Below, in pieces: positions 1 through 64,000 of a stretch of 64,000 bases of DNA. Position 1 is the first letter of the stretch; each line of letters opens with the position of its first letter. The notes beneath the pieces are model-generated. The model searched no databases. It was given only the letters and a program-made list of their open reading frames with translations, and was not told where the DNA came from. The position numbers and the translations under genes are program-made. Origin of the DNA: a virus; the IMG/VR virus record IMGVR_UViG_3300031787_007892, positions 1 to 64,000 of that record; one strand, given 5' to 3'.

Positions 1-17
1 ACGTAAATAGTTTTTTT

Positions 18-740
18 ATGACCTGTGGTGAAACAGAATACACAGAACCATTAGACATTACCGAAATATTCAATAGTGTCATGGAGAACGTCCCTGAACC
101 CTTAAAAATGATTGTTAAAGTATTTGACTTAATATCATATAATACCAAAAGAGTTTCAAGTACAATTTTATACACAGAACATTTTTCAAAATACAAAAAA
201 ACATTATCTGAAAATTTTACAAAGTATTCTGAAATACTCAAACTAAATAAAAAAGAATGTTACACCAATATCAAATGTTTTAATACGGATGTTTATATTG
301 AAACGATTTCAAACGTAAATGAAGTAAAATTACCTAAGGGTTATATAGATTGGAAACCCAACACCAAAGTCTTTACCTCGTTACCAATTTTTGGTAAAGA
401 CTTAAACAGTGAAAAATACATTTACATGTTGTTCAGATACATCGCACATACCTTGTTTGAAGCTGGGTTGTGTAATGTTGTAAAACTATCTGTTAATACA
501 AATAATCCTGTGGACCAATTGTATTGGGATAATGTTAACTTTGAAATTGATAGTGAATATTTCTTAACTTCAAAGAAGTGGACTGAAAGTTTAGTTTTGG
601 ATATTTTTAACTTTGAGGTTAATAAAGTTATTGAAGATTTAAACTTAGAAGTTTATGACTTTGCCAATGAAATTCTTCACGAGAATGAAAATTACCCTTG
701 GCTTAGAAATGATAAGTTAAATGATATTGTACTGGTTTAA
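18..740 (+). CDS. Hypothetical protein
   Basis: A 240-residue protein of unknown function, acidic and mixed alpha/beta in look, without a membrane segment or a recognisable motif. The first ATG is at 18, but the frame is open to the left edge, so the true start may lie upstream of the window. It converges with the next minus-strand gene and the two stop codons overlap by 4 nt. AT-rich codon use matches its neighbours, and the length of the frame supports a real gene. Confidence 0.8.
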   Translation: MTCGETEYTEPLDITEIFNSVMENVPEPLKMIVKVFDLISYNTKRVSSTILYTEHFSKYKKTLSENFTKYSEILKLNKKECYTNIKCFNTDVYIETISNVNEVKLPKGYIDWKPNTKVFTSLPIFGKDLNSEKYIYMLFRYIAHTLFEAGLCNVVKLSVNTNNPVDQLYWDNVNFEIDSEYFLTSKKWTESLVLDIFNFEVNKVIEDLNLEVYDFANEILHENENYPWLRNDKLNDIVLV

Positions 741-1261
741 ACTCGTTTGGAGTAACCAACAATTTGGTAGAAATCTTTTTTACCATCACAGTAATCCTTA
801 ACCAATTGGAGTAATGTTTTAAACATAAATGCCCCTGTGGTTTGTTTTTCACACTTGGTGAATAATTCAATAAAGGCTGTCAATGTTTCAATAGAGTAAT
901 ATCCGTGTTGATTTAAACTATCATAATCAAAAGTTGGGTAAAACAATAACTCGTAGTTATTCCTTTCATCCACACTATTAAATGGTTCGGTTCTTTCGTA
1001 ATAATCCAACATTGTCTGAACATATTCCCCAACAATTTTTTTACTGTATTCACACTTAACTAATAGGTCAACAATCCAATGTGTGTGACTTGGTGTACGT
1101 AACCTTTGACCTTTTGATTTGTATTTCACAATGAAATCTAAATCAGGGTTTTCACCACGAAATCCCTGATAGATTCCAATTGCCGTTCCATCACCAGTAA
1201 CATAATACTTTAAAGGATTATGTCTTACGTCTTTTCCTTTTTCTTTATATGACAAGTCCAT
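737..1261 (-). CDS. Hypothetical protein downstream of DNA methylase
   Basis: A 174-residue soluble protein with no family I recognise. It has a conserved-looking THWIVDLLVK stretch and several aromatic-rich segments. It starts 5 nt after the methylase stop and is therefore probably the last gene of an operon HNH nuclease - methylase - this gene. Its position suggests a role linked to DNA modification, but nothing in the sequence proves that. Confidence 0.8.
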   Translation of the reverse strand: MDLSYKEKGKDVRHNPLKYYVTGDGTAIGIYQGFRGENPDLDFIVKYKSKGQRLRTPSHTHWIVDLLVKCEYSKKIVGEYVQTMLDYYERTEPFNSVDERNNYELLFYPTFDYDSLNQHGYYSIETLTAFIELFTKCEKQTTGAFMFKTLLQLVKDYCDGKKDFYQIVGYSKRV

Positions 1262-1266
1262 ATTGA

Positions 1267-2064
1267 TTAAAATATTTTAATTTGACTATTTTTCTTATCA
1301 TAATCTTCAAGTCGTTTTAAAGACATATCAATATATTCTTGATGTATTTCAATTCCTACACAATCTCTATTTAATTTTTTCGCTGATAACAATGTGGTAC
1401 CTGAACCCAAAAAAGGGTCTAATATCTTGTCCCCAACAAAAGAATAATATTTTACAATTTTATCAGAAAGTTCTTCAGGGTATGGCGCTAAATGTTTTGA
1501 GTGTGTTTCAGGATTTATATACCAAACATTACTTCTTTCATAATCATCAGTTACTAATGATTCTTTTAAGATATCTCCAGAATATGAACGGACTATTTTA
1601 TCTATCAAAAAATTTGCAGGTTTTTGAAATACAAATATTGTTTCTGAAACTAAATTAGGTTTATAAGCAACCGGTTTTCTGTGTTGAAAAAACCCACCAT
1701 TTCTATTTATAGCAGAACCTTCTGGTTTAACCCATAAAATATCTTCAAGATATTTCCATCCAATTTTTTCCATTATTGAAAAAAAATGAAACGGTATTGG
1801 TAGTCTTTTGCTTTCGGAATTTCTATTAATTCTTTGGACTATTACTGGTGATAAATTAACAACGCACATGCGTCCCTCTTTAGTTATTCTGAAAACTTCC
1901 AAAAAAACTTTTTCTAAAAAAACTAAATAATCATCATATGTAGGCCATTGTGAATATGATTTAGCGTTATAATATGGTGGTGATGTCCATGTTAAATGAA
2001 TAGATGAATCAAGTAATTCCTTTAATTTTAATTCACAATCACCTAAAATTATTTCATGTTTCAT
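1267..2064 (-). CDS. Beta-class DNA methyltransferase (N4-cytosine or N6-adenine)
   Basis: This is an S-adenosylmethionine-dependent DNA methyltransferase of 265 residues. The catalytic motif TSPPYYN lies near residues 28-34 and the SAM-binding motif LDPFLGSGTT near residues 212-221, so the order is catalytic motif first, as in beta-class enzymes. The TSPPY form is typical of N4-cytosine enzymes, but N6-adenine specificity cannot be excluded. The internal HRKP segment and the final NRDCVGIEI segment also fit the family. Its start overlaps the stop of the upstream HNH gene (TAATG). No cognate restriction endonuclease was recognised, so it probably protects or marks phage DNA as an orphan methylase, or works with the adjacent nuclease. 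Confidence 0.92.
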   Translation of the reverse strand: MKHEIILGDCELKLKELLDSSIHLTWTSPPYYNAKSYSQWPTYDDYLVFLEKVFLEVFRITKEGRMCVVNLSPVIVQRINRNSESKRLPIPFHFFSIMEKIGWKYLEDILWVKPEGSAINRNGGFFQHRKPVAYKPNLVSETIFVFQKPANFLIDKIVRSYSGDILKESLVTDDYERSNVWYINPETHSKHLAPYPEELSDKIVKYYSFVGDKILDPFLGSGTTLLSAKKLNRDCVGIEIHQEYIDMSLKRLEDYDKKNSQIKIF

Positions 2065-2489
2065 TAATTAAATTTTCTACTAGTTGGTTTAGTGTTGGAA
2101 CAATCTCCATTTTCAATACTCTTACGATTATGACAAAGTTTACAATAAGTCCTTACATTGTAAATATCGTTATTATAGTGATTGCCATCTATATGGTCTA
2201 AGTCTAAGCACCCAATTTCAAATCCATCCCAACTTTCTTTATTGGGTACAGGACATTTAAAACCTAAATGACCATCAATATTTTCACAATATTTCTTCTT
2301 ATGAATTGTAATCCCTTCTCTAATTATACCTTTTTTTCTATCGTCTTGACATTTAGAACATTCTGTTTTAAAAGACCAATTAGACCAACTTCTTACAGCA
2401 ACTTTATTTTTACAACCAACATTCACACATTTAGGTAATTCATTACCCATTTCATAAAATTTGCGTTTTTGGATTTCAGAAATTTTCAT
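2064..2489 (-). CDS. HNH homing-type endonuclease
   Basis: A 141-residue zinc-binding HNH nuclease. The N-terminal half has two CxxC-type pairs (CVNVGC and CSKC) and the C-terminal half has the HNH core LDHIDGNHYNN followed by CKLCHNRKS. A longer reading frame extends upstream, but it crosses a terminator and a promoter, so I chose the internal ATG at 2489, which lies 4 nt after a Bacteroidota -7 box. Such free-standing HNH enzymes in phages are usually homing endonucleases. It is translationally coupled to the downstream methylase. Confidence 0.88.
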   Translation of the reverse strand: MKISEIQKRKFYEMGNELPKCVNVGCKNKVAVRSWSNWSFKTECSKCQDDRKKGIIREGITIHKKKYCENIDGHLGFKCPVPNKESWDGFEIGCLDLDHIDGNHYNNDIYNVRTYCKLCHNRKSIENGDCSNTKPTSRKFN

Positions 2490-2493
2490 AATA

Positions 2494-2524
2494 CAAATAT
2501 AGTTAAAATATTTAAACAAACAAA
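2494..2524 (-). promoter_or_regulatory. Bacteroidota sigma-A type promoter of the HNH-methylase operon
   Basis: Read on the minus strand, TTTG at 2521-2524 is followed after 19 nt by TATATTTG at 2494-2501, matching TTG-N19-TAnnTTTG. Four nucleotides separate the -7 box from the ATG, so the transcript may be leaderless. The -33 element overlaps the T-tract of the preceding terminator. Confidence 0.7.
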
Positions 2525-2547
2525 AAACCCCAAGATTTTTCTTGGGG
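2522..2547 (-). terminator. Rho-independent terminator of the thioredoxin operon
   Basis: On the minus strand, CCCCAAGA and TCTTGGGG form a perfect 8-bp stem with a 4-nt A loop, followed by six T residues. It lies about 20 nt after the glutaredoxin stop codon and just upstream of the HNH promoter. Confidence 0.85.
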
Positions 2548-2566
2548 TTCATATAATTCAGTTACC

Positions 2567-2854
2567 TTACCCGTTAATAAAGTTCTTGACTTTTTCTAAC
2601 GCTTCTTCCAACTCTTGGAAATCTCTATCGGGTGCCATTGCTGAATGTTCAACCAATTTACCATCTTTAAGTTTCACACCTAAAAGTGCTGGTACATAAT
2701 CATTTTCAACAATCTTTTGAAATTCTTCGTACTCTTCTTCGTACTCGTCAATATCTCTTACTTCATAATCAATGCCACTCTCATCAAGAAGTTTTTTCAT
2801 GTCTTGACAATGAGGACATCCCTCCATAGTAAAAAGATATAATTTAGTTATCAT
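2567..2854 (-). CDS. Glutaredoxin-like protein
   Basis: A 95-residue thiol-disulfide oxidoreductase. The redox motif CPHC sits near residues 14-17 after a beta strand, and the cis-proline region VPALLGVK near residue 54 completes the thioredoxin fold. The family reduces disulfides or ribonucleotide reductase. In T4-like phages such a protein supplies electrons for dNTP synthesis, which is the likely role here (inference). It overlaps the upstream thioredoxin gene by 4 nt (ATGA), so the two are co-translated. Confidence 0.88.
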   Translation of the reverse strand: MITKLYLFTMEGCPHCQDMKKLLDESGIDYEVRDIDEYEEEYEEFQKIVENDYVPALLGVKLKDGKLVEHSAMAPDRDFQELEEALEKVKNFING

Positions 2855-3165
2855 AATACTTGTGCCGCTTCAATAAGAGCTTGTTCACTCATCATACCTG
2901 TTTGTGTTCTTGTGTTTTGTCCACCTGAATAAAATTTAAGGGTTGGAACCGCTCTTACACCAAGTGAACTTACAAGTTCTGAATCGCTCTCAATGTTGAA
3001 TTTATAGACACTAACGTCTGAGTTTGATTCTTTTAGTTTACTTGAAACTTTTTCAAGAATCGGTGATAATACCTTACATGGTCCACACCATGATGCATAC
3101 AAATCCAAGATGAATTTTTCATTGGATTGTAATTTTTCTTTTAGTTGTTCTGTTGTTAATTCCAT
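2851..3165 (-). CDS. Thioredoxin
   Basis: A 104-residue complete thioredoxin with the canonical WCGPCK active site near residues 26-31 and the cis-proline loop AVPTL near residue 72. It reduces protein disulfides and can serve as electron donor to ribonucleotide reductase. It overlaps the glutaredoxin gene by 4 nt and follows a small hypothetical gene by 10 nt. All belong to one operon from the promoter near 3.69 kb to the terminator near 2.53 kb. Confidence 0.95.
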   Translation of the reverse strand: MELTTEQLKEKLQSNEKFILDLYASWCGPCKVLSPILEKVSSKLKESNSDVSVYKFNIESDSELVSSLGVRAVPTLKFYSGGQNTRTQTGMMSEQALIEAAQVL

Positions 3166-3175
3166 TACTTAATTA

Positions 3176-3502
3176 TTATTCTTCAAATTTAATTTTATAC
3201 TTTCTCATTGTATTTGCCGCTAACGTAACCGAATCTTTTCTGGTTGCATCATATAAAAAATATAACTCAAAACTATCAACACTTCTATTCAAAAAAATGT
3301 CATAGTCAGTTGTGTTGTAATACAACTCAAATTGAGTCCCTTCACTAGTAACTCTTTCAAATACAGGTTTGGCTTTAGATTCTTTTACCAAATCAACGGA
3401 TACAAATCCATAATCCCATATTGATGCAATAGGATTTGTATGTAAATGTTTATACAAATCCAATATGTGTAAAGGGACCCCTATGTTATTATCCTTGTCC
3501 AC
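3176..3502 (-). CDS. Hypothetical protein with GTG start
   Basis: A 108-residue soluble protein of unknown function, without a recognised motif. The reading frame begins with GTG at 3502 and overlaps the end of the upstream 50-residue basic protein by 14 nt, which suggests translational coupling. It lies in the thioredoxin/glutaredoxin operon. The C-terminal half looks beta-rich, with many Tyr and Phe residues. Confidence 0.7.
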   Translation of the reverse strand: MDKDNNIGVPLHILDLYKHLHTNPIASIWDYGFVSVDLVKESKAKPVFERVTSEGTQFELYYNTTDYDIFLNRSVDSFELYFLYDATRKDSVTLAANTMRKYKIKFEE

Positions 3503-3641
3503 GTGATTTCTTCACATAATTCACTGATTTTTTATGGTTAGAAGTTTTTGTTTTAGCGTGAACGCCAGGACGAGAGATTTTTGCTTTTTCTTTGTACTTA
3601 GCAGAAAAGTTTGAGCTTGATTTTACGGGTTTCTTTGCCAT
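3489..3641 (-). CDS. Small strongly basic protein (50 aa)
   Basis: The protein starts MAKKPVKSSSNFSAKYKEKA and ends KSRGQG, with 15 Lys/Arg in 50 residues and almost no acidic residues. It is probably a nucleic-acid-binding or ribosome-directed peptide, although no family can be named with certainty. It is the first gene behind a good promoter and overlaps the next gene by 14 nt. The composition, position and clean start and stop support a real gene. Confidence 0.7.
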   Translation of the reverse strand: MAKKPVKSSSNFSAKYKEKAKISRPGVHAKTKTSNHKKSVNYVKKSRGQG

Positions 3642-3673
3642 TGTCTTATATAATTATCTATTGTTTTGTTTCA

Positions 3674-3705
3674 CAAAGTTAATACTTAAAAATTAAAAAT
3701 CCAAA
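3674..3705 (-). promoter_or_regulatory. Bacteroidota sigma-A type promoter of the thioredoxin operon
   Basis: On the minus strand, TTTG at 3702-3705 and TAACTTTG at 3674-3681 are separated by 20 nt. The -7 box lies 32 nt before the start of the small basic protein, leaving a short leader. The promoter overlaps the 3' end of the upstream PcfJ-like gene. Confidence 0.6.
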
Positions 3706-5360
3706 TCAAAATTAAAATTGTTTGATGATTCAACTGTTTTGTCCCATTGTACCAATCCAATATAATATTGACCTAATTGTGAGTCATTTGGTTCTTTAAG
3801 TATCATTTTTCTTTTAACTGTCTTATTGTTAATATATTGTGTTTTCATAAACATTTCAAATGTTTCAGAGTTCAAGGCTTTATTAACTTGTCCGTCCAAA
3901 ATTTCCATAATATGATTCCAAGATTCAGGAAGTGATTTATTAAATTTACCCAAATATTGAACTCTTGTTATATTCAACTTTTTCTTTGATGGGTCATAGT
4001 TTAACATATATTCAATTGTTCCTCTTTCCACCCCATTTGCATTTCTTAAAGAAACTATAACACTTGGACATTTATCAATATATGTTCTTACACAGTTATT
4101 TTGATATGCGCTTTCCTCATTATATTCATCAGAAGAACGTAATAACACTGGTTGGTATTCAATACCACTGAAATCATATATTGATTGTTCTACGTTGTCC
4201 ACAAACCCATCATTATAATTTCTTACATGGTACCCTTGTTTATATGTTGATATTAAAACGGACCAATTAGCATGTTCGGTTACAAAATCATCAATTGTTT
4301 TAGCGTTTAGTGAAACTTGTTCACCGTATGTTTTTAATTGGTTGTAATACATTATATGGTCGTTCAATGTATTTTGATTAATATCACCATTTAATTGCCA
4401 TTTGAAGTATGTAAATATTTTTTCTTTTTCACTTTTGGTGAAGTCATCAGGAAAATTATACATACAGTTGTTACTTGGTTGATTTAATAAATCTAATATA
4501 ATTTTATTTTGATAAACTTTATCATAACCAAAATATTTTATCGTATACCTAAGAGAGTGGATATTTGTATGATTACACACATGCAAATTTTTCTTAATTT
4601 CATTACCACTAATACCGTGATGTGACATGAAGGCATCAATAAATTTTAAGTTATGTTTTTTTAAAACGTTGAATTTTGGTAAATGTTCTAAGTATTGTAC
4701 ATCAATAAACGCATTAAAATTATTAGGTAATTTGACACCTTTTTTAAGTAAGGAATACCTAACTAAACTTTTAGCTAATTCAATATTATTCATATCATAG
4801 TTTATTTCAGGAAAATTATGAAATCCCAATGCGTATGAAAATTCTGATAATAAATTTCTTTTTATTGTACCATCATGAAGATTGTTTTTATATGGTGATG
4901 TAATCATTGAGAGTTGTTCTGAAATCATCCCAAGATAATTACATGGATTCTTTCTTATTACCTTTGTAAACTTTCTTTTGTTTTGATAATTTAAAATGTG
5001 ACCAACATAAAAATCGCCAGTCCTTCTATTAACTGTTAAAAAATAACAATTTTTTATTTTACCAAAAAACCTAATACCAACTCTTCTATGGTAAACTGAA
5101 ATAAATAATTTCAAAGATAGTTTATCACCACTTTCCTCTAAAACAATCATTTTATTTCTTTGGGTGACGGCACACATTAAATTTGAATAGTTTTCTAAAA
5201 AACTTTCTTCATCGTGATGTGATTCCCCTGAAAGTTCAAAAATACCTTTTCGTATTTTTGATTTATCATAACCCCTATAGTTTTCAAAAACAAGATGGTC
5301 CTGATAAAGATGAGTTTCATAACTTTTAAATTCCTGTTTAAAAATTTCTTTTTTTTCCAT
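3693..5360 (-). CDS. PcfJ-like protein
   Basis: A 555-residue protein. Near residues 410-450 it carries a serine/glutamate-rich segment, then NNCVRTYIDKCPSVIVSLR, then GTIEY. This resembles the core of PcfJ-like proteins found on phages, plasmids and conjugative elements. The biochemical role of that family is poorly known; RNA or nucleotide binding has only been suggested. The N-terminal half is Lys/Tyr/Asn-rich and has no motif I recognise. Its start overlaps the stop of the upstream small gene (TAATG), so both are transcribed from the promoter near 5.65 kb. Confidence 0.7.
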   Translation of the reverse strand: MEKKEIFKQEFKSYETHLYQDHLVFENYRGYDKSKIRKGIFELSGESHHDEESFLENYSNLMCAVTQRNKMIVLEESGDKLSLKLFISVYHRRVGIRFFGKIKNCYFLTVNRRTGDFYVGHILNYQNKRKFTKVIRKNPCNYLGMISEQLSMITSPYKNNLHDGTIKRNLLSEFSYALGFHNFPEINYDMNNIELAKSLVRYSLLKKGVKLPNNFNAFIDVQYLEHLPKFNVLKKHNLKFIDAFMSHHGISGNEIKKNLHVCNHTNIHSLRYTIKYFGYDKVYQNKIILDLLNQPSNNCMYNFPDDFTKSEKEKIFTYFKWQLNGDINQNTLNDHIMYYNQLKTYGEQVSLNAKTIDDFVTEHANWSVLISTYKQGYHVRNYNDGFVDNVEQSIYDFSGIEYQPVLLRSSDEYNEESAYQNNCVRTYIDKCPSVIVSLRNANGVERGTIEYMLNYDPSKKKLNITRVQYLGKFNKSLPESWNHIMEILDGQVNKALNSETFEMFMKTQYINNKTVKRKMILKEPNDSQLGQYYIGLVQWDKTVESSNNFNFDLDF

Positions 5361-5635
5361 TAGTTTAAGAATATATCACCGTAAGGTCCTTTTAAGATAA
5401 AATTTTCAACTTTTTCTTCAACCCTGTCTTTGGTAAGGATTAACATAATATCAATTAATTGTTTTTTGGTCAACTCTAAATCCTCACCTTTGTCATAGTT
5501 TTCTATAACCGTACCCTCAACCAATTCAAAAAACATATCCTTATCACCATCACCAATTAAATTAATTAGGTCATTTGGGTTGTTATTAAAAAATGATTTA
5601 AAGTTGGACAAATATATTTGAACATCAACATTCAT
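5360..5635 (-). CDS. Hypothetical acidic protein (91 aa)
   Basis: A small acidic, mostly helical protein of unknown function. Its ATG lies 4 nt downstream of a well-formed Bacteroidota -7 box, so the mRNA may be leaderless. It is coupled to the PcfJ-like gene by a 1-nt stop/start overlap and is likely its partner in expression. Confidence 0.75.
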   Translation of the reverse strand: MNVDVQIYLSNFKSFFNNNPNDLINLIGDGDKDMFFELVEGTVIENYDKGEDLELTKKQLIDIMLILTKDRVEEKVENFILKGPYGDIFLN

Positions 5636-5639
5636 ACTA

Positions 5640-5670
5640 CAAAGGTAAACAAAAAAAAGGGTTAATCAAA
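5640..5670 (-). promoter_or_regulatory. Bacteroidota sigma-A type promoter inside a terminator
   Basis: On the minus strand, TTTG at 5667-5670, a 19-nt spacer and TACCTTTG at 5640-5647 fit the consensus. Four nucleotides separate the box from the ATG at 5635. The -33 element lies in the loop of the preceding terminator hairpin. Confidence 0.7.
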
Positions 5671-5680
5671 AGATTAACCC
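5651..5680 (-). terminator. Rho-independent terminator of the LRR-protein gene
   Basis: On the minus strand, GGGTTAATC and GATTAACCC form a perfect 9-bp stem with a TTTT loop, followed by eight T residues. The upstream arm contains the TAA stop codon of the LRR protein gene. Confidence 0.88.
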
Positions 5681-6957
5681 CAAATTCTCAATTTCACTTT
5701 CAAATCCTCAGGAAGTTTTAAGCTATCACATCCTTTGAAGTTCACCAATTTAAGATTTGGTAAATCTTTCAAACATTCAGGAATTGATTTAAGATTCTTG
5801 TTGTTTGGAAGTGACAAGTATCTTAATTTCTTACAGTCACATATTTCAGATGGTAATTCACTAATCAATCCATCAATGTGAAGTCCTTCAAGGTTTGTTA
5901 ATCTACCGATTGTTTTTGGTAATGGGAAACCTTGTGAACCTGAATTTCCACCTGAGAAATCCATTTTTGTAATAGTATCAGGCAATGATTCAAAGAACTC
6001 ATCAAATCCATATAACGCAATGAATTGTGCTGCTGGGCTTCTTGGGAATTCAACATCAACCGATGTTCCTCCTTTACCTGAACTCTTGGTCATATTTTCC
6101 ATAAACTGAGGTTTGAAGTATTCTTTTACTTCTTTGTCAGTTTGATTTAAAAACTCAACTAAGTTGATTGAACGGTCATCCTTGTCCATGAATTGAGAAC
6201 TTTGGAAATGGAATTGCCATCTATTTGTTGGTAATCCAGTATCTTTAGATGGTTCAGAGTTTTTGTCGTAAATCTGGTACAATGGACCGTCTTTGATATA
6301 TCTTTCAAAATAAGACAAACCTGGTGCTGATGTGCACCATCTTGTTTCTTTATTTTGACCACCGTAGAAACAAGCCGCTTCTTTACCCAATTCATCTGTT
6401 CTTGTAATTTTTGTAATTACATAGTTTGGTGTTTCAACTTCAAATGAACCACCAGGATGTGAATATTTAGCATCTTTTCTTTCTGCTTTAGTTGTTGTCG
6501 CTTTTTCTAATGAAAAATCTTTAACCAAATCATAAAGTTCGTCTGAGGTCAATTTATTAATATCTCTTTTGTCAACAGGTAATTGATTCTTGAATCTTTC
6601 AAATTTAATTAAATCATCTTTAACCTTATATAAATCCTCAAAAAATAAATCAATTCTTCCTTGTGATTCTCCTGTAATATTTTTACCAACACCTTCAGGA
6701 CGTAATCTTTTAATTTGATTAATCATCCATTGAACATATCCACCAGTCTTTTTAACTTGGTTAAAATTTTCAGGATTTTCCTCAACTCTTGATGTTGGGT
6801 CATTGGCAATTAATATCAATAACTCATTAGGTGTCAAAACAGGTCTAATTTTTTTACCTGTTTTTTTATCAACTGTTGGCTCAGTAAACTTCTTCAAGAA
6901 GAGTTCTGAACGAACATCTTCATTGATGATAGTTTTTAACATTTCTGTGAATTTCAT
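5674..6957 (-). CDS. Leucine-rich-repeat protein with putative capsid-targeting N-terminus
   Basis: A 427-residue protein with three visible parts. Residues 1-13 form a short helix ending in IINE, resembling the (I/L)-x-E sites cut by T4-type prohead proteases. Residues about 190-280 contain ETRWCTSAPG, then GPLYQIYD and QFHFQSSQFMDKDD, a conserved block seen in several phage proteins of unknown function. Residues about 315-427 hold leucine-rich repeats (LTNLEGLHIDG, KKLRYLSLPNNKNLKSIP, LPNLKLVNFKG). I infer a virion-packaged protein that binds a host target, but no activity can be assigned. The gene is monocistronic and ends in a strong terminator. Confidence 0.75.
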   Translation of the reverse strand: MKFTEMLKTIINEDVRSELFLKKFTEPTVDKKTGKKIRPVLTPNELLILIANDPTSRVEENPENFNQVKKTGGYVQWMINQIKRLRPEGVGKNITGESQGRIDLFFEDLYKVKDDLIKFERFKNQLPVDKRDINKLTSDELYDLVKDFSLEKATTTKAERKDAKYSHPGGSFEVETPNYVITKITRTDELGKEAACFYGGQNKETRWCTSAPGLSYFERYIKDGPLYQIYDKNSEPSKDTGLPTNRWQFHFQSSQFMDKDDRSINLVEFLNQTDKEVKEYFKPQFMENMTKSSGKGGTSVDVEFPRSPAAQFIALYGFDEFFESLPDTITKMDFSGGNSGSQGFPLPKTIGRLTNLEGLHIDGLISELPSEICDCKKLRYLSLPNNKNLKSIPECLKDLPNLKLVNFKGCDSLKLPEDLKVKLRIWG

Positions 6958-7001
6958 AATTTAGAATATCTTTTAAAATAAATATCTTAATAAGTAGAAA
7001 A

Positions 7002-7844
7002 TTAATAGTTCATAATCAATAATTCTTGTCCCATATTTTGTGTTACACCTTTTTTTGCAGAAGCCGCCTTAGCAAACTCTTTCATTTTCCAAGTGTATTC
7101 TGATTCAGGAAACCATGTGTGTAACAATTCAAAGTCATAATATGACAACGAAAACTTACCTTTAACATCATGTAATACTTTTGCCAACCTTTCGTGGTCT
7201 TCACGGTCAAAGTCATGATTAGAATAATAGTTTTCAGTTTTCCAATACGGTGGGTCCAAATAAATGTAAGTAGATTCAGAGTCATACTTTTTAATAACAT
7301 CAGCAAAGTCCATATTTTCAACTTTTGTTATTTTGTTGAAGTGTTCAACCCAATCAGGTTTACTTAACTTGTCCCTAAATGTCAAAAACTTTGATTTGTA
7401 ATTACCTTTCAAGTCAATAAACCCAGATGATTCAGGTTTTGAACCGCTAAAGATTGATGTAAGAATGTATGCGTATTTTGCGGCAACTTCATAATCAGGA
7501 TAATTTACTGTAAATCCAGATGCGTACAATTCTTTTTGGAATGTATCAAATTGTTCTTTGTAAATTAATGGCGTTACGCTTTCACCACGTTGTTGACATG
7601 GTATGTTGTTTACAGCTTTTAATAGTTCTGAAGGGTTCTGAATACATCTAAATAGATTGTAATTTAGAGGATTAAAGTCGTTATAAACAACTTCTTTTAA
7701 ATTTGGAAATTTTTTTAAATCCATATTAAAAAAACACCAAAACATTCCACCAAATGTTTCTACGTATGTTTCCATGTCTTTTGGATAAAATTCATTTATC
7801 CATTTTCCTATTCTACTTTTACCACCAATATAACTTAATGCCAT
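7002..7844 (-). CDS. D12-class N6-adenine DNA methyltransferase (Dam-like)
   Basis: A 280-residue SAM-dependent enzyme with alpha-class motif order. YIGGKSRIGKWI is near residues 5-16, ETFGGMF near 29-35 (SAM binding), VYNDFN near 53-58 and the catalytic DPPY near 199. It methylates adenine N6 in short DNA sites, probably to protect phage DNA or time replication and packaging. It follows a LAGLIDADG nuclease gene by 3 nt and shares an operon with it and with a ribbon-helix-helix-like gene. Length and motifs are those of an intact enzyme. Confidence 0.93.
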   Translation of the reverse strand: MALSYIGGKSRIGKWINEFYPKDMETYVETFGGMFWCFFNMDLKKFPNLKEVVYNDFNPLNYNLFRCIQNPSELLKAVNNIPCQQRGESVTPLIYKEQFDTFQKELYASGFTVNYPDYEVAAKYAYILTSIFSGSKPESSGFIDLKGNYKSKFLTFRDKLSKPDWVEHFNKITKVENMDFADVIKKYDSESTYIYLDPPYWKTENYYSNHDFDREDHERLAKVLHDVKGKFSLSYYDFELLHTWFPESEYTWKMKEFAKAASAKKGVTQNMGQELLIMNY

Positions 7845-7847
7845 AAC

Positions 7848-8531
7848 TTATTTTTTTCTATATTTTTGTTTATTTTTTATTGTTTCAATTACTTCGTCAA
7901 ATATAAGTCTTTTTCTTTGAAGAAAAAAGTTTGAGTCAAAATAAAATCCGTAATATATATTTTCAATGTCTTTCATTCCTGACCATCCAATAAATTTATA
8001 TTCTTTATTTTTTGGTCCGTATAATTTGTTAATGTTTGTACCAAACAATAAATTCATTCTTTCATTAATGTTGTTTAACATATCCAAAGACCCTCCAACA
8101 ATTTTTAAATCACCTCTTTGTGAACCATCTCTTTTGTCGGTATTAATTCTTATGCATCCATCACCATCAAAATAACCCCTTAAAAAATGTCTTTCAAATT
8201 TTTCATTAATTTGAGGATATTTTACAGAAAATGTTTTATTTTGTAATACACCCAATTTTTCTAAATCATTAATTATTTTTTTTCCAGACATAAAAACTTC
8301 ACAAGTTTCTCTTTTTTTGTTTTTCCAAACATTCATTTCACCGTCAATGGATTTAATAAATTTCTCTAAGATACCAACATCTTTACTATGTAATTTTAAA
8401 GTTAATTGATATCGGTGTTTTCTTGGGTCGTTGGTTACGCACCCATCCGCAAATATAAATCCCAAAAAGTAAGCTTTTTCTTCACTGTCTATTGTTTCAA
8501 AATAATTTTCATTATATATTTTCTTTTTCAT
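7848..8531 (-). CDS. LAGLIDADG homing endonuclease
   Basis: A 227-residue protein with two copies of the LAGLIDADG signature: YFLGFIFADGCV near residues 21-32 and FLRGYFDGDGCI near residues 115-126. It is therefore a single-chain, pseudo-symmetric double-stranded DNA endonuclease with both catalytic acids present. It is free-standing rather than inside an intron or intein. It overlaps the upstream RHH-like gene by 20 nt and lies immediately upstream of the Dam-like methylase. Its strong A/T-rich codon bias equals that of its neighbours. Confidence 0.9.
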   Translation of the reverse strand: MKKKIYNENYFETIDSEEKAYFLGFIFADGCVTNDPRKHRYQLTLKLHSKDVGILEKFIKSIDGEMNVWKNKKRETCEVFMSGKKIINDLEKLGVLQNKTFSVKYPQINEKFERHFLRGYFDGDGCIRINTDKRDGSQRGDLKIVGGSLDMLNNINERMNLLFGTNINKLYGPKNKEYKFIGWSGMKDIENIYYGFYFDSNFFLQRKRLIFDEVIETIKNKQKYRKK

Positions 8532-8676
8532 AATGTTTTTTAACTAAATTTTGAATAAACTTAGAAACACTAATTTCTTCGTTTTTCATCTTATCAAACA
8601 GATGTCGGTCAATACTAATTCCGTATTTTACTTTTTTATCTTTTTCGTCTTTATAAGGTTTTCTTTTTGTTGTCAT
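8512..8676 (-). CDS. Small ribbon-helix-helix-like DNA-binding protein (54 aa)
   Basis: After a basic N-terminus rich in Lys and Arg, the segment KYGISIDRHLFDKMK followed by VSKFIQNLVKKHYE has the strand-helix-helix pattern of Arc/MetJ-type repressors. It would bind DNA as a dimer and may autoregulate the operon with the homing nuclease and the Dam methylase. A TATTTATA motif lies 6 nt before the ATG. The stop codon is inside the nuclease gene (20-nt overlap), which supports co-translation. Confidence 0.65.
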   Translation of the reverse strand: MTTKRKPYKDEKDKKVKYGISIDRHLFDKMKNEEISVSKFIQNLVKKHYEKENI

Positions 8677-8682
8677 GTATAA

Positions 8683-8690
8683 TATAAATA
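8683..8690 (-). promoter_or_regulatory. TATTTATA motif, putative phage promoter
   Basis: TATTTATA in sense orientation, 6 nt before the ATG of the RHH-like gene. It is one of a set of similar motifs upstream of phage genes in this window. Confidence 0.35.
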
Positions 8691-8749
8691 TCAGAAAAGT
8701 GCGTTAAAATGTAAATAATATTTACTGATATTTTTATTTTAATATACTT

Positions 8750-8893
8750 ATGATTATGTCAGAATGTAAGCAATGTAAAAAGAAACCGTTAACTCGTTAT
8801 AATACTTTTGTAACGGTTATTTCAGTTTATCTACTAATAACATCTGTGTTAGGTACAATTGAACTATATAAGTTCATCTTATCACTTTTTTAA
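8750..8893 (+). CDS. Small membrane protein with CxxC (47 aa)
   Basis: The protein begins with a short soluble part holding CKQC and several lysines, followed by one hydrophobic helix of about 20 residues (NTFVTVISVYLLITSVLG). It would sit in the inner membrane with one span. It is on the strand opposite to its neighbours and its 3' end overlaps the dnaJ 3' end by 12 nt. No family is recognised, and the short length keeps the call tentative. Confidence 0.5.
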   Translation: MIMSECKQCKKKPLTRYNTFVTVISVYLLITSVLGTIELYKFILSLF

Positions 8894-9889
8894 TATACTC
8901 AAGATTTTTTCTTTTTGTTCTTCAGTAATTTTACTCAATGAACGATTCACATGTATTTTGACTATCAAATCACCCCTTCCTTCATTGATATAATATCCTT
9001 TACCTTTAATTCTCAATGGTTTTTCAGTTGTTAAAGTATCAACAGGTACCTTAATCATTAACTCACCTTCAGGGTGTGGTATTTTAAAACTATTTTCAGT
9101 TATAAAATCTTCTGGTGATACTCTTATGTTAGCATATAAGTCAGCGCCAATTTTCTCAAAATTTTCATCAGGGTTTAATCTGATTTGAATTACCAAATCA
9201 CCAACCCCAACACTATTTTGATAATCACCGGCATTTGGAACCCTCAAGAAATCACCATTGTCTAATGAACGTGGTATATTAATATCTATGGATGCAAATG
9301 TTGGTTTGTGACCATTGCCATTGCACGTAAAACACGTTTCAATCAATACTGAACCCTGACCCTTACAAGATGGACAATCGTGGGTCTGAACGTGTATCTG
9401 ACCACCAAAATTAAACTGTTGTTGAACAACACCCCTTCCTTGACAAGTCATACATTGTTCACGTTTTCCACCATTACCACTACAAACGCTACATTGTTCT
9501 TTTTTGTGGTAATTAATCTTTTTGTTTGACCCCAACATTGATTCAGAGGGTGTTACATGTACGTTCAATACTTTGTCAGGAGCTCTTTGTCTTCTCCTTT
9601 GTTGAAATGGATTAAATCCACCGTTAAACATTGAAAACAAGTCATCCATACCTCCACCACCTGAACCATTAAACATACCGCCAAATGGGTTGTTTTTTTT
9701 ATTATCATATTCTTGTCTTTTTGATTCAGTACCAATTGTGTCATACGCTTCAGCTATTTCCTTAAACCTATCAGCACCTTCAGGGTTTACATCTGGGTGG
9801 AATTGCTTACTTAATTTCCTATAGGCTTTCTTTATTTCCTCTTGGGAAGCTTTTTCATTAACACCTAATATTGAGTAGAAATCTTTCAT
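8882..9889 (-). CDS. dnaJ: DnaJ-type co-chaperone (Hsp40, type I)
   Basis: A 335-residue DnaJ with the full type I layout. The J domain (residues 1-65) has the HPD tripeptide in KQFHPDVNP. A Gly/Phe-rich stretch lies at about 70-100. Four CxxCxGxG zinc motifs (CSVCSGNG, CMTCQGRG, CPSCKGQG, CFTCNGNG) lie at about 135-205, followed by the C-terminal substrate-binding domain. It stimulates the ATPase of host DnaK and delivers clients to it. In a phage it probably assists virion folding or host takeover. It is slightly shorter than bacterial DnaJ. Its start codon shares the palindrome CATG with a divergent gene. Confidence 0.95.
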   Translation of the reverse strand: MKDFYSILGVNEKASQEEIKKAYRKLSKQFHPDVNPEGADRFKEIAEAYDTIGTESKRQEYDNKKNNPFGGMFNGSGGGGMDDLFSMFNGGFNPFQQRRRQRAPDKVLNVHVTPSESMLGSNKKINYHKKEQCSVCSGNGGKREQCMTCQGRGVVQQQFNFGGQIHVQTHDCPSCKGQGSVLIETCFTCNGNGHKPTFASIDINIPRSLDNGDFLRVPNAGDYQNSVGVGDLVIQIRLNPDENFEKIGADLYANIRVSPEDFITENSFKIPHPEGELMIKVPVDTLTTEKPLRIKGKGYYINEGRGDLIVKIHVNRSLSKITEEQKEKILSILKK

Positions 9890-10529
9890 GAATTACATTG
9901 TTGTATTGTTTAAGAATAAGAAAAGAAAAAAAATCATCAAATCTTTTGTTAGAAAAAATGTTGCGGAATTGTATTTTAAGAAAATTTGTGAGCAATCTGA
10001 CCAAGTAAAGTTTAATGTTGAGGTTGAAAACTCATTGGATGTAACGTATGAAGTTGGTTTATTATCTAAAACTATTGATACCCAATTTCAATTATTCTCT
10101 CAAGATGATATTGGTAGAAATGTTAGGGTAAACCTTGATGATTCTGATTTACAGATAATTAAAATTCACAAATATAGAATACCTGAAAAATTACAGGATT
10201 GGTCAACAAATAAAAGAATTACATATGATGAATTCTTTAAAAAACATTTTACCAACAAAGATTTAAAGAATGTTTTTACCGTTAATAATAAAATTGTCAT
10301 TCAAAAAGACGATGATACATCAATATATTCATTGAAAAATGTTGATGAGTCACAAAGGTTATTAATGTTATTACAGGATGAATTTATTAGGTTAAAAAGG
10401 GCAGACGCAATATTTGTTAAAGACATGGATACTATACAAAGAAAGTATCTGTATGAACATTTGGAAAAATTGGGTATAGATAAAAAAAGATTGTATAGAC
10501 AATCTACTACTTTTTCAGAACGAAAGTAA
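9888..10529 (+). CDS. Hypothetical protein divergent from dnaJ
   Basis: A 213-residue soluble protein with a very basic N-terminal segment (KNKKRKKIIKSFVRKN) and several beta-rich stretches. No family is recognised. Its ATG overlaps the dnaJ ATG on the other strand (CATG at 9887-9890), so its promoter must lie inside dnaJ or it is read from the upstream plus-strand gene. Its 3' end overlaps the next minus-strand gene by 23 nt. Confidence 0.8.
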   Translation: MNYIVVLFKNKKRKKIIKSFVRKNVAELYFKKICEQSDQVKFNVEVENSLDVTYEVGLLSKTIDTQFQLFSQDDIGRNVRVNLDDSDLQIIKIHKYRIPEKLQDWSTNKRITYDEFFKKHFTNKDLKNVFTVNNKIVIQKDDDTSIYSLKNVDESQRLLMLLQDEFIRLKRADAIFVKDMDTIQRKYLYEHLEKLGIDKKRLYRQSTTFSERK

Positions 10530-10731
10530 AATCAACGTCTGAAATCGAAATAACAATTTCATTATTTCCTTTGTCAATTTCCCTAAAATTAGTTTGTAAT
10601 TTTCTAAATTTTTCTTCAGGTAATTCCACTATAATCTTGCTGTGTCCTGAAATAAATGTATTTTCAATTGATTCTGTTAGTTCAGCCAACTGTGTTAACC
10701 AATCCCTAGAGTTTTCTTTATTCTCTTCCAT
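10507..10731 (-). CDS. Hypothetical protein (74 aa)
   Basis: A small acidic protein with a helical N-terminal half and a beta-rich C-terminal half (KIIVELPEEKF, EIVISISDVDFTFVL). Function is unknown. It overlaps the upstream small gene by 37 nt and converges with the plus-strand gene ending at 10529. It is the last gene of a run of short overlapping minus-strand genes. Confidence 0.65.
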   Translation of the reverse strand: MEENKENSRDWLTQLAELTESIENTFISGHSKIIVELPEEKFRKLQTNFREIDKGNNEIVISISDVDFTFVLKK

Positions 10732-10922
10732 AACGAAATGTCTGTTGGTTCAATATCAATTGTATTTTTAATATCTTCTTTATTAATAGTTTTTAAGCTT
10801 TTAACAAAATTTTCTTTTTGTAATTGGATTTCATTTTGGTCCTGAAGTTTTGACTTGTCATACCAATCCAATAATTTATCAAGATATGGATTCTTGTTCT
10901 GATTCGAGTTTTGGGATGTCAT
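10695..10922 (-). CDS. Hypothetical protein (75 aa)
   Basis: A small hydrophilic protein, Asn/Gln/Lys-rich, ending in WKRIKKTLGIG, which could be a short amphipathic membrane-touching helix. Function is unknown. It overlaps both neighbours (44 nt upstream, 37 nt downstream), typical of the compact small-gene cluster here. Confidence 0.65.
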   Translation of the reverse strand: MTSQNSNQNKNPYLDKLLDWYDKSKLQDQNEIQLQKENFVKSLKTINKEDIKNTIDIEPTDISLWKRIKKTLGIG

Positions 10923-11280
10923 CTACGTCAAATTTTAAATTTTTCAAATCTTCCAATCCACCTTTTTCAAATAAAGTTTTTAATTCATTAACCTTTTCTT
11001 TGAAAAGTCTTTCTTTTTCCTCTTTCTCCTTATTGTAATTAATAACTGTTTCAATATTATTGATTGTTTCAGATATTGATTCTTCGTTTATTTCAGAAAC
11101 AAACGAAATGTTTTTACTTTTATCGTCAGATTTATTGAATACTGTTTTGGTTTCATCAACCTGACTTTTTAATACCGCCCAACTCGCAGGAAATACCATA
11201 TCAAAACTTAAATAAGTTTTAAGTTTTCTTATCGATGCACAATAATCAACAATGTTTTCAATTTCTTTGTATAAACTCAT
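10879..11280 (-). CDS. Hypothetical protein with coiled coil (133 aa)
   Basis: An N-terminal globular part with a PASWAVLK motif is followed by a Lys/Glu-rich helix (residues about 80-110) that would form a coiled coil, then an acidic tail. No known family. It overlaps the membrane-protein gene upstream by 4 nt, so it is probably expressed with it. Confidence 0.75.
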   Translation of the reverse strand: MSLYKEIENIVDYCASIRKLKTYLSFDMVFPASWAVLKSQVDETKTVFNKSDDKSKNISFVSEINEESISETINNIETVINYNKEKEEKERLFKEKVNELKTLFEKGGLEDLKNLKFDVDDIPKLESEQESIS

Positions 11281-11468
11281 AGTCCAAAAACAATATAAGT
11301 AATTAAATACGACAATGTCAAACCATAGTATGTAAGTTCCCCCAAACTCATCTCCATTTTAGTGAATGAGATGAGAGAACTTACAAATCTAATAGATAAT
11401 CTGAGTAAACTCAGAATTGAGAATACAAATACAAATGTTGCAATATAATATAAAATATTATTCACCAT
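11277..11468 (-). CDS. Small membrane protein (63 aa)
   Basis: Two predicted membrane helices cover most of the protein (residues about 4-24 and 43-63), with a short charged loop between them. It overlaps the upstream histone-like gene by 11 nt. Function is unknown; an inner-membrane accessory protein is the simplest reading. Confidence 0.7.
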   Translation of the reverse strand: MVNNILYYIATFVFVFSILSLLRLSIRFVSSLISFTKMEMSLGELTYYGLTLSYLITYIVFGL

Positions 11469-11634
11469 CTTTCTTTGAATCCAAAATTTCAGCTCTTAGT
11501 GCTTGTGCTAATGCTTTCAACTCTTGACAAGTTTTTCTTGCTCTTGTTCCCGCTGATTTGTTTCCTGCGTAAAATTTGTTAGTATCAACTGACAATGTTT
11601 CAACAAGAACTTTGATTTTTTCTAATGTTTCCAT
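11458..11634 (-). CDS. Histone H1-like (Hc1-type) DNA-binding protein (58 aa)
   Basis: The sequence has the hallmark order of Bacteroidota Hc1-like proteins: a helix beginning METLEKIKVLVET, then NKFYAGNKSAGTRARKTCQE and a second helix LKALAQALRAEI. These short proteins are thought to bind and compact DNA. Host-derived copies are common in Bacteroidota, which supports the host assignment. Here it may compact phage DNA or interfere with the host nucleoid (inference). The start codon was chosen from the match to the family. Confidence 0.82.
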   Translation of the reverse strand: METLEKIKVLVETLSVDTNKFYAGNKSAGTRARKTCQELKALAQALRAEILDSKKDGE

Positions 11635-11716
11635 CTTTATAATTGTTTTTTAATTTATTTTTTATTTTAGATAATTTTAATTTTATTATGCTGGTAGTAA
11701 AGAGAATAAAGAAAAA

Positions 11717-12202
11717 TTAAACTTCTAAACTTTTTTCTAATAGTTTGTACAACTCAGTAAACATCTCAATATCAGATTTTGAATGTTGATTTTTTCTCGA
11801 GAATATTGATGTAAAAAAATCATTTAAAGAATTTTTGACAACTTCTTGGTCTTGGTTATAAAATACATCCATAAAAAAACTTTTGAAGTATTCATAACTC
11901 TCGTCAGTTTTAACAAAGAATATGTTTTCTTTTGAAAAGTTTTCAACTGTTTTATTCCAACACCAAATGAAATGTGATTCTTTATCTTCTAAAGTTAATC
12001 CAATATTGGTTTCTTTATTGTCATTGGATGTATCACCTAAATAAGTGTCTTGAACCAAGTTAAGTAATGAGAAACAAAAATCTCTGAATAAATCACTTAA
12101 TTCAGGAATAATATTGTTTGCTTTATACCAAGCATCAATTTCTTCGTAGTTCATCGGTTTAGCTAGCCAATTAAAAAATTGGTCCATATTATACTTCTTC
12201 AT
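11717..12202 (-). CDS. Hypothetical protein (161 aa)
   Basis: A soluble, mostly helical protein rich in Phe, Trp and Tyr (FFNWLAKPMNYEEIDAWYK near the N-terminus). No family or catalytic motif is recognised. A second Met lies at residue 6, so the start may be 15 nt later. It stands between the histone-like cluster and the putative internal-protein gene, with 82 nt of AT-rich non-coding DNA on its downstream side. Confidence 0.75.
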   Translation of the reverse strand: MKKYNMDQFFNWLAKPMNYEEIDAWYKANNIIPELSDLFRDFCFSLLNLVQDTYLGDTSNDNKETNIGLTLEDKESHFIWCWNKTVENFSKENIFFVKTDESYEYFKSFFMDVFYNQDQEVVKNSLNDFFTSIFSRKNQHSKSDIEMFTELYKLLEKSLEV

Positions 12203-12249
12203 TATAAAGAAATATACCTATGGACCAAATAAAGAAAAGATTAAATTTT

Positions 12250-14046
12250 TTATTGAGTTTTTCTGTTGTAATCAATAAGATTTTTCATTTTTTCCATATC
12301 ACTGATTACTTTTTTGTTTTCAACTGACTCTTCAAGCTTGTTAAAAATTTGTTGTGTTGCTTTCAACGATTTCAAATTACCGTTTGATTTTTCACTACCA
12401 GCAATGTCAACAGGTGCTGGTTGTCTCTTATAAGATGCGTTCATTTGTTCTGCACCATATAAATTTTCTTTATAATTCTTGTAGAATTTTTCACCTACTT
12501 CACTTGGTACTACATTACCTAAAGCGTTACCGTCTTCATCAACTTGTGCGTTACCAGTAGTTGAGTGACCTTTTAAGTACTTTTCAATTTTAGTATCATC
12601 AGGTTTGATTTCATCAAATACTAAATTTGTTTGACCAGGATACGCGAAAGCATCTATATATTCATCTACAGCGTTCGATGCGTCATAAGCATTTTTCTTG
12701 TCATCAGAAACTTCTTTACCAAAATCTTCTCTTGACATAATTTTATTACCTTTAGGAAATGACTGTGGGTTTTCTTCATATTCAGTACCCATGTTTTTCA
12801 TGTAATCCTTCATTTTAGCCGCTACTTGTTTCATAGCATCTGTATTTTCTTTCTTAGTTGTATTCATTGCGGTTTTAAACCCTTTGTCTACAACTTTTTC
12901 AGCTTCAACTAATCTTTCAATAAAGTTAATTAATTCAGATTCTGTAAAAACAACTTTTTCTTTAGTATTTTTATTTTTACTTTCTTTTACTTGATATGTT
13001 TTTCCGTCAACTTCAAAAGAACTTTTACCATCTTTTTTAGCATTTGCTAAAGCTCCTGAAAATGCGTTACCTTCCCCCACTTCGTTTTCACCCATTTCAT
13101 TTTTTCTTGTTTTTACCTTAAATGGTTTACCTGTCATTTCTCTATATTTGTTAAACATTGTTTCACCATTTCTTTTATTAAACCAAGATTGTTTATCGCC
13201 ATATTTGTCATATAATTGCTGAAAAGTATCAAATTCTTCAGTATCAAAATCATCACCACCTATACCATAGATATCTCCACTTCTAACCGGTCTGTCTTTT
13301 TCGTCACGGTATTCATCACCTTTAAAATCTTTTCTTTTAGGGTCACCAAATGAACCATACATAGCTTCACCAATTTCATTTTTTCTTGTTTTTACCTTAA
13401 ATGGTTTACCTGTCATTTCTCTATATTTGTTAAACATTGTTTCACCATCTCTTTTATTAAACCAAGATTGTTTATCACCATATTTGTCATATAATTGTTT
13501 AAAAGTATCAAATTCTTCAGTATCAAAATCATCACCACCTATACCATAGATATCTCCACTTCTAACTGGTCTGTCTTTTTCGTCACGGTATTCATCACCT
13601 TTAAAATCTTTTCTTTTAGGGTCACCAAATGAACCATACATACCTTCTTCAATTTCCATATCTTCTGAGTCTCTGTTGTCAAATCTACCCTGACCAGGTC
13701 CAACATAGTGCCAACCCCTAATATCGTCATAGTCATATCCTAAATTTCCTAAATATGGGTTTTCTTTTCTGTCTTTTTCACGAGCAACTTCAGGGTCTTC
13801 TTTTTTACCAAACATTTTCTTGAATATGTTTTCTTCACCCATTTCACCTGAAACAATCTCACCGTATTCAAACCCAGCTGGTGTTCTATCTTTATCTGAC
13901 ATCTTATCTCTTAATTTCTTAAATATATCTTTTTTAGATATAACTGTTTCAGCAGCAGAATCGTCATCCATATCAGTAATATCAATGAAAGTATCTTCAT
14001 CTTCCTTGATAATCTTCTTAAGTAAATTTAAAATTTTGTTTTCCAT
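12250..14046 (-). CDS. Putative internal virion protein with tandem 93-residue repeat
   Basis: A 598-residue highly charged protein. Residues 1-15 form a lysine-rich helix ending in KKIIKE, similar to T4 capsid-targeting peptides cleaved after (I/L)-x-E. Residues about 133-225 and 226-318 are two near-identical copies of a unit beginning YGSFGDPKRKDFKGDEYRD and ending KTRKNE. Near residue 375 it has TESELINFIERLVEAE, a helix that also looks like a processing motif. No enzymatic motif is visible. I infer a scaffold/core or packaged protein. A TATTTATA motif lies 15 nt before the ATG. Confidence 0.7.
   Translation of the reverse strand: MENKILNLLKKIIKEDEDTFIDITDMDDDSAAETVISKKDIFKKLRDKMSDKDRTPAGFEYGEIVSGEMGEENIFKKMFGKKEDPEVAREKDRKENPYLGNLGYDYDDIRGWHYVGPGQGRFDNRDSEDMEIEEGMYGSFGDPKRKDFKGDEYRDEKDRPVRSGDIYGIGGDDFDTEEFDTFKQLYDKYGDKQSWFNKRDGETMFNKYREMTGKPFKVKTRKNEIGEAMYGSFGDPKRKDFKGDEYRDEKDRPVRSGDIYGIGGDDFDTEEFDTFQQLYDKYGDKQSWFNKRNGETMFNKYREMTGKPFKVKTRKNEMGENEVGEGNAFSGALANAKKDGKSSFEVDGKTYQVKESKNKNTKEKVVFTESELINFIERLVEAEKVVDKGFKTAMNTTKKENTDAMKQVAAKMKDYMKNMGTEYEENPQSFPKGNKIMSREDFGKEVSDDKKNAYDASNAVDEYIDAFAYPGQTNLVFDEIKPDDTKIEKYLKGHSTTGNAQVDEDGNALGNVVPSEVGEKFYKNYKENLYGAEQMNASYKRQPAPVDIAGSEKSNGNLKSLKATQQIFNKLEESVENKKVISDMEKMKNLIDYNRKTQ
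13095..13652. repeat. Tandem duplication of 279 bp inside a coding sequence
   Basis: Two head-to-tail copies, 13095-13373 and 13374-13652, differ at only a handful of positions and keep the reading frame (93 codons). The low divergence points to a recent duplication or ongoing gene conversion. Confidence 0.92.
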
Positions 14047-14071
14047 GTTAATTTATTTCTATATAAATAGT

Positions 14072-14752
14072 TTAATCCTTGAAAATAGTTTCTTCAATCT
14101 CGTGTAAAAGTATTGCTCTTACAATATTTTCATGAATATTTTTATTTTTTGCAACGTTTTTAATTGCTTCCGTTAAATTATTGTCTTCCCACATTTTCAA
14201 AGCTTTAATATCACCCTGATTACAATATGGGAAATTCTTACATTTCTTTTTAACCCTAACAAATTTTCCACCTTTGTATAATGGTTTTGCACCACCTCTC
14301 CAATTCTTACTGTTTTTAGCTAAAAAAGAAGCACCAACATATGAACCTGATGACGCCGAACCAGTTGCTTCTTTGAATTCACCTTTTTCAATTTCGGTGT
14401 CTTCTTCTTTCATATGTTTCTTTTTACCTTGACAATGAGCTTTTTGACTGAATCCTTTTGGGTTATTACAATTAATACTTTTTTTATACTTTTCAGACCA
14501 TTTTTCGTCTAATTCTTTTTCTTCTTCAACAGGTCCACCTTTTGCTTGAATTTTCTTTGGTGCCTCATCAGCCCACATAGACATTTTAGGTCCCGATAAT
14601 GGTCCTTCATAACCCCCACCACCAGTACTTGTAGTCTCTTTAGTCTCAATTTTACTATACAAGTCCCTAACTTGTTTTTTAGCTTCAGGTGATGTTAATT
14701 GTGCACCTACCTTTTGTAAACTATCTTGAAATTGTTTTGTTACAATATTCAT
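14072..14752 (-). CDS. Putative virion-associated protein with Cys-rich motif
   Basis: A 226-residue hydrophilic protein. A Gly/Thr-rich segment (residues about 45-60) is followed by the motif SINCNNPKGFSQKAHCQGKK near 90-110 and a CKNFPYCNQGDIK segment near 170, so four Cys could bind a metal. The C-terminal helix has HEIEETIF. I chose the ATG at 14752 because the upstream in-frame Met lies in the preceding gene. I have seen the CNNPKGFSQ-type motif as a recurring phage feature, but its function is unknown to me. It ends 26 nt before the large repeat protein gene. Confidence 0.65.
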   Translation of the reverse strand: MNIVTKQFQDSLQKVGAQLTSPEAKKQVRDLYSKIETKETTSTGGGGYEGPLSGPKMSMWADEAPKKIQAKGGPVEEEKELDEKWSEKYKKSINCNNPKGFSQKAHCQGKKKHMKEEDTEIEKGEFKEATGSASSGSYVGASFLAKNSKNWRGGAKPLYKGGKFVRVKKKCKNFPYCNQGDIKALKMWEDNNLTEAIKNVAKNKNIHENIVRAILLHEIEETIFKD

Positions 14753-14759
14753 ATTAAAC

Positions 14760-15170
14760 TTATTTAATGACTGCAAAAATAACACCTATTGTACCAATAG
14801 CAATTCCACCCCACTTAAGGTTTCTTTGTTTAATGTACGCTCGTTTGTATTCTTCAGCAATTGATTCTTTTAATTTAACAGTTTCAATATATTTTTTTTC
14901 ACTGTCAATATAAAGGTTTATTGTTTCGTTGTTGTTACTAATGATTGAATCTTTCAATACTAATTGTTGACTCATAATTGAAACTGAATCTCTAACAATT
15001 TTTATTTCTTCATAACAATTATTTCTTTGTTGTAGTACCAATAAAGCATTTCTCAATGTTGATACAGGAACTATACAACTATCTTTACTTAAGTTCGGCG
15101 AACTCTTTTGCGAATAAATCGGCGACATCATTGTCAGAAAGACTGTTAAGATGAGCAATATCTTTTTCAT
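14760..15170 (-). CDS. Secreted, spanin-like protein (outer partner candidate)
   Basis: A 136-residue protein with an N-terminal signal peptide (residues 1-20, ending PIYSQ), a long central coiled-coil region and a hydrophobic C-terminal helix (GGIAIGTIGVIFAVI). Its 5' end lies within the 3' part of the preceding membrane-protein gene (86-nt overlap in another frame), as in Rz/Rz1 spanin pairs. There is no lipobox cysteine, so it is not a standard o-spanin. A role in disrupting the envelope at lysis is inferred from layout and position near the amidase. Confidence 0.6.
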   Translation of the reverse strand: MKKILLILTVFLTMMSPIYSQKSSPNLSKDSCIVPVSTLRNALLVLQQRNNCYEEIKIVRDSVSIMSQQLVLKDSIISNNNETINLYIDSEKKYIETVKLKESIAEEYKRAYIKQRNLKWGGIAIGTIGVIFAVIK

Positions 15171-15429
15171 GTTGTTCTTTTAATTTTTTTGTTTTTTGGT
15201 TTAAATCACCAAGTTTATTATTAAGTTGTAAATTTTTGTCGTGAAGTTTTTTAGTCTCTTCTGCAATACTATCAACCATTAATTTATTTTTTCCAATCAG
15301 AAGATTTAATGAATCACATTGTTTTTCCAAATCATTGACTTTAGATAAATTAACAGGTTTAGGTTGGGTCATAATGATATAACCAATGAATAACAATACC
15401 ACAACAATTTCAATAATTGTTCTTTTCAT
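15085..15429 (-). CDS. Membrane-anchored coiled-coil protein, i-spanin-like
   Basis: A 114-residue protein with one N-terminal membrane helix (residues 4-21) followed by a long heptad-rich coiled coil and the C-terminal segment LSDNDVADLFAKEFAE. This is the layout of Rz-type i-spanins, with the bulk in the periplasm. It overlaps the secreted partner candidate by 86 nt and follows the hypothetical gene by 1 nt. The call rests on architecture and neighbours, not on a family signature. Confidence 0.62.
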   Translation of the reverse strand: MKRTIIEIVVVLLFIGYIIMTQPKPVNLSKVNDLEKQCDSLNLLIGKNKLMVDSIAEETKKLHDKNLQLNNKLGDLNQKTKKLKEQHEKDIAHLNSLSDNDVADLFAKEFAELK

Positions 15430-15430
15430 A

Positions 15431-15961
15431 TTAATTTTCCTTTACTGATGTTTTCTTTCTTCCGGCAATTACCTTAGCCCATTTAGATTTGAACTTCTCA
15501 TAATATCCTGTTAGTTTACTAATAGTATCCATAAACTTCTCGTCGAGTTTTAATTGGTTACCATTAATATATACACCATTTTGTTCACCAATTGTCATAA
15601 AAAATTCAATATCGTGGTCAATAATTTTACCACTCCATTCTACAGAATTTTTATACAAGTTTAAAGGACCAAAATCTGTCAAATCAGATACTTCAGAAAC
15701 AAATTCGTCCATTGTCTCTTGGAATGTTGTTTTATCATCAGTAGTGATTGATGTTTCAGTAGCGTTTGTACCATGAATAACTAAGATACCACCTGAAACT
15801 CTATACTTTTTGTATTGGTCTTTTGGTGTTTTTTGTTCATCTTGGTCAATTTTTTCTTCAATATCAGCACCGATATTTGGTGCACCTATTGGTTGTTCTG
15901 TTAGTAATCTTGACCTTTTCAAAAGGTCTTTAATTTCGTCGTATTGATTATTGTTCATCAT
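15431..15961 (-). CDS. Hypothetical protein, putative virion-associated
   Basis: A 176-residue protein. The N-terminus is a charged helix ending LLTEQPIGAPNIGAD, again resembling a prohead-protease site (L-x-E). The rest is a mixed alpha/beta domain without known motif, ending in a basic tail (GRKKTSVKEN). It overlaps the amidase gene by 14 nt. The neighbourhood is lysis-related, but the N-terminus hints at packaging. Either reading is uncertain. Confidence 0.65.
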   Translation of the reverse strand: MMNNNQYDEIKDLLKRSRLLTEQPIGAPNIGADIEEKIDQDEQKTPKDQYKKYRVSGGILVIHGTNATETSITTDDKTTFQETMDEFVSEVSDLTDFGPLNLYKNSVEWSGKIIDHDIEFFMTIGEQNGVYINGNQLKLDEKFMDTISKLTGYYEKFKSKWAKVIAGRKKTSVKEN

Positions 15962-16508
15962 TAAAGTTTTCTAATAAATATACGAAGTTGAAAGCTGGCG
16001 ACAAATCTGTGTAATCTTCTGACAAATTACTTCTATTAATTATTCCGTTGAATTTTTCAACCCCGTTTAATTTGGTATTATGACCTATAAATTTTTTTGG
16101 TATTTTGAATTCTTCACATAATGTAGTACACAATTTAACCAAACTTTGTAATTGTTCTTCACTGTATTTGTCCCAAAAATATTTGTTTCTCCATTTTCTT
16201 TCATGAACATCTGTAACTTTGTTTCCCAACCAATTTGAATAAGTTGTTGATAGTAAATTTTTATTTACCCAACCTAAGTTTTCTAAACAAATAACAATTG
16301 ATTTATCACCAAGTTTTTTATCTTCTAAAAACTCTGAGGATTTTTCAGGTGATAATGTCTCAACAACTGAACCATCCTTTAATATAACATAATTGGGAAG
16401 TCGGTCATACTTCCCATTATTTCTAAAATCTAGTGACGTTAAATAATCTTTTCCCACCCTTGATGTGTGGCTTAAAATTATTAATTTTTTCTTTTTTGAT
16501 TCAGTCAT
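15948..16508 (-). CDS. N-acetylmuramoyl-L-alanine amidase-like endolysin
   Basis: A 186-residue Amidase_2/PGRP-fold enzyme that would cut the amide bond between MurNAc and L-alanine. Strand one gives LIILSHTS with H14 as first zinc ligand. PNYVILKDGSVVETL is the typical core strand pair. GHNTK gives H143 and YTDLSPAF gives D168 as the other ligands, in the H-H-D pattern of this family. No signal peptide is present, so export would need a holin. It sits between spanin-like genes and a multi-span membrane protein, which supports a lysis role. Confidence 0.8.
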   Translation of the reverse strand: MTESKKKKLIILSHTSRVGKDYLTSLDFRNNGKYDRLPNYVILKDGSVVETLSPEKSSEFLEDKKLGDKSIVICLENLGWVNKNLLSTTYSNWLGNKVTDVHERKWRNKYFWDKYSEEQLQSLVKLCTTLCEEFKIPKKFIGHNTKLNGVEKFNGIINRSNLSEDYTDLSPAFNFVYLLENFNDEQ

Positions 16509-17313
16509 TCTTCGTATAAACTAATCTGTTTATTTGTGGTTCAATAACAGGTTCGTCATCTACAAAGTATAATTGTTCTGATGGTGTAGGTGTAGGAGGT
16601 ATAACTTCATTTACAGTATCATTTACAGTATCATTTACAGTATCAGTTACTGGTTCATTAATTTCAGTCTTTTGATTGTATTTTTTTTCGAATAACTCTT
16701 GTAATTTATTCAAATCATCTTGAGTTGGTATGTATGGTTGATATTTTTCAACAATTTCTTTTTCTTTTTTACCAGCTTCTTTAGATATCTCATCAATAAT
16801 TTCATCGGTAACTTCGACCATTGGTATAGTTTCAATTTTTGTTTGTTCAGAATACTTAACCAACATGTGTGCAAATGTTAAGGATATTAATGGTAACATT
16901 CCACCTGAAATTAAAGCTAACCATCTTTTTTGTGCTAACATGTCTGTAATGTCAACTCCAAATGTTTCGAGTAACGGACCCGATAATTCGACCCATTGTT
17001 TAAATAAATCACTTGTCTGATTAATAAATGAATAAGCAAAAAATACGTTACCAACAAACTGAATAAAAGTTACAATCAAAAATGGAACATAGACAAATCT
17101 ACCCATGTTCGCTGAAATACCAGCAAGTGCTCCAAGAGCGGCAATTTCAATTGCTACGGACAAATAAATTGCCCAAGAAAAAGGGTTAGTTAAACCATAA
17201 AAAGTTGTTACGTGACTAATGGAAACAAAGGCAACTAATAAAATAGGAATTGTAAATGACGTAGCAATAATTCCTTTTAGATTTTCTCTAACCCAATTCT
17301 TCAAGTTCTTCAT
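16501..17313 (-). CDS. Four-helix membrane protein, holin candidate
   Basis: A 270-residue protein. Residues about 12-35, 45-68, 73-95 and 130-150 are hydrophobic helices. The remaining 110 residues form a charged cytoplasmic tail with three TDTVN/NDTVN repeats and a Pro/Thr stretch. It overlaps the amidase gene by 8 nt and begins at the stop of the next small membrane gene. A holin role is possible from position, but the long tail is unusual for a holin, so a structural membrane role is an alternative. Confidence 0.6.
   Translation of the reverse strand: MKNLKNWVRENLKGIIATSFTIPILLVAFVSISHVTTFYGLTNPFSWAIYLSVAIEIAALGALAGISANMGRFVYVPFLIVTFIQFVGNVFFAYSFINQTSDLFKQWVELSGPLLETFGVDITDMLAQKRWLALISGGMLPLISLTFAHMLVKYSEQTKIETIPMVEVTDEIIDEISKEAGKKEKEIVEKYQPYIPTQDDLNKLQELFEKKYNQKTEINEPVTDTVNDTVNDTVNEVIPPTPTPSEQLYFVDDEPVIEPQINRLVYTKND
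16609..16650. repeat. 12-bp tandem repeat in membrane-protein tail
   Basis: The unit TTTACAGTATCA is repeated about three and a half times in frame, giving the peptide series TDTVNDTVNDTVN. Repeat number could change by slippage without breaking the frame. Confidence 0.8.
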
Positions 17314-17573
17314 TATTTTTTATCTTCTTCGTTTTTATAGTGATTAATCGGAACGTGTTCCTTGTCACTAAGTTCTTCAATTTCAAGAGTTTTCCAATTA
17401 GGTGTTGTCTTGATAATTTCTTTCATCTTTTGTTCTGTAACAATTTTTGAGTTAATAGAATCAACTTGTTTTTTTAATCTTGAAACTTCAGAACCTGTTC
17501 CACAAGTACGGAATAATACCAGTACTAAAACGACCAAAAGAATCCACTCTAAATTTTCTTTAATCTTTTTCAT
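17313..17573 (-). CDS. Small membrane-anchored protein (86 aa)
   Basis: An N-terminal membrane helix (residues about 8-25) is followed by a short coiled coil and a charged C-terminus. It may be another spanin-like or holin-accessory protein, but no family signature is present. It is the first gene of the lysis-region operon. A GGTATTTATTA motif lies about 14 nt upstream of the ATG. Confidence 0.65.
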   Translation of the reverse strand: MKKIKENLEWILLVVLVLVLFRTCGTGSEVSRLKKQVDSINSKIVTEQKMKEIIKTTPNWKTLEIEELSDKEHVPINHYKNEEDKK

Positions 17574-17603
17574 AATGTTTTTTTATTAATAAATACCAAA
17601 TTT

Positions 17604-18431
17604 TTATAAATAGTCAAATAATGTTGAACACTCATTACGTAATTTACGTAACGCTTTTTCTTTAATTTGACGAACTCTTTCCTTAGTCAATTTAAAATCA
17701 TTACCGATGTCTTCAAGTGTTCTTGGAGTTCCAGTTAGTCCAAAATAGTCCTCAACAATAATTCTTTCACGTTCATCCAAGATGCTCAAAATGGAAAGTA
17801 GTTTTTCTTTTAACATTTCCTCAGTATTCAACCCTTCGTCAGGCATTGAAGCGTTTTGGTTAATAATCATATCCAAAAGTGTATCACCATCTTCATTAAT
17901 TGTTTGTTGCAAATTAATTGTAGTTGGGAGTGTGGCTAATCTACTGTCGAGTTCCGAAATACCTTTATCGACTTCTTTCTTTGCCCTGTGTAGCTCTTGA
18001 ACCACATTTACAGGAAGACGAATTGTTCGTGCGTTTTCATTAAGGGATTGTAAGATTGATTGTTTAACCCACCAAACAGCGTATGAAATAAAACGTAATT
18101 TTTTAGTCCAATCGAAGTTTTGAATGGCTTTTATTAATCCTAAGTTCCCTTCAGCAATCAAATCTGAAAGGTCTAATCCTTGATTTTGGTATTGTTTAGC
18201 AACTGTAATTACAAAACGTAAATTACCTTCGAGTAATTCTTTGTGAATCTGTTGTTTTTGACGCTCAGTACAATTTATATCTAAAATCAAATCTGACAGT
18301 TGACGTTCACGGTCAGGTGTCATTACTTTTAGTTTACGAATGTCCTTAAGGTATGATGAAATTTCTTCTTGGTTAATAGAACCTGTGTTCTTAGTTGTTT
18401 GGTGGTTTTTAGATAGCTCTGGAGTAGTCAT
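17604..18431 (-). CDS. RNA polymerase sigma-70 family factor, Bacteroidota primary-sigma-like
   Basis: A 275-residue sigma factor. Region 1.2 is near residues 22-45. Region 2 (about 68-131) includes NLRFVITVAKQYQNQGL, DLIAEGNLGLIKAI and FISYAVWWVKQSILQSL for core binding and -10 recognition. A shortened region 3 follows, and region 4 near 225-270 ends LTKERVRQIKEKALRKLR as the -35 helix-turn-helix. It closely resembles the short RpoD of Bacteroidota. It would redirect host RNA polymerase to phage promoters or support host-type promoters. It overlaps the upstream gene by 23 nt. It is distinct from T4 gp55-type late sigma proteins, which lack most of these regions. Confidence 0.95.
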   Translation of the reverse strand: MTTPELSKNHQTTKNTGSINQEEISSYLKDIRKLKVMTPDRERQLSDLILDINCTERQKQQIHKELLEGNLRFVITVAKQYQNQGLDLSDLIAEGNLGLIKAIQNFDWTKKLRFISYAVWWVKQSILQSLNENARTIRLPVNVVQELHRAKKEVDKGISELDSRLATLPTTINLQQTINEDGDTLLDMIINQNASMPDEGLNTEEMLKEKLLSILSILDERERIIVEDYFGLTGTPRTLEDIGNDFKLTKERVRQIKEKALRKLRNECSTLFDYL

Positions 18432-18966
18432 AAAGTAGTTCTTTTTCTTGGTTTGTTAGTTTGTCGATTCCGACTGTTTTTATTTTGTCTAATAGTTCGT
18501 CTAATGTTGGCACGTTTGCCTGTTCATATATATCATCAGGTTCATTTTTGGAACCAAACAAGTTGGTCAAAACATGTTCCATGACTTCAGATATGTGTTT
18601 TATGTCAGTATTTTCGGACAATTTGTCAGTTTTTAGCGTGTTTTCATTATCTAAATCCATTAAGTCATCTTCAATGTCTTTAGGTAACGATACTAATATA
18701 TTTTTATTGTGTGGTAATAAAATATAATTGTCAATTATATCTTCTAACACAATTTTACAGAACTCTTTGATATCCTTTGGTGTCTCTTCTGTTTCGAAAT
18801 GTGAAATCACATATTCATCTGTAAAATGAAACTTCATAAAATTTGAACATAAAACAGGTTCAAATTGTCCTAAAATTTGTTCTAATAGAAAGTTATTGTT
18901 TTTAAAATCACCGAACAACAACAGGAAATACTTTGTACCTACAACTTCTCTTTTTTTATTTGACAT
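18409..18966 (-). CDS. Hypothetical protein upstream of sigma factor
   Basis: A 185-residue acidic protein. The C-terminal segment PTLDELLDKIKTVGIDKLTNQEKELLYDYS matches a short helical motif (DKI...GI..LT..E...L) often found at the end of Bacteroidota proteins. That motif's function is not established to my knowledge. The gene overlaps the sigma gene by 23 nt, so it may regulate or accompany it, for example as an anti-sigma or co-activator (speculative). Confidence 0.7.
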   Translation of the reverse strand: MSNKKREVVGTKYFLLLFGDFKNNNFLLEQILGQFEPVLCSNFMKFHFTDEYVISHFETEETPKDIKEFCKIVLEDIIDNYILLPHNKNILVSLPKDIEDDLMDLDNENTLKTDKLSENTDIKHISEVMEHVLTNLFGSKNEPDDIYEQANVPTLDELLDKIKTVGIDKLTNQEKELLYDYSRAI

Positions 18967-18967
18967 A

Positions 18968-18975
18968 TATTTATA
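18968..18975 (+). promoter_or_regulatory. TATTTATA motif, putative phage promoter
   Basis: TATTTATA lies exactly 4 nt before the ATG at 18980. The 13-nt gap between divergent genes leaves no room for a conventional leader. Confidence 0.4.
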
Positions 18976-18979
18976 TTTT

Positions 18980-19264
18980 ATGAAACAGATTATTATTACT
19001 GAAAATCAATTAGCAAATATAGCTAAAAAACTTAATAAAACCAAAAAAAATATTAAGGAAGGAAACGATATGAATGTTTCTAACTATATGTTTTTTGGTA
19101 ACATTGAACAGATGCATAGACAATTAGGATTGTTATTAGAATTAGACCCACAAATGGTTGACTCTATTATACAAGACGGACATGATTGGGCTGATGACCA
19201 CATTTCCGAAGCGAAAACAAATATAGACCAAGTATTTGATTTTATGATGAATAAAATTGATTAA
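18980..19264 (+). CDS. Hypothetical protein (94 aa) with ITENQL-type N-terminus
   Basis: The start at 18980 was preferred over an upstream in-frame ATG inside the divergent gene because the product then begins MKQIIITENQLANIAKKLNK. This is a helix of the same style as the other putative packaging peptides in the window. The rest is acidic and helical (EQMHRQLGLLLELDPQMV, DGHDWADDHI). Function is unknown. A strong terminator follows 45 nt after the stop, so it is a single-gene unit. Confidence 0.75.
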   Translation: MKQIIITENQLANIAKKLNKTKKNIKEGNDMNVSNYMFFGNIEQMHRQLGLLLELDPQMVDSIIQDGHDWADDHISEAKTNIDQVFDFMMNKID

Positions 19265-19308
19265 AATTATTGAGGACTAAATCCTCCGATTACCAAGAAA
19301 TAAAAAGA

Positions 19309-19335
19309 CCTCCTATTAATCATAGGAGGTTTTTT
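19309..19335 (+). terminator. Rho-independent terminator, plus strand
   Basis: CCTCCTAT and ATAGGAGG form a perfect 8-bp stem with a 5-nt loop, followed by TTTTTT. It ends the single-gene unit at 18980-19264. The hairpin also encodes the last residues of a minus-strand small protein. Confidence 0.9.
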
Positions 19336-19447
19336 GTTTTCTTGAATATACTTTTTTGGATTTTACAACCCTCACAACATTTTTTCTACGAACAATTTGT
19401 GCGATGTGTCCGTCTGATAAACCCTGTTTCCAATCTTTCTTTTCCAT
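19316..19447 (-). CDS. Small basic protein (43 aa)
   Basis: The peptide starts MEKKDWKQGLSDGHIAQIVR and continues with RKNVVRVVKSKKVYSRK; it is strongly basic and could bind nucleic acid. The coding is supported by a sigma-A-type promoter whose -7 box lies 7 nt before the ATG, and by a sensible composition. The 3' end runs through the plus-strand terminator hairpin. No family is recognised. Confidence 0.55.
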   Translation of the reverse strand: MEKKDWKQGLSDGHIAQIVRRKNVVRVVKSKKVYSRKQKTSYD

Positions 19448-19454
19448 AACAATA

Positions 19455-19486
19455 CAAAGATACTACTAAATACGCAATTAACCAAA
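19455..19486 (-). promoter_or_regulatory. Bacteroidota sigma-A type promoter
   Basis: On the minus strand, TTTG at 19483-19486, a 20-nt spacer and TATCTTTG at 19455-19462 fit the consensus. It drives the 43-residue basic protein and lies just after the gp46-like gene. Confidence 0.6.
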
Positions 19487-19490
19487 CTAA

Positions 19491-21860
19491 TTACTGTATT
19501 ACCTTTGAAATATTATCTTCTTTTTTAATCTTAACTACGTTGTCCGACCAATTTGATACCAATGGGTTGTGGGTAATTACAAACACTTTTTCAAAGTAAT
19601 CCTTAATCTTAGTAAAAAATTCCCCTACCATGTCAAGGTTTTCATTCGATACCTTACCAAACACCTCGTCAAATACAACTATGTTTGGTTTAGGTAGTGA
19701 ACATACTTTACTTAAAACCGCTCTTAGTGCCAATGAGGCGATTGTCCTTTCAAAACCTGAACCACTTGCCATTAGTTTTTCAACACCTGTCCCATTGTCA
19801 ACCATCACAAATTCAACTTCATTCTTGTCATTAATTCTAACTTCAAGTTTAAAGAACGCACTATCTTGTAACAATCTTTGTAACTCATCGTTAATCAATG
19901 GTGTCATGGTTTTCATAATCATTTTTGAAATACCGTTCTTACCAAAGATTTCCAAGTAGGTTTTATAAATCTTTTCTTTTTCGAACTCGGATGCAATTTG
20001 TGTTATGATACCTTGTTTGTTTTTGATATCACGTTCACAATTCTGAATCATCGTTTTGTTGGAAGATATTTTAGATGTGTGAGATGTTTTTTCACGTTCA
20101 ATTTCTTCTATGCGAAGATTAGCTTTAATGATTTGTTCTTCAATGCTCTTGTTCTTTTCAATCTTTGTTTGAACTTGGTGATATCTTTCAAGTTTCCCCT
20201 CAGCATTGGCGAGCTTGAGACCGTCTGCCTCAAGAGTAAGTTCATACTTTTCTTTGATGAGTTTGCTCTTCTCGTATTGTTCGAATTCTTTCTTAATTTG
20301 TACATATTCTTTTTCTTTTGTATTAAGTTCTATTAAAACACAATTTAGGTTTTCACTTTGTTCCTTCAGGGAGTCTATTTCTGAAAGTTTAGCTTGTGTT
20401 AAAGCTGCGTTCATTAAATCAATTCCACAGTGTTCACATTTGATTCCACCTGACACTGTCTTGGACAATTGGACCAATTCGTTAATCTTTACATCAACAA
20501 GTGTTTTTTGTTTGTAATTGTCATTGTAAGATTCTTTAATTAAATCATACTCATCCTCTTTAAAGTACTTTGATGGTTCAACCACATCAACTTCTTTGAT
20601 TTGTAATTTGGTTGTATTAATCTTTCCTTTGAGAGTTGTAATCTCGGATTCAAGTGTTGACAAATTAAGAACTAACAATTCGTGGTCGATATCATTGTAT
20701 TTTTGTGAAATCAACCCTTCTTTGTAATCCCTACCTTTTGTTAACCTTGTATCTGCATCTAAAATCTTGACATCTAAATCTTTGTTTTCATTTTCATAGC
20801 TTACAATTTTACCTTCTAAATCTATAATATCAGATTTTAATGTCTCGGTATTATAGACATTCGACATCATTGATTTGTTAAATTCAGAGTAGAGTTCCTT
20901 ACCAGTCTCTTCTTTTTTCTTCAAGAATTCAAGACCCAAAAATCTTGATAAGACCTGACCACGAGCGGTTGGTTTGGCTTCCAATAAGTCTTCCAAATTT
21001 GACGCTGTGGTCAAGATTGTCATTAAGAAGTCATCAATATCCCCAATTGAATTCTTGATGAAACTTTCGGTCTCCCTTCTTTGTTCACCTGTGAAATTTT
21101 GTAATTGTCCATCAGCAAGTTTTTTAAAGAAGTCCAATTCAGTTTTTACATTCCATTCACCTGATTTGGCTTTTTTTCTTTCAATTTGACGAACAATAAT
21201 GTATTCTTCACCATCAATCATAATGTCACCCCTAACTGATACTTTGTTCTTATCAGAAAATCTGTTGAAAATTTCTTCGGCTTTGGTTGTCTTGGTTGTG
21301 GTGTTAAAGAATAAGAAAAGTAACAAGTCGACAGTTAAGACCGTCTTTCCACCAAAGTTTGGTGGGTCTGACTCAACAACTGTGATACCATTACATTGGT
21401 CAAAATCTAGCACCTGATTTTCACCATAAGACAAGAAGTTTGAAAACTCAATTTTCTTAATGTACCACTTTTTAAATGCGGTAACCTCTTGTGATGTCAT
21501 TTTATTTTCAACCGCAGTATCCAACTTAATAACATCATCAAATATGTTATCTTGTCCCTTCTGTTTAAGAAGTTCTTTCATCAATTCAATCTGGTAGTTT
21601 CGGTCCATTATATTGAACGAAACGTCCACAGTTTGTTTTACATCACTAGATGTTTTAACTTTGGTTAATACGTTTATGTTTGTTGAGTTATATTTCTTTG
21701 AGAAGTATGTTCTAACACTTTTGATTCTTTCTTGTGTGAAATTTTCAGCAGTATCCTCCCACACCACTTGGACATATGGATTTTCAAGTTTACTTACATC
21801 TAATTTGTGTGTCATAAATTTAAAGTTCGGTACTATCGGTGGGTTGAATAGGTCCATCAT
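19491..21860 (-). CDS. Recombination ATPase/nuclease subunit (T4 gp46 / SbcC / Rad50-like)
   Basis: A 789-residue SMC-type ATPase that pairs with the Mre11-like nuclease encoded at 23133-23921. The N-terminal P-loop region is PPNFGGKTVL (a variant of GxxGxGKT). Long coiled coils flank a zinc hook CEHC near residues 474-477. The C-terminal lobe has the signature-like ASGSGFERTIASLALR, Walker B NIVVFDEVFGKV and the H-loop VFVITH. The complex resects DNA ends for recombination-dependent replication. A second Met is at residue 2. It overlaps the upstream small gene by 41 nt. Confidence 0.93.
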   Translation of the reverse strand: MMDLFNPPIVPNFKFMTHKLDVSKLENPYVQVVWEDTAENFTQERIKSVRTYFSKKYNSTNINVLTKVKTSSDVKQTVDVSFNIMDRNYQIELMKELLKQKGQDNIFDDVIKLDTAVENKMTSQEVTAFKKWYIKKIEFSNFLSYGENQVLDFDQCNGITVVESDPPNFGGKTVLTVDLLLFLFFNTTTKTTKAEEIFNRFSDKNKVSVRGDIMIDGEEYIIVRQIERKKAKSGEWNVKTELDFFKKLADGQLQNFTGEQRRETESFIKNSIGDIDDFLMTILTTASNLEDLLEAKPTARGQVLSRFLGLEFLKKKEETGKELYSEFNKSMMSNVYNTETLKSDIIDLEGKIVSYENENKDLDVKILDADTRLTKGRDYKEGLISQKYNDIDHELLVLNLSTLESEITTLKGKINTTKLQIKEVDVVEPSKYFKEDEYDLIKESYNDNYKQKTLVDVKINELVQLSKTVSGGIKCEHCGIDLMNAALTQAKLSEIDSLKEQSENLNCVLIELNTKEKEYVQIKKEFEQYEKSKLIKEKYELTLEADGLKLANAEGKLERYHQVQTKIEKNKSIEEQIIKANLRIEEIEREKTSHTSKISSNKTMIQNCERDIKNKQGIITQIASEFEKEKIYKTYLEIFGKNGISKMIMKTMTPLINDELQRLLQDSAFFKLEVRINDKNEVEFVMVDNGTGVEKLMASGSGFERTIASLALRAVLSKVCSLPKPNIVVFDEVFGKVSNENLDMVGEFFTKIKDYFEKVFVITHNPLVSNWSDNVVKIKKEDNISKVIQ

Positions 21861-22026
21861 TTTCTGTGGTTCCTGAATTTTTTATGTGTTCCTCATGTAA
21901 TGCTTTCAAATGTTCAACCATTTTCTGATTATACATTTTTTGATACATCTTACCCAATTGGTCAATCTGAGTGTTTCGTTGTTGCACTTTCTTTTTGTGG
22001 TCTTTTCTATTTCTTGATTTTGGCAT
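21820..22026 (-). CDS. Small basic protein (68 aa)
   Basis: The N-terminal half (MPKSRNRKDHKKKVQQRN) is very basic and the C-terminal half acidic. It probably binds nucleic acid or a protein partner. It overlaps the gp46-like gene by 41 nt and follows a terminator, so it likely begins a new transcript. The promoter upstream is not obvious. Confidence 0.65.
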   Translation of the reverse strand: MPKSRNRKDHKKKVQQRNTQIDQLGKMYQKMYNQKMVEHLKALHEEHIKNSGTTENDGPIQPTDSTEL

Positions 22027-22071
22027 CTGTGAAAAATATTAATGTTGTTTAAGTATAAGAAAAATAAATGA

Positions 22072-22111
22072 TTAAAAAAAGAAGTCCCTGTAAACTTTCG
22101 CTTACAAGGAC
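22072..22111 (-). terminator. Rho-independent terminator
   Basis: On the minus strand, GTCCTTGTAA pairs with TTACAGGGAC (one G-T pair) around a GCGAAAGT loop, followed by TTCTTTTTTTAA. It closes the operon that runs from the primase or nuclease genes to the membrane protein at 22134. Confidence 0.82.
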
Positions 22112-22133
22112 CGTATTTTAGATTTAAATTAGG

Positions 22134-22466
22134 TTATTTTTTTTCGAACCATTCAATGATTGCGTTGACCGCCCAAACTGAACCAGATGCTAACATACCA
22201 TCAAAAAATGTACTTGCAATTATGTTTGTATCAAAACAATACTTGGTCGGTGAAAACAACACCAAACTCATAAAAAATCCAACCCATGTTGATGTACACA
22301 TCATACATTTCAGTAATCCTGATAAAAATTCACCTAATGATTGAAATGGTGCATATTCATCTGCTCCCCATTTATAAAGACCAGCTCTTAAGGATTCAAA
22401 TATTGAACCGTAAACTAAAATTTGACTCATTCCATAAGCCATTAAAATCCAAATTGTTAACCACAT
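22134..22466 (-). CDS. Membrane protein, DUF1360-like
   Basis: A 110-residue protein with three likely membrane helices. The segment LSGLLKCMMCTSTWVGFFMSL resembles the Cys-x-x-Cys plus Trp motif of DUF1360 membrane proteins. Function of the family is unknown. It is the last gene before a terminator, 8 nt after the coiled-coil gene. Confidence 0.6.
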   Translation of the reverse strand: MWLTIWILMAYGMSQILVYGSIFESLRAGLYKWGADEYAPFQSLGEFLSGLLKCMMCTSTWVGFFMSLVLFSPTKYCFDTNIIASTFFDGMLASGSVWAVNAIIEWFEKK

Positions 22467-22474
22467 ATTTTAAA

Positions 22475-23131
22475 TTATTTGTATAAAGTATCATCTAAAT
22501 TTGAGGAACGTAAATACTTTGCCCTCTCGTTTATTTCATTATTTTTTTGTTGTTCTGTTAATTTTTTGTTCAACTCATCAATCTCAATATTCTTATCTCT
22601 AAGGTTCTTCATTAAAGATTGAATTGTATTTTGCAATTGTTGTGAATTGTTGTTATCGTGGAAAATATTTTCCATTTCTGTCATCTTAGTGGAAAATACT
22701 ACTAGTTCTGACTCTAATTCTTCTATTTTAGTGGAAAATATTTTTTTTTCAGATTCTAACTGTTGTATTTTTAACAACAGTTCATTCTCACTTGTTTTGT
22801 CACTAATATATTCTATTTTTGTTACAACGGTCTCTACAGGAACCTCTTTGATAACCACTCGGTCAACAGGTACTTCTTTAATAACTTCAACAATTTTTTC
22901 AACCTCTTTAATCACTTCAACAGGAATTTCCACCCGTTTTTCACGGATTACCTCCTTTTCCACCCATTTTTCTTGAATCCCACCCATATTTCCCACAAGT
23001 CCGTACTTTTCAATGTTATATCCGGTCTTGAATGATTTCTTAATCAACTCATCAATTGTGATGTTATTAAGTTTGCAAAATAACTCAACCTCCTGTTGTT
23101 CAGAATAAGATAGAGTTATTTTGTGTTCCAT
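22475..23131 (-). CDS. Coiled-coil protein with VPVE-type repeats
   Basis: A 218-residue protein. The N-terminal 50 residues look like a helical DNA- or protein-binding module (LSYSEQQEVELFCKLNN). Residues about 55-100 carry imperfect repeats of IPVEVIKEV / VPVDRVVIKEV, and residues about 110-200 form a long coiled coil. I chose the ATG at 23131 because the upstream in-frame Met lies in the nuclease gene. It starts 1 nt after that gene's stop region, so the two are coupled. Confidence 0.7.
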   Translation of the reverse strand: MEHKITLSYSEQQEVELFCKLNNITIDELIKKSFKTGYNIEKYGLVGNMGGIQEKWVEKEVIREKRVEIPVEVIKEVEKIVEVIKEVPVDRVVIKEVPVETVVTKIEYISDKTSENELLLKIQQLESEKKIFSTKIEELESELVVFSTKMTEMENIFHDNNNSQQLQNTIQSLMKNLRDKNIEIDELNKKLTEQQKNNEINERAKYLRSSNLDDTLYK

Positions 23132-23132
23132 A

Positions 23133-23921
23133 TTAATAGTTGTGAAGTTTTTCAGTCCCTGATTCAATAATAGAATAATCATCCATTTTGAATACCAAGA
23201 AAGGTTTTGGGTTTTCTAAATCCACAAATTCGTATTTATCATTTTCAACATCATAAATACCGTATCCATGTGACTTTACTGTTTCACCAAAATTTTGTTG
23301 AATCGTTGACCCAACCATATAAGCTTTCTTTTGGCCGGGAATATCAAAGACTTGGCGCTTATGGATATCACCACAAAGCACAAGGCTACAACCCATAAAA
23401 CGATGTGTATCGAACCCTTCTTCAAATTTATAACCAACATCTGTAGTAAGACCGACAATCGGTCCATGAAATAATCCAATCTTAACATTTTGCGAATTCG
23501 GGTCAATGTCGGGTGTAATGTTGTGGTCCATAAGTGAGTAAACCACCCAATCAATATTTTCATCTTTATAAACTCCTCTATTTTTATAATAATTTATTTG
23601 TTCATTTTGTAGTGAATCAATAATTGGTGATAGAGCATCCAACCTTGATGAGTTGTTTTCAAGGAAATCATGGTTTCCAATAATTAATACTGTTTTGGCA
23701 ATCTTAGAACATTCGGTCAGTGTCCAAGCAACAAACTCAATTAGTTCTGGTGTCATTTGATTCTTTGAATGGACTAAATCTCCCGTAAATACAATACGGT
23801 CAGGTGCAATTTCTCTCCATTGTTCAAACATTGTATTTAAAATACCACGATACAAATCATGGTCTTTAAACATCCTTACGTGTAAATCTGAAAAGTGTAC
23901 GAGTTTTTTAATCATTATCAA
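23133..23921 (-). CDS. Recombination nuclease subunit (T4 gp47 / SbcD / Mre11-like)
   Basis: A 262-residue metallophosphoesterase-type DNA nuclease. The metal-binding motifs are in order: SDLH (D12, H14), TGDLV (D48), GNHD (N83, H84), LFHG near 154 and GDIH near 186. It works with the gp46-like ATPase to process DNA ends during recombination-dependent replication. The true start may be the Met at residue 3 (MIKKLVHFSDLH). It overlaps the upstream zinc-ribbon gene by 14 nt. Confidence 0.93.
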   Translation of the reverse strand: MIMIKKLVHFSDLHVRMFKDHDLYRGILNTMFEQWREIAPDRIVFTGDLVHSKNQMTPELIEFVAWTLTECSKIAKTVLIIGNHDFLENNSSRLDALSPIIDSLQNEQINYYKNRGVYKDENIDWVVYSLMDHNITPDIDPNSQNVKIGLFHGPIVGLTTDVGYKFEEGFDTHRFMGCSLVLCGDIHKRQVFDIPGQKKAYMVGSTIQQNFGETVKSHGYGIYDVENDKYEFVDLENPKPFLVFKMDDYSIIESGTEKLHNY

Positions 23922-24129
23922 ATAATTTAAAGTCTTGATTCACATGTGAACACTTATCACAACAATAAGTTGGAAATGGTACAATAGTATCCTCGTGTGA
24001 ACCAGTTAATAGTTTTGAAACTTTTTTGATATAAGTAACTTCTCGGAACATATCATGTCCACAAGCCTCACAAACAACCGATGGTTGTTCTCTGAGGTCA
24101 ATATTCATTTTTGGTGTATCCATATCCAT
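23908..24129 (-). CDS. Zinc-ribbon protein (73 aa)
   Basis: Two Cys pairs, CEACG near residue 20 and CCDKC near residue 56, form a probable zinc ribbon. The protein may contact nucleic acid or the neighbouring nuclease complex. It overlaps the gp47-like gene by 14 nt. A weak -7-like TATATTTT box lies 5 nt before the ATG. Confidence 0.7.
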   Translation of the reverse strand: MDMDTPKMNIDLREQPSVVCEACGHDMFREVTYIKKVSKLLTGSHEDTIVPFPTYCCDKCSHVNQDFKLFDND

Positions 24130-24166
24130 AAATGAAAATATAGTAAATTAAAATTAAAAAACCAAC

Positions 24167-24277
24167 TTAATCATTTGGTATTTTTACGTGAGGGTTGTTA
24201 CTAAACTTTTTTGAAAGTTTTTCCCAAAACTTTCTTTCTTGTCTGTACTTACCCTTTCTTGTTCTTTGTATTTTCAT
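24167..24277 (-). CDS. Small basic peptide (36 aa)
   Basis: An open frame starting MKIQRTRKGKYRQERKFWEK, with a high Lys/Arg content, begins inside the end of the nuclease gene (29-nt overlap) and ends 38 nt before the zinc-ribbon gene. It fills an otherwise empty gap and has the composition of the other small basic proteins here. At 36 residues it remains tentative. Confidence 0.45.
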   Translation of the reverse strand: MKIQRTRKGKYRQERKFWEKLSKKFSNNPHVKIPND

Positions 24278-25034
24278 AGTGTTCAATCATAAGTTTAAGT
24301 TCCGCCTGTAAGTCCTTACATTTGTATACCTTATAATTATCACTGTTTTCATTTATCCATATCAAATAGCTATCCCCTATCTTAAGATTGGTATTCTTTT
24401 CAATAATATGTTTATATAACCCTAATTGAAGTGAGTATGTATTCATTTCACATTCATCTAAATGTGATATTGGTTTTAGATATTTGTTACCATATGAATT
24501 ACTCATTTTAATTTCTTTGTTGGTCTTGTAATCCCATATTTCGAGCATTTGTGATTTCATATTGTAAAATAAACAGTCTACCATTCCTGCAATTTCATAA
24601 TCGTGGTCACAAACTACCAATTCCATTTTAACAGGAATCAAGTTTTTCTTTGCGTCTTGATAAAATTGGTGAAACATTGTTTCACATTTTTTATATCTTT
24701 CTTCAATAATATCATGTCCAAAAGTTTTAACAGCATCTGACGGGTCATACGGAAATGATTTGTTGTTCCACCAGTTTTCAGCCATGTTGTGAACTAATGT
24801 TCCTTTGACTGTTGAAATGTCTCTCTTTAAATCCCAATCACCTAATACACTCTCAACAGTTAATCCTCTTTTTGCGGCATAGGTTTCAGCTAACCTTTGG
24901 GTTTCAAATTCTTTTTTAAACTTCTTGATAAAAGTTGTTGCTGAAACATATTCTTTATTACCCACATAATATTTGTGTGGACCATCAAAATATTTTACAT
25001 CATTAAATTTTGCTAATTCTAAAATTGTATCCAT
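24249..25034 (-). CDS. PD-(D/E)xK nuclease, RecB/Cas4-like
   Basis: A 261-residue nuclease. GTLVHNMAEN near residue 89 is the alpha-helical motif, GMVDCLFY near 160 gives the first Asp, EIWDYKTNKE near 175 gives the D/E-x-K core, and NTYSLQLGLYKHII near 210 matches the QxxxY motif. Such enzymes cut single-stranded or double-stranded DNA ends and are usual in phage replication clusters. Its start overlaps the primase stop by 1 nt, so it is co-translated with the primase. Confidence 0.85.
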   Translation of the reverse strand: MDTILELAKFNDVKYFDGPHKYYVGNKEYVSATTFIKKFKKEFETQRLAETYAAKRGLTVESVLGDWDLKRDISTVKGTLVHNMAENWWNNKSFPYDPSDAVKTFGHDIIEERYKKCETMFHQFYQDAKKNLIPVKMELVVCDHDYEIAGMVDCLFYNMKSQMLEIWDYKTNKEIKMSNSYGNKYLKPISHLDECEMNTYSLQLGLYKHIIEKNTNLKIGDSYLIWINENSDNYKVYKCKDLQAELKLMIEHYENTKNKKG

Positions 25035-25957
25035 TATCTTTCTAATTCAATATAACTATCTTCAGGTATCACACCTCTCATGTCAGCAATATCACTTTCA
25101 ATCGGGAGTTTAACCACTTTTATTTTACCATATAACTTACCACCACTCAATCTAAAATATAATCTTTTAGCGTCTTCCCATGCGTCACCATCTAATACAA
25201 TAGTAATTTTACCTTTTGCCTTTTCATATAAGGTTTCAAATAATAAATCTGACATTTTCTTACCTAACAAAGGAATTGAGTTATCTAAGAACAATGCATC
25301 AAACGGACCTTCACAAAGGTATATGTCTTTATCCCAATCAATTAGATTTTCATTGAATATGATAATTTGTTTTTCAGCTTCAGGATTCTTGTATTTTGAC
25401 TTACTGTTTGGGTTCCATGAACGACCAACAAAATAATTTAACTCACCTTCCAAGTCAAATGATGGTACAATGATTCTGTAAGCGTATTCACCTTCCGTAC
25501 AATACCCAATTCGGTGTTTTAAGACCATCTCATCGGTTATACCCCTTCGTTTAATGTAGTTCCTCATTTCCCTAAAAGGAATGTGATATTGGTTACCTTC
25601 TGTACAAAGTTGATATTCTTTTGGTAGTCTAAGTTTTTCGTATCTCTTATCAATTGGTTTAAACTCATCAGGACGAATAAGGTCATACATTTCCTTATCT
25701 TTTTTCTTACCAAATCGGTCAATCAAATAACCTAAGTGTCCTTTGGTATTATGAGTTTCACCACACACCCAACATTTGAATACGTGTTGAGCGTAGTTGA
25801 TTTCAAGGTTTCCCTTTCCATCACCTTTGTCTAATGCTTTTAAATCATAGGAACAAATAGGACAGTCATAACTTATCTGTCCTTTAGACGGGTAGTGTAG
25901 TTTGTGTTTACCAAACACACCGTCAAGTAACTCAACTAATAGAGCATTATCTTCCAT
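25034..25957 (-). CDS. DNA primase, DnaG-type (zinc finger plus TOPRIM)
   Basis: A 307-residue primase. The N-terminal zinc finger has C32, C35, C62 and C65 (CPIC and CWVC). The TOPRIM domain has IYLCEGPFDAL near residue 205 (catalytic Glu) and ITIVLDGDAW near 250 (metal-binding Asp pair). It makes RNA primers for lagging-strand synthesis with a helicase not present in this window. It is shorter than bacterial DnaG, lacking the helicase-binding C-terminal domain, as in T4 gp61. A sigma-A-type promoter lies 4 nt before the ATG. Confidence 0.9.
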   Translation of the reverse strand: MEDNALLVELLDGVFGKHKLHYPSKGQISYDCPICSYDLKALDKGDGKGNLEINYAQHVFKCWVCGETHNTKGHLGYLIDRFGKKKDKEMYDLIRPDEFKPIDKRYEKLRLPKEYQLCTEGNQYHIPFREMRNYIKRRGITDEMVLKHRIGYCTEGEYAYRIIVPSFDLEGELNYFVGRSWNPNSKSKYKNPEAEKQIIIFNENLIDWDKDIYLCEGPFDALFLDNSIPLLGKKMSDLLFETLYEKAKGKITIVLDGDAWEDAKRLYFRLSGGKLYGKIKVVKLPIESDIADMRGVIPEDSYIELER

Positions 25958-25961
25958 ATTA

Positions 25962-25992
25962 GAAAGATAATAAAAAATTAGTAAGAATCAAA
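25962..25992 (-). promoter_or_regulatory. Bacteroidota sigma-A type promoter of the primase operon
   Basis: On the minus strand, TTTG at 25989-25992, a 19-nt spacer and TATCTTTC at 25962-25969 (one mismatch to TAnnTTTG) precede the ATG by 4 nt. Confidence 0.55.
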
Positions 25993-26598
25993 TTACCAAA
26001 ACTTATTCATTTTCATATACCCTCTGACACAGGTATATGCATCCGCTTGGTCGTAACACTCTTTTTTAAGAGTCATGTTCTTTGTATATAACCAAGTAAT
26101 CTGTGGTTCTTCTTTTGCCACCATATCCCAAATCACTTGTTTTTTGTCTACGTCTTTTGGATAACCACCAAACAAGACTTCACGATTTTTATCATTTTTA
26201 CCCATCAAATTTTGCCAAGCAAATTTTCTTGAGTTGTAAGTTGAAATATAGTTTGGCACGATTCCTAATGCATCATAGATTGCTTTTGTAATCATTGCAT
26301 TATATCTCATTAAGGTTCCAACAGTGTGAATGTTATTTGAACCCAATAATGGTTCCTCAATAACAACTTTGGTAATACCAAGATTTTTATAATCCTCAAT
26401 CTTTTTAATAAAAGAATTTACCTTTAAAATTAATTCTTCAATCTTTTCTTCGGGTTGTGGTTTAATCACAGGTGAGAAGTGAGTTAATTCTAATAACTTT
26501 TCTGATTGAATGTCAAACAATGCCCAACCAATTGTTTTGGTACTAATGTCCAAACCCAAAACTTTAGGTGAATTTTTTAAATCTTGTTTTTTTGCCAT
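25993..26598 (-). CDS. RuvC-like Holliday junction resolvase
   Basis: A 201-residue RNase H-fold nuclease. LGLDISTKTIGWA supplies D17, VVIEEPLLGSN supplies the acidic pair at 81-82, and ECYDQADAYTC near 185 supplies the C-terminal Asp. These fit a RuvC-type enzyme that cuts branched DNA during recombination or before packaging. Its stop lies just before the primase promoter. No strong promoter is seen upstream, only an AT-rich gap of 46 nt. Confidence 0.85.
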   Translation of the reverse strand: MAKKQDLKNSPKVLGLDISTKTIGWALFDIQSEKLLELTHFSPVIKPQPEEKIEELILKVNSFIKKIEDYKNLGITKVVIEEPLLGSNNIHTVGTLMRYNAMITKAIYDALGIVPNYISTYNSRKFAWQNLMGKNDKNREVLFGGYPKDVDKKQVIWDMVAKEEPQITWLYTKNMTLKKECYDQADAYTCVRGYMKMNKFW

Positions 26599-26644
26599 AT
26601 ATTATCAGTAATTTACCGATACTTTTCTTTAAGTAAAGAAAATA

Positions 26645-27169
26645 TTAAACTGTGATTGTGAAGTAGTTGTCAAACTCATCCATATTTTCAATAATATTCA
26701 AGTGTAAAGTGTTTCTACGGGGGTTATCAATGTTTAACTTATTTGTGTTACTCTTCATTAATGTTTTAATTATAATTTCAATTTCACCTCTGTTTTTATT
26801 AAAGTTTAACACCTTACAGCTAATTTGTAATCCTGAATCTGTTTTTACAATAAAAAATTCTTGTGAATTTTCTTTTCTAGTTTGACCTGAGCTAAAATCT
26901 TTTTTTAATAAGGTTCCGTCGATTACTGGACCTTGTATTGCCCTTTTTTGTACAATAAACGCTTTGTTTGTAATCTTTGGGATTGCGTCTTTAATTGCCG
27001 ACTTGATTTCATCAATTGTTATATCTGAATCATTTTCTTTTCTTGTCATTCTTTCTTGAGCATGAGTACTTAATATAAACCTTATTTTATAATCATTTAA
27101 GGTAACATCAACAATTGGATTATCAATTTGTTCTTCAACCAATATGTTAAGAATCCCAAGTAGTTTCAT
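26645..27169 (-). CDS. Putative packaged protein with toxin-like fold
   Basis: A 174-residue protein. Residues 1-14 (MKLLGILNILVEEQ) form a hydrophobic helix ending in V-x-E, like T4 internal-protein targeting peptides. The rest starts with a strand and FILSTHAQERMTRKEN, then a helix IDEIKSAIKDAIP, then strands FFIVKTDSGLQIS and EIEIIIKTLM. This resembles the small RelE/BrnT/DUF4258 type of fold (weak similarity by eye). A TATTTATA motif lies 4 nt before the ATG. I infer a late protein carried in the head, with unknown target. Confidence 0.65.
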   Translation of the reverse strand: MKLLGILNILVEEQIDNPIVDVTLNDYKIRFILSTHAQERMTRKENDSDITIDEIKSAIKDAIPKITNKAFIVQKRAIQGPVIDGTLLKKDFSSGQTRKENSQEFFIVKTDSGLQISCKVLNFNKNRGEIEIIIKTLMKSNTNKLNIDNPRRNTLHLNIIENMDEFDNYFTITV

Positions 27170-27173
27170 TAGT

Positions 27174-27181
27174 TATAAATA
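27174..27181 (-). promoter_or_regulatory. TATTTATA motif, putative late promoter
   Basis: TATTTATA in sense orientation, 4 nt before the ATG of the 26645-27169 gene, preceded by AG. It lies directly downstream of a terminator, so a new start of transcription is needed here. Confidence 0.45.
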
Positions 27182-27190
27182 CTCATAAAT

Positions 27191-27218
27191 TAAAAAGAGG
27201 ACCTTTTGGGTCCTCTTT
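27191..27218 (-). terminator. Rho-independent terminator, possibly bidirectional
   Basis: AAAGAGGACC and GGTCCTCTTT form a perfect 10-bp stem around a 5-nt loop. On the minus strand it is followed by TTAATTT; on the plus strand by TTAG. It ends the G+C-rich transcript and anything reading through from the tail operon. Confidence 0.88.
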
Positions 27219-27376
27219 TAGAAGTCGTGAGACTTGGCTCCACCTCTTGTCCACAATGTTCTAGTTAGCGGTGGACTTGCTCAGAAGGTTTTGTTTCGGG
27301 TTCATTGGGAGGGTTACCTTCAACCTTTCCAATCAGGTTCTTTTGATTTAAGTCTTCAGAACCTTCAGACTTCACT
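27194..27376 (-). ncRNA. Candidate structured small RNA (or 36-residue GTG peptide)
   Basis: About 180 nt between a consensus promoter and a terminator, with roughly 45% G+C against an AT-rich surround. Potential minus-strand pairings include AAGTCT/AGACTT and an interlocking AGGTTCT/AGAACCT (pseudoknot-like), GTCCAC/GTGGAC, GAAGTC near the 5' end with GACTTC near the 3' end, and a hairpin AAGTC-TCAC-GACTT. A GTG-started frame of 36 codons (27375 to 27265) also begins at the predicted transcription start. It is hydrophilic and ends PSEQVHR. I favour RNA because of the pairings and composition, but a leaderless peptide or dual-function RNA is possible. No tRNA T-loop or tmRNA tag was found. 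Confidence 0.55.
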
Positions 27377-27379
27377 ATA

Positions 27380-27410
27380 CAAAGATAGTGAATATTTTGA
27401 TAAATACAAA
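27380..27410 (-). promoter_or_regulatory. Consensus Bacteroidota promoter with overlapping inverted repeat
   Basis: On the minus strand, TTTG at 27407-27410, a 19-nt spacer and TATCTTTG at 27380-27387. An 8-bp inverted repeat TTCACTAT-n6-ATAGTGAA (27371-27392) is centred on the -7 box and could be an operator or a 5' hairpin. Confidence 0.75.
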
Positions 27411-27418
27411 CTTTTTTT

Positions 27419-29623
27419 TTAAAAATCGTATTTTACGGTAATCTGTTGTACCCCTTGTCTTTTTTCGGGATTCTGTAATTTTGACATCATTAATAAATCT
27501 TGGTCAGAGTTATATAATCCTACTTCAGTGAAATACACATCTTTACCTAACGACCATTTTGGATTTGATGAACGAATATATTGTGAATCAGCAAGGTTAA
27601 CCAAATATCTCATTTCATATATTGTTGCTTGTACATCAGAATGAACTGTTCCATAAAAGAAATATTCATCACCAAACGTCATACCAGTATTATAGTTAAT
27701 CAATGGTAATTCAATGTAATTTTCTAATCTATAAAAACTCGCGTTATCGTATTCGTCTTTTGTTATTTGAAATGTTGTTCCGCTTATTTCGAGTGGTCCA
27801 ATATTGATAGAGCCAGTGTTTGCTGTAATTGCAGATGTAACATCAATTTCTCTCCACTGCATCGAATCAGGTCTTTCACCCGTTGGTACAATTTGACAAA
27901 TTAACTTAACATTAGTACATGTAAATCCTGAAGGTTGTAAACCCATGTCCTCAATTAAGAATGGGAATTCATTACCAAATCTCACAATTACATCATCTGT
28001 TTGACCACTTACGGTTGAACCTGCAATTTTTGAGTAATAGTTACAATGTAAACCATTTGTAGAACCAGTGTTTTCAAATCGGTATGTTACAAACATTGTT
28101 TCAGTATCACCTGTTAATATACCACTTGTTGCCGCGATGTTTTGGTTAAACGTGTTTGGAACCACCAATCCTAATCTTGGTGCGGGTAATGTATAGTTTC
28201 TATTTGATTTATACGACATGGCGGCTGATAATTCTTCATCATCAATTGCTATCATTTTCAAATCAGGAAATACTTTACCAACTCTGTTTGGATATCCATC
28301 AGCATTTGCGTGAGTATCCCATAAGTGATAATAACGTAAACCCGGATAATTCATATTATCATTTTCTTCTGATAACATATAATGTGGTTGAAATAAATTT
28401 AAACCATCAAAACCATCAGGGTCAACGTAGAATGATTCACCCATAACACCTGTATTTGATTTATGCCACATCAAAGTTGGTAAGTCAAGTTTAAAGTTTC
28501 TTCCTTGTCCTGTGGCACCTGAATTTGCCAAGTCAAATGCTTCTGTTGCAAATTTCTCACCATAAAAATTATCAATACCCTGATTGGTATAATGTATCAA
28601 ACCAATAACTTTTTGTTCCTCTGGTTCAACATATATTTTTTCATCAAATGAATTGTAATAAAATGTGTCAGTTGTTCCTGAAACATAATTTATGTCTTCG
28701 AAAATTTGACCACCTTTGGTTTGATATCCCAAGAATTCTTTTGTCGACGAATAACCCGTTGAACCAAATTCACTGAAATCTTTGTAAAAAGTATATGATA
28801 AACCTGCTGGTGATTCGGTCCATGGCTGATTCATATTCCAAACTAAGACATCTTGTTGTTGAATTTCACAATTCAACTCAAACGAAAACACACCACCATC
28901 ATAGTATGGTGTTGGTGTATAACTATCATAATATGGTGTCATACCTGATGGGTAGAAAAACGCTCTTCCTGTTCCTGTAAATGAACTAAAGTCAGGTAAT
29001 ATTCTATCAACAGTTATTGTACTTCCAACGACATCTTCAACTCTGTAAGTTAAAATAGGATATGGATAAGTTAAATCATTACCGCAGTTATTATCATTAT
29101 TTAAATATAAAACAACAAACTGACCAACTTCAGGTGTTCCTGTCACAGTAGCATCACAGTTGTTGACAGTGACATCAAATGTATTCCCACTTGTTAATGC
29201 CGATAAATTAAATTTATAATTTGCAGTCACGGTAAGTGCTGAACTTGTAAAAGCACTAAACGCTCCTGTTGAACCTGTAAAAAATCCTCTTGGCTGAGCT
29301 GTGTTAAAAATTGGAACTACTTGTGAATCTTGAAAAGGTATACCAAATGTATTAGTTTCACCGGTTGAACTAGACAAATAAATTGGATATTTAATACCCA
29401 TTTTATTACTTTGTGGTACACCTGTGTTATTCTGATAATTAAATTCAGGAACTAAAACTTGTAAAGTTGTTAAATTACCACCGCTGATACAATCATAACA
29501 AACCTCACTATCTCCTAACTGAAAATAAGCAACATTAAAGTTACCTTGAGAAATTTTTCTTCTTCCAACATCAGTTAGTTGGGTGTTTATTAGAGCTGTT
29601 GTATCTTTTATTATGAATGCCAT
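27419..29623 (-). CDS. Large tail/baseplate-type structural protein
   Basis: A 734-residue beta-rich protein. The N-terminus (ALINTQLTDVGRRKISQGN followed by VAYFQLGDSEV) looks like a module used to attach proteins to a phage tail or baseplate; I recognise the style but cannot name a T4 counterpart. The remainder is rich in Thr, Ser, Gly and aromatic residues, as in surface-exposed virion proteins. The C-terminus again has a conserved-looking part (KDVYFTEVGLYNSDQDLLMM). TATTTATA lies 4 nt before the ATG. Confidence 0.75.
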   Translation of the reverse strand: MAFIIKDTTALINTQLTDVGRRKISQGNFNVAYFQLGDSEVCYDCISGGNLTTLQVLVPEFNYQNNTGVPQSNKMGIKYPIYLSSSTGETNTFGIPFQDSQVVPIFNTAQPRGFFTGSTGAFSAFTSSALTVTANYKFNLSALTSGNTFDVTVNNCDATVTGTPEVGQFVVLYLNNDNNCGNDLTYPYPILTYRVEDVVGSTITVDRILPDFSSFTGTGRAFFYPSGMTPYYDSYTPTPYYDGGVFSFELNCEIQQQDVLVWNMNQPWTESPAGLSYTFYKDFSEFGSTGYSSTKEFLGYQTKGGQIFEDINYVSGTTDTFYYNSFDEKIYVEPEEQKVIGLIHYTNQGIDNFYGEKFATEAFDLANSGATGQGRNFKLDLPTLMWHKSNTGVMGESFYVDPDGFDGLNLFQPHYMLSEENDNMNYPGLRYYHLWDTHANADGYPNRVGKVFPDLKMIAIDDEELSAAMSYKSNRNYTLPAPRLGLVVPNTFNQNIAATSGILTGDTETMFVTYRFENTGSTNGLHCNYYSKIAGSTVSGQTDDVIVRFGNEFPFLIEDMGLQPSGFTCTNVKLICQIVPTGERPDSMQWREIDVTSAITANTGSINIGPLEISGTTFQITKDEYDNASFYRLENYIELPLINYNTGMTFGDEYFFYGTVHSDVQATIYEMRYLVNLADSQYIRSSNPKWSLGKDVYFTEVGLYNSDQDLLMMSKLQNPEKRQGVQQITVKYDF

Positions 29624-29627
29624 CTTA

Positions 29628-29635
29628 TATAAATA
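29628..29635 (-). promoter_or_regulatory. TATTTATA motif, putative late promoter
   Basis: TATTTATA in sense orientation, 4 nt before the ATG of the large tail protein. Confidence 0.45.
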
Positions 29636-29647
29636 TAGTTAGTTGAT

Positions 29648-31447
29648 TTATTGACTTGGACCGTAGTATTGTTCATACAATGTGTTTATTAATTGGTTTG
29701 TTTGTGGTGTTAAAACTTTTAATAATGTACAATTATTAGTGATTGACGGACCATTGAATCCAACAGTAACATTTTGATTTGCATCGACTATTGCTGATGA
29801 ACAAGGTAATGTTCCTGTGGTTATTACTAAAGTACTCAAACCACCTGGCGGAAGAGTTGATACTCCGCGAGCACATATATTAACTTTTTGACCTGGTTGT
29901 ACGTTATATCCATTTTCCGTTCCTCCTGTACAATTGACCCATGTGTAAAACTGAACAGTGTTTCCAATATTTTCAATTTCAAATGGTGAACAAGGTGTTG
30001 AGCTTCCACTGCTAATTTTTGTAACAGTAGAAATAACAGTACCTGATACCGTTAACCCTTTTTTCAGTGTAACTGTTGGGTATAAAACACTAAAAGTTTT
30101 TTGTGTTGTTGTATATGGATATCTAAAACTGTATGGACTTGGAACGATAATATTTGTTGAAGTCAAAGAGTTTGATGTTGGTGATACCGTTGATGTTCCT
30201 GAATATAATACAGGTGTATATGCCGTAGTGGCACTACCTGGTTCAGCCGTGGTATTATTAACAGATATAAATAATGGAACATCAATTGTAATACCATCAG
30301 GTAACGGAGGACTTACTTTTAATTCGTAATCCAAATTTTTAATTACTTGGTTTCCGTAATCTTCTTTCGATGTAGATGACTTTGTTTGTAATGACAAAGT
30401 ATATGTAACTTTCTTAGTTCCCGGTAGTATAGTAAATGAACCTTGAACTTCTGTATTTGAACTGTCCTTTACAAAAAATTGAGTATCACTTTGTGGACAC
30501 AGATTATTAAAAAGTGGTGAAGATTGGTAGGTACCGTTGAATAATTTATATTGATATCCACCTGTACCTCCTTTAGCCTTTATTATTACACTACCATTAC
30601 AAGAACCTTCACAAGATTCATTAGTCGTTGTTAAGTTAAAAGATAAAACTGGTGATGATGGACAAGAACCTGATACCGCAGTCCATGTATTCAATGTTCC
30701 TTCTTCAACCCATCCGCCCAAAGGATTAAAGGTGTTCGATGAATTTTTCAAAACACTTCCTGTTTTTCCTAATACGGTCCAATAACTAAATGTTGTTGCA
30801 GAAACATATGATATAGTAAAAGCAGAACTTGCTGACGATGTGCCAGTATAGGCCGGTCTTTCATTCACAAAATCATAGAATGTAAATGGATAAGCTGTGA
30901 ATGGTGTGCTATCCGTATATAAACAAAGGTCAGTTGGATAAAATGGTAGTGGTGGTGGCGGTGGGTCACATTCTTCACAAGTGTCAAATGGACCTGAACT
31001 TAAAGTGTCACCTGTAATTGTTTGACCACTAGATAAAGTTTGTCCTGAGTATGTCCAACATCCCTGAGCTGTTGTGAATTTATATATTAAACCTTCAACA
31101 AAGTTTGATGATGTTAAACCTGTTAAATACAAATAATCAGAATTATTACAACTTTGAAAATAATCCATGTAGAAAGTATCCGATTCAACTAAACATGTTG
31201 TGGTTGCACTATAATCACCATAGAAATCTACCACAGTTGCAACGTATTCACCAGGTATTAAATTTTTGATGTTTTGGTCTTTTAACCCATTACTCCATGT
31301 AATTGAATATGGTGTTGAACCTCCCGTAATTGTCAAATATATCCTACCGTCATTACTGTCAGGTGTTGAAGAATTAATTGAGTAACATTCTACACCCATA
31401 GGTAGAATTGTTATAACACCGCAATCATTATATAGTATAGTTGACAT
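29648..31447 (-). CDS. Tail-associated protein with SprB-like repeats
   Basis: A 599-residue protein without enzymatic motif. Residues about 15-90 (DSNDGRIYLTITGGSTPYSI then NIKNLIPGEYVATVVD) match the SprB repeat of Bacteroidota gliding adhesins. A second, weaker copy is near 270-340 (SCNGSVIIKAKGGTGGYQYK). A short proline run (DPPPPPLP) separates domains. The C-terminus has PSQ and Thr/Ser-rich strands. It is probably a fibre or adhesin on the virion. It overlaps the next small gene by 1 nt (the region reads as one operon). Confidence 0.75.
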   Translation of the reverse strand: MSTILYNDCGVITILPMGVECYSINSSTPDSNDGRIYLTITGGSTPYSITWSNGLKDQNIKNLIPGEYVATVVDFYGDYSATTTCLVESDTFYMDYFQSCNNSDYLYLTGLTSSNFVEGLIYKFTTAQGCWTYSGQTLSSGQTITGDTLSSGPFDTCEECDPPPPPLPFYPTDLCLYTDSTPFTAYPFTFYDFVNERPAYTGTSSASSAFTISYVSATTFSYWTVLGKTGSVLKNSSNTFNPLGGWVEEGTLNTWTAVSGSCPSSPVLSFNLTTTNESCEGSCNGSVIIKAKGGTGGYQYKLFNGTYQSSPLFNNLCPQSDTQFFVKDSSNTEVQGSFTILPGTKKVTYTLSLQTKSSTSKEDYGNQVIKNLDYELKVSPPLPDGITIDVPLFISVNNTTAEPGSATTAYTPVLYSGTSTVSPTSNSLTSTNIIVPSPYSFRYPYTTTQKTFSVLYPTVTLKKGLTVSGTVISTVTKISSGSSTPCSPFEIENIGNTVQFYTWVNCTGGTENGYNVQPGQKVNICARGVSTLPPGGLSTLVITTGTLPCSSAIVDANQNVTVGFNGPSITNNCTLLKVLTPQTNQLINTLYEQYYGPSQ

Positions 31448-31662
31448 CAGAAGTTTTTAATTATTTCACAATTATTGGCATCGACAATTTTAACACTAAA
31501 ATCAACCATTGTATCATAAGGTGCTGGTATACTGACACTAAATGGTAAATCAGCATCATTAATCGTTGCCAAATACACACAGGTTATTAGTGATGTATCA
31601 CAGATATAAACATTATATCCTTGTGTTGCTGTAATTGAGTTTATTGTAATCTGTCTTCCCAT
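31447..31662 (-). CDS. Small beta-rich protein (71 aa)
   Basis: A short beta-rich protein (GYNVYICDTSLITCVYLATI, then FSVSIPAPYDTMVDFSVKIVD) that looks like a single Ig-like or SprB-related domain. Located between two large tail proteins and overlapping the downstream one by 1 nt, it is probably a minor tail component or a fibre connector. Confidence 0.7.
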   Translation of the reverse strand: MGRQITINSITATQGYNVYICDTSLITCVYLATINDADLPFSVSIPAPYDTMVDFSVKIVDANNCEIIKNF

Positions 31663-31674
31663 TTTAATTAAGTA

Positions 31675-34440
31675 TTATGAACATGTACAATCATTATGTA
31701 CCGAAACTATTGATGTCGCAGTTCCACCCAGTGTAGTTCCGACAACTTCCCAACATCCTGAGTATCCAGTTCCATTCAATCTCACAAAATCGCCGACACT
31801 TACATTCAATAAACCAAAGTTGTTAACCGCAATACTTCTAACTGGTTCAGAACAACTTTCTACGATAAATTTATCAGGTAAAGTTGTTTTTGTAGGAGTT
31901 TGAGTAGGTGTCTTAGTTGGTGTAGGAGTTGGAGTTTTAGTTAAGGTAGGTGTGTTAGTTGGTGTCTTAGTAGGTGTGTTAGTTGGTGTCTTAGTCATAG
32001 TAACCGATGGAGTTACTGTAACAGTTGGCGTAGGAGTTAATGTAGGTGTCTTAGTTTGTGTAGGTGTCTTTGACGGTGACGCATTAGGTGTATATGTTGG
32101 TGTTGAAGTCTTAGTTACAGTTGGTGTTATTGTCGGAGTAACAGAACTAGTTGGTGTTGATGTTGGTGTAATTGTATTAGTTGGTGTTACTGTTGTTGTT
32201 GGAGTTACCGTTGGTGTTACAGTACTAGTTGGAGTAGGTGTTGGTATTAAAGAGTTCTCACAACTTGAACATCCACTGAATGATGCAATAATAGTATTGA
32301 TAGTTAAAGTTGGACTTTGGTCATAAACAATATCCAAATAAGTATAACACTTAGTTGTTCCTGATACATCAGCACTGAAGGTTTGACCTGTTGTTACAAT
32401 AGTACCACCTGATGTTCTCATAGACTCATTGATATAATAAATTTCATCATCAGAACAATCTTGAATTCTACGTACAAACACACACTCGAATTCAGTATCA
32501 TTTATGATATAAGTTGTTGAACCTGATACTGGTACATTTCTTTGTAAACTTGGTGTCGGAGTGACTGTTGGAGTTGGTGTGGGGGTTGGAGTTATATCTT
32601 CAACTGTAACATCGGCATCTACCAAAAGACAAGGATTTGGACTCGGTGTTAAACTAATTGTCGGTGTTGGTGTCGGACAAGTCTCAGTTGGTTCGGGCAC
32701 ATAGTCACAATCAAACAACGCTTGAAAATCAACCGTAATACAGACGTTTGGTGTTGGTGTGGGGGTTGGTGTTGGACACGGTCCTTCTGACCATATCAAT
32801 TCATCCAAATCAGGACAATTTGAAAAACATGGGGTTTTACCCGCCAATATACAATCACCACCTAAAGTATCGGATAAACACCATTTTGTTCCATCATAAA
32901 AAACAGTACCTGATGTGGAACCTGTCCAATATGGTCTTCCATTATAAGTTCCACCCGATGTATAATTTCCATCATACATTGATGTACCTGAAAAGTTTGT
33001 ATATAAACAAAATTCAGTATTACAAGGACTGTAAACAGGTGTAACAGATGGTGTCGGCGTTTGGGTTGGTGTAACAGTTGGTGTTGGTGTTGTTTGATTA
33101 CAGTCCCCAATTACTGTAACAAATACACCCTCAGGTACAATCACACTATATTCACATGCACAAATATTTAATTCAGATAGTTCAGGTACAATCAAATTTT
33201 GATTATCACCATTACAATCTACATATGTTACTGTTGATGGGAACTCCTGAGTATTATTAATTTGATATTCAATACAGTTACTTCCCGGTCCACAACAACT
33301 ATAATCGTCAGTACAAACCGAACAATTATCGTATGGTCCTGTCAGACCACTAATAACATATCTTTCACCAAAACCAGTCATTGGTATTACTTCAGCACAG
33401 CCTGTAAAACCAGTTCCTGTTATATAATACACCTGACCAACATTTATGGTTCCAACATAATCATCGACAACAAAAATTTCGTTTGGTGAACAACATGCCC
33501 TAAATTGATAATCCGTAGGACCAGCTGTTACTGAAGGAGTGGGAGTATTAGAAGGTGTTAAAGTTGGTGTAACCGTATTGGTTGGTGTAACCGTATTGGT
33601 TGGTGTAACGGTTTTAGTTGGTGTAACCGTATTGGTTGGTGTTACTGTTGGTGTTACTGTTGGTGTGACTGTTTTTGTAGGAGTTACCGTTGGTGTAACC
33701 GTATTAGTTGGTGTTACGGTATTTGTAGGCGTAGGTGTAGGTGTTGGGCAAACTTGTGAACAAGCATCGGTATACGAACTTACTAAACCTCTGTGTGGTA
33801 AATTAGGGTTAAAACATACAACATCATTAATACTACCACCGCTCACAAATGTTCCACAACAATCAGTATACGAACAAAGTATATTATCAACGGTACCTGA
33901 AACACAACAAGGGTATGTTGTTAAACAATCATTACAATCAGACCAAGTACCAGGTGTTGTAACATTTATTGTTGTTTCACCTGTCTGAACATAAATTGTT
34001 GAACCTGTGACTCCTGTAATATAAGATGCACACCCAACAAAAGCAAATGTTGTAGGGCTCGTTGTGGCAGTGGTTATAGAAAATCTCCATATTTCACCAA
34101 CGGTTAATGGTCCATATGTATTTTCAAAAGCGAAATCACCCCTTCTAATACTAAAGGTACTACCATCACAACAAGCTGAAAAAGTATAATAACATCCATT
34201 TGGATTTGCAGCGTCACATGCCGGACAAGTACTATATTGTTCAGTTGCAAATGATTGTTCTGGTGGGTCTAAAGAATTAGTAATTGTGTAGTAATAACAA
34301 CTACCGTCACCGGTATAAATAACGGTGCTTACATTTGCGGTCCACGTACCAGCAGTGTCAATTTCAAATGTTCTATAAATTGGAGCACCAGACCCTAAAG
34401 GGTTACAACATTGATAAAAATACCTATTAACTAGTGCCAT
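31675..34440 (-). CDS. Long fibre protein with Cys-rich domains and Thr/Pro linkers
   Basis: A 921-residue protein. Compact domains carry a paired-Cys pattern ([31 protein letters not shown]; also [10 protein letters not shown] and [18 protein letters not shown]). They alternate with linkers made of TPT, TVTPT and TKTPT units at residues about 229-305, 445-465, 605-635 and 735-855. The linkers look like extended, possibly O-glycosylated stalks. I infer a fibre or host-contact protein. TATTTATA lies 7 nt before the ATG. The antisense strand of the linkers opens spurious long Val/Gly-rich frames. Confidence 0.78.
31885..32245. repeat. Low-complexity Thr/Pro-coding repeat array
   Basis: Imperfect repeats of the 6-bp period GTTGGT/GTAGGA with TTAGTT spacers code on the minus strand for TPTKTPT-type linkers. 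A second large array lies at about 33530-33755. Such arrays can expand or contract in frame. Confidence 0.85.
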
Positions 34441-34447
34441 ATTATAT

Positions 34448-34455
34448 TATAAATA
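34448..34455 (-). promoter_or_regulatory. TATTTATA motif, putative late promoter
   Basis: TATTTATA in sense orientation, 7 nt before the ATG of the long fibre protein. Confidence 0.42.
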
Positions 34456-34471
34456 ATCAAATGTTTGTTTT

Positions 34472-36148
34472 TTATGATTCTTTTCTTAAAGAACCGTCAT
34501 AAAAATCAAATCGGTCATGTTCGGTTGGTGTTAACAATAACAATCCAGGGTTTATATTACCTTTTTTTGTTTCCTGATATATGAAACTCATCCAAGTTTG
34601 TTCAAAAGGTCTGGCCCATTTTGTTTCTAAAAACATTTTTTGATTACCATATTTTGTAACCACTTGTGGCCAATTACAATAATAAACATCACCCAAAGCG
34701 TATGGAATACCTTTATATGTTAATATTTTATTAAAGTTGGTTTTTGGTGCATTTGGGTCTAAACCCATCACAGGTAAATTTGGTTTGTTTGGCCAAAATT
34801 CTTCTCTAATATGTTGTGGTACATTATACCATGACCATTGAGTTCCGTTGTCACCATAAAACTCGGTGTAATTCATTTTTAAGAAATCAAGGTCTTCTTT
34901 CTTAGTAATCTCTAATGAATTAATATACAAATTATTTACAGTTCTATTGAATCCGTTTTTACAAACTTCACCTTTCTTTGGAAAAAAGAACATGTCATCC
35001 TCAAAGAAGAAATAAAAATCAAAATTGTTTTCATCGGCATGTTCGGCAATAAATTGTCTACCACCACAGATACCTAAATTATCTTTCTTAATGTGTTCAA
35101 AACCAAACTCATTACATAACTCAATATATCTTTCAGTTGTTTCTAAATCTGATGAATTATCCAATAGATATTTTTTTGGTCTATCCAAAAAGTTTCTGTC
35201 GTATTGAATCATAGACTCAATCAATGTCTCAAATTGTTTTGGACTATTAAATGTTATAACATAAAGAGCTGAATTATTAATGTTTAAATCTTTGTTTAAT
35301 GATTTTTTACCTGATATATTTTTAACTTCGTATGTATCATTTTTTAAATCTTCACAGAACTTTGAAATTAACCCGTTACCTTCAATTTCAACATAATCAA
35401 TCATATCACTATGTTTATATAACATAATACTAAAGATTGATTCTTCGGTACCCATGTATCCACTTCTTAGTGTCTCGGATAATATGTTGTAATATATTCC
35501 GTTAATATCTGAAAATACGTGTTTTGGTCCGCCAAATAATCCACCTCTACATACTAACTTAACTTCATCACCAGCATATGAATTTATTTTAGGATATGAG
35601 AATCCATGAATTTCGTTGTTTGCATCATATGGAAACGCAACAAAACCAAACTTATCAAAAACCTCAGGTAATTTGTTTTGTATTTTATCGTGCGTAAAAT
35701 ATCCTGGATGAATTGTGTTTGTAATACCAGCATCAATCCAATAAAGATGTTGTGAGTTAAATTGGTCCATAATTCTTGCATCATTCATCAAGAACATTTT
35801 GGACATTACCAAAGGATTATACCACTCAAGTTTTGCTTGTGTTGAATCTTGTAACCAACCAGCTTGTCCAAACCAATCAGGATTATTTCTAATCTCTTGT
35901 ATTTTATCATAAGGAACAGTTTGTTTGAACCATTCCTTATCTCTTGTAATGAATTGTGTATTTGACCTATCTCTTCTTTCAAAAACAAATGATTCTAATT
36001 CGGGTTCACCAAAAATAATCATATTGTTTTCAATTTGTAATAATTGGTCAAATTTATCCAAATAATGTTGAAATGTCCTTGACCATCCTTCACCAAGTTC
36101 GTCACGTTTAATATTCCAAAGTCCTGTTACAACTGTTACGTTACTCAT
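34472..36148 (-). CDS. Bifunctional glycosyltransferase: HtrL/YibB-like plus GT-A domain
   Basis: A 558-residue protein. The N-terminal half (about 1-270) starts VTVVTGLWNI and has HLYWIDAGI and VCRGGLFGG, as in the HtrL/YibB-like family, a putative glycosyltransferase. The C-terminal half has YVITFNSPKQF and the acidic motif FFFEDDMFF near residue 385, typical of a GT-A metal-binding site. I chose the ATG at 36148, since the upstream frame overlaps the previous gene. It lies 1 nt after the stop of the upstream paralogous gene and is the last of the minus-strand glycan cluster. Confidence 0.75.
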   Translation of the reverse strand: MSNVTVVTGLWNIKRDELGEGWSRTFQHYLDKFDQLLQIENNMIIFGEPELESFVFERRDRSNTQFITRDKEWFKQTVPYDKIQEIRNNPDWFGQAGWLQDSTQAKLEWYNPLVMSKMFLMNDARIMDQFNSQHLYWIDAGITNTIHPGYFTHDKIQNKLPEVFDKFGFVAFPYDANNEIHGFSYPKINSYAGDEVKLVCRGGLFGGPKHVFSDINGIYYNILSETLRSGYMGTEESIFSIMLYKHSDMIDYVEIEGNGLISKFCEDLKNDTYEVKNISGKKSLNKDLNINNSALYVITFNSPKQFETLIESMIQYDRNFLDRPKKYLLDNSSDLETTERYIELCNEFGFEHIKKDNLGICGGRQFIAEHADENNFDFYFFFEDDMFFFPKKGEVCKNGFNRTVNNLYINSLEITKKEDLDFLKMNYTEFYGDNGTQWSWYNVPQHIREEFWPNKPNLPVMGLDPNAPKTNFNKILTYKGIPYALGDVYYCNWPQVVTKYGNQKMFLETKWARPFEQTWMSFIYQETKKGNINPGLLLLTPTEHDRFDFYDGSLRKES

Positions 36149-36149
36149 A

Positions 36150-37076
36150 TTAATATTGTAATATATCATGCCAAACCATGTATAAAGGTTTGGGTTTATT
36201 CCAACTTTTATTCCACATTTCAAAATGAAATTCGTCGTGTTGATTTGTTTGATGAACGTCAAATAAAAAATCTAACAAGTGATTTTTATCAAATAAATCA
36301 TAAACTACTTTCATAATAGATTCTTCAGTACATAAAAAATTGTGTTTTAATACTTCAACAGATAATTTCCAAAATTCTTCAATATATTTTTTGAGTTGTA
36401 TTGTGTCACCACCAATTAATCCACCTATTGGAAAATCTCTTACAATATCATAATCTATAATCCCATGTTGTTTGAATTCATAGCTAGTTTGTGCGTTAGA
36501 ACCAACAAGTGTAACAATTTTATTATCACAAATATCATTCAATTTTTCAAATATTTTCGTGTTAAATAATTTAGTAAAATCGTATTGTAACATTTCATTG
36601 TGTTGCCAAGCTAAAGGTCCATTACCACTGTGGTATGATTTATCACCAAATGGAACACAATAACGCCAAGGAAAGATACCAGGATGTTGTAAGCCTATAT
36701 CAACCCAATATACTCGGTCAAAACCATCAAGTTCCTGTTCCAAGACTTGAAACTTTCCCCACATTATTTCAGTACCTCTACCATCAAGACCATTGTTTTC
36801 AAAATTCTTATCTCTAACAATGCTAATTTCTTTGTGAAGTTTCATATCAGTAAGCTCAAGAATTTTAATTTCAAGATTGTCTAAATTATGTGTGTTTTTT
36901 AAACTTAATAATTCTTCTTGATTTTTTTTTTGGGTATAGCAAATTATTGGTAAATTTATACCGCGACAATGACTAATTAACGAACCCCAATATCTTGGTT
37001 TTCTACTTGCTCTTGTTCCTTGAAATGGATACCCCTCAACATCCATCCAATACCCTGTAACTATTTTTGACTTCAT
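36150..37076 (-). CDS. HtrL/YibB-like putative glycosyltransferase
   Basis: A 308-residue protein related to the N-terminal half of its downstream neighbour: KIVTGYWMDVEG at the start, VYWVDIGLQHPGIFP near residue 118, PIGGLIGGDT near 218 and LCTEESIMKVVYD near 245. The WVDIG acidic motif is the likely nucleotide-sugar/metal site. It overlaps the upstream gene by 1 nt. The sugar transferred is unknown. Confidence 0.7.
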   Translation of the reverse strand: MKSKIVTGYWMDVEGYPFQGTRASRKPRYWGSLISHCRGINLPIICYTQKKNQEELLSLKNTHNLDNLEIKILELTDMKLHKEISIVRDKNFENNGLDGRGTEIMWGKFQVLEQELDGFDRVYWVDIGLQHPGIFPWRYCVPFGDKSYHSGNGPLAWQHNEMLQYDFTKLFNTKIFEKLNDICDNKIVTLVGSNAQTSYEFKQHGIIDYDIVRDFPIGGLIGGDTIQLKKYIEEFWKLSVEVLKHNFLCTEESIMKVVYDLFDKNHLLDFLFDVHQTNQHDEFHFEMWNKSWNKPKPLYMVWHDILQY

Positions 37077-37813
37077 TAAAATCTTGTGTGAAAATCGCCG
37101 AGTTTAGTATAAAAAGAAAAACAATTTTGAATCAAATTAAAATAACCTTGATATGCATATTTCATTTCAGCTTCTAAAGCTGAAATTCCTATTTCAAAAC
37201 CATCTGGATAATTTCTGATATCATTAGCTATACTATACCATAAAAATTGTTCCCATCTTTGAACAAAAAATTTAAACTTCCAATTATTTTTGAATACCAA
37301 GAATTGTTCATTAACAACGTGTGCTTCATCCCATTTGTTGTGTTCAAAAACATCATAATCGTACAGTTTATCTTTGAAAAAACTTTGTTCGGGTTCTTTT
37401 TTATGTGGTCCGATTGGAGCGGGTCTTTCGAATAAAAAATCTAAACCATCTTTTTCCATGTAAGACAACATGTTCAATATTTTTTCTTCTGAAAATCCAT
37501 TATGCATTCTCCAATCACCATCAGTAAAAATAATATACTCAGGTTTATCTCCTGTTATTTTTTGGTGTTCCAAAATATGTTTTAAAGACAATACTTTTAA
37601 ATTTAAATTAAAATTGAACCCACCTCGAGAATCATATAATGGTGGGTTTATTACTTTGGTGTGTATTCTATTACCCTGATTTTGAAGTTCATGATTTGTG
37701 GTTGTAATAAAAAATTCACATTCGGTTGTATTATCCCTTAGTTCTTTATAGAAAGATGGTGTAATTGATTCGTACGGTTCATTTACCGCTAAAGTTGTAA
37801 AACAGTATTTCAT
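37076..37813 (-). CDS. Putative glycosyltransferase (GT-A type)
   Basis: A 245-residue protein with YCFTTLAVNEPY at the start and the acidic motif YIIFTDGDWRMH near residue 97, consistent with a DxD site. Residues about 130-190 are rich in Phe and Trp. No GT family can be named with certainty. Neighbours on both sides are glycosyltransferases and the genes abut, so it is part of the same operon. Confidence 0.68.
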   Translation of the reverse strand: MKYCFTTLAVNEPYESITPSFYKELRDNTTECEFFITTTNHELQNQGNRIHTKVINPPLYDSRGGFNFNLNLKVLSLKHILEHQKITGDKPEYIIFTDGDWRMHNGFSEEKILNMLSYMEKDGLDFLFERPAPIGPHKKEPEQSFFKDKLYDYDVFEHNKWDEAHVVNEQFLVFKNNWKFKFFVQRWEQFLWYSIANDIRNYPDGFEIGISALEAEMKYAYQGYFNLIQNCFSFYTKLGDFHTRF

Positions 37814-37816
37814 TAT

Positions 37817-38494
37817 TTATAAATTTAATTCTTTTAAAAATTCCAAACACTTAACACCACTCGGTTTTGTTGGTTCATCGTTTTCGTCTAATTGTATACC
37901 AATAAAAAAATCTTGATTGTCTCTTGGTATGTATGTGTCTTGTTTATCAAAACCAAAATATAAAACATTGGATTTATCAATATTATTGATATACTGATGT
38001 AAAATTTCTTGGTCTGTTCCCCACCTTAAGTCAGACGTATTAACGAATTGTATAAAGTGTTCTTCAAACTTATTTATTTTTCTTTTGATTCCAAACAAAC
38101 CACTTGGCACGGGTGCGTGCCACGGGTGGTCTCTGATAATAAAATAATCTTCATTACTTTGTTCCCATATTCTAATATATTGAACTTCTCTTTCAGATAT
38201 TCTACTATCTAAATCTCTCACAATTGTTGGAATATCTTGTAAGAAAGAAAAAAATCTCCAAAAATATGGAAAATGTATTGATTCTTTTTCACCTAATTTA
38301 ATTTTGGAAACATCAATCATTACTGCGCCCATTTCAGTAAGTTTTTCAACATAACCTTGTAATATATTTTCGGGGTGATAATAAATGACTGTTGTCCAAT
38401 CAGGTAACAATTCCTTATTAATTATTATATTTTTTTCAGCCCCAACATAATATTTTGGGTCATAACCAAAAAGACTAAATGATATATGTTTCAT
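37817..38494 (-). CDS. Putative glycosyltransferase with RDLDSR motif
   Basis: A 225-residue protein starting MKHISFSLFGYDPKYYVGA. The motif TIVRDLDSRISERE near residue 91 is a DxD-like site, and DHPWHAPVPSGLFGIK and DLRWGTDQEIL follow, as in small GT-A-like proteins of Bacteroidota and phages. The third in-frame Met was taken as start because the family begins there. The product overlaps neither neighbour, with a 1-nt gap to the upstream gene. Confidence 0.7.
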   Translation of the reverse strand: MKHISFSLFGYDPKYYVGAEKNIIINKELLPDWTTVIYYHPENILQGYVEKLTEMGAVMIDVSKIKLGEKESIHFPYFWRFFSFLQDIPTIVRDLDSRISEREVQYIRIWEQSNEDYFIIRDHPWHAPVPSGLFGIKRKINKFEEHFIQFVNTSDLRWGTDQEILHQYINNIDKSNVLYFGFDKQDTYIPRDNQDFFIGIQLDENDEPTKPSGVKCLEFLKELNL

Positions 38495-38495
38495 A

Positions 38496-39491
38496 CTACT
38501 CAATAATTTTACTAAAAAAATTCAAAATGTAATCCTCATTAAAATAAATTGGTAATTTATTATCAACAAAAATTGGTTCTTCAAAATATGATTTTAATCT
38601 ATCATTATCTTTATATAACTCATCTAAAAATTCAACTAAACTTTCAAAACTTTCAAATTTGTGACAGTTAATAAAAGATTTAGGATTAAATCCTTCTTCC
38701 TCAATATATTGATTACCATAAAATAATGGTATTGTATTTGCTGCGTAAGCGTGTATAATTTTTTCTTGAGTTAAATTATCAGTATTTGTAAATTGGTAGG
38801 CAATGTTAAACACTGTGTCAGAGAAAAAATTAATCTTATCCCTATATGTTAGTCCATCAATTCTACCCATGTATTCTTTGTTTGAATAATTGTGGTATTG
38901 ATAAGGGTTTAGTGTTTCTTCGTCGGGAACTGTTCTACGCCAAGGTCCTGATGATTTAATGAAATGTTTCTCTTGAATCAAATCAAACAATTTTTCTCTG
39001 TCGGGATTGTTGCTTGATTGGACTATACTACAAAAATGTTTTTTACTTTCGAGTATCTTCGACCCGTCCCTTTTTTTGGTTAACCAATCAAATGGTGTGT
39101 CAAACATTCCTCCTTCATTATGTAAAACAAAAGCATCTAATACTAAAGTTGGGAACCTAAGATATCTCTCATTATCAATATGTTCATAACCTAAAACATA
39201 ATAGTTATCACCTTTATTTAAATGTGCGTTAAAATCGGGTCTAGCTTCACCACTAATAAAAACTTTTTTAATAGAATCATCATATTGATGAATACCTCTT
39301 ACAGTTTCATTTGTGTAATAATCTAATTCGTTTTCACGATAAAATTGATTAGTATAGATTACAATGTCCGGATTGATTGCGTCAATCACAACATTATATT
39401 TTTTATTTAGGATGTTTACAAAGTAATTCATCCAAGAAAAATTTCCAACACCAGGGAAACTAGCTCTAGATAATTTTATAGTTTTTTTCAT
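38496..39491 (-). CDS. Alpha-1,3/4-fucosyltransferase-like (GT10)
   Basis: A 331-residue GT10-type enzyme that would transfer L-fucose from GDP-fucose. The N-terminal half has KVFISGEARPDF. The C-terminal donor-binding region has FNIAYQFTNTDNLTQEKI and then NTIPLFYGNQYIEEEGFNPK, followed by SFINCHKF; these match the conserved FxxxxENxxxxxYxTEK and FNPxSFI motifs, though here ENS is replaced by TNT. It overlaps the downstream end of the GT11-like gene by 4 nt, so they are co-translated. Confidence 0.8.
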   Translation of the reverse strand: MKKTIKLSRASFPGVGNFSWMNYFVNILNKKYNVVIDAINPDIVIYTNQFYRENELDYYTNETVRGIHQYDDSIKKVFISGEARPDFNAHLNKGDNYYVLGYEHIDNERYLRFPTLVLDAFVLHNEGGMFDTPFDWLTKKRDGSKILESKKHFCSIVQSSNNPDREKLFDLIQEKHFIKSSGPWRRTVPDEETLNPYQYHNYSNKEYMGRIDGLTYRDKINFFSDTVFNIAYQFTNTDNLTQEKIIHAYAANTIPLFYGNQYIEEEGFNPKSFINCHKFESFESLVEFLDELYKDNDRLKSYFEEPIFVDNKLPIYFNEDYILNFFSKIIE

Positions 39492-40327
39492 GTATATATG
39501 TTATTAATTGGTACAAAAGTGTATCGGTCTTCGTCATCAACCTTTAAGTTAACAAATTGTGCAAAAACTTCATTGTTTGAATTGGGACCATCGTTAGTTG
39601 TTGGCCAATATATTTTATCTGCGTTTGATAAAAAACTTGCCCAAAATGAAAATGTTCCTTGACAAGCAACAATTTTATTGAACGATGTTATCTCTGAGAA
39701 AATATCCAAGATTCCTGACTCCAAATAAATCGGATTATATTTTTCAATTTTACTGATTAGACTTTGATGTTTATATAAATGGTCGTAACCAACATATAAC
39801 TTATCAAATGACTCATTTTCTAAAATATTAATATAATAGTCATCCGGTAATACAAATCTAGCATCGTCTCTACTGTTTCTTAGCATGATGACCATATCAT
39901 TATTATTACGTTTTGGTCTAACCAAACTTGAATAATAAGAACGAATTTTTTCTTTATATGGTTTGATATAATCATATTTTGTAAAGTATCCTACCACTTC
40001 AATATGATGATTATTAAATTGATTAATAAAACCTTCCAATCCGTTAAAATTAAAAAGGTCAATGTCGTCCATAGTTTTTGTTGGAGACTCAACTCTTTTT
40101 CTACCCGTCAAACTTCCAAAGGGAAATTTTTCATTTACATAATTACCCACACTAGTTAACTCCCGTCTTATTAATGGGTTTGGTGGTAAAATTAAATCAT
40201 AATCTAATATATCTGACGCAACTCTACTTACACCGTAAATAAATAATTTATTACCTAAATTTTTTCTGAACGTTGAAAAATGCCCACCCGACAATCCTTG
40301 AACATATTCATCATAAAATGTTATCAT
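39488..40327 (-). CDS. GT11-like glycosyltransferase (alpha-1,2-fucosyltransferase family-like)
   Basis: A 279-residue protein. The N-terminus has a Gly-rich segment (YVQGLSGGHFSTFRKNLG), and the C-terminal motif KIVACQGTFSFWASFLSN near residue 226 resembles the NSTFSWWAAWL motif of GT11 fucosyltransferases. GDP-sugar binding is inferred, and the match is weaker than for the GT10 gene. It overlaps the GT10 gene by 4 nt and lies 16 nt from the upstream gene. Confidence 0.65.
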   Translation of the reverse strand: MITFYDEYVQGLSGGHFSTFRKNLGNKLFIYGVSRVASDILDYDLILPPNPLIRRELTSVGNYVNEKFPFGSLTGRKRVESPTKTMDDIDLFNFNGLEGFINQFNNHHIEVVGYFTKYDYIKPYKEKIRSYYSSLVRPKRNNNDMVIMLRNSRDDARFVLPDDYYINILENESFDKLYVGYDHLYKHQSLISKIEKYNPIYLESGILDIFSEITSFNKIVACQGTFSFWASFLSNADKIYWPTTNDGPNSNNEVFAQFVNLKVDDEDRYTFVPINNIYT

Positions 40328-40343
40328 TATTATAGGGTATAAA

Positions 40344-41609
40344 CTATAAATTGCCAGTTATTCTTTCACACCATCCTTTAGATTCTGAGTGAGGCCAAAC
40401 AACCCAATACTTTGGTTTATGTGCCGTTTGGAACTCTCTCCATACTTTACAATATCCATCAGGGTCATTCATCATTTGGTTAATTTCAGATTTATCAGCG
40501 TCTTTTCTATATATTGTTTCATCCTGTTCATTGTGGAACGCAACAACCCAAAAATCATAATCTTTTTCAGGTACCGAGCCATAATTAACATCAATACAAT
40601 GTTTAAATATGCTAGCAAAACTTTCTAACCATTTTTCTTCACTTTCAAATTCTTGCGGATTTGGTGGATACTTTTTATCTAAGGTGTATTGTTGTACAGC
40701 TCTTTTTTGAAAAATAAGACCCGCATATTTTTCGTAATCTCTTAATGTTCTTGTAGTTCCGAATCCATAAGGACCATCATGTCCTTCTTGAACTTCTCCG
40801 TCCATACCAAATAGTTTTCTATTCAATAAGTGCGCTTGATTATTTCTTCTAACCCATTCTTTATCATCATCCCATTGTTTGGTTCTACCCTTACGAGTAT
40901 ATTCGTGCCAAATCAATACTTTATGTGGGTGGAATAAGTCATATCCACAAGTGTAAGCTCTTGCTGAAATTGAAATTTCTTCACCGTGAAAATAGTAGTG
41001 CGGATTGTGTTGAACTTCTTTTGAGAATTGTCCTAAGGTAAAACAGTAGTGTGCGGAATAGAATCTTGCTGGTACTGGTTCTGTCATCTCTCTCCAATTT
41101 GGAATTGTCTCAGGTAAGAAGAATACCGCACCTTCAGGAATAAATCTATCAAACGCCATTCTCCAAGGCTCTTGTACCCTACCCGCTGGGTCATTGTCAG
41201 GGTCAAATGATGACACATATCCTGTAAGTAATGGTTTCTTATGTCCTTTCTTTTGAAGTTGTTTAACCATGTTAATCATTTCTTCATCCCAATCAGGTGC
41301 AAACCTCATATGTGAGTCAATTTGAAGTGTATATGCTTCGTCTTTATATAGTTGTTGAACTAAGTGTCTCGCCCAACAAACACCTTCAGCTTCTTGATAA
41401 GGAATATTTAAGATTCTGAATCTATCGTCATTTTCATATTCAGATAAATCATCAAATTTATCATCAGGATGAAATTGTCTTGCAATACCAATGGTAATGT
41501 TTTGGGGGTTCTTAGCGTTTTCCAACATGTTCTTAATTGTTGGAATCAGTTGTGGGTCACGATAGGACGCAATCTGTACAAAAATTTTTGAGTTTTTCTT
41601 AGGTTTCAT
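40344..41609 (-). CDS. GlcNAc-transferase-like glycosyltransferase (PF11397 type)
   Basis: A 421-residue enzyme. It begins KIFVQIASYRDPQLIPTI, has AEGVCWARHLVQQLY near residue 75 and the metal-binding YTLQIDSHMRFAPDWDE near 95, then HYCFTLGQF and FHGEEISISARAYTCGYD near 205. This is the layout of the UDP-GlcNAc:(poly)peptide GlcNAc-transferase-like family, including the HGEE catalytic region. A polypeptide acceptor, such as a Thr-rich fibre linker, is plausible but not shown. It is the first gene of the minus-strand glycan operon. Confidence 0.85.
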   Translation of the reverse strand: MKPKKNSKIFVQIASYRDPQLIPTIKNMLENAKNPQNITIGIARQFHPDDKFDDLSEYENDDRFRILNIPYQEAEGVCWARHLVQQLYKDEAYTLQIDSHMRFAPDWDEEMINMVKQLQKKGHKKPLLTGYVSSFDPDNDPAGRVQEPWRMAFDRFIPEGAVFFLPETIPNWREMTEPVPARFYSAHYCFTLGQFSKEVQHNPHYYFHGEEISISARAYTCGYDLFHPHKVLIWHEYTRKGRTKQWDDDKEWVRRNNQAHLLNRKLFGMDGEVQEGHDGPYGFGTTRTLRDYEKYAGLIFQKRAVQQYTLDKKYPPNPQEFESEEKWLESFASIFKHCIDVNYGSVPEKDYDFWVVAFHNEQDETIYRKDADKSEINQMMNDPDGYCKVWREFQTAHKPKYWVVWPHSESKGWCERITGNL

Positions 41610-41697
41610 TATAAAAATTCCATTTATAAAAGAATATAAGTTTTTACCTAATGAAGTGAATATAAAGAATTGTTTGTACTTTATATTTATATGGAAA

Positions 41698-41705
41698 TAT
41701 TTATA
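41698..41705 (+). promoter_or_regulatory. TATTTATA motif, putative late promoter
   Basis: TATTTATA lies 4 nt before the ATG at 41710. A second TATTTATA-like copy is about 15 nt further upstream. Confidence 0.45.
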
Positions 41706-41709
41706 GTAA

Positions 41710-41877
41710 ATGAAATTACTTAAAACAATAGAAAAATTAATAAGAGAATCTGAGGACGCTTATAATAAAGCGTTGGAGTCTGTTGTTGACGAAAAAGAAT
41801 TGGACCGTCTTGAAAAGAACTACAAGGACAGTTTAAAATTGATGAAAACCTTTCATCAGATTAACAAAAAGAATTAA
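41710..41877 (+). CDS. Small helical protein with packaging-type N-terminus (55 aa)
   Basis: The peptide starts MKLLKTIEKLIRESEDAYNK and continues as a charged helix rich in Lys, Glu and Leu. The first 13 residues end in L-I-R-E, like a T4-type capsid-targeting peptide. It lies alone on the plus strand between minus-strand clusters and has the TATTTATA motif 4 nt upstream. Function is unknown; an internal virion peptide is inferred. Confidence 0.65.
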   Translation: MKLLKTIEKLIRESEDAYNKALESVVDEKELDRLEKNYKDSLKLMKTFHQINKKN

Positions 41878-41879
41878 TA

Positions 41880-44009
41880 CTATAACCCAAATTGTGTTTT
41901 GTTTGCGTTGTAATTTTGAATAATTTCAGATTGGGTTAGTATTTTATTATAAAATCTGTAGATTGCAATATCCATAGAACCTTCTTTACTATAAGTTCCG
42001 TTACCCTGAGCACCACCACCAAATACTAATTTACCTCCTGAGCTTGGACTCCAAGAAGTGTTGGATGAAGTACCTGTTAGTACACCATTTACGTATAATC
42101 TAGTTTGATTTAATGTTTGGTCCCATACCGCAACCCATTGTTGCCATGATGCTGTTGATGACCAAGAAGGTCCTGCCGAACCTCCACTATTTTTTAATAA
42201 ACCACCCGAATAAAACCCACTAGAAAAATAACTACCATAAATCCCATTCATTACAAAATTTCCAACAGGATTTTTTATCCATAATTCCATAGATATATTT
42301 ACATTTCCCAATAAATTACCACTTGTTACATTTATAAAACCAAAATCATCAACATTATCAAAACTAATGAAACCACCATTAGCCGAATTAAATGTTGGTG
42401 AATTTAATAAAGTCATATTACTTCCATATCCACTTATATCATTCCAAGTACTTGAACCTGATGTATATGAATTTGGGTCTGAAGCATCTAAAAAAAGAAC
42501 TAACCCTGAATTTACAGGAAATGCGGTTGGTTGATATATTGGAAGTTGTGAATTATATAAATTAACAATATCGGTTGCGGATAATTCTCTATTATATAAA
42601 TTAAAAGAGCCAACGTTCATATTGGTAGCAGAATTGACACTATCACTTCTAGTTCCCATAGTTAGTCTATTATGTGTATTCCAAGACGAAACACCATTAG
42701 CTACTAAAGTAATCATATTCCAAGAACCTGTTGTATTTGTTCCATCTGATACTACACTAGAAGTATTACCAGATGAAATAAGAGTTCCATTTTTATATAA
42801 TTTAATTCCTGAATTTCCTGTTCCTCCCCAGTATTGGTAATTATTAAGATTACTTTGTCTTCTTACTCCCCATCCTTGTAATAATCCAGCCTCTTCAGCA
42901 TTATATGAAAAATATGTTTCCCAAGTATTGGTACTATTAACATACATCCAAATATTGGCAGTTATTGTTGTATAATTTTTTAATGTTGAATCTGTTAAAA
43001 GAATATAATCATCAACACCATCAAGATTAATATTACCATTGTTAATCGCATTTAAATAAGGACCATTAATCAAACTAAAACTTGACGTGTTTAATAAACC
43101 ATTATTTGGGATTGTTAAACCAGCCGCAGTTACAGGAAACGATGAAAATGGGTTTGCAGTGGTTCCATCTTCTAGTTGAAATTCTGTGAGTACATATTGA
43201 GTATTAGCAGCATAACTTCCAGCAATATATAAAAAATTTTTAGAAATATTATAAGTAAAAGTTTGGGTATATTTTTGCCAAGTAGTTGTAACTGGAAAAT
43301 TCCCATAGCTCCAACTACTTACATCTCCACTTCCGTTTTGATTATTCCAATTAATATCAAAATTAGGTCCCGATAAGACTTTACCCCAAAAAGAAAAAGT
43401 ATAAGTTTGTCCTGTAACTAATAATCCGCCCGGACCATAAACTGGATTAGTATATCTACCCCAAGTAAACCCACCTCCTAAATTTTGTAAAGCCTTCGTT
43501 GATTTAGAACCAACATAAGGACGGTCATTTGTTATATCCGCAATACTGATAGTACCACCATATGCCACCCAACCAATTGTGGTTCCATAAGCAAAATCAC
43601 CATTAGCAAAATAATTGTTTACCTTAGGACAAAAATCTAATACTAACCCACTAGTTATTGACCCACCGTAAGGTAATTCATTTTTTAACATGGAATAGAT
43701 TCCTGAATCTAACAACCAATTTATTGCAGTAGTAGTTCCTGTAAATGGTGTTGAACCTACTCTATCTGGTAACCCGTTAATTATTGTTAATAAACTTGTA
43801 TTGGTAAAATCACCCGTTCCCCACATTAAAGGTGGGTTAGAATTTTTTATAATAACATATTGATAAGACGAATCAACACTATTGTAAAAAGTAGCGTTTG
43901 CCGCACCTGCACCCCAGTTTGCGGGACCAACACCTACAAGGATGTTGGACTGTTTTGCCGTGTTTGGTGGTTGTACTGAACCTGTCTTATATGCTATTGG
44001 TTTGGACAT
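41880..44009 (-). CDS. Receptor-binding-type tail protein with LamG-like domains (paralog 1)
   Basis: A 709-residue protein, one of three paralogs. Residues 1-120 (KPIAYKTGSVQPPNTAKQS, VGPANWGAGAANATFYNSVD) are nearly the same in all three and probably attach to the virion. A carbohydrate-binding-like domain follows (about 150-290, ending TEFQLEDGT), then two LamG/concanavalin-type domains (INLDGVDDYILL, ISFDNVDDFGFI). The end QNYNANKTQFGL is also shared. It probably binds host surface glycans. The Met at 44009 was chosen as start because it aligns with the paralogs and lies 4 nt from TATTTAT. Confidence 0.82.
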   Translation of the reverse strand: MSKPIAYKTGSVQPPNTAKQSNILVGVGPANWGAGAANATFYNSVDSSYQYVIIKNSNPPLMWGTGDFTNTSLLTIINGLPDRVGSTPFTGTTTAINWLLDSGIYSMLKNELPYGGSITSGLVLDFCPKVNNYFANGDFAYGTTIGWVAYGGTISIADITNDRPYVGSKSTKALQNLGGGFTWGRYTNPVYGPGGLLVTGQTYTFSFWGKVLSGPNFDINWNNQNGSGDVSSWSYGNFPVTTTWQKYTQTFTYNISKNFLYIAGSYAANTQYVLTEFQLEDGTTANPFSSFPVTAAGLTIPNNGLLNTSSFSLINGPYLNAINNGNINLDGVDDYILLTDSTLKNYTTITANIWMYVNSTNTWETYFSYNAEEAGLLQGWGVRRQSNLNNYQYWGGTGNSGIKLYKNGTLISSGNTSSVVSDGTNTTGSWNMITLVANGVSSWNTHNRLTMGTRSDSVNSATNMNVGSFNLYNRELSATDIVNLYNSQLPIYQPTAFPVNSGLVLFLDASDPNSYTSGSSTWNDISGYGSNMTLLNSPTFNSANGGFISFDNVDDFGFINVTSGNLLGNVNISMELWIKNPVGNFVMNGIYGSYFSSGFYSGGLLKNSGGSAGPSWSSTASWQQWVAVWDQTLNQTRLYVNGVLTGTSSNTSWSPSSGGKLVFGGGAQGNGTYSKEGSMDIAIYRFYNKILTQSEIIQNYNANKTQFGL

Positions 44010-44013
44010 AATG

Positions 44014-44022
44014 ATAAATACC
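44014..44022 (-). promoter_or_regulatory. GGTATTTAT motif, putative late promoter
   Basis: GGTATTTAT in sense orientation, 4 nt before the ATG of paralog 1 (one base shorter match than TATTTATA). Confidence 0.42.
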
Positions 44023-44042
44023 AATTTAAAGATTTACAAACC

Positions 44043-44300
44043 TTAAATTGGGTTTGGGTCTGTCCATTCTGGTGTTGCCAAAATTGTTAATATTTCATCA
44101 TAGGTGTAAGGACCTTCTTTTGTTGTCATTGTTGCAACAAAATCTGGCGCTTCACCGTCCCATTTAATTAATGTCTTAGTTTCATTAACTGACTTTCGTA
44201 ATGTAGTTGCTGATGTTTCTAAAACCTCATCAAAATTAATTTTGTTAATTTCACTTACGTTAAAAATTAAAAAATTGCGTTCATCGTATATTTGTATCAT
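44043..44300 (-). CDS. Small protein between tail paralogs (85 aa)
   Basis: A short acidic protein starting MIQIYDERNFLIFNVSEINK, with TLIKWDGEAPDF near the middle and Pro-rich end. It may be a tail-fibre chaperone or a capping subunit, judging only from its position between receptor-binding proteins. It starts 11 nt downstream of paralog 2. Confidence 0.65.
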   Translation of the reverse strand: MIQIYDERNFLIFNVSEINKINFDEVLETSATTLRKSVNETKTLIKWDGEAPDFVATMTTKEGPYTYDEILTILATPEWTDPNPI

Positions 44301-44311
44301 AATTTTATTTA

Positions 44312-46483
44312 TTAAAGTCCATATTGTGCTTTTGTAGCATTATAATTTTGTAATAATTCGGCATTTGTTAATTGTCTGTTGTAAATCATTACTTTAAATA
44401 TTTTTCCTTTATATGTTCTACCCATAAAGGTATGTGAAAGAGTACTTACGTTTCTATTACCTATTGCACCCACATAGAAATTTTGGTCTAATGTTCTATT
44501 ATTTGGAATAATATAAAACCCATTACCATCTAATGGTAAATTAGATACACCATTTATCATAAATTGGTTAAGATAACCAGTTTGATAATCGTTAGCATCT
44601 GCAGCTCCCGCAATATAAGGTGGTGGTACAGCACCTCTAAAAGATTTAAAATTAGTACCATACCATCTTAAAGCACCATCACCTGTAGCATTAACACCCA
44701 CTAAAGCTGCCAATCCAGGAATATCGTTATCCATTATACCCCAAAAACAAATGGTACCCGCATATGTTGAAGTAAATTGAACGTAATCATCCACACCATC
44801 AAATACTAATGCTCCTCCATTTGTTGTGCTATATGAAGTCCCATTTATTAATGTTCCGTTATTGTTATATCCACTCAAATCATAAATTGTTGTTCCTTCA
44901 CCACCATAACAATTTGGATTTGAAAAATCGTAATAAACTGTTAATCCTTGATTAACTATAGATTGGGATGGGAGATAAATTGGTACTCCAGCACTATATA
45001 TATTTTGAATTTCCGTATTTGATAACACCCTATTATAATAATTAAAAGTATAAATGTTACCTTTAAAAGGATATTGTTGACCACCAACACTAATTACACT
45101 ATTAGAACTTACACCGGCACCACCACCTTCTACATTAGTTTGCAAAACACCATTGATATAAATTTTAGTATTATTATAGAGTGTTGTAGCGTTATTTCCA
45201 CCAACCCCATTAAAGGTAATAGCCATATGTAAAGGAACATTATCTTGGATAGCGTTATTTAACACATAATATCCACCACCATTAGCCGATGATACCCAAT
45301 AAAAATAAAAAGCACCAGTTCTAGGAACATGTGATAATCCCCAATTTGAACCTCCAGCACCAGCCAATTCAAACCATCCGTAATTATTATTAGACGCCCC
45401 TGTTCCCCATTCAAACCAACTTTCAATAGTGAAAGTTTTATCATTCCAAGTTGAGAATCCTATAGGATAAGTAATTCTATCATCCACACCGTCAAAATTG
45501 TATGACCCACCATATTTTCCACCAAAATAAGCACCATTAATTAAAGACCAATTTCCAGTGTTTATTAAACCTGTGTTTTGTGGAGTGTAATTAGGAAATG
45601 ATGAAAAAGTTGTTGATGTTGAACCTTCTTCAATTTGAAATTCAGTAAAAATAGACACACCAGCGACATTATAAAAATAAAATTGAGTTCTAGCGTCGTT
45701 ATATAAAAAAGTATAATTATACTTTCTCCAAGTACCATCTATTGTAGTACTTGGTAAAACAGTTCCGTTCCAAGGATATGAAAAATTGTTTAATTCTCCC
45801 AACCCATTTTGGTTATTCCAAATAGGTCCTTTATCAAATCCAATATCCCCGCTAGTACCATCTGTTTTTCTACCCCAAAACGAAAATGTGTATGTTTTAC
45901 CTACTTCCATTAAATTAGTTGTATACATTACATTACCACCATTTGTAATTTGTAATGCTTTAGTAGTTTTAGAACCAACATATGGTTTATTATTTGTAAT
46001 ATCAATTACAGTAGATGAACCACCATAAGAACCAAAATAAAAAGGATATCCAGATTCTGTGTTGTTAAAATCTCCATTAACAAATAAATTCTTTTGTGTT
46101 GCATTAAATCCCGCAGCCAATCCACTAACAACAGGACCACCGTAAGGTTGTTCATTTTTTAACATAGAATAAGTTCCTGAACCCAACAACCAATTTATTG
46201 CAGTACTAACACTTGTAAATGGTGTTGAACCTACTCTATCAGGTAAACCATTTATTATTGTTAATAAACTTGCATCAGTGAAATCACCTGTTGCCCACAT
46301 TGCTGGTGGGTTAGTATTTCTTATAATCACATATTGATAAGATGAATCAACACTATTATAGAAAGTTGCGTTTGCCGCACCCGCACCCCAGTTTGCAGGA
46401 CCAACACCCACAAGAATATTGGATTGTTTTGCCGTGTTTGGTGGTTGGATTGAACCCGTTTTATATGCTATTGGTTTCGGCAT
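44312..46483 (-). CDS. Receptor-binding-type tail protein with LamG-like domains (paralog 2)
   Basis: A 723-residue paralog with the shared N-terminal module (residues 1-120), a central carbohydrate-binding-like domain, and two LamG-like domains (YNFDGVDDRITYP near 350, LVFDGVDDYVQF near 575). It ends LQNYNATKAQYGL. The central and C-terminal domains differ strongly from the paralogs, while the N-terminus is conserved, as expected if host range is changed by domain replacement. It overlaps the upstream paralog stop by 1 nt. Confidence 0.82.
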   Translation of the reverse strand: MPKPIAYKTGSIQPPNTAKQSNILVGVGPANWGAGAANATFYNSVDSSYQYVIIRNTNPPAMWATGDFTDASLLTIINGLPDRVGSTPFTSVSTAINWLLGSGTYSMLKNEQPYGGPVVSGLAAGFNATQKNLFVNGDFNNTESGYPFYFGSYGGSSTVIDITNNKPYVGSKTTKALQITNGGNVMYTTNLMEVGKTYTFSFWGRKTDGTSGDIGFDKGPIWNNQNGLGELNNFSYPWNGTVLPSTTIDGTWRKYNYTFLYNDARTQFYFYNVAGVSIFTEFQIEEGSTSTTFSSFPNYTPQNTGLINTGNWSLINGAYFGGKYGGSYNFDGVDDRITYPIGFSTWNDKTFTIESWFEWGTGASNNNYGWFELAGAGGSNWGLSHVPRTGAFYFYWVSSANGGGYYVLNNAIQDNVPLHMAITFNGVGGNNATTLYNNTKIYINGVLQTNVEGGGAGVSSNSVISVGGQQYPFKGNIYTFNYYNRVLSNTEIQNIYSAGVPIYLPSQSIVNQGLTVYYDFSNPNCYGGEGTTIYDLSGYNNNGTLINGTSYSTTNGGALVFDGVDDYVQFTSTYAGTICFWGIMDNDIPGLAALVGVNATGDGALRWYGTNFKSFRGAVPPPYIAGAADANDYQTGYLNQFMINGVSNLPLDGNGFYIIPNNRTLDQNFYVGAIGNRNVSTLSHTFMGRTYKGKIFKVMIYNRQLTNAELLQNYNATKAQYGL

Positions 46484-48630
46484 TATAGTCCAAATTGTGT
46501 TTTTATTGAGTTAAAGTTTTGTTGTACTTCAGTATTAGTTAATGGTCTATTATATATTCTAACAATATTAACTGTTGAATTACCAAATTCTTGTAAATTT
46601 TGAGATGGTACTTGAGCCCTAACACCACCTATAGTAACATCACCACCAGGGTTGGGTGAATAGTTAGCCGTTGTTCTACCTAAATATTGACCATTTTTAT
46701 AATACTGGTTTCCACTTCCATCCCAAACAACCACCACATGAACTAAACCACTGTTATTTACACTAATAGTAGCATCTCCACTATTATTTCTAGCCATAAT
46801 ATTTGTAGGTTTAACACCAACACCAAAACCCCAATTTGAACCGTATTGACCTTGAGCAAGTATATTTCCCCCGTTTGTTGAGGTGGTCATCACTAATTCA
46901 ACTGTCGGTCTTGAGGCGTTTACACTTCCATTACCTGGAATTATGATATAATCATCAACACCATCAAAAACTAATCCTCCACCATACGTTGAACTGAACG
47001 CGACACCATTATATAAAGTACCATTATTTCCATACCCACTTAAATCATATATTGCCGTCCCTGAACCGGGATAACAGTTTGGATTTGTAGCGTCTAAATA
47101 AAGCGTTAATCCTTGATTAATCATTATACTATTACTTGCTTGATATGTTGGTAAACCAGCGGTGTATAAATTTTCAATTTCAGTTACAGACAATTCTCTA
47201 TTATATAAATTAAATAAACCAACTTTATAATTAGTCGCCGAATTTAAAGAGTCACTTCGAGTTCCCAAAGTAAGTCTATTATGTGAATTCCAAGAAGAAA
47301 CTCCAGTAGCAACTAATGTAATCATTGCCCATGAACCTGTCGTATTTAAATCGTAAACATAACTCCATGTTGAATTACTACTTCCAACAAGAGAACCATT
47401 TTTATAAAGTTTAATACCCGAATTTCCCGTTCCACCCCAATATTGAAAAGTGTTATCACCACTTCGTCTTAAACCCCAACCTTGAGTTAATCCTGCTTCC
47501 TCGGCATTATATGAGAAATATGTTTCAAATGTTGATGTAAAACTATTAATATACATCCAAATATTTGCGGTTATTGTTGTATAATTTTTTAATGAAGCAT
47601 CAGTTAAAACAGCATAATCGTCAATCCCATCAAAATTAAACACACCACCCTGATTTGTATTGAAATAAGTACCATTAGCTAAAGATAAACTAGATGTATT
47701 TAATAAACCTTCATTAGTTGGTTTCATTGAGAGACTATATAAATTATAAACAGAAGGGATTGCATAATTTGTTGCTGTTGAACCTTCTTCTAATTGTAAT
47801 TCAGTAAATAATACTGGACTAGTTGGACTCCTAAAAGAAGGAGTTGAAGGAGAATAAACATAAAAATAAAATTGAGTTCTTACAGCATTTAAAGTAAAAG
47901 TAAAAGAAAATTTTGTCCAACTTGTAGGAAATATGCCTGAACTAGAGGGTAAATATCCAACCCAAGAATTAGTTTCTCCGCTACCAAATTGATTATTCCA
48001 TGTTAAAAGCGCATCACTAGGAATATCCCCAATTGCTTTTACCCAAAAGGAAAACACATATTGTTTTCCAACTTCCATAGCAATACCTGAATAACATCCG
48101 AATCCTCCTCTGATTGCTGTTTTTGTAGTACTTCCTGGATAAGGAGGGTCATTAGTTATATTATAACTTGCGTATCCACCATAATCATACCATCCTATAA
48201 AATCAGGATAAGTTGTCGCATTAAATATATTTTTACCTGTTGATGGTCCATTTACAGATATTACTAACCCGTTAGTAATAGGTTCACCATAAAGTTGTTC
48301 ACTTTTCAACATGGAATAAACTCCTGTTTCAAATAACCAATTTATCGCAGTATTTACGTTTGTAAAAACGGTCTGATTAATTCTTTCAGGTAAACCATTA
48401 ATTATTCTTAATAAACTTGTATCAGTAAAATCACCAGTAGCCCACATTGCCGGTGGATTAGAATTTTTTATAATAACATATTGATAAGATGAATCAACAC
48501 TATTATAAAAAGTCGCATTTGCAGCACCAGCTCCCCAATTTGAAGGACCAACACCCACAAGAATATTGGATTGTTTTGCAGTATTTGGAGGTTGGATTGT
48601 TCCCGTTTTATAGGCAATTGGTCTTGGCAT
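46483..48630 (-). CDS. Receptor-binding-type tail protein with LamG-like domains (paralog 3)
   Basis: A 715-residue paralog. The N-terminal module (PRPIAYKTGTIQPPNTAKQS) and the first LamG-like domain (NFDGIDDYAVLTD, then TYFSYNAEEAGL) are shared with paralog 1, and a second LamG-like domain (LVFDGVDDYIIIPG) is nearer to paralog 2, a mosaic. It ends VQQNFNSIKTQFGL. I chose the Met at 48630 by alignment with paralogs. GGTATTTAT lies 7 nt before it. Confidence 0.82.
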   Translation of the reverse strand: MPRPIAYKTGTIQPPNTAKQSNILVGVGPSNWGAGAANATFYNSVDSSYQYVIIKNSNPPAMWATGDFTDTSLLRIINGLPERINQTVFTNVNTAINWLFETGVYSMLKSEQLYGEPITNGLVISVNGPSTGKNIFNATTYPDFIGWYDYGGYASYNITNDPPYPGSTTKTAIRGGFGCYSGIAMEVGKQYVFSFWVKAIGDIPSDALLTWNNQFGSGETNSWVGYLPSSSGIFPTSWTKFSFTFTLNAVRTQFYFYVYSPSTPSFRSPTSPVLFTELQLEEGSTATNYAIPSVYNLYSLSMKPTNEGLLNTSSLSLANGTYFNTNQGGVFNFDGIDDYAVLTDASLKNYTTITANIWMYINSFTSTFETYFSYNAEEAGLTQGWGLRRSGDNTFQYWGGTGNSGIKLYKNGSLVGSSNSTWSYVYDLNTTGSWAMITLVATGVSSWNSHNRLTLGTRSDSLNSATNYKVGLFNLYNRELSVTEIENLYTAGLPTYQASNSIMINQGLTLYLDATNPNCYPGSGTAIYDLSGYGNNGTLYNGVAFSSTYGGGLVFDGVDDYIIIPGNGSVNASRPTVELVMTTSTNGGNILAQGQYGSNWGFGVGVKPTNIMARNNSGDATISVNNSGLVHVVVVWDGSGNQYYKNGQYLGRTTANYSPNPGGDVTIGGVRAQVPSQNLQEFGNSTVNIVRIYNRPLTNTEVQQNFNSIKTQFGL

Positions 48631-48637
48631 TGTAATA

Positions 48638-48646
48638 ATAAATACC
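48638..48646 (-). promoter_or_regulatory. GGTATTTAT motif, putative late promoter
   Basis: GGTATTTAT in sense orientation, 7 nt before the ATG of paralog 3. It is the first gene of the receptor-binding-protein run. Confidence 0.42.
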
Positions 48647-48691
48647 ACAAAATGTTTTCCTTTAATCATTTCTTTCGTATTTTTATTCCAA

Positions 48692-49498
48692 ATGGAAAAA
48701 GTAATCTTAACAGGTTCAAAAGGTTTTATCGGGTCTAATTTGAAAGTAGAATTAGAAAAACAATTTGAGGTTATTGAAATTAATGAGGATGTATTTAATT
48801 CTCACACATGGAAGTCAGATGTCTCAAATTTATTTTGGTTAGACATTAAATCTGTATTTCACGTTGGCGCTTGTTCAAACACATTAGAACAAGACGTTAA
48901 TTATATGATGTTGGTTAATTATGAGTTTAGTAAACACATATCAAACATTTGTAAATCAAAAAAAATTCCTTTGATTTATTCGTCATCAGCAGCAAATTAT
49001 GGAACCAATAATGAATTCCCATCTAACTTATACGGGTGGAGCAAATATATTGCCGAAGATTACATTATTAATAATGGTGGAATTGCACTTAGATACTTTA
49101 ATGTGTATGGACCAGGTGAAGAACATAAAGGAATTATGTCATCTGTCGCATATCAAATGCACAAAAAGAATTTATCAGGTGATGAAATTAAATTATTTCC
49201 TGGTAGTCCAAAAAGAGATTTTATATATGTTAAAGATATTATATCAGCAAACATATTTGCATTTGAAAACTATAAAAAGTTATTGGGTAAGTTTTATGAT
49301 GTTGGTTCAGGCGTTGCAGAATCATTTGAAAAAATATTGAATATTATGAAAATTGATTTTGGATACACATCAAAAGATATAATTCCAAAAGGTTATCAAT
49401 TTTATACTTGTTCCAATAAATTAAAATGGATGAAGGGTTGGGAACCAAAATACACACTTGAAAAAGGATTAACTGAATATATGAATTATTTAAAATGA
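48692..49498 (+). CDS. NAD(P)-dependent sugar epimerase, ADP-heptose epimerase (HldD)-like
   Basis: A 268-residue extended SDR. The Rossmann motif LTGSKGFIGSN is near residues 6-16, the catalytic Tyr/Lys pair is in YGWSKYIAE near 115, ALRYFNVYGPGEEHKGIMSS near 133 and KLFPGSPKRDFIYVKDI near 165 follow. These fit HldD (ADP-D,D-heptose 6-epimerase) better than GalE. It would supply ADP-L,D-heptose for the heptosyltransferases downstream. It opens the plus-strand glycan operon and overlaps the next gene by 4 nt. Confidence 0.82.
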   Translation: MEKVILTGSKGFIGSNLKVELEKQFEVIEINEDVFNSHTWKSDVSNLFWLDIKSVFHVGACSNTLEQDVNYMMLVNYEFSKHISNICKSKKIPLIYSSSAANYGTNNEFPSNLYGWSKYIAEDYIINNGGIALRYFNVYGPGEEHKGIMSSVAYQMHKKNLSGDEIKLFPGSPKRDFIYVKDIISANIFAFENYKKLLGKFYDVGSGVAESFEKILNIMKIDFGYTSKDIIPKGYQFYTCSNKLKWMKGWEPKYTLEKGLTEYMNYLK

Positions 49499-50205
49499 GA
49501 GACGATTTTGTAAACTTTCTAAGACCATATGGTGTTTTAGATACTAAAGTTAGATTGGGTAGTAATAATGATGGTGGTTATATTGTAAATCAAACAATAT
49601 TGGACAAGGCTGATGTGTTGTACACATATGGTGTTGAATATAATTGTGATTTTGAACTAGATTTTCACAATAGAACATCTAAACCTGTTCATTTATATGA
49701 CCACACCGTTGATTTTACACACCCTAACGACAACTTAATTTTTCACAAAGAAGGATTAAGTCACATAAAAGAAAACGATAAAAAACATTTTTTTGACCAT
49801 CTTAAAGAAAATGGTGATGAAGATAAAAATGTTTTTTTAAAAATTGATGTTGAGGGTGCCGAGTATGAATTCTTTGAAAATACCAATATTGAAGAACTAT
49901 CAAAAAATGTGATTGGTATTGTGTTGGAAATACATTGGACTGGTGATGTTAATGAATATCGTCCAAGAGCAACCAAAATTTTAGAAAAAATTACAAACCA
50001 TTTTACTTTAACACATTTACACGGAAACAATTCCGCACCAATGATTGGTTCATGGTGGATTGCGGTACCTGATACAATGGAGTTAACATTTATTAATGAT
50101 AGATTGTTTGAAGCATTTCATTTTGATAGAGGTCAATGGCCAACAGAATTGGATATGCCAAATAATCCAGAACTTCAAGATTTTCCATTAGTTTGGATAT
50201 GTTAA
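49495..50205 (+). CDS. FkbM-family-like methyltransferase
   Basis: A 236-residue SAM-dependent methyltransferase. VRLGSNNDGGYIVNQTI near residue 20 starts the Rossmann-like domain, and VFLKIDVEGAEYEFFE near 117 is the FkbM signature. VLEIHWTGD near 145 follows. It probably O-methylates a sugar. It overlaps the epimerase gene by 4 nt (ATGA), which supports co-translation. Confidence 0.78.
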   Translation: MRDDFVNFLRPYGVLDTKVRLGSNNDGGYIVNQTILDKADVLYTYGVEYNCDFELDFHNRTSKPVHLYDHTVDFTHPNDNLIFHKEGLSHIKENDKKHFFDHLKENGDEDKNVFLKIDVEGAEYEFFENTNIEELSKNVIGIVLEIHWTGDVNEYRPRATKILEKITNHFTLTHLHGNNSAPMIGSWWIAVPDTMELTFINDRLFEAFHFDRGQWPTELDMPNNPELQDFPLVWIC

Positions 50206-50228
50206 TTTGATTTATTATTATTTAATTT

Positions 50229-51242
50229 ATGAGAAAAATTTGGCATACAAGAAACGAATTTTTATGGAACGTACCAGCTCAAGAAGTTGGAGATGCGGTA
50301 TACTTTGATTTGTCAGAATGTTATTCAATGGGCGATGCTCTTTGTTCAACCCCCACTATTAAAAAAGTTTCAGAAGCATATGGTTGTAAGTTAAATCTAA
50401 TTACGAAACATCCTGAATTGTTTAAACACAATCCATATATTAAAAACACTTATCGTCCCGATTCAATTAACTTTGACTACCTAAGAGAAAACTTCCTAAT
50501 CCATAGTTCTTTCTATAATGTTGGTAGACAAAATGATAAAGGAGTTCAGTCAAAACATGCTAGAATTGATATTCGTCAATTCCATGCCATGAATTTAGGT
50601 TTTAACTTATTACCCACTGAAATGGAATGTGAATATTATTCAGACCCATTTGAACCTATTGAAGGTTTACCTGAAAAATATGTATTGATACATCCAGCAA
50701 CCACGTGGCAATCTCGTACTTGGGATTTTGATAAATGGCAATCAGTAACAACCAAATTAAATGAAATGGGAATTGCTGTTGTTTCAATTGGTAAAGACAC
50801 AGATGAAGTTGGTTTTTGGCATATTGAAAAGAAAGGATTTGATATTGATATTAAATTAGGGTTGAACTTAATGAATCAAACAAATATCTCTCAGGCTTGG
50901 CATTTAATTCAAAATTCAATTTGTTTTATAACAATGGATTCAGGATTGTTACACTTGGCAGGTACAACAGACGCTCACATTATTCAACTTGGTTCTTCAA
51001 TTAACCCATATTGGAGGATTCCATATAGAAAAAACTCACAACAATATAAGTTTCATTATGTTGGTGGTGGTTGTGATATATTTTGTGCTTCAGAATTAAA
51101 ATATGGTATTGAGGAGTGGGGTTCAATTCAAGGTGTTGCACCTTTGATTAATTGTTTAGAGAAAAAAGAAACTTTTGAATGTCATCCGAGTGATGAACAA
51201 ATTTTCAAAAAAGTAATAGAAATTTATGGAACAGGAAATTAA
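50229..51242 (+). CDS. GT9-family glycosyltransferase (heptosyltransferase-like)
   Basis: A 337-residue GT-B enzyme. The N-terminal domain has SMGDALCSTPTIKKVSEAYG. The C-terminal domain has VLIHPATTWQSRTWDFDKWQ near 155, VVSIGKDTDEV, and TMDSGLLHLAGTTDAHIIQL near 238. These match ADP-heptose:LPS heptosyltransferases. A Cys-rich end (CDIFCAS, NCLEKKETFECH) is unusual for GT9 and could bind metal. It overlaps the BAHT gene by 17 nt. Confidence 0.82.
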   Translation: MRKIWHTRNEFLWNVPAQEVGDAVYFDLSECYSMGDALCSTPTIKKVSEAYGCKLNLITKHPELFKHNPYIKNTYRPDSINFDYLRENFLIHSSFYNVGRQNDKGVQSKHARIDIRQFHAMNLGFNLLPTEMECEYYSDPFEPIEGLPEKYVLIHPATTWQSRTWDFDKWQSVTTKLNEMGIAVVSIGKDTDEVGFWHIEKKGFDIDIKLGLNLMNQTNISQAWHLIQNSICFITMDSGLLHLAGTTDAHIIQLGSSINPYWRIPYRKNSQQYKFHYVGGGCDIFCASELKYGIEEWGSIQGVAPLINCLEKKETFECHPSDEQIFKKVIEIYGTGN

Positions 51243-52416
51243 AATAAAAGTAGATTTTCATCTTGGCGCCAAAGTTGAGATTGTTGGTGTTCCCGATAAG
51301 GAATATCCTGAAGATGAAACTTATGAAGTTTTATTCTTAGATAATAAAACAAATAAACTTTTACATTCAGACACTTTAAAACCAAATTATTGGACAAAAA
51401 CCGCAATCAATTATTATGTTGAATGGAAAGTGGTTGTTATGAAAAATGGTTTGGGAATTATTCATGAGGAAGTTTTAGATTTAAAAGATAAAGATGTATT
51501 AATCGCAATTACAAACACACCAATTGGTGATAATTTGGCTTGGGTTGAATATGTTAAAGAATTTGGTAAAATTCATAATTGTAATATTACATTCCAAACT
51601 TTTATTCCTTCAATATTTGAAAAATCTTATAGTGATTTTACAATTGTTCGTGGTGATACTTACGAATTTAATGATTCTAAATTTTACGCAACTTATAAAA
51701 TATCATACGGCATTCCAAATGAAGAACATATCAATTTACGTAAGTTATTATTTAAGAAAAAATATCTTCATTTTGATGACTTAACATATTGGAAAAAAAA
51801 TGAATCACCGTATCATCCATCATTAATCCCTCTTCAACATTTTGCACCATCAGTACTTGGTTTAGAATTAAAAGAGATGAGACCTCATTTAATTTGTGAA
51901 AATAATGAAAGACCAATTCAAAAAAAATATGTCTGTATTTCTGAATTTGCGTCAGGTGAAATTAAACAATGGAATAATAAAGTTGGTTGGCAAACTTTAG
52001 TAAATGAATTAACTTCATTAGGTTATGAGGTGGTTTCAATTTCAAAAGAAAAAACTGACTTAAAAAAAGTTACAAAAAGAAATGGTAATTTACCATTAAC
52101 TGACCGTATGTGGTATCTACATCATTGTGAGTTTTTTATTGGTGTGAGTTCAGGTCTTGCTTGGTTAGCATGGGCATGTGGTAGAAAAGTAGTTATGATT
52201 TCTGGTGTGACAAAAGCAACCAATGAATTTACTGAAGATTGTATAAGAGTAATCAATGAAGATGTTTGTCATGGTTGTTGGAACTCTGAAAAACATGCCG
52301 ATAAATTTACTGTGTTTGAAAAAACATTATGTCCCGAAAATAAAAACTGGGAGTGTTCAAGAAAAATATCACCAAAAATGGTAATTGATAAAATAAAAGA
52401 AAATAATTTAATATGA
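51226..52416 (+). CDS. Autotransporter-type O-heptosyltransferase (TibC/BAHT family)
   Basis: A 396-residue enzyme. Residues 1-80 are the BAHT N-terminal beta domain (VDFHLGAKVEIVG, WTKTAINYYVEWKVVV). The GT-B catalytic part has NTPIGDNLAWVEYVKEFGK near 97 and FFIGVSSGLAWLAWACGRKV near 303. The four cysteines C348, C351, C369 and C377 (CHGCWN, TLCP, WECS) match the Fe-binding Cys4 site of TibC. TibC adds heptose to Ser of autotransporter adhesins. Here the acceptor is more likely a phage fibre or host surface protein (inference). Confidence 0.88.
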   Translation: MEQEIKIKVDFHLGAKVEIVGVPDKEYPEDETYEVLFLDNKTNKLLHSDTLKPNYWTKTAINYYVEWKVVVMKNGLGIIHEEVLDLKDKDVLIAITNTPIGDNLAWVEYVKEFGKIHNCNITFQTFIPSIFEKSYSDFTIVRGDTYEFNDSKFYATYKISYGIPNEEHINLRKLLFKKKYLHFDDLTYWKKNESPYHPSLIPLQHFAPSVLGLELKEMRPHLICENNERPIQKKYVCISEFASGEIKQWNNKVGWQTLVNELTSLGYEVVSISKEKTDLKKVTKRNGNLPLTDRMWYLHHCEFFIGVSSGLAWLAWACGRKVVMISGVTKATNEFTEDCIRVINEDVCHGCWNSEKHADKFTVFEKTLCPENKNWECSRKISPKMVIDKIKENNLI

Positions 52417-53057
52417 CGGATTTTAATAATATAAATTGTACTATAAACTTTGTTGACGGTGTTTTTATTAACATATGGGATACTTGGAGTCACAGGTATC
52501 TTGTTGAGGTTTATGAAAATTACGGAAATGATTGGGCGTTGGTCAATCATAACATAATGTCCCCCGAAAATTGGTTTGTACATTTAGGTAAAAAATTTAG
52601 AAATCAGTGGAGAGTTAAAATTTGGGGTTGGAAAAATAACTATCCAGTATTAGTTACTCAACATACATTTAATGAATCAGATAAAGAAGTAGCCTTAACA
52701 TTTGATACTGACTCATATAAAGAGTCATGTACGTGGGCAGAACAATCAATTGATTATCGAGATAAAGTAAGAACAAATCTTACAATATATTCAAAATTTT
52801 CAGACAGATTATCACAACAATATGTTGATTCTAAAATAACATTCTTACCTTTAACCGACATTAGTAGATTAAATACAAAATACTATTCAAGATTTAAAAT
52901 TGGTAGGTTTAACATTAAACGAGAATCTTTAGGTGAATGGGGAAGTGGTTTTTTATTTTGTAGTAACCATACAAAACCAAACGTATCATCAGAACATAAA
53001 AATAACTGGTTACCATTTAACTCAAGAGAACTTTTTAACGATATAATGAATTTATGA
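52413..53057 (+). CDS. BAHT N-terminal-domain protein, probably no catalytic domain
   Basis: A 214-residue protein. Residues 5-90 follow the BAHT N-terminal pattern: INFVDGVFINIW, RYLVEVYENYG, NWFVHLGKKFRNQWRVKIWG and HTFNES. A diverged continuation (LTFDTDSYKESCTWAEQSID) resembles the start of the catalytic region, but the Cys4 site and SGLAWLAW motif are absent. It could be a subunit that presents the acceptor, or a decayed paralog. It overlaps both neighbours by 4 nt. Confidence 0.7.
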   Translation: MTDFNNINCTINFVDGVFINIWDTWSHRYLVEVYENYGNDWALVNHNIMSPENWFVHLGKKFRNQWRVKIWGWKNNYPVLVTQHTFNESDKEVALTFDTDSYKESCTWAEQSIDYRDKVRTNLTIYSKFSDRLSQQYVDSKITFLPLTDISRLNTKYYSRFKIGRFNIKRESLGEWGSGFLFCSNHTKPNVSSEHKNNWLPFNSRELFNDIMNL

Positions 53058-54637
53058 GTACAATTATAGGAATACATCACGGAGGTCACGATTCATCAGT
53101 TGCATTAGTAATTGATGGTAAATTAGTTTGTGCTATTGAAGAAGAAAAATTAACAGGTATTAAAGCAATACATAGTTATTGGGCACACCCAATTAAAGGT
53201 TTAGAGTTCATTGAAAAGAACTTTGGTGTTACATTGGAAAATTGTGACCATGTTGCTTTTGCATTACCAAAACACTATAAGATTGAAGATGATAACATAT
53301 GTTTAATTGATAAAACAACTAGTTATTCACACCATAAATGTCATGCTTTAGGAGCATATTTTACATCAGGATTTGAGGGTAAAGTATTGGCTGTGAGTCA
53401 TGATGGTCAAGGTAATAGAAGTAGAGGAAAAGTTTACTTATGTGACAATGGTGACTATGAAGTTGTTAGTTCACAAAACGTTCCAACAACCACATCATTA
53501 GCTGGTTTGTGGGGAAGAGTAACCGTATTACTTGGTTGGCAGATGTTTAAAGATGAAGGTAAAGTCGTTGGTATGGCATCTCATGGTAAATACAATGAAA
53601 TGTTGTACAACTATCTTAAACACATTATAAAATATAATGGTGACTTAACATTTGGACCATCAAATTCTGAAACATTGTTTGATTTTATTTTTGTTGATAA
53701 ATTAAAAAATTCAGGTTATTTTGATTCTGAAGAAAATAGAAATGACTTAGCATTTTGTTTAGAAAAACACACCGAAGAATTAATGTGGCAATATCTTAGA
53801 GATTTGAAATCCAGATATCCTGATTATAATAAAGTAACATTTAATGGTGGTTTATTTGCTAACGTAAAATTAAATCAATCCATCAATAGTTTTAATTTCT
53901 TTGAGGAGATTTACATACACCCTTCAATGGGTGATGGTGGTTTGTCTACCGGTGCTGCGTTGTGTAAAGCAAATGAACTTGGTGAATTGTTATTACCACT
54001 TAAATTAGATAATGTATTTTTTGGTTCAGAATTTAATGGTGACGATTGGATGTCAGAAATAAATAACTATCCAGGTCAAATTTATTTTGAACCTTCTTCA
54101 CATAGTAGAGTTGCCGAATTAATAGATGAAGGAAAAGTTGTTGGTTTATTTTATGGTAAAACAGAGTATGGTCCAAGAGCGTTAGGTAATAGAAGTATTG
54201 TTACTAGACCTACCGACACCAAAACACACGTATTGTTAAATAAAAAATTAAGACGTAATGAAATTATGCCATTTGCACCAAGTGTGTTAAAAGAACATAT
54301 TAATACTATCTTTCACGCAGATAGGTCACTATACGCAGCAGAATTTATGACATTGTGTTATGACACCAGAAAAGAATGGGTTGATAAGATTCCAGCAGTT
54401 ATTCATCCAAAGGATAAAACTGCAAGACCTCAAGCTGTTGATAAAAATAATAACCCAAATTTTCATAGTATCATATCAGAATACTATAAGTTATCCGATA
54501 TTCCTGTTGTATTAAACACATCATTTAATGCTCACGGGGAACCAATCAATAACTACCCAAGTCAAGTTATAAAACATTTACTTGAAGGTTGTGTTGATTA
54601 TATTGCTACAGAACATTTTATTTTTAGTAAGCTATAA
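53054..54637 (+). CDS. Carbamoyltransferase (NodU/TobZ family)
   Basis: A 527-residue enzyme that transfers a carbamoyl group from carbamoyl phosphate to a sugar hydroxyl through an adenylate intermediate. GIHHGGHDSSVALV at the start and SYSHHKCHALGAY near residue 92 give the Fe-type site, SHDGQGNRSRGKVYL near 115 the ATPase-like fold. The C-terminal domain has EYGPRALGNRSIV near 376 and LNTSFNAHGEPI near 490. Length and motifs are complete. It overlaps both neighbours, so it is in the same transcript. Confidence 0.9.
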   Translation: MSTIIGIHHGGHDSSVALVIDGKLVCAIEEEKLTGIKAIHSYWAHPIKGLEFIEKNFGVTLENCDHVAFALPKHYKIEDDNICLIDKTTSYSHHKCHALGAYFTSGFEGKVLAVSHDGQGNRSRGKVYLCDNGDYEVVSSQNVPTTTSLAGLWGRVTVLLGWQMFKDEGKVVGMASHGKYNEMLYNYLKHIIKYNGDLTFGPSNSETLFDFIFVDKLKNSGYFDSEENRNDLAFCLEKHTEELMWQYLRDLKSRYPDYNKVTFNGGLFANVKLNQSINSFNFFEEIYIHPSMGDGGLSTGAALCKANELGELLLPLKLDNVFFGSEFNGDDWMSEINNYPGQIYFEPSSHSRVAELIDEGKVVGLFYGKTEYGPRALGNRSIVTRPTDTKTHVLLNKKLRRNEIMPFAPSVLKEHINTIFHADRSLYAAEFMTLCYDTRKEWVDKIPAVIHPKDKTARPQAVDKNNNPNFHSIISEYYKLSDIPVVLNTSFNAHGEPINNYPSQVIKHLLEGCVDYIATEHFIFSKL

Positions 54638-56598
54638 TGAATAACAAGGAAAAACTATTATTTTTTACACCTCACTTATCAACAGGTGGATTACCTCAAG
54701 TATTGGTAAATAAAATTTCTTTATTAAAAGATGAATATGATATTTTATGTGTTGAACACCATAATCATGCGTGGTTATTTAATGTACAAAGAAATAGAGT
54801 ATTGGAACTTATTGGTGAAGACAAATTGATTACATTAGATGATAGTAGAAGAAAAGAACACTTCACTGAATTACTAACATCGTTTGACCCTGATTTAGTA
54901 TGTTTAGAAGAATTTCCTGAATATTTTTTAGAGGATGAAATAACTGCGGTTGTTTATAACAAACAAAGAAAATATAAAGTATTTGAAACTACGCACGATT
55001 CATCATTTCCTGTTCAAAATAAAAGATGGTTTCCTGATAAATTTTTATTTGTTAGTCCTTTTAACGCTTTCAGATATTCAGTATATGATATACCATACGA
55101 AGTTATTGAATACCCTGTTGATTTCAAATCAAGAGACCAAGAAAAATATAAAGAATTACTCGGTCTTGAAAAAGATTGTATACACATTGTAAATGTTGGT
55201 TTATTTACCCAAAGAAAAAATCAGGGTTATTTGTTTGAAATTGCTCGTAAATTACAAGGTCATAAATTTAGATTTCACTTCTTAGGTAATCAAGCTGGTA
55301 ATTTTAAAGATTATTGGGAACCTTTAATGAATAACAAACCTGATAACTGTATTGTTTGGGGTGAAAGACATGATGTCTATAACTTTTTACAAGCGGCTGA
55401 TTTATTCTTCTTCGCATCAAAAGGTGACCGAAATAATAAAGAATTAAATCCAATTGCAATTAAAGAAGCGTTGGAATATAAAATGCCAATGATGATGTTT
55501 AATTTAGATGTTTACTGTGGTAAATATGACATTTATGATAACATCACATATCTTACTGGAGATATAAACCAGGATACAAACTTACTACTTAAAAAATTTA
55601 ACATGGATAATTTACAAAACTTAATGCACATCAGCTACGAAAAAGATGAAAACAAAATCAATATTTTTTACAGTGGTTACGACCCAATTGATTATAAAGT
55701 ATCGTTCAAATGTTTAACATCGGGAGCACCAATGTATTGGATGAATTTTAAAGCCGACTCACCTTTGGGTTGGTTTGTAATACCAATACCTCAACATATC
55801 ATAAAGTTCCATCAATTGGCAACTTTTAGAGGTTTCTCACTTGATTTTTATGACCAAAATGACAATTTAAAATACAGTCACGAAATTGTTGTAAATGATA
55901 TTTTTCCAAGATTACCTAAAGTAAATTTTGAACCATTTGATTGTTCATTCAGGAATTATATAGAATTCTTTAGTGATGACATTTACGGTAGTTTTAACCT
56001 AAATGATATGGATACGGTAATTGATGTTGGTGCTAATATTGGTTTATTTGCTAAGTACATGTACGCTAAAGACGCTAAAAAAGTTATTTTAGTTGAAGCG
56101 AATCCTTTATTGGATAAAAATATTAAAACAGTTTTAGGTTCTGATTATGAAAAATCACCGGTCTATTTAGCACCTTTAACAGGTAAGAAACAAAACATAA
56201 AGTTTCATTACTCAACAAAAAATTCAACAATTGGTACTCATACTTTTGATAACTCAAATCCATCGTACAGTGATTTAGATTCAACTATGGACTTAGAAAC
56301 CATAACATTTGATGAGATTGTTAACGAAAATAATTTAACAAATATTTCATTATTTAAATGTGATATTGAGGGTGGTGAATATGAGTTAATTGAATCATTA
56401 ACTGATGAACAAATGAATATGATTGAAAAGTTTATTATTGAGTTTCATGGTAATAATAATGGTGAATTGATACCAATGGTGGATAAGTTAACTAAATTTG
56501 GATTTGAATGTGAATTATTCACACTACATATGACTCGTAAAGATAGGGTTAGTGTTAATGAACCTCACGGTGTTTTAATCACTAAAAGAAAAAAATAA
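54637..56598 (+). CDS. Fusion: GT4-like glycosyltransferase, beta domain and FkbM methyltransferase
   Basis: A 653-residue three-part protein. Residues 1-320 form a GT-B/GT4-like glycosyltransferase (FTPHLSTGGLPQVLVNK, NVGLFTQRKNQGYLFEIARK, LNPIAIKEALEYKMPM). Residues about 345-425 are a beta domain of the BAHT-N type (IFYSGYDPIDYKVSF then WMNFKADSPLGW). Residues about 460-653 are an FkbM methyltransferase (VIDVGANIGLFAKYM, LFKCDIEGGEYELIE). It would add a sugar and methylate it, linked on one chain. It overlaps the next gene by 1 nt (TAATG). Confidence 0.82.
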   Translation: MNNKEKLLFFTPHLSTGGLPQVLVNKISLLKDEYDILCVEHHNHAWLFNVQRNRVLELIGEDKLITLDDSRRKEHFTELLTSFDPDLVCLEEFPEYFLEDEITAVVYNKQRKYKVFETTHDSSFPVQNKRWFPDKFLFVSPFNAFRYSVYDIPYEVIEYPVDFKSRDQEKYKELLGLEKDCIHIVNVGLFTQRKNQGYLFEIARKLQGHKFRFHFLGNQAGNFKDYWEPLMNNKPDNCIVWGERHDVYNFLQAADLFFFASKGDRNNKELNPIAIKEALEYKMPMMMFNLDVYCGKYDIYDNITYLTGDINQDTNLLLKKFNMDNLQNLMHISYEKDENKINIFYSGYDPIDYKVSFKCLTSGAPMYWMNFKADSPLGWFVIPIPQHIIKFHQLATFRGFSLDFYDQNDNLKYSHEIVVNDIFPRLPKVNFEPFDCSFRNYIEFFSDDIYGSFNLNDMDTVIDVGANIGLFAKYMYAKDAKKVILVEANPLLDKNIKTVLGSDYEKSPVYLAPLTGKKQNIKFHYSTKNSTIGTHTFDNSNPSYSDLDSTMDLETITFDEIVNENNLTNISLFKCDIEGGEYELIESLTDEQMNMIEKFIIEFHGNNNGELIPMVDKLTKFGFECELFTLHMTRKDRVSVNEPHGVLITKRKK

Positions 56599-57440
56599 TG
56601 AATATTTTTTCATTAAATAGTGTTAACAATAAGGTTACTTTTAGAACTCACGGTGTTTCTAAAGTAATAAATGATGATGAATTTCCATTAAATGTGTATT
56701 TTTCAAAATACATTAATGACGAAATTGTTTGGAAATCAACCGCAAATGACAATTGGTTTGTAGATTACAACGATTTTAATTTTAAGAATATTACTGTAAC
56801 CACTAAATCAGGTAAAACTATTTTTGAGGAAAGGTTCATACCAAATAAACAAGATTTTTTACACCAAATATTCTTAACATATTGTTCATCAAACCCTAAT
56901 AATGTTGGTTTGGCTATAGGAACACATGATGGTGAATATGGTGAATGGGTACAATCTGTTAAAGAAGGACACACAAACGCAATTCTTGTTGAAGCGTCTG
57001 ATAAACAATTTAATGGTTTAATAAACAATTATAAATCAATTAACAACGTTAAACTAATTCAGTCTTTAATAACACCAAATGGGGATGAAGTTTCTTTCTA
57101 TGAAAGTGAATCAGGTTATTTTAATTCAACAGATATTAATCATTTTGAAAAATTTAATATTACAGATATTGTTGAAACAAGAAAAACATCAATATCGTTA
57201 AAAGATTTAATTATAAATAATTTTGATACTAAACCTTTTTGGATGCACTTAGATGTTGAGGGGTTAGACGCTAAATTAATTTTATCGTTAAAAAATAATA
57301 CCCATCTGTTATCTGATTTTATTATTTTTGAAAACTCAAATATTACTGATGAAGATAATGATGAGGTAAATAATTTTTTATTATCTTTAGGGTATGAACT
57401 ATTTAATTACGATATTTCAACATTAGCAATTAAAAATTAA
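56598..57440 (+). CDS. Beta domain plus FkbM-type methyltransferase
   Basis: A 280-residue protein. Residues 1-85 have the beta-domain pattern (VTFRTHGVSKVIND, NVYFSKYINDEIVW, NDNWFVDYNDF) and residues 95-280 a methyltransferase with GLAIGTHDGEYGEW near 115 and FWMHLDVEGLDAKLIL near 213, the FkbM signature. The SAM-binding Gly motif is less canonical (GTHDGEYG). It is probably a sugar O-methyltransferase acting on the glycan made by this operon. It starts 1 nt before the stop of the upstream gene. Confidence 0.78.
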   Translation: MNIFSLNSVNNKVTFRTHGVSKVINDDEFPLNVYFSKYINDEIVWKSTANDNWFVDYNDFNFKNITVTTKSGKTIFEERFIPNKQDFLHQIFLTYCSSNPNNVGLAIGTHDGEYGEWVQSVKEGHTNAILVEASDKQFNGLINNYKSINNVKLIQSLITPNGDEVSFYESESGYFNSTDINHFEKFNITDIVETRKTSISLKDLIINNFDTKPFWMHLDVEGLDAKLILSLKNNTHLLSDFIIFENSNITDEDNDEVNNFLLSLGYELFNYDISTLAIKN

Positions 57441-57442
57441 AT

Positions 57443-58087
57443 ATGGCAAACGGAGTTTATAAAATAACAGATGACTTTGAAAAAGAACTTGGTAGATATA
57501 CTGGAGCACCTTATGTTGTTACATTAGATAACATGAGTAACGCATTATTTTTAGCATTGTATTATGAAAAAAATATAACCAAATCAATTCAAAGTGAAAA
57601 AATATCAATACCAAATAGAACATATCCTTCAGTTCCTTGTGAAATAATACACGCAGGATTAAAAGTTGATTTTATACCTGTTGATGGAAAAACAATTAAA
57701 GGTTCTTATCAATTAATTGGTTCAAATGTTTGGGATTCAGCATTGTCATTTACTGCTGACATGTATAAACCAAATAGTCACATGTGTATTTCATTTACAG
57801 GACCATATAAACACTTTAAACTAAGTAAAGGTGGTGCAATACTAACAGATAGTTTAGATGCGTATCACTGGTTTAAACGAGCAAGATATAGTGGTAGACG
57901 TGAATGTTCATATCATGATGATAACTTGGATATGTTAGGTTGGAACTTTTATATGATGCCTGAGTTAGCAACACGTGGTTTACTACTAATGAATCAATTC
58001 TATAATATTGATGGTACTAAAAAACAAAATAATGATTTAGAATTACCATATCCTGATTTATCAAAATTTGAAATTTATAAACAATGA
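57443..58087 (+). CDS. Shortened DegT/DnrJ-type aminotransferase
   Basis: A 214-residue PLP-enzyme-like protein. Residues 20-45 (YTGAPYVVTLDNMSNALFLA), 52-70 (ISIPNRTYPSVPCEIIHAG) and 112-128 (CISFTGPYKHFKLSKGGAIL) follow the DegT fold up to the PLP lysine (probable K in YKHFK). Usual family length is about 370 residues, so the C-terminal small domain is missing. It could be a trimmed active enzyme, a partner-dependent one, or a remnant. It overlaps the NeuD-like gene by 4 nt and has a good Gly-Gly end of the active-site loop. Confidence 0.72.
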   Translation: MANGVYKITDDFEKELGRYTGAPYVVTLDNMSNALFLALYYEKNITKSIQSEKISIPNRTYPSVPCEIIHAGLKVDFIPVDGKTIKGSYQLIGSNVWDSALSFTADMYKPNSHMCISFTGPYKHFKLSKGGAILTDSLDAYHWFKRARYSGRRECSYHDDNLDMLGWNFYMMPELATRGLLLMNQFYNIDGTKKQNNDLELPYPDLSKFEIYKQ

Positions 58088-58656
58088 TTAAAGTTTTAGT
58101 TGGTAATGGTGGTCACGCTCGTGAAGTTATGTCACAAATGGGTGTTAAATTAAAAAGATTTGTTGATGACGAATATGTTAACTCAGATACATTACCATTA
58201 TCTTCATTACAACCTGATAAACATGTTGTAATGGTTGCAGTTGCAAACTCTAAAGATAGATACGATATAATACAAAGATTACCAAAAAACACAAAATATT
58301 TTACATTCATACATCCCACAGCTATTATCATGGATGATGTAGAAATTGGTGATGGTAGTTTTATTGGTGCTTATTCAATATTAACAACTAATATTAAATT
58401 AGGTTCACACACATTATTAAATCGTAGTAACCATATTGGTCATGATTGTATCATTGGTGATTATTTTAGTGCAATGCCAGGTTCTATTGTTTCAGGAAAT
58501 GTCACAATAGGTGATAAAGTTTATTTAGGAACTAATTCATCAATTAAAGAAAAATTATCAGTTGTTGATAATGTAACAATAGGTTTAAACACTGGTATTG
58601 TTAAAAACATTAATAAAGAAGGAATTTACGTTGGAGCAAATACAAGAATGTTATGA
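58084..58656 (+). CDS. NeuD/PglD-like sugar O/N-acyltransferase
   Basis: A 190-residue left-handed beta-helix acyltransferase. The N-terminus VLVGNGGHAREVMSQM is a Rossmann-like donor-binding motif. Hexapeptide repeats run from about 78 to 175 (AIIMDDVEIGDGSFIGAYS, NHIGHDCIIGDYFSAMPG, VTIGDKVYLGTNSSI). His in HIGHD is the likely catalytic base. It would acylate an amino sugar formed by the DegT-like enzyme. It overlaps both neighbours by 4 nt. Confidence 0.85.
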   Translation: MIKVLVGNGGHAREVMSQMGVKLKRFVDDEYVNSDTLPLSSLQPDKHVVMVAVANSKDRYDIIQRLPKNTKYFTFIHPTAIIMDDVEIGDGSFIGAYSILTTNIKLGSHTLLNRSNHIGHDCIIGDYFSAMPGSIVSGNVTIGDKVYLGTNSSIKEKLSVVDNVTIGLNTGIVKNINKEGIYVGANTRML

Positions 58657-60407
58657 AAGTAAGTGTTATAGTACCCGCTTATAAATTTGCGAATTATTTA
58701 GAACAAGCGTTATTGTCCGCTTTATGGCAAAAAACAAGTTTTGAGTTTGAGGTATTAGTTAGAGATGATTTTTCTCAAGATGGTTCAGAGCAAATTATTG
58801 AGCGATTAACTAATTTTTATCCCAATTTAAAACATTTTCGTGCAACTGAAAATTTAGGTTTTCATAAAAACATACCATTTTTATTATCGCAAGCACAAGG
58901 TGAATATATCGCCTATTTAGATGGAGATGATTATTTTTTTAATGAGTATAAATTACAAAAACAAGTTGATTTTTTAGATGCAAACCCTGACTATTCAATG
59001 CATTGTACAGGTTATTGGTTATACACTAATGGTATTTATACCCCCAACAAAACTAATACATGGTTATGTAGTCCAATTAAAGACATAACAACAGAAGACT
59101 TATTTGTAGAGAATTACGTATCTTTTGGAAGAATGTTTAGAAATTACAAAGATTTAATTAAACCATACATGATGTCATTACCTTATTTAGATTATCCTGT
59201 CAATTATGAGTTATCATTAAGAGGTAAGATACGTGGTGATGAATGGGTTGGTGGTATATACAGAGAACATGGTCAAGGTGTTTTAACATCACTTTCACCT
59301 GAAGAAAAAAAACAAACACATAAATACGTAAGAGATTACCTATATAACAGACACAATCAAATGAAAAATAAAACAATTACAATCATAGATTCTTTTGTTC
59401 ATAACAAAGAAGTTGAAGTTAAATTATCACAATTTTTGGATATTTTAAAAGGAAATAATCAAGATACTTTATTAGTATCTAACACAATTATTAAACCTGA
59501 AATTTTATCCAAAACAAACTATTACTTATACGACTCAAATAATAAATTGTTTGAAAATGATTATACAAATGTTAGTAATGTGACTTTATATCATTTGAGA
59601 GATGATATTGATATTTTTGATGTTATGCCAGGTTTACAAAGACATGGTCTACCTGTATTAGTTAATCTATTCAATTCTTTAATATTTGCAAAGTCATTAG
59701 GTTATACCCACTTTCAAAGATTAGAAGTTGATGATAAACTTTCAGAGTCATCTTGGGATTACATAAATACCGTACCATCATTGTGTCACGACAATGGTAA
59801 AAAAGGATTGTTTTATTTTAATGAAAATGACTCAAGAAAAGATGTTTCGTTTCACTATTTTTACTGTGAGATTGAGTATTTTTTACAAATCATTAAACGA
59901 ATTACATGTGAACAAGATTATGTAAATTATTTAATGGATAGGTTTGGTAATTTAGATTTTAAAATTGCCGAAGAATATTTGTATCAGAATATTATTGATA
60001 ATGATATTGACTCACACATTTTAAGAAAAACTGGTGACCAACAAACAATTGATTTTGAAGGTACCTTATGGAATACTGAGACTTCAATTAGTAACATATC
60101 CCCCAAGTATGAAGGTTGTTCAACAAGAATATATAAAGTATATAGAAATATTGATAGTGTAAAAACATTAACAAACTATTTGGCTGTTGTATCTTACAAC
60201 TATACAGATACACCAAAAAATAGAGTTGTTATATCATATTTTAATGACGGAACTGAACAAACATTTAATCAATCTGTTAGTGGAAAACATAGTTGGTCAT
60301 ACTATATTCCAAAAGATGGTTTAGAAAAAATTGATGTGTATGAAGATGGTAGATTTCTATATTCTGAAACAAATAACAATGTATATGCTAACATGTATAT
60401 TAAATGA
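58653..60407 (+). CDS. GT2 glycosyltransferase with extra C-terminal domains
   Basis: A 584-residue protein. Residues 1-220 are a GT2 domain: VSVIVPAYKFANYLEQALLS, LVRDDFSQDGSEQ, AYLDGDDYFF. The middle part (about 245-450, TIIDSFVHNKEVEVKLSQFL) is another mixed alpha/beta domain with an acidic FQRLEVDDKL motif. The final 125 residues are beta-rich and may be a glycan-binding module. It overlaps both neighbours by 4 nt. The sugar and acceptor cannot be told from the sequence. Confidence 0.82.
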   Translation: MKVSVIVPAYKFANYLEQALLSALWQKTSFEFEVLVRDDFSQDGSEQIIERLTNFYPNLKHFRATENLGFHKNIPFLLSQAQGEYIAYLDGDDYFFNEYKLQKQVDFLDANPDYSMHCTGYWLYTNGIYTPNKTNTWLCSPIKDITTEDLFVENYVSFGRMFRNYKDLIKPYMMSLPYLDYPVNYELSLRGKIRGDEWVGGIYREHGQGVLTSLSPEEKKQTHKYVRDYLYNRHNQMKNKTITIIDSFVHNKEVEVKLSQFLDILKGNNQDTLLVSNTIIKPEILSKTNYYLYDSNNKLFENDYTNVSNVTLYHLRDDIDIFDVMPGLQRHGLPVLVNLFNSLIFAKSLGYTHFQRLEVDDKLSESSWDYINTVPSLCHDNGKKGLFYFNENDSRKDVSFHYFYCEIEYFLQIIKRITCEQDYVNYLMDRFGNLDFKIAEEYLYQNIIDNDIDSHILRKTGDQQTIDFEGTLWNTETSISNISPKYEGCSTRIYKVYRNIDSVKTLTNYLAVVSYNYTDTPKNRVVISYFNDGTEQTFNQSVSGKHSWSYYIPKDGLEKIDVYEDGRFLYSETNNNVYANMYIK

Positions 60408-61168
60408 TATCATTAACCATTACAACGTGTAAAAGATTTTCATTGTTTGAAAGAACAATAAATTCTTTCTATAATAATTGTGTTGACCGTGATTTGATAT
60501 CACACATCTTTCATTATGATGATTCATCTTCAGATTTTGAAAGGAAAGAAATGTTTCTTTTATTAAAGAAATTATTTCCAAAGGTGATGTTAACATCAAT
60601 AACATTTCAACCTTCAGATTTTAATACCAGAAAAAGACATTTGGAGATTATGAAAGTTTGGAAAACAAACAATGAAAAATTTAATTTTGATTATGTGTTT
60701 CATTTAGAGGATGATTGGTTATTTCAACAAAATTTTAGATTATTAGATGGTATTAATTTATTAAGTAATAATGACGATATTGCATTAGTTGGCTATTCAT
60801 GGGAAAAAAAGATATTCCCACCAGAATTATTTACACCAAGAATAATTGGTGATTTTTGGGAATGGTATTATTCTGAAAAACACGAATTAAATGAACCATT
60901 ATTTTTAGATGAGGTTGAAATGAAATACTTACCTGAAGGTGATTGGGTTAAAGTAATCAATTGGCCATACTTTGGATTTAGACCAGCAATACATGATATT
61001 AAAAAATTAAAAACTATTGATAATTTTAATGGAAATATGGATTCATTTGAATTAGAATTCGCATTAAGGTTTGCAAAAAAATACAAATCATTTTTACATT
61101 TGGAAAGAATTTGTTATCATATAGGTATTCATAATTCATCATACAACTTAAACAATTCAGAAAGATAA
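60404..61168 (+). CDS. Putative glycosyltransferase (GT-A, GT2-like)
   Basis: A 254-residue protein. SLTITTCKRFSLFERTINSF begins the fold and FHLEDDWLFQQNF near residue 101 gives the metal-binding acidic motif. WPYFGFRPAIHDIKKL near 190 and the C-terminal His (YHIGIHNSS) complete the domain. It overlaps the upstream gene by 4 nt and is followed by the methyltransferase gene after 1 nt. Confidence 0.75.
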   Translation: MISLTITTCKRFSLFERTINSFYNNCVDRDLISHIFHYDDSSSDFERKEMFLLLKKLFPKVMLTSITFQPSDFNTRKRHLEIMKVWKTNNEKFNFDYVFHLEDDWLFQQNFRLLDGINLLSNNDDIALVGYSWEKKIFPPELFTPRIIGDFWEWYYSEKHELNEPLFLDEVEMKYLPEGDWVKVINWPYFGFRPAIHDIKKLKTIDNFNGNMDSFELEFALRFAKKYKSFLHLERICYHIGIHNSSYNLNNSER

Positions 61169-61169
61169 A

Positions 61170-61742
61170 ATGGAAAACTTTTTATGGGTTACAATTGGTG
61201 ACCAACAATTTAGAACCGCTCAAACAAAACACATACCTAAAGCCTTTTCAATAATATTAAAAGACTTTGAACAAATTATTGAGATTGGTACTTTTACAGG
61301 TGCTTTTACATATTGGTTATCAGAAAATAAATCTGATTCATGTAAAATAATATCATACGATAATAATCCTGATTATTTACAAGTTAATAATATTAAAGAT
61401 ACCACCTTAAGAGTTGCCGATTGTTTTGATGTTGACGTGATTGGTGAAATAAAATCATTAATTAGTCAACCAAAAAAAACATTATTATTATGTGATGGTG
61501 GTGATAAAGAAACTGAATTTAAATTATTCTCAAGGTATCTTAAAACGGGTGATGTTGTTATGTTACATGACTATGAAGAAACACCCGAAGAGTACGAAAA
61601 AATAAAAACCGAATTAGATTGGCCAACAATTTCCGAATCTCATTATAAAAATTTAGAAAGATATCTTCCCGAATTAAAATTAAGACCATATCTTTATAAT
61701 GAATTTAAACAAGTCCTTTGGGGGAGTTTTATTAAATGTTAA
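61170..61742 (+). CDS. Class I SAM-dependent methyltransferase
   Basis: A 190-residue enzyme. QIIEIGTFTGAFTYWLSEN near residue 35 is the SAM-binding motif I, ISYDNNPDY near 64 motif II, and TLLLCDGGDKETEFKLF near 105 then VVMLHDYEET near 130 resemble the acidic active site of rhamnosyl O-methyltransferase/CmcI-type enzymes. It probably modifies a sugar hydroxyl. It overlaps the SGNH gene by 7 nt. Confidence 0.75.
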   Translation: MENFLWVTIGDQQFRTAQTKHIPKAFSIILKDFEQIIEIGTFTGAFTYWLSENKSDSCKIISYDNNPDYLQVNNIKDTTLRVADCFDVDVIGEIKSLISQPKKTLLLCDGGDKETEFKLFSRYLKTGDVVMLHDYEETPEEYEKIKTELDWPTISESHYKNLERYLPELKLRPYLYNEFKQVLWGSFIKC

Positions 61743-62734
61743 AACAAGAAAAAATATTAATCAATATTAATAATATTGATGTTGAAACTGCTATAAATAA
61801 TGCAATTTTAAAAATTAATTTTACAACATTAGGGTTAAATGACCAACAACAAACAATATCTGTAAAGATATCAGACCCGTATTTTGATATACCATACTCA
61901 CCCGAAATTATTAATGTAAATTGTATTGATGGTCCAAATTATTTTGTTAATTTTACGATTGGTAGTCATTTTGGGAAACATAATAGATTGGGTTTTAAAG
62001 GTGGGGTACATTTAAGATGTTATATAGAAGATTATTTAGTTTTTGAAAAAAAGTTTTTCTTTTATAAGAACTATCTACCATTAAGAAACATATCACAACA
62101 ATATCCAATGAATTATAAACGATTATGGATTATTGGTGATTCAAATGTGTGGGGAACTTTTGGTAATGATGAGTACACCCCTGAACCAATACATGATTAT
62201 TTACCCATAAGGTATAGTCACCCCTCACTAAGTTTACATAGATTTTTAAATAAAGATAATAAATCATTTATTGATTTATTACCCATAGAAGATGGCGATA
62301 TTATAGCCTTTTATTTAGGTGAAATAGATACTAGATATGGTCTACCTAAATCATCTCAAGAAAAAAATACTTCAATTTCTCATTTAACAAATAAGTTATT
62401 ATTTAAATATAAAGAATTTCTACAGACTTTTATTTCCAAACATCCAAATAATAAAGTGATTGTTATGTCCCCAAACCCACCAATTAAAAATGGTTTAATT
62501 GATGAAGAAAAAGAACGTCAATTAATTAAAGGAACAAATAATGAAAGAAAATATTGTGTTGATTCATTTGATGAGTTTTTTTCTAATGAAAATTTTCTAT
62601 ATTTTAATTGGAAAAAAGATTATACTGATAATTTTGGGTTTGTTGACCCAAATTTTTTATTTGATAATGATTTTCACATAAAAGAATATAACCAAATATT
62701 AAAATCATTTAGCGAATTTATTAAAACAATATGA
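61736..62734 (+). CDS. SGNH/GDSL hydrolase-like protein with N-terminal beta domain
   Basis: A 332-residue protein. The N-terminal 125 residues are beta-rich. The catalytic domain begins RLWIIGDSNVWGTFG near residue 135 (block I Ser), has FYLGEIDTRYG near 190 (oxyanion block) and FDNDFHIKEYN near 313 (block V Asp/His). SGNH enzymes act as esterases or acyltransferases on sugars, so it may remove or add acyl groups on the glycan. It overlaps the next gene by 4 nt. Confidence 0.75.
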   Translation: MLKQEKILININNIDVETAINNAILKINFTTLGLNDQQQTISVKISDPYFDIPYSPEIINVNCIDGPNYFVNFTIGSHFGKHNRLGFKGGVHLRCYIEDYLVFEKKFFFYKNYLPLRNISQQYPMNYKRLWIIGDSNVWGTFGNDEYTPEPIHDYLPIRYSHPSLSLHRFLNKDNKSFIDLLPIEDGDIIAFYLGEIDTRYGLPKSSQEKNTSISHLTNKLLFKYKEFLQTFISKHPNNKVIVMSPNPPIKNGLIDEEKERQLIKGTNNERKYCVDSFDEFFSNENFLYFNWKKDYTDNFGFVDPNFLFDNDFHIKEYNQILKSFSEFIKTI

Positions 62735-64000
62735 AAATAACACAAGTAACACCAGGTCTTATATCAATACCTCCAAATGGTTGGGGAGCAATTGAAAAAG
62801 TAATATGGAACTATAAACTTCAATTTGAAGAAATGGGTCACGTATGTGATATTAAATACTTAAATGATGTTGATGTAAATAATACAGATATCATTCATTT
62901 ACACGTTGCCAATTTAGGTATTGAAGCTCAAAAAAGAGGTATACCATACATCTTTTCATTACATGACCATCATGTTGTTAGACATGGTAAAGATTCTCAT
63001 ACATATAAACAAAATTTAGAAGCCATTAAAGGTTCAATAGTATCCTTTACACATGCAGAATTTTTAGTTGATTACTTTGAGGAAACTGATAAGTTATTTT
63101 ATTTAACACATGGTGTTGATACCAAGTTTTTTGATTTACCTTATAAGGAAGATTTTAAACACAAATTATTATGTATAGCAAATAATGGTTATGCTGATGA
63201 CCAAACCATAGATAGAAAAGGATTTAGATACGCTATTGAAGCCGCTAAAGAATTAAACATGGATATTACAATTGTTGGTCCTCCTAACAATATGAATTTT
63301 TTCAACGCAAATCCTGATTTATTGGAGTACGGTAAATTAAACATAATTTCTCACAATCCAAGTGAAGAAGAATTATTAAAAATAATTGAAGAGCATTCAA
63401 TATTCCTTCACCCATCAGAATTGGAAGCTGGTCACCCAAATTTAACATTATTGGAATCAATTTCATGTAGAGTACCTGTTGTTGGGACATATGATGGTAA
63501 CCACAAAATTGAAGGTTTGTATAAAGTAGAAAGGTCAACTGAATCAGTTAAAAAAGGTATATTGGAAGTTATTGAGAACTATGCTCATTATATGATTAAT
63601 ACCGAAATTGATAGAAAATATTATGATTGGTCAACAGTTTGTACAAGATTGTTAAACATGTATGGTGATGTTCTTAAAATACAAAAAGAATATACTTCTG
63701 ATATTACCAAAAATTTATTTATTAAAGCGTTTAACGAAACAAAAGATTTAAAACCAATGTTAAATGAAAAATTGGCAATAAATGTACATTTTGTTGATGG
63801 TCCAACTGTTGATGTTCAAAGTAATCTTGACGATGAATATACCGTAGATTTTTTTGAAGATGATAACACACTAACATATACTTCAAAAATAAGAAGTAAT
63901 ATGTGGACAAAATCAAATAAGAAATTTCATAAAGATTGGAGAATCAGAGTTTCTAATTCATCAGGAACAATACTTAACCGTAAGTTTCCTTTTGAAGGTA
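62731..64000 (+). CDS. GT4-like glycosyltransferase with C-terminal BAHT-type beta domain (partial)
   Basis: The frame starts at 62731 and is open to the end of the window (423 codons seen). The GT-B part has ITQVTPGLISIPPNGWGAIEK at the start, YIFSLHDHHVVRHG near 70, LTHGVDTKFF near 127 and HPSELEAGHPNLTLLESIS near 225, the donor-binding EAGHPNLTLLES pattern. From about residue 348 a BAHT-type beta domain follows (NVHFVDGPTVDVQS, MWTKSNKKFHKDWRIRVSN). The C-terminus lies outside the window, so further domains may exist. Confidence 0.85.
   Translation, partial: MKITQVTPGLISIPPNGWGAIEKVIWNYKLQFEEMGHVCDIKYLNDVDVNNTDIIHLHVANLGIEAQKRGIPYIFSLHDHHVVRHGKDSHTYKQNLEAIKGSIVSFTHAEFLVDYFEETDKLFYLTHGVDTKFFDLPYKEDFKHKLLCIANNGYADDQTIDRKGFRYAIEAAKELNMDITIVGPPNNMNFFNANPDLLEYGKLNIISHNPSEEELLKIIEEHSIFLHPSELEAGHPNLTLLESISCRVPVVGTYDGNHKIEGLYKVERSTESVKKGILEVIENYAHYMINTEIDRKYYDWSTVCTRLLNMYGDVLKIQKEYTSDITKNLFIKAFNETKDLKPMLNEKLAINVHFVDGPTVDVQSNLDDEYTVDFFEDDNTLTYTSKIRSNMWTKSNKKFHKDWRIRVSNSSGTILNRKFPFEG

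Follow-up and report, generated by a model that had tools for sequence, protein, structure and literature searches.

A very probably noncoding, pseudoknotted small RNA in a clade-specific cassette of a phage with a probable Bacteroidota host

The window, that is, the whole stretch of 64,000 nucleotides analyzed in this work (positions 1 to 64,000 of IMG/VR virus record IMGVR_UViG_3300031787_007892, which carries phage replication genes), harbors on its minus strand a short unit that very probably encodes a noncoding structured RNA. The claim that the RNA is structured is based on covariation and not on folding energy. The pairings support a model in which the molecule would fold from end to end, with a first pseudoknot (helices S1 and S2), a hairpin (P3) whose loop enters a second pseudoknot (S3), two further hairpins (P4 and P5) and a terminator. 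The cassette that contains the unit is clade-specific, with a putative tail gene on one side and a RuvC-like gene on the other. To our knowledge, the cataloguing of structured RNAs in Bacteroidota phages has so far been scant; here, two covarying pseudoknots could be modelled from four sequences. The explanation taken as a whole (a noncoding RNA gene with this fold, in a clade cassette, with an early, protein-binding accessory role) is tentative, and we rate its chances somewhat short of even.

The features discussed below are the following.

27410-27380, minus strand: Bacteroidota-type sigma-A promoter, TTTG-N19-TATCTTTG (-33 box TTTG, 27410-27407; spacer N19; -7 box TATCTTTG, 27387-27380)
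27220-27376, minus strand: core of the very probable structured noncoding RNA, from the alignment of four distinct sequences and helix support
27372-27367 with 27355-27350, minus strand: helix S1 of pseudoknot 1, AAGUCU/AGACUU
27364-27358 with 27341-27335, minus strand: helix S2 of pseudoknot 1, AGGUUCU/AGAACCU, crossing S1
27333-27322 with 27315-27304, minus strand: hairpin P3
27321-27316 (GAAGGU, P3 loop) with 27289-27284 (ACCUUC), minus strand: helix S3 of pseudoknot 2, from the stem scan
27276-27271 with 27254-27249, minus strand: hairpin P4, GUCCAC/GUGGAC, with the conserved loop AACUAG
27247-27242 with 27225-27220, minus strand: hairpin P5, AGAGGU/ACUUCU
27219-27193, minus strand: intrinsic terminator, 11-bp stem followed by a T-run
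27181-27174, minus strand: late-promoter-like motif TATTTATA, ahead of the 174-aa protein gene
26645-27169, minus strand: gene of a 174-aa protein whose predicted fold, following an N-terminus of low confidence, is RelE/RegB-like

The transcription unit

An initial annotation of this DNA had proposed an independent small minus-strand unit for a structured, pseudoknotted RNA, made up of a TTTG-N19 promoter, about 180 nt with roughly 45% G+C in an AT-rich genome, and a strong terminator. Each of these elements is found in the sequence, and the existence of the unit is supported by promoter, terminator and covariation together. Promoter and terminator bracket about 186 nt of the minus strand, whose G+C content is 43.5% (27194-27379) or 44.6% (27220-27376) against 30.7% for the window; only 0.29% of all 157-nt stretches equal the latter segment in G+C richness. 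The pattern TTTG-N17-22-TANNTTTG has nine minus-strand and four plus-strand occurrences in the 69.8-kb record, against one and three, respectively, for its reversed control. Promoter-like sites of the E. coli type are at chance level between 24000 and 30000 (31 versus 31.5 expected), and the same region contains eight terminator-like sites versus 2.2 expected, one of which is P3 read on the plus strand.

In F. psychrophilum, the TAnnTTTG box is reported to lie at -12 to -5 (PMC9723704); because of this spacing, the transcription start is predicted at about G27375 on the minus strand, three bases ahead of helix S1. The promoter type is also the reason why the host is probably a member of the Bacteroidota.

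Secondary structure and covariation

Four distinct sequences of the RNA are available: that of the window, that of L020 (nearly identical to it), and those of L027 and L028; window, L027 and L028 represent three diverged lineages. They were aligned with MAFFT on sequence only (alignment A2), and every possible stem was then scanned in three rows, L020 being dropped as near-identical to the window. Seventeen stems passed and five of them, namely P5, S1, S2, S3 and P4, contained compensatory changes; under the null model, 200 column shuffles gave a mean of 0.82 compensated stems and a maximum of four. The remaining 12 of the 17 showed no compensation, and some overlap the model (e.g., UCCACC/GGUGGA). 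In the full structure, 98.1% of 156 cells are paired and seven pairs are changed on both sides; none of 500 shuffles equalled the paired share or the two-sided changes, and 51 of 500 equalled the count of pair types. When the partners were slid by one to three columns, 33-52% of cells remained paired and no pair was changed on both sides, a control that is flattered by the structure having been drawn from the same sequences.

Each helix is supported by one or two compensated pairs from the four sequences, three of them diverged. The interlocked pairings AAGTCT/AGACTT and AGGTTCT/AGAACCT, noticed in the initial annotation, correspond to S1 and S2, and both covary in the homologs. In S1, one pair is U-A in the window and L020 and C-G in L027 and L028, with one mismatch in L028; in S2, one C-G pair becomes A-U in L027 and U-A in L028, L027 also having one U-G pair and one mismatch. 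It is by covariation only that the H-type pseudoknot is recognized, the two helices crossing with one compensated pair each. P3 is nearly invariant (9 of 10 pairs), with a single two-sided change of G-C to A-U in L027. The pseudoknot GAAGGU/ACCUUC (S3) is a supported addition to the pairings first noticed; one of its pairs reads G-C in the window, A-U in L027 and G-U in L028, and L027 has one mismatch. The proposed GTCCAC/GTGGAC pairing is P4 and is compensated in the homologs, C-G becoming U-A in L028 and U-G in L027, and A-U becoming G-U in L027. In P5, two pairs are changed two-sidedly in L027, and the 16-nt loop GGAGCCAAGUCUCACG (27241-27226) differs there at one base. P5 is absent from L028, where, judging from the sequence, the region between two AAGAGG repeats was presumably deleted.

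The alignment is also in agreement with the model in other respects. In its shared parts nearly all gaps fall in unpaired columns, and RNAalifold, which draws no pseudoknots, independently recovered S2, most of P3, P4 and P5. Regarding the strand, non-standard cells number 3 of 115 when the alignment is read as minus strand versus 8 as plus strand, and five G-U cells are compatible with the minus strand only. Nested folding energy is of little help: the z-score of -3.5 obtained with the terminator is carried mostly by the terminator itself, the values without it are little better than those of shuffles (-1.45 for the window, and -1.6, -0.86 and -0.78), and folding of the plus strand is equally good or even superior (-4.1).

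A further pairing had been suggested to close the molecule, GAAGTC with GACTTC. It is present in the window; only five of its six pairs exist in L027 and it cannot form in L028, so that its role is doubtful. This stem has one compensated pair, a result equalled by 162 of 500 shuffles, and it excludes both S1 and P5; it may represent an alternative fold.

Coding potential

The idea that the unit encodes a short protein, either through a 36-codon frame starting with GTG (as first suggested) or through a 14-codon ATG frame (MNPKQNLLSKSTAN), appears extremely improbable. In each of the four sequences the register of the GTG frame stays open for about 27 aligned codons, but a 1-nt deletion breaks the frame in L020, and L027 and L028 have no aligned start codon. 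Only the window and L028 preserve the full ATG frame, which is shortened in L020 and L027. It had been proposed to weigh compensatory changes in homologs against a synonymous bias: compensated pairs were found, as reported above, and three pairwise comparisons revealed no excess of third-position changes (third/first/second positions 9/5/8, 4/7/3 and 7/6/9).

Distribution of the RNA and structure of the cassette

The RNA is identical across seven IMG/VR contigs and differs by one 1-nt gap in an eighth (L009/L020). L027 and L028 surfaced among the relatives of the upstream gene (47 loci), and the RNA-bearing records thus number 11: the window, the eight of the near-identical set, L027 and L028. 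When the window is compared with L020 over 190 columns of the RNA, a single 1-base gap and no substitution are seen; the promoter stretch (39 nt) is likewise free of substitutions, against 264 of 2205 and 55 of 528 substituted columns (10-12%) in the flanking genes. Local recombination could be the source of this near-identity. In L027, the promoter adjoining the RNA is only weak (by eye).

The covariance-model search in related phages that had been suggested at the outset matched the diverged copies of L027 and L028 strongly and yielded no convincing member outside the clade. It covered 40 whole records for 40 of the 47 loci, i.e., all but six near-identical clade members and L041. Four real RNA records scored 152.8-186.2 bits and 15 other records 7.8-17.2 bits; seven of the latter matches were read individually and look like chance. 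At the other 36 upstream-gene loci (L029-L064), blastn found no copy of the RNA, nor did the covariance model find a convincing match in 35 of these records. Pattern scans of viral contigs likewise gave no convincing member outside the clade: one returned 16 stretches, six of them new and all six judged chance on reading, and a looser pattern returned 53, of which 43 new ones reached at best 17 bits with the covariance model. In GenBank phages and PLSDB plasmids, matches to the RNA were limited to stretches of 20-29 nt, and the 1001 bases around it had no match in GenBank phages. A pattern of 17 fixed bases in genome contigs (257 Gb) gave 10 stretches, not above chance by estimate; two of these, both from one genome, were read and neither resembled the RNA.

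Beyond the clade, the upstream gene could be read to its end in 34 relatives, and in every one of them the RuvC-like gene comes next, within 60 nt (RuvC being assigned by PHROGs for the window copy and by eye in the other relatives); for this reason the RNA cassette resembles, at the sequence level, an insertion confined to a single clade of phages. The product of the upstream gene, a 734-aa protein, belongs to no PHROGs or Pfam family and is putatively a tail protein. In the sister phage L023, of the same clade, the promoter is kept and the slot is occupied by an unrelated RNA-like unit and a different protein. This suggests that phages have a broader repertoire of interchangeable RNA cassettes.

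Comparison with known RNA families

At the gathering cut-off, Rfam 15 has no match in the whole window. When E-values up to 10 were admitted, the best match of the unit reached 21.2 bits against a cut-off of 70, and that of the L027 copy 19.9 against 80. The initial suggestion of a 6S-like RNA was not borne out: no Rfam match was obtained at the gathering cut-off, no 6S RNA is among the matches of the unit with E up to 10, and there is no single long hairpin. Indeed, the likeness to 6S RNA is in size only (about 186 nt here), the fold being multi-domain and pseudoknotted instead of a long hairpin with a central bubble. ARAGORN found no tRNA or tmRNA gene in the window. GOLLD and ROOL are standalone structured RNAs, some of them carried by phages, and far larger. 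The RNA described here shares with them its nature of standalone phage-borne structured RNA, but it is far smaller and has no Rfam match. A literature search, whose coverage mostly left out subscription journals, returned nothing apparently describing this RNA; on the basis of this result and of the Rfam one, we file it as a new family of a known type, the phage-borne structured small RNAs.

Type III antitoxins (ToxI, AntiQ, CptI) are reported to show the same order as found here, an H-type pseudoknot RNA followed by a terminator and a small-protein gene, and phage TE, with its pseudo-ToxI, provides a precedent for RNA mimicry by a phage (PMC5086642, PMC3475682). The likeness might extend to the neighboring protein, for which a structural model points to a possible RNase fold. 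In contrast, the antitoxin RNAs of the ToxIN family consist of tandem repeats with units of 34-36 nt (PMC5086642), and no tandem repeat (minimum score 30) is present in 27150-27450. Two distinct pseudoknots and two hairpins are also a difference from type III antitoxins, as is, with respect to type III systems, a neighboring protein that models as RelE-like.

The adjoining 174-aa protein

The gene of the 174-aa protein starts 24 nt past the terminator stem, and the protein is encoded downstream of the RNA in all 11 RNA-bearing records. Both models were run on 41 records, and it is in the same five that the RNA and the protein are strongly matched. In two records without the RNA, the N-terminal portion of the protein is weakly matched (14-15 bits); one of them encodes a protein of 128 aa that begins in a similar way and has no RNA match. 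In viral contigs, the protein profile found 10 loci, none on contigs beyond the clade.

In type III systems, the toxin next to the RNA belongs to the ToxN, CptN or TenpN family and processes that RNA. For the 174-aa protein, no PHROGs, Pfam, NCBIfam or PADLOC assignment was obtained above cut-off; the best NCBIfam match is rpsA (17.7 bits versus 577), and Pfam DUF4258 remains below threshold (13.7 bits versus a cut-off of 25, E 0.078). The best of five AlphaFold models, built with four sequences, has a pLDDT of 73.8 (range 47.7-73.8). With this model Foldseek found nothing at E <= 0.001, and the top VIA-align matches are nearly all RelE-superfamily toxins, with middling Z-scores of 5.3 and below. 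T4 RegB, an endoribonuclease of the RelE superfamily, gave the longest alignment among the 50 matches listed (113 residues, Z 4.8, rmsd 4.4), at 9% identity and a Foldseek E of 0.46; unlike RegB, the protein has a low-confidence N-terminal segment and a late-type motif. The modelled RelE/RegB-like fold is thus suggestive only.

The motif TATTTATA, a putative late promoter by analogy with the T4 motif, has 10 copies on the window's minus strand and stands ahead of 4 of 61 listed gene starts (14046, 27169, 29623 and 34440). Since it precedes the 174-aa gene, and since the protein has an N-terminal motif common to several phage proteins, this gene is probably late and the RNA probably early, as judged from sequence motifs.

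An N-terminus like MKLLxxIxxLIxE was recognized by eye in several proteins (a loose pattern gave 13 ORFs): in the window at 26645-27169, 5674-6957, 12250-14046 and 41710-41877, and at L023:8388, L027:8582 and L162:1501. Some of these genes have TATTTATA shortly upstream of the start. Such an N-terminus resembles the signal by which internal head proteins of T4 are targeted to the capsid and, by analogy, the proteins may be packaged and injected.

Possible function

The RNA has a nuclease-like protein as its neighbor in a slot particular to the clade, which makes its function directly testable; slots of this kind next to such proteins are where phages often keep genes of host conflict. We tentatively favor, at rather less than an even chance, a mechanism based on protein binding. 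According to this proposal, drawn from sequence features, the host RNA polymerase would transcribe the RNA early in infection, the compact fold would shield it from nucleases, and the RNA would bind a protein, either the 174-aa neighbor or a host defence factor, via its fold and the conserved loops UGAACCCGA, AACUAG and GGAGCCRAGUCUCACG. The bound RNA might then be a decoy or inhibitor in the host-phage conflict, or a partner of the adjoining RelE/RegB-like protein.

One or more conserved loops might instead find complementary mRNA or rRNA, of the host or of the phage, at an early stage of infection, making the RNA a base-pairing regulatory sRNA. This is a serious though rather unlikely possibility: three segments are conserved and unpaired, including the 16-nt P5 loop, which differs at one base between the window and L027 against three of six pairs in its stem, but that loop is missing from L028, and the perfect complements of four RNA segments within the window are only 8-10 nt long, none of them compelling. 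That the RNA and the 174-aa protein form a type III-like pair is unlikely, even though the two occur together in 11 of 11 RNA records with no strong match of either in 36 others, L023 differs in RNA and protein alike, the RelE-superfamily toxins and RegB dominate the structural matches, and the order of promoter, pseudoknot RNA, terminator and gene resembles that of type III systems (PMC5086642). The co-occurrence, indeed, is drawn from a single clade and from fragments, the protein is weakly matched in two records that have no RNA, the Z-score of about 5 is middling, the RNA lacks tandem repeats, another gene intervenes between RNA and 174-aa gene in L027, and the latter gene has its own TATTTATA motif, which implies that its timing may differ from that of the RNA.

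A cis-acting 5' leader or attenuator governing read-through into the 174-aa gene would fit the window, where the RNA is directly upstream of this gene with the terminator in between. We regard it as quite improbable: no antiterminator pairing is conserved (by eye) across the three lineages, the gene following the RNA in L027 encodes an LRR-like protein, and the 174-aa gene possesses a late-promoter-like motif of its own. We would give equally little credit to a more speculative scenario, a new kind of RNA-protein pair in which a nuclease-like, possibly virion-borne 174-aa protein would be matched by an antidote RNA with two pseudoknots, which the host would be made to produce as soon as the phage genome came in, sister phages swapping whole pairs in the slot.

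Other observations on the cassette and its surroundings

In L023 (8240-8366), the same promoter precedes a compact unit unrelated to the RNA of the window and closed by a terminator (fold z -3.0 including the terminator). By eye, GTATTAC/GTAATAC interlocks in it with CACCAAAC/GTTTGGTG. It is followed by a different protein, of 166 aa, for which a search of close relatives returned its own contig only. A promoter of this type also precedes a basic ORF of 43 aa on the minus strand of the window (about 19316-19447), whose end is terminator-like; L027 and, near 8520, L028 have relatives of this ORF immediately upstream of the RNA. In L028, two proteins (8756-9955 and 10204-11277) have many VERILQKEVKDT-like repeats, and the 174-aa domain forms the end of the second. 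The region 31675-34440 of the window, near the putative tail gene, encodes a 921-aa protein with long repeats of the PTPTPT/TVTPT type, and 41880-48669 encodes three similar tandem proteins of 714-728 aa, alike at their start, which are perhaps tail fibres.
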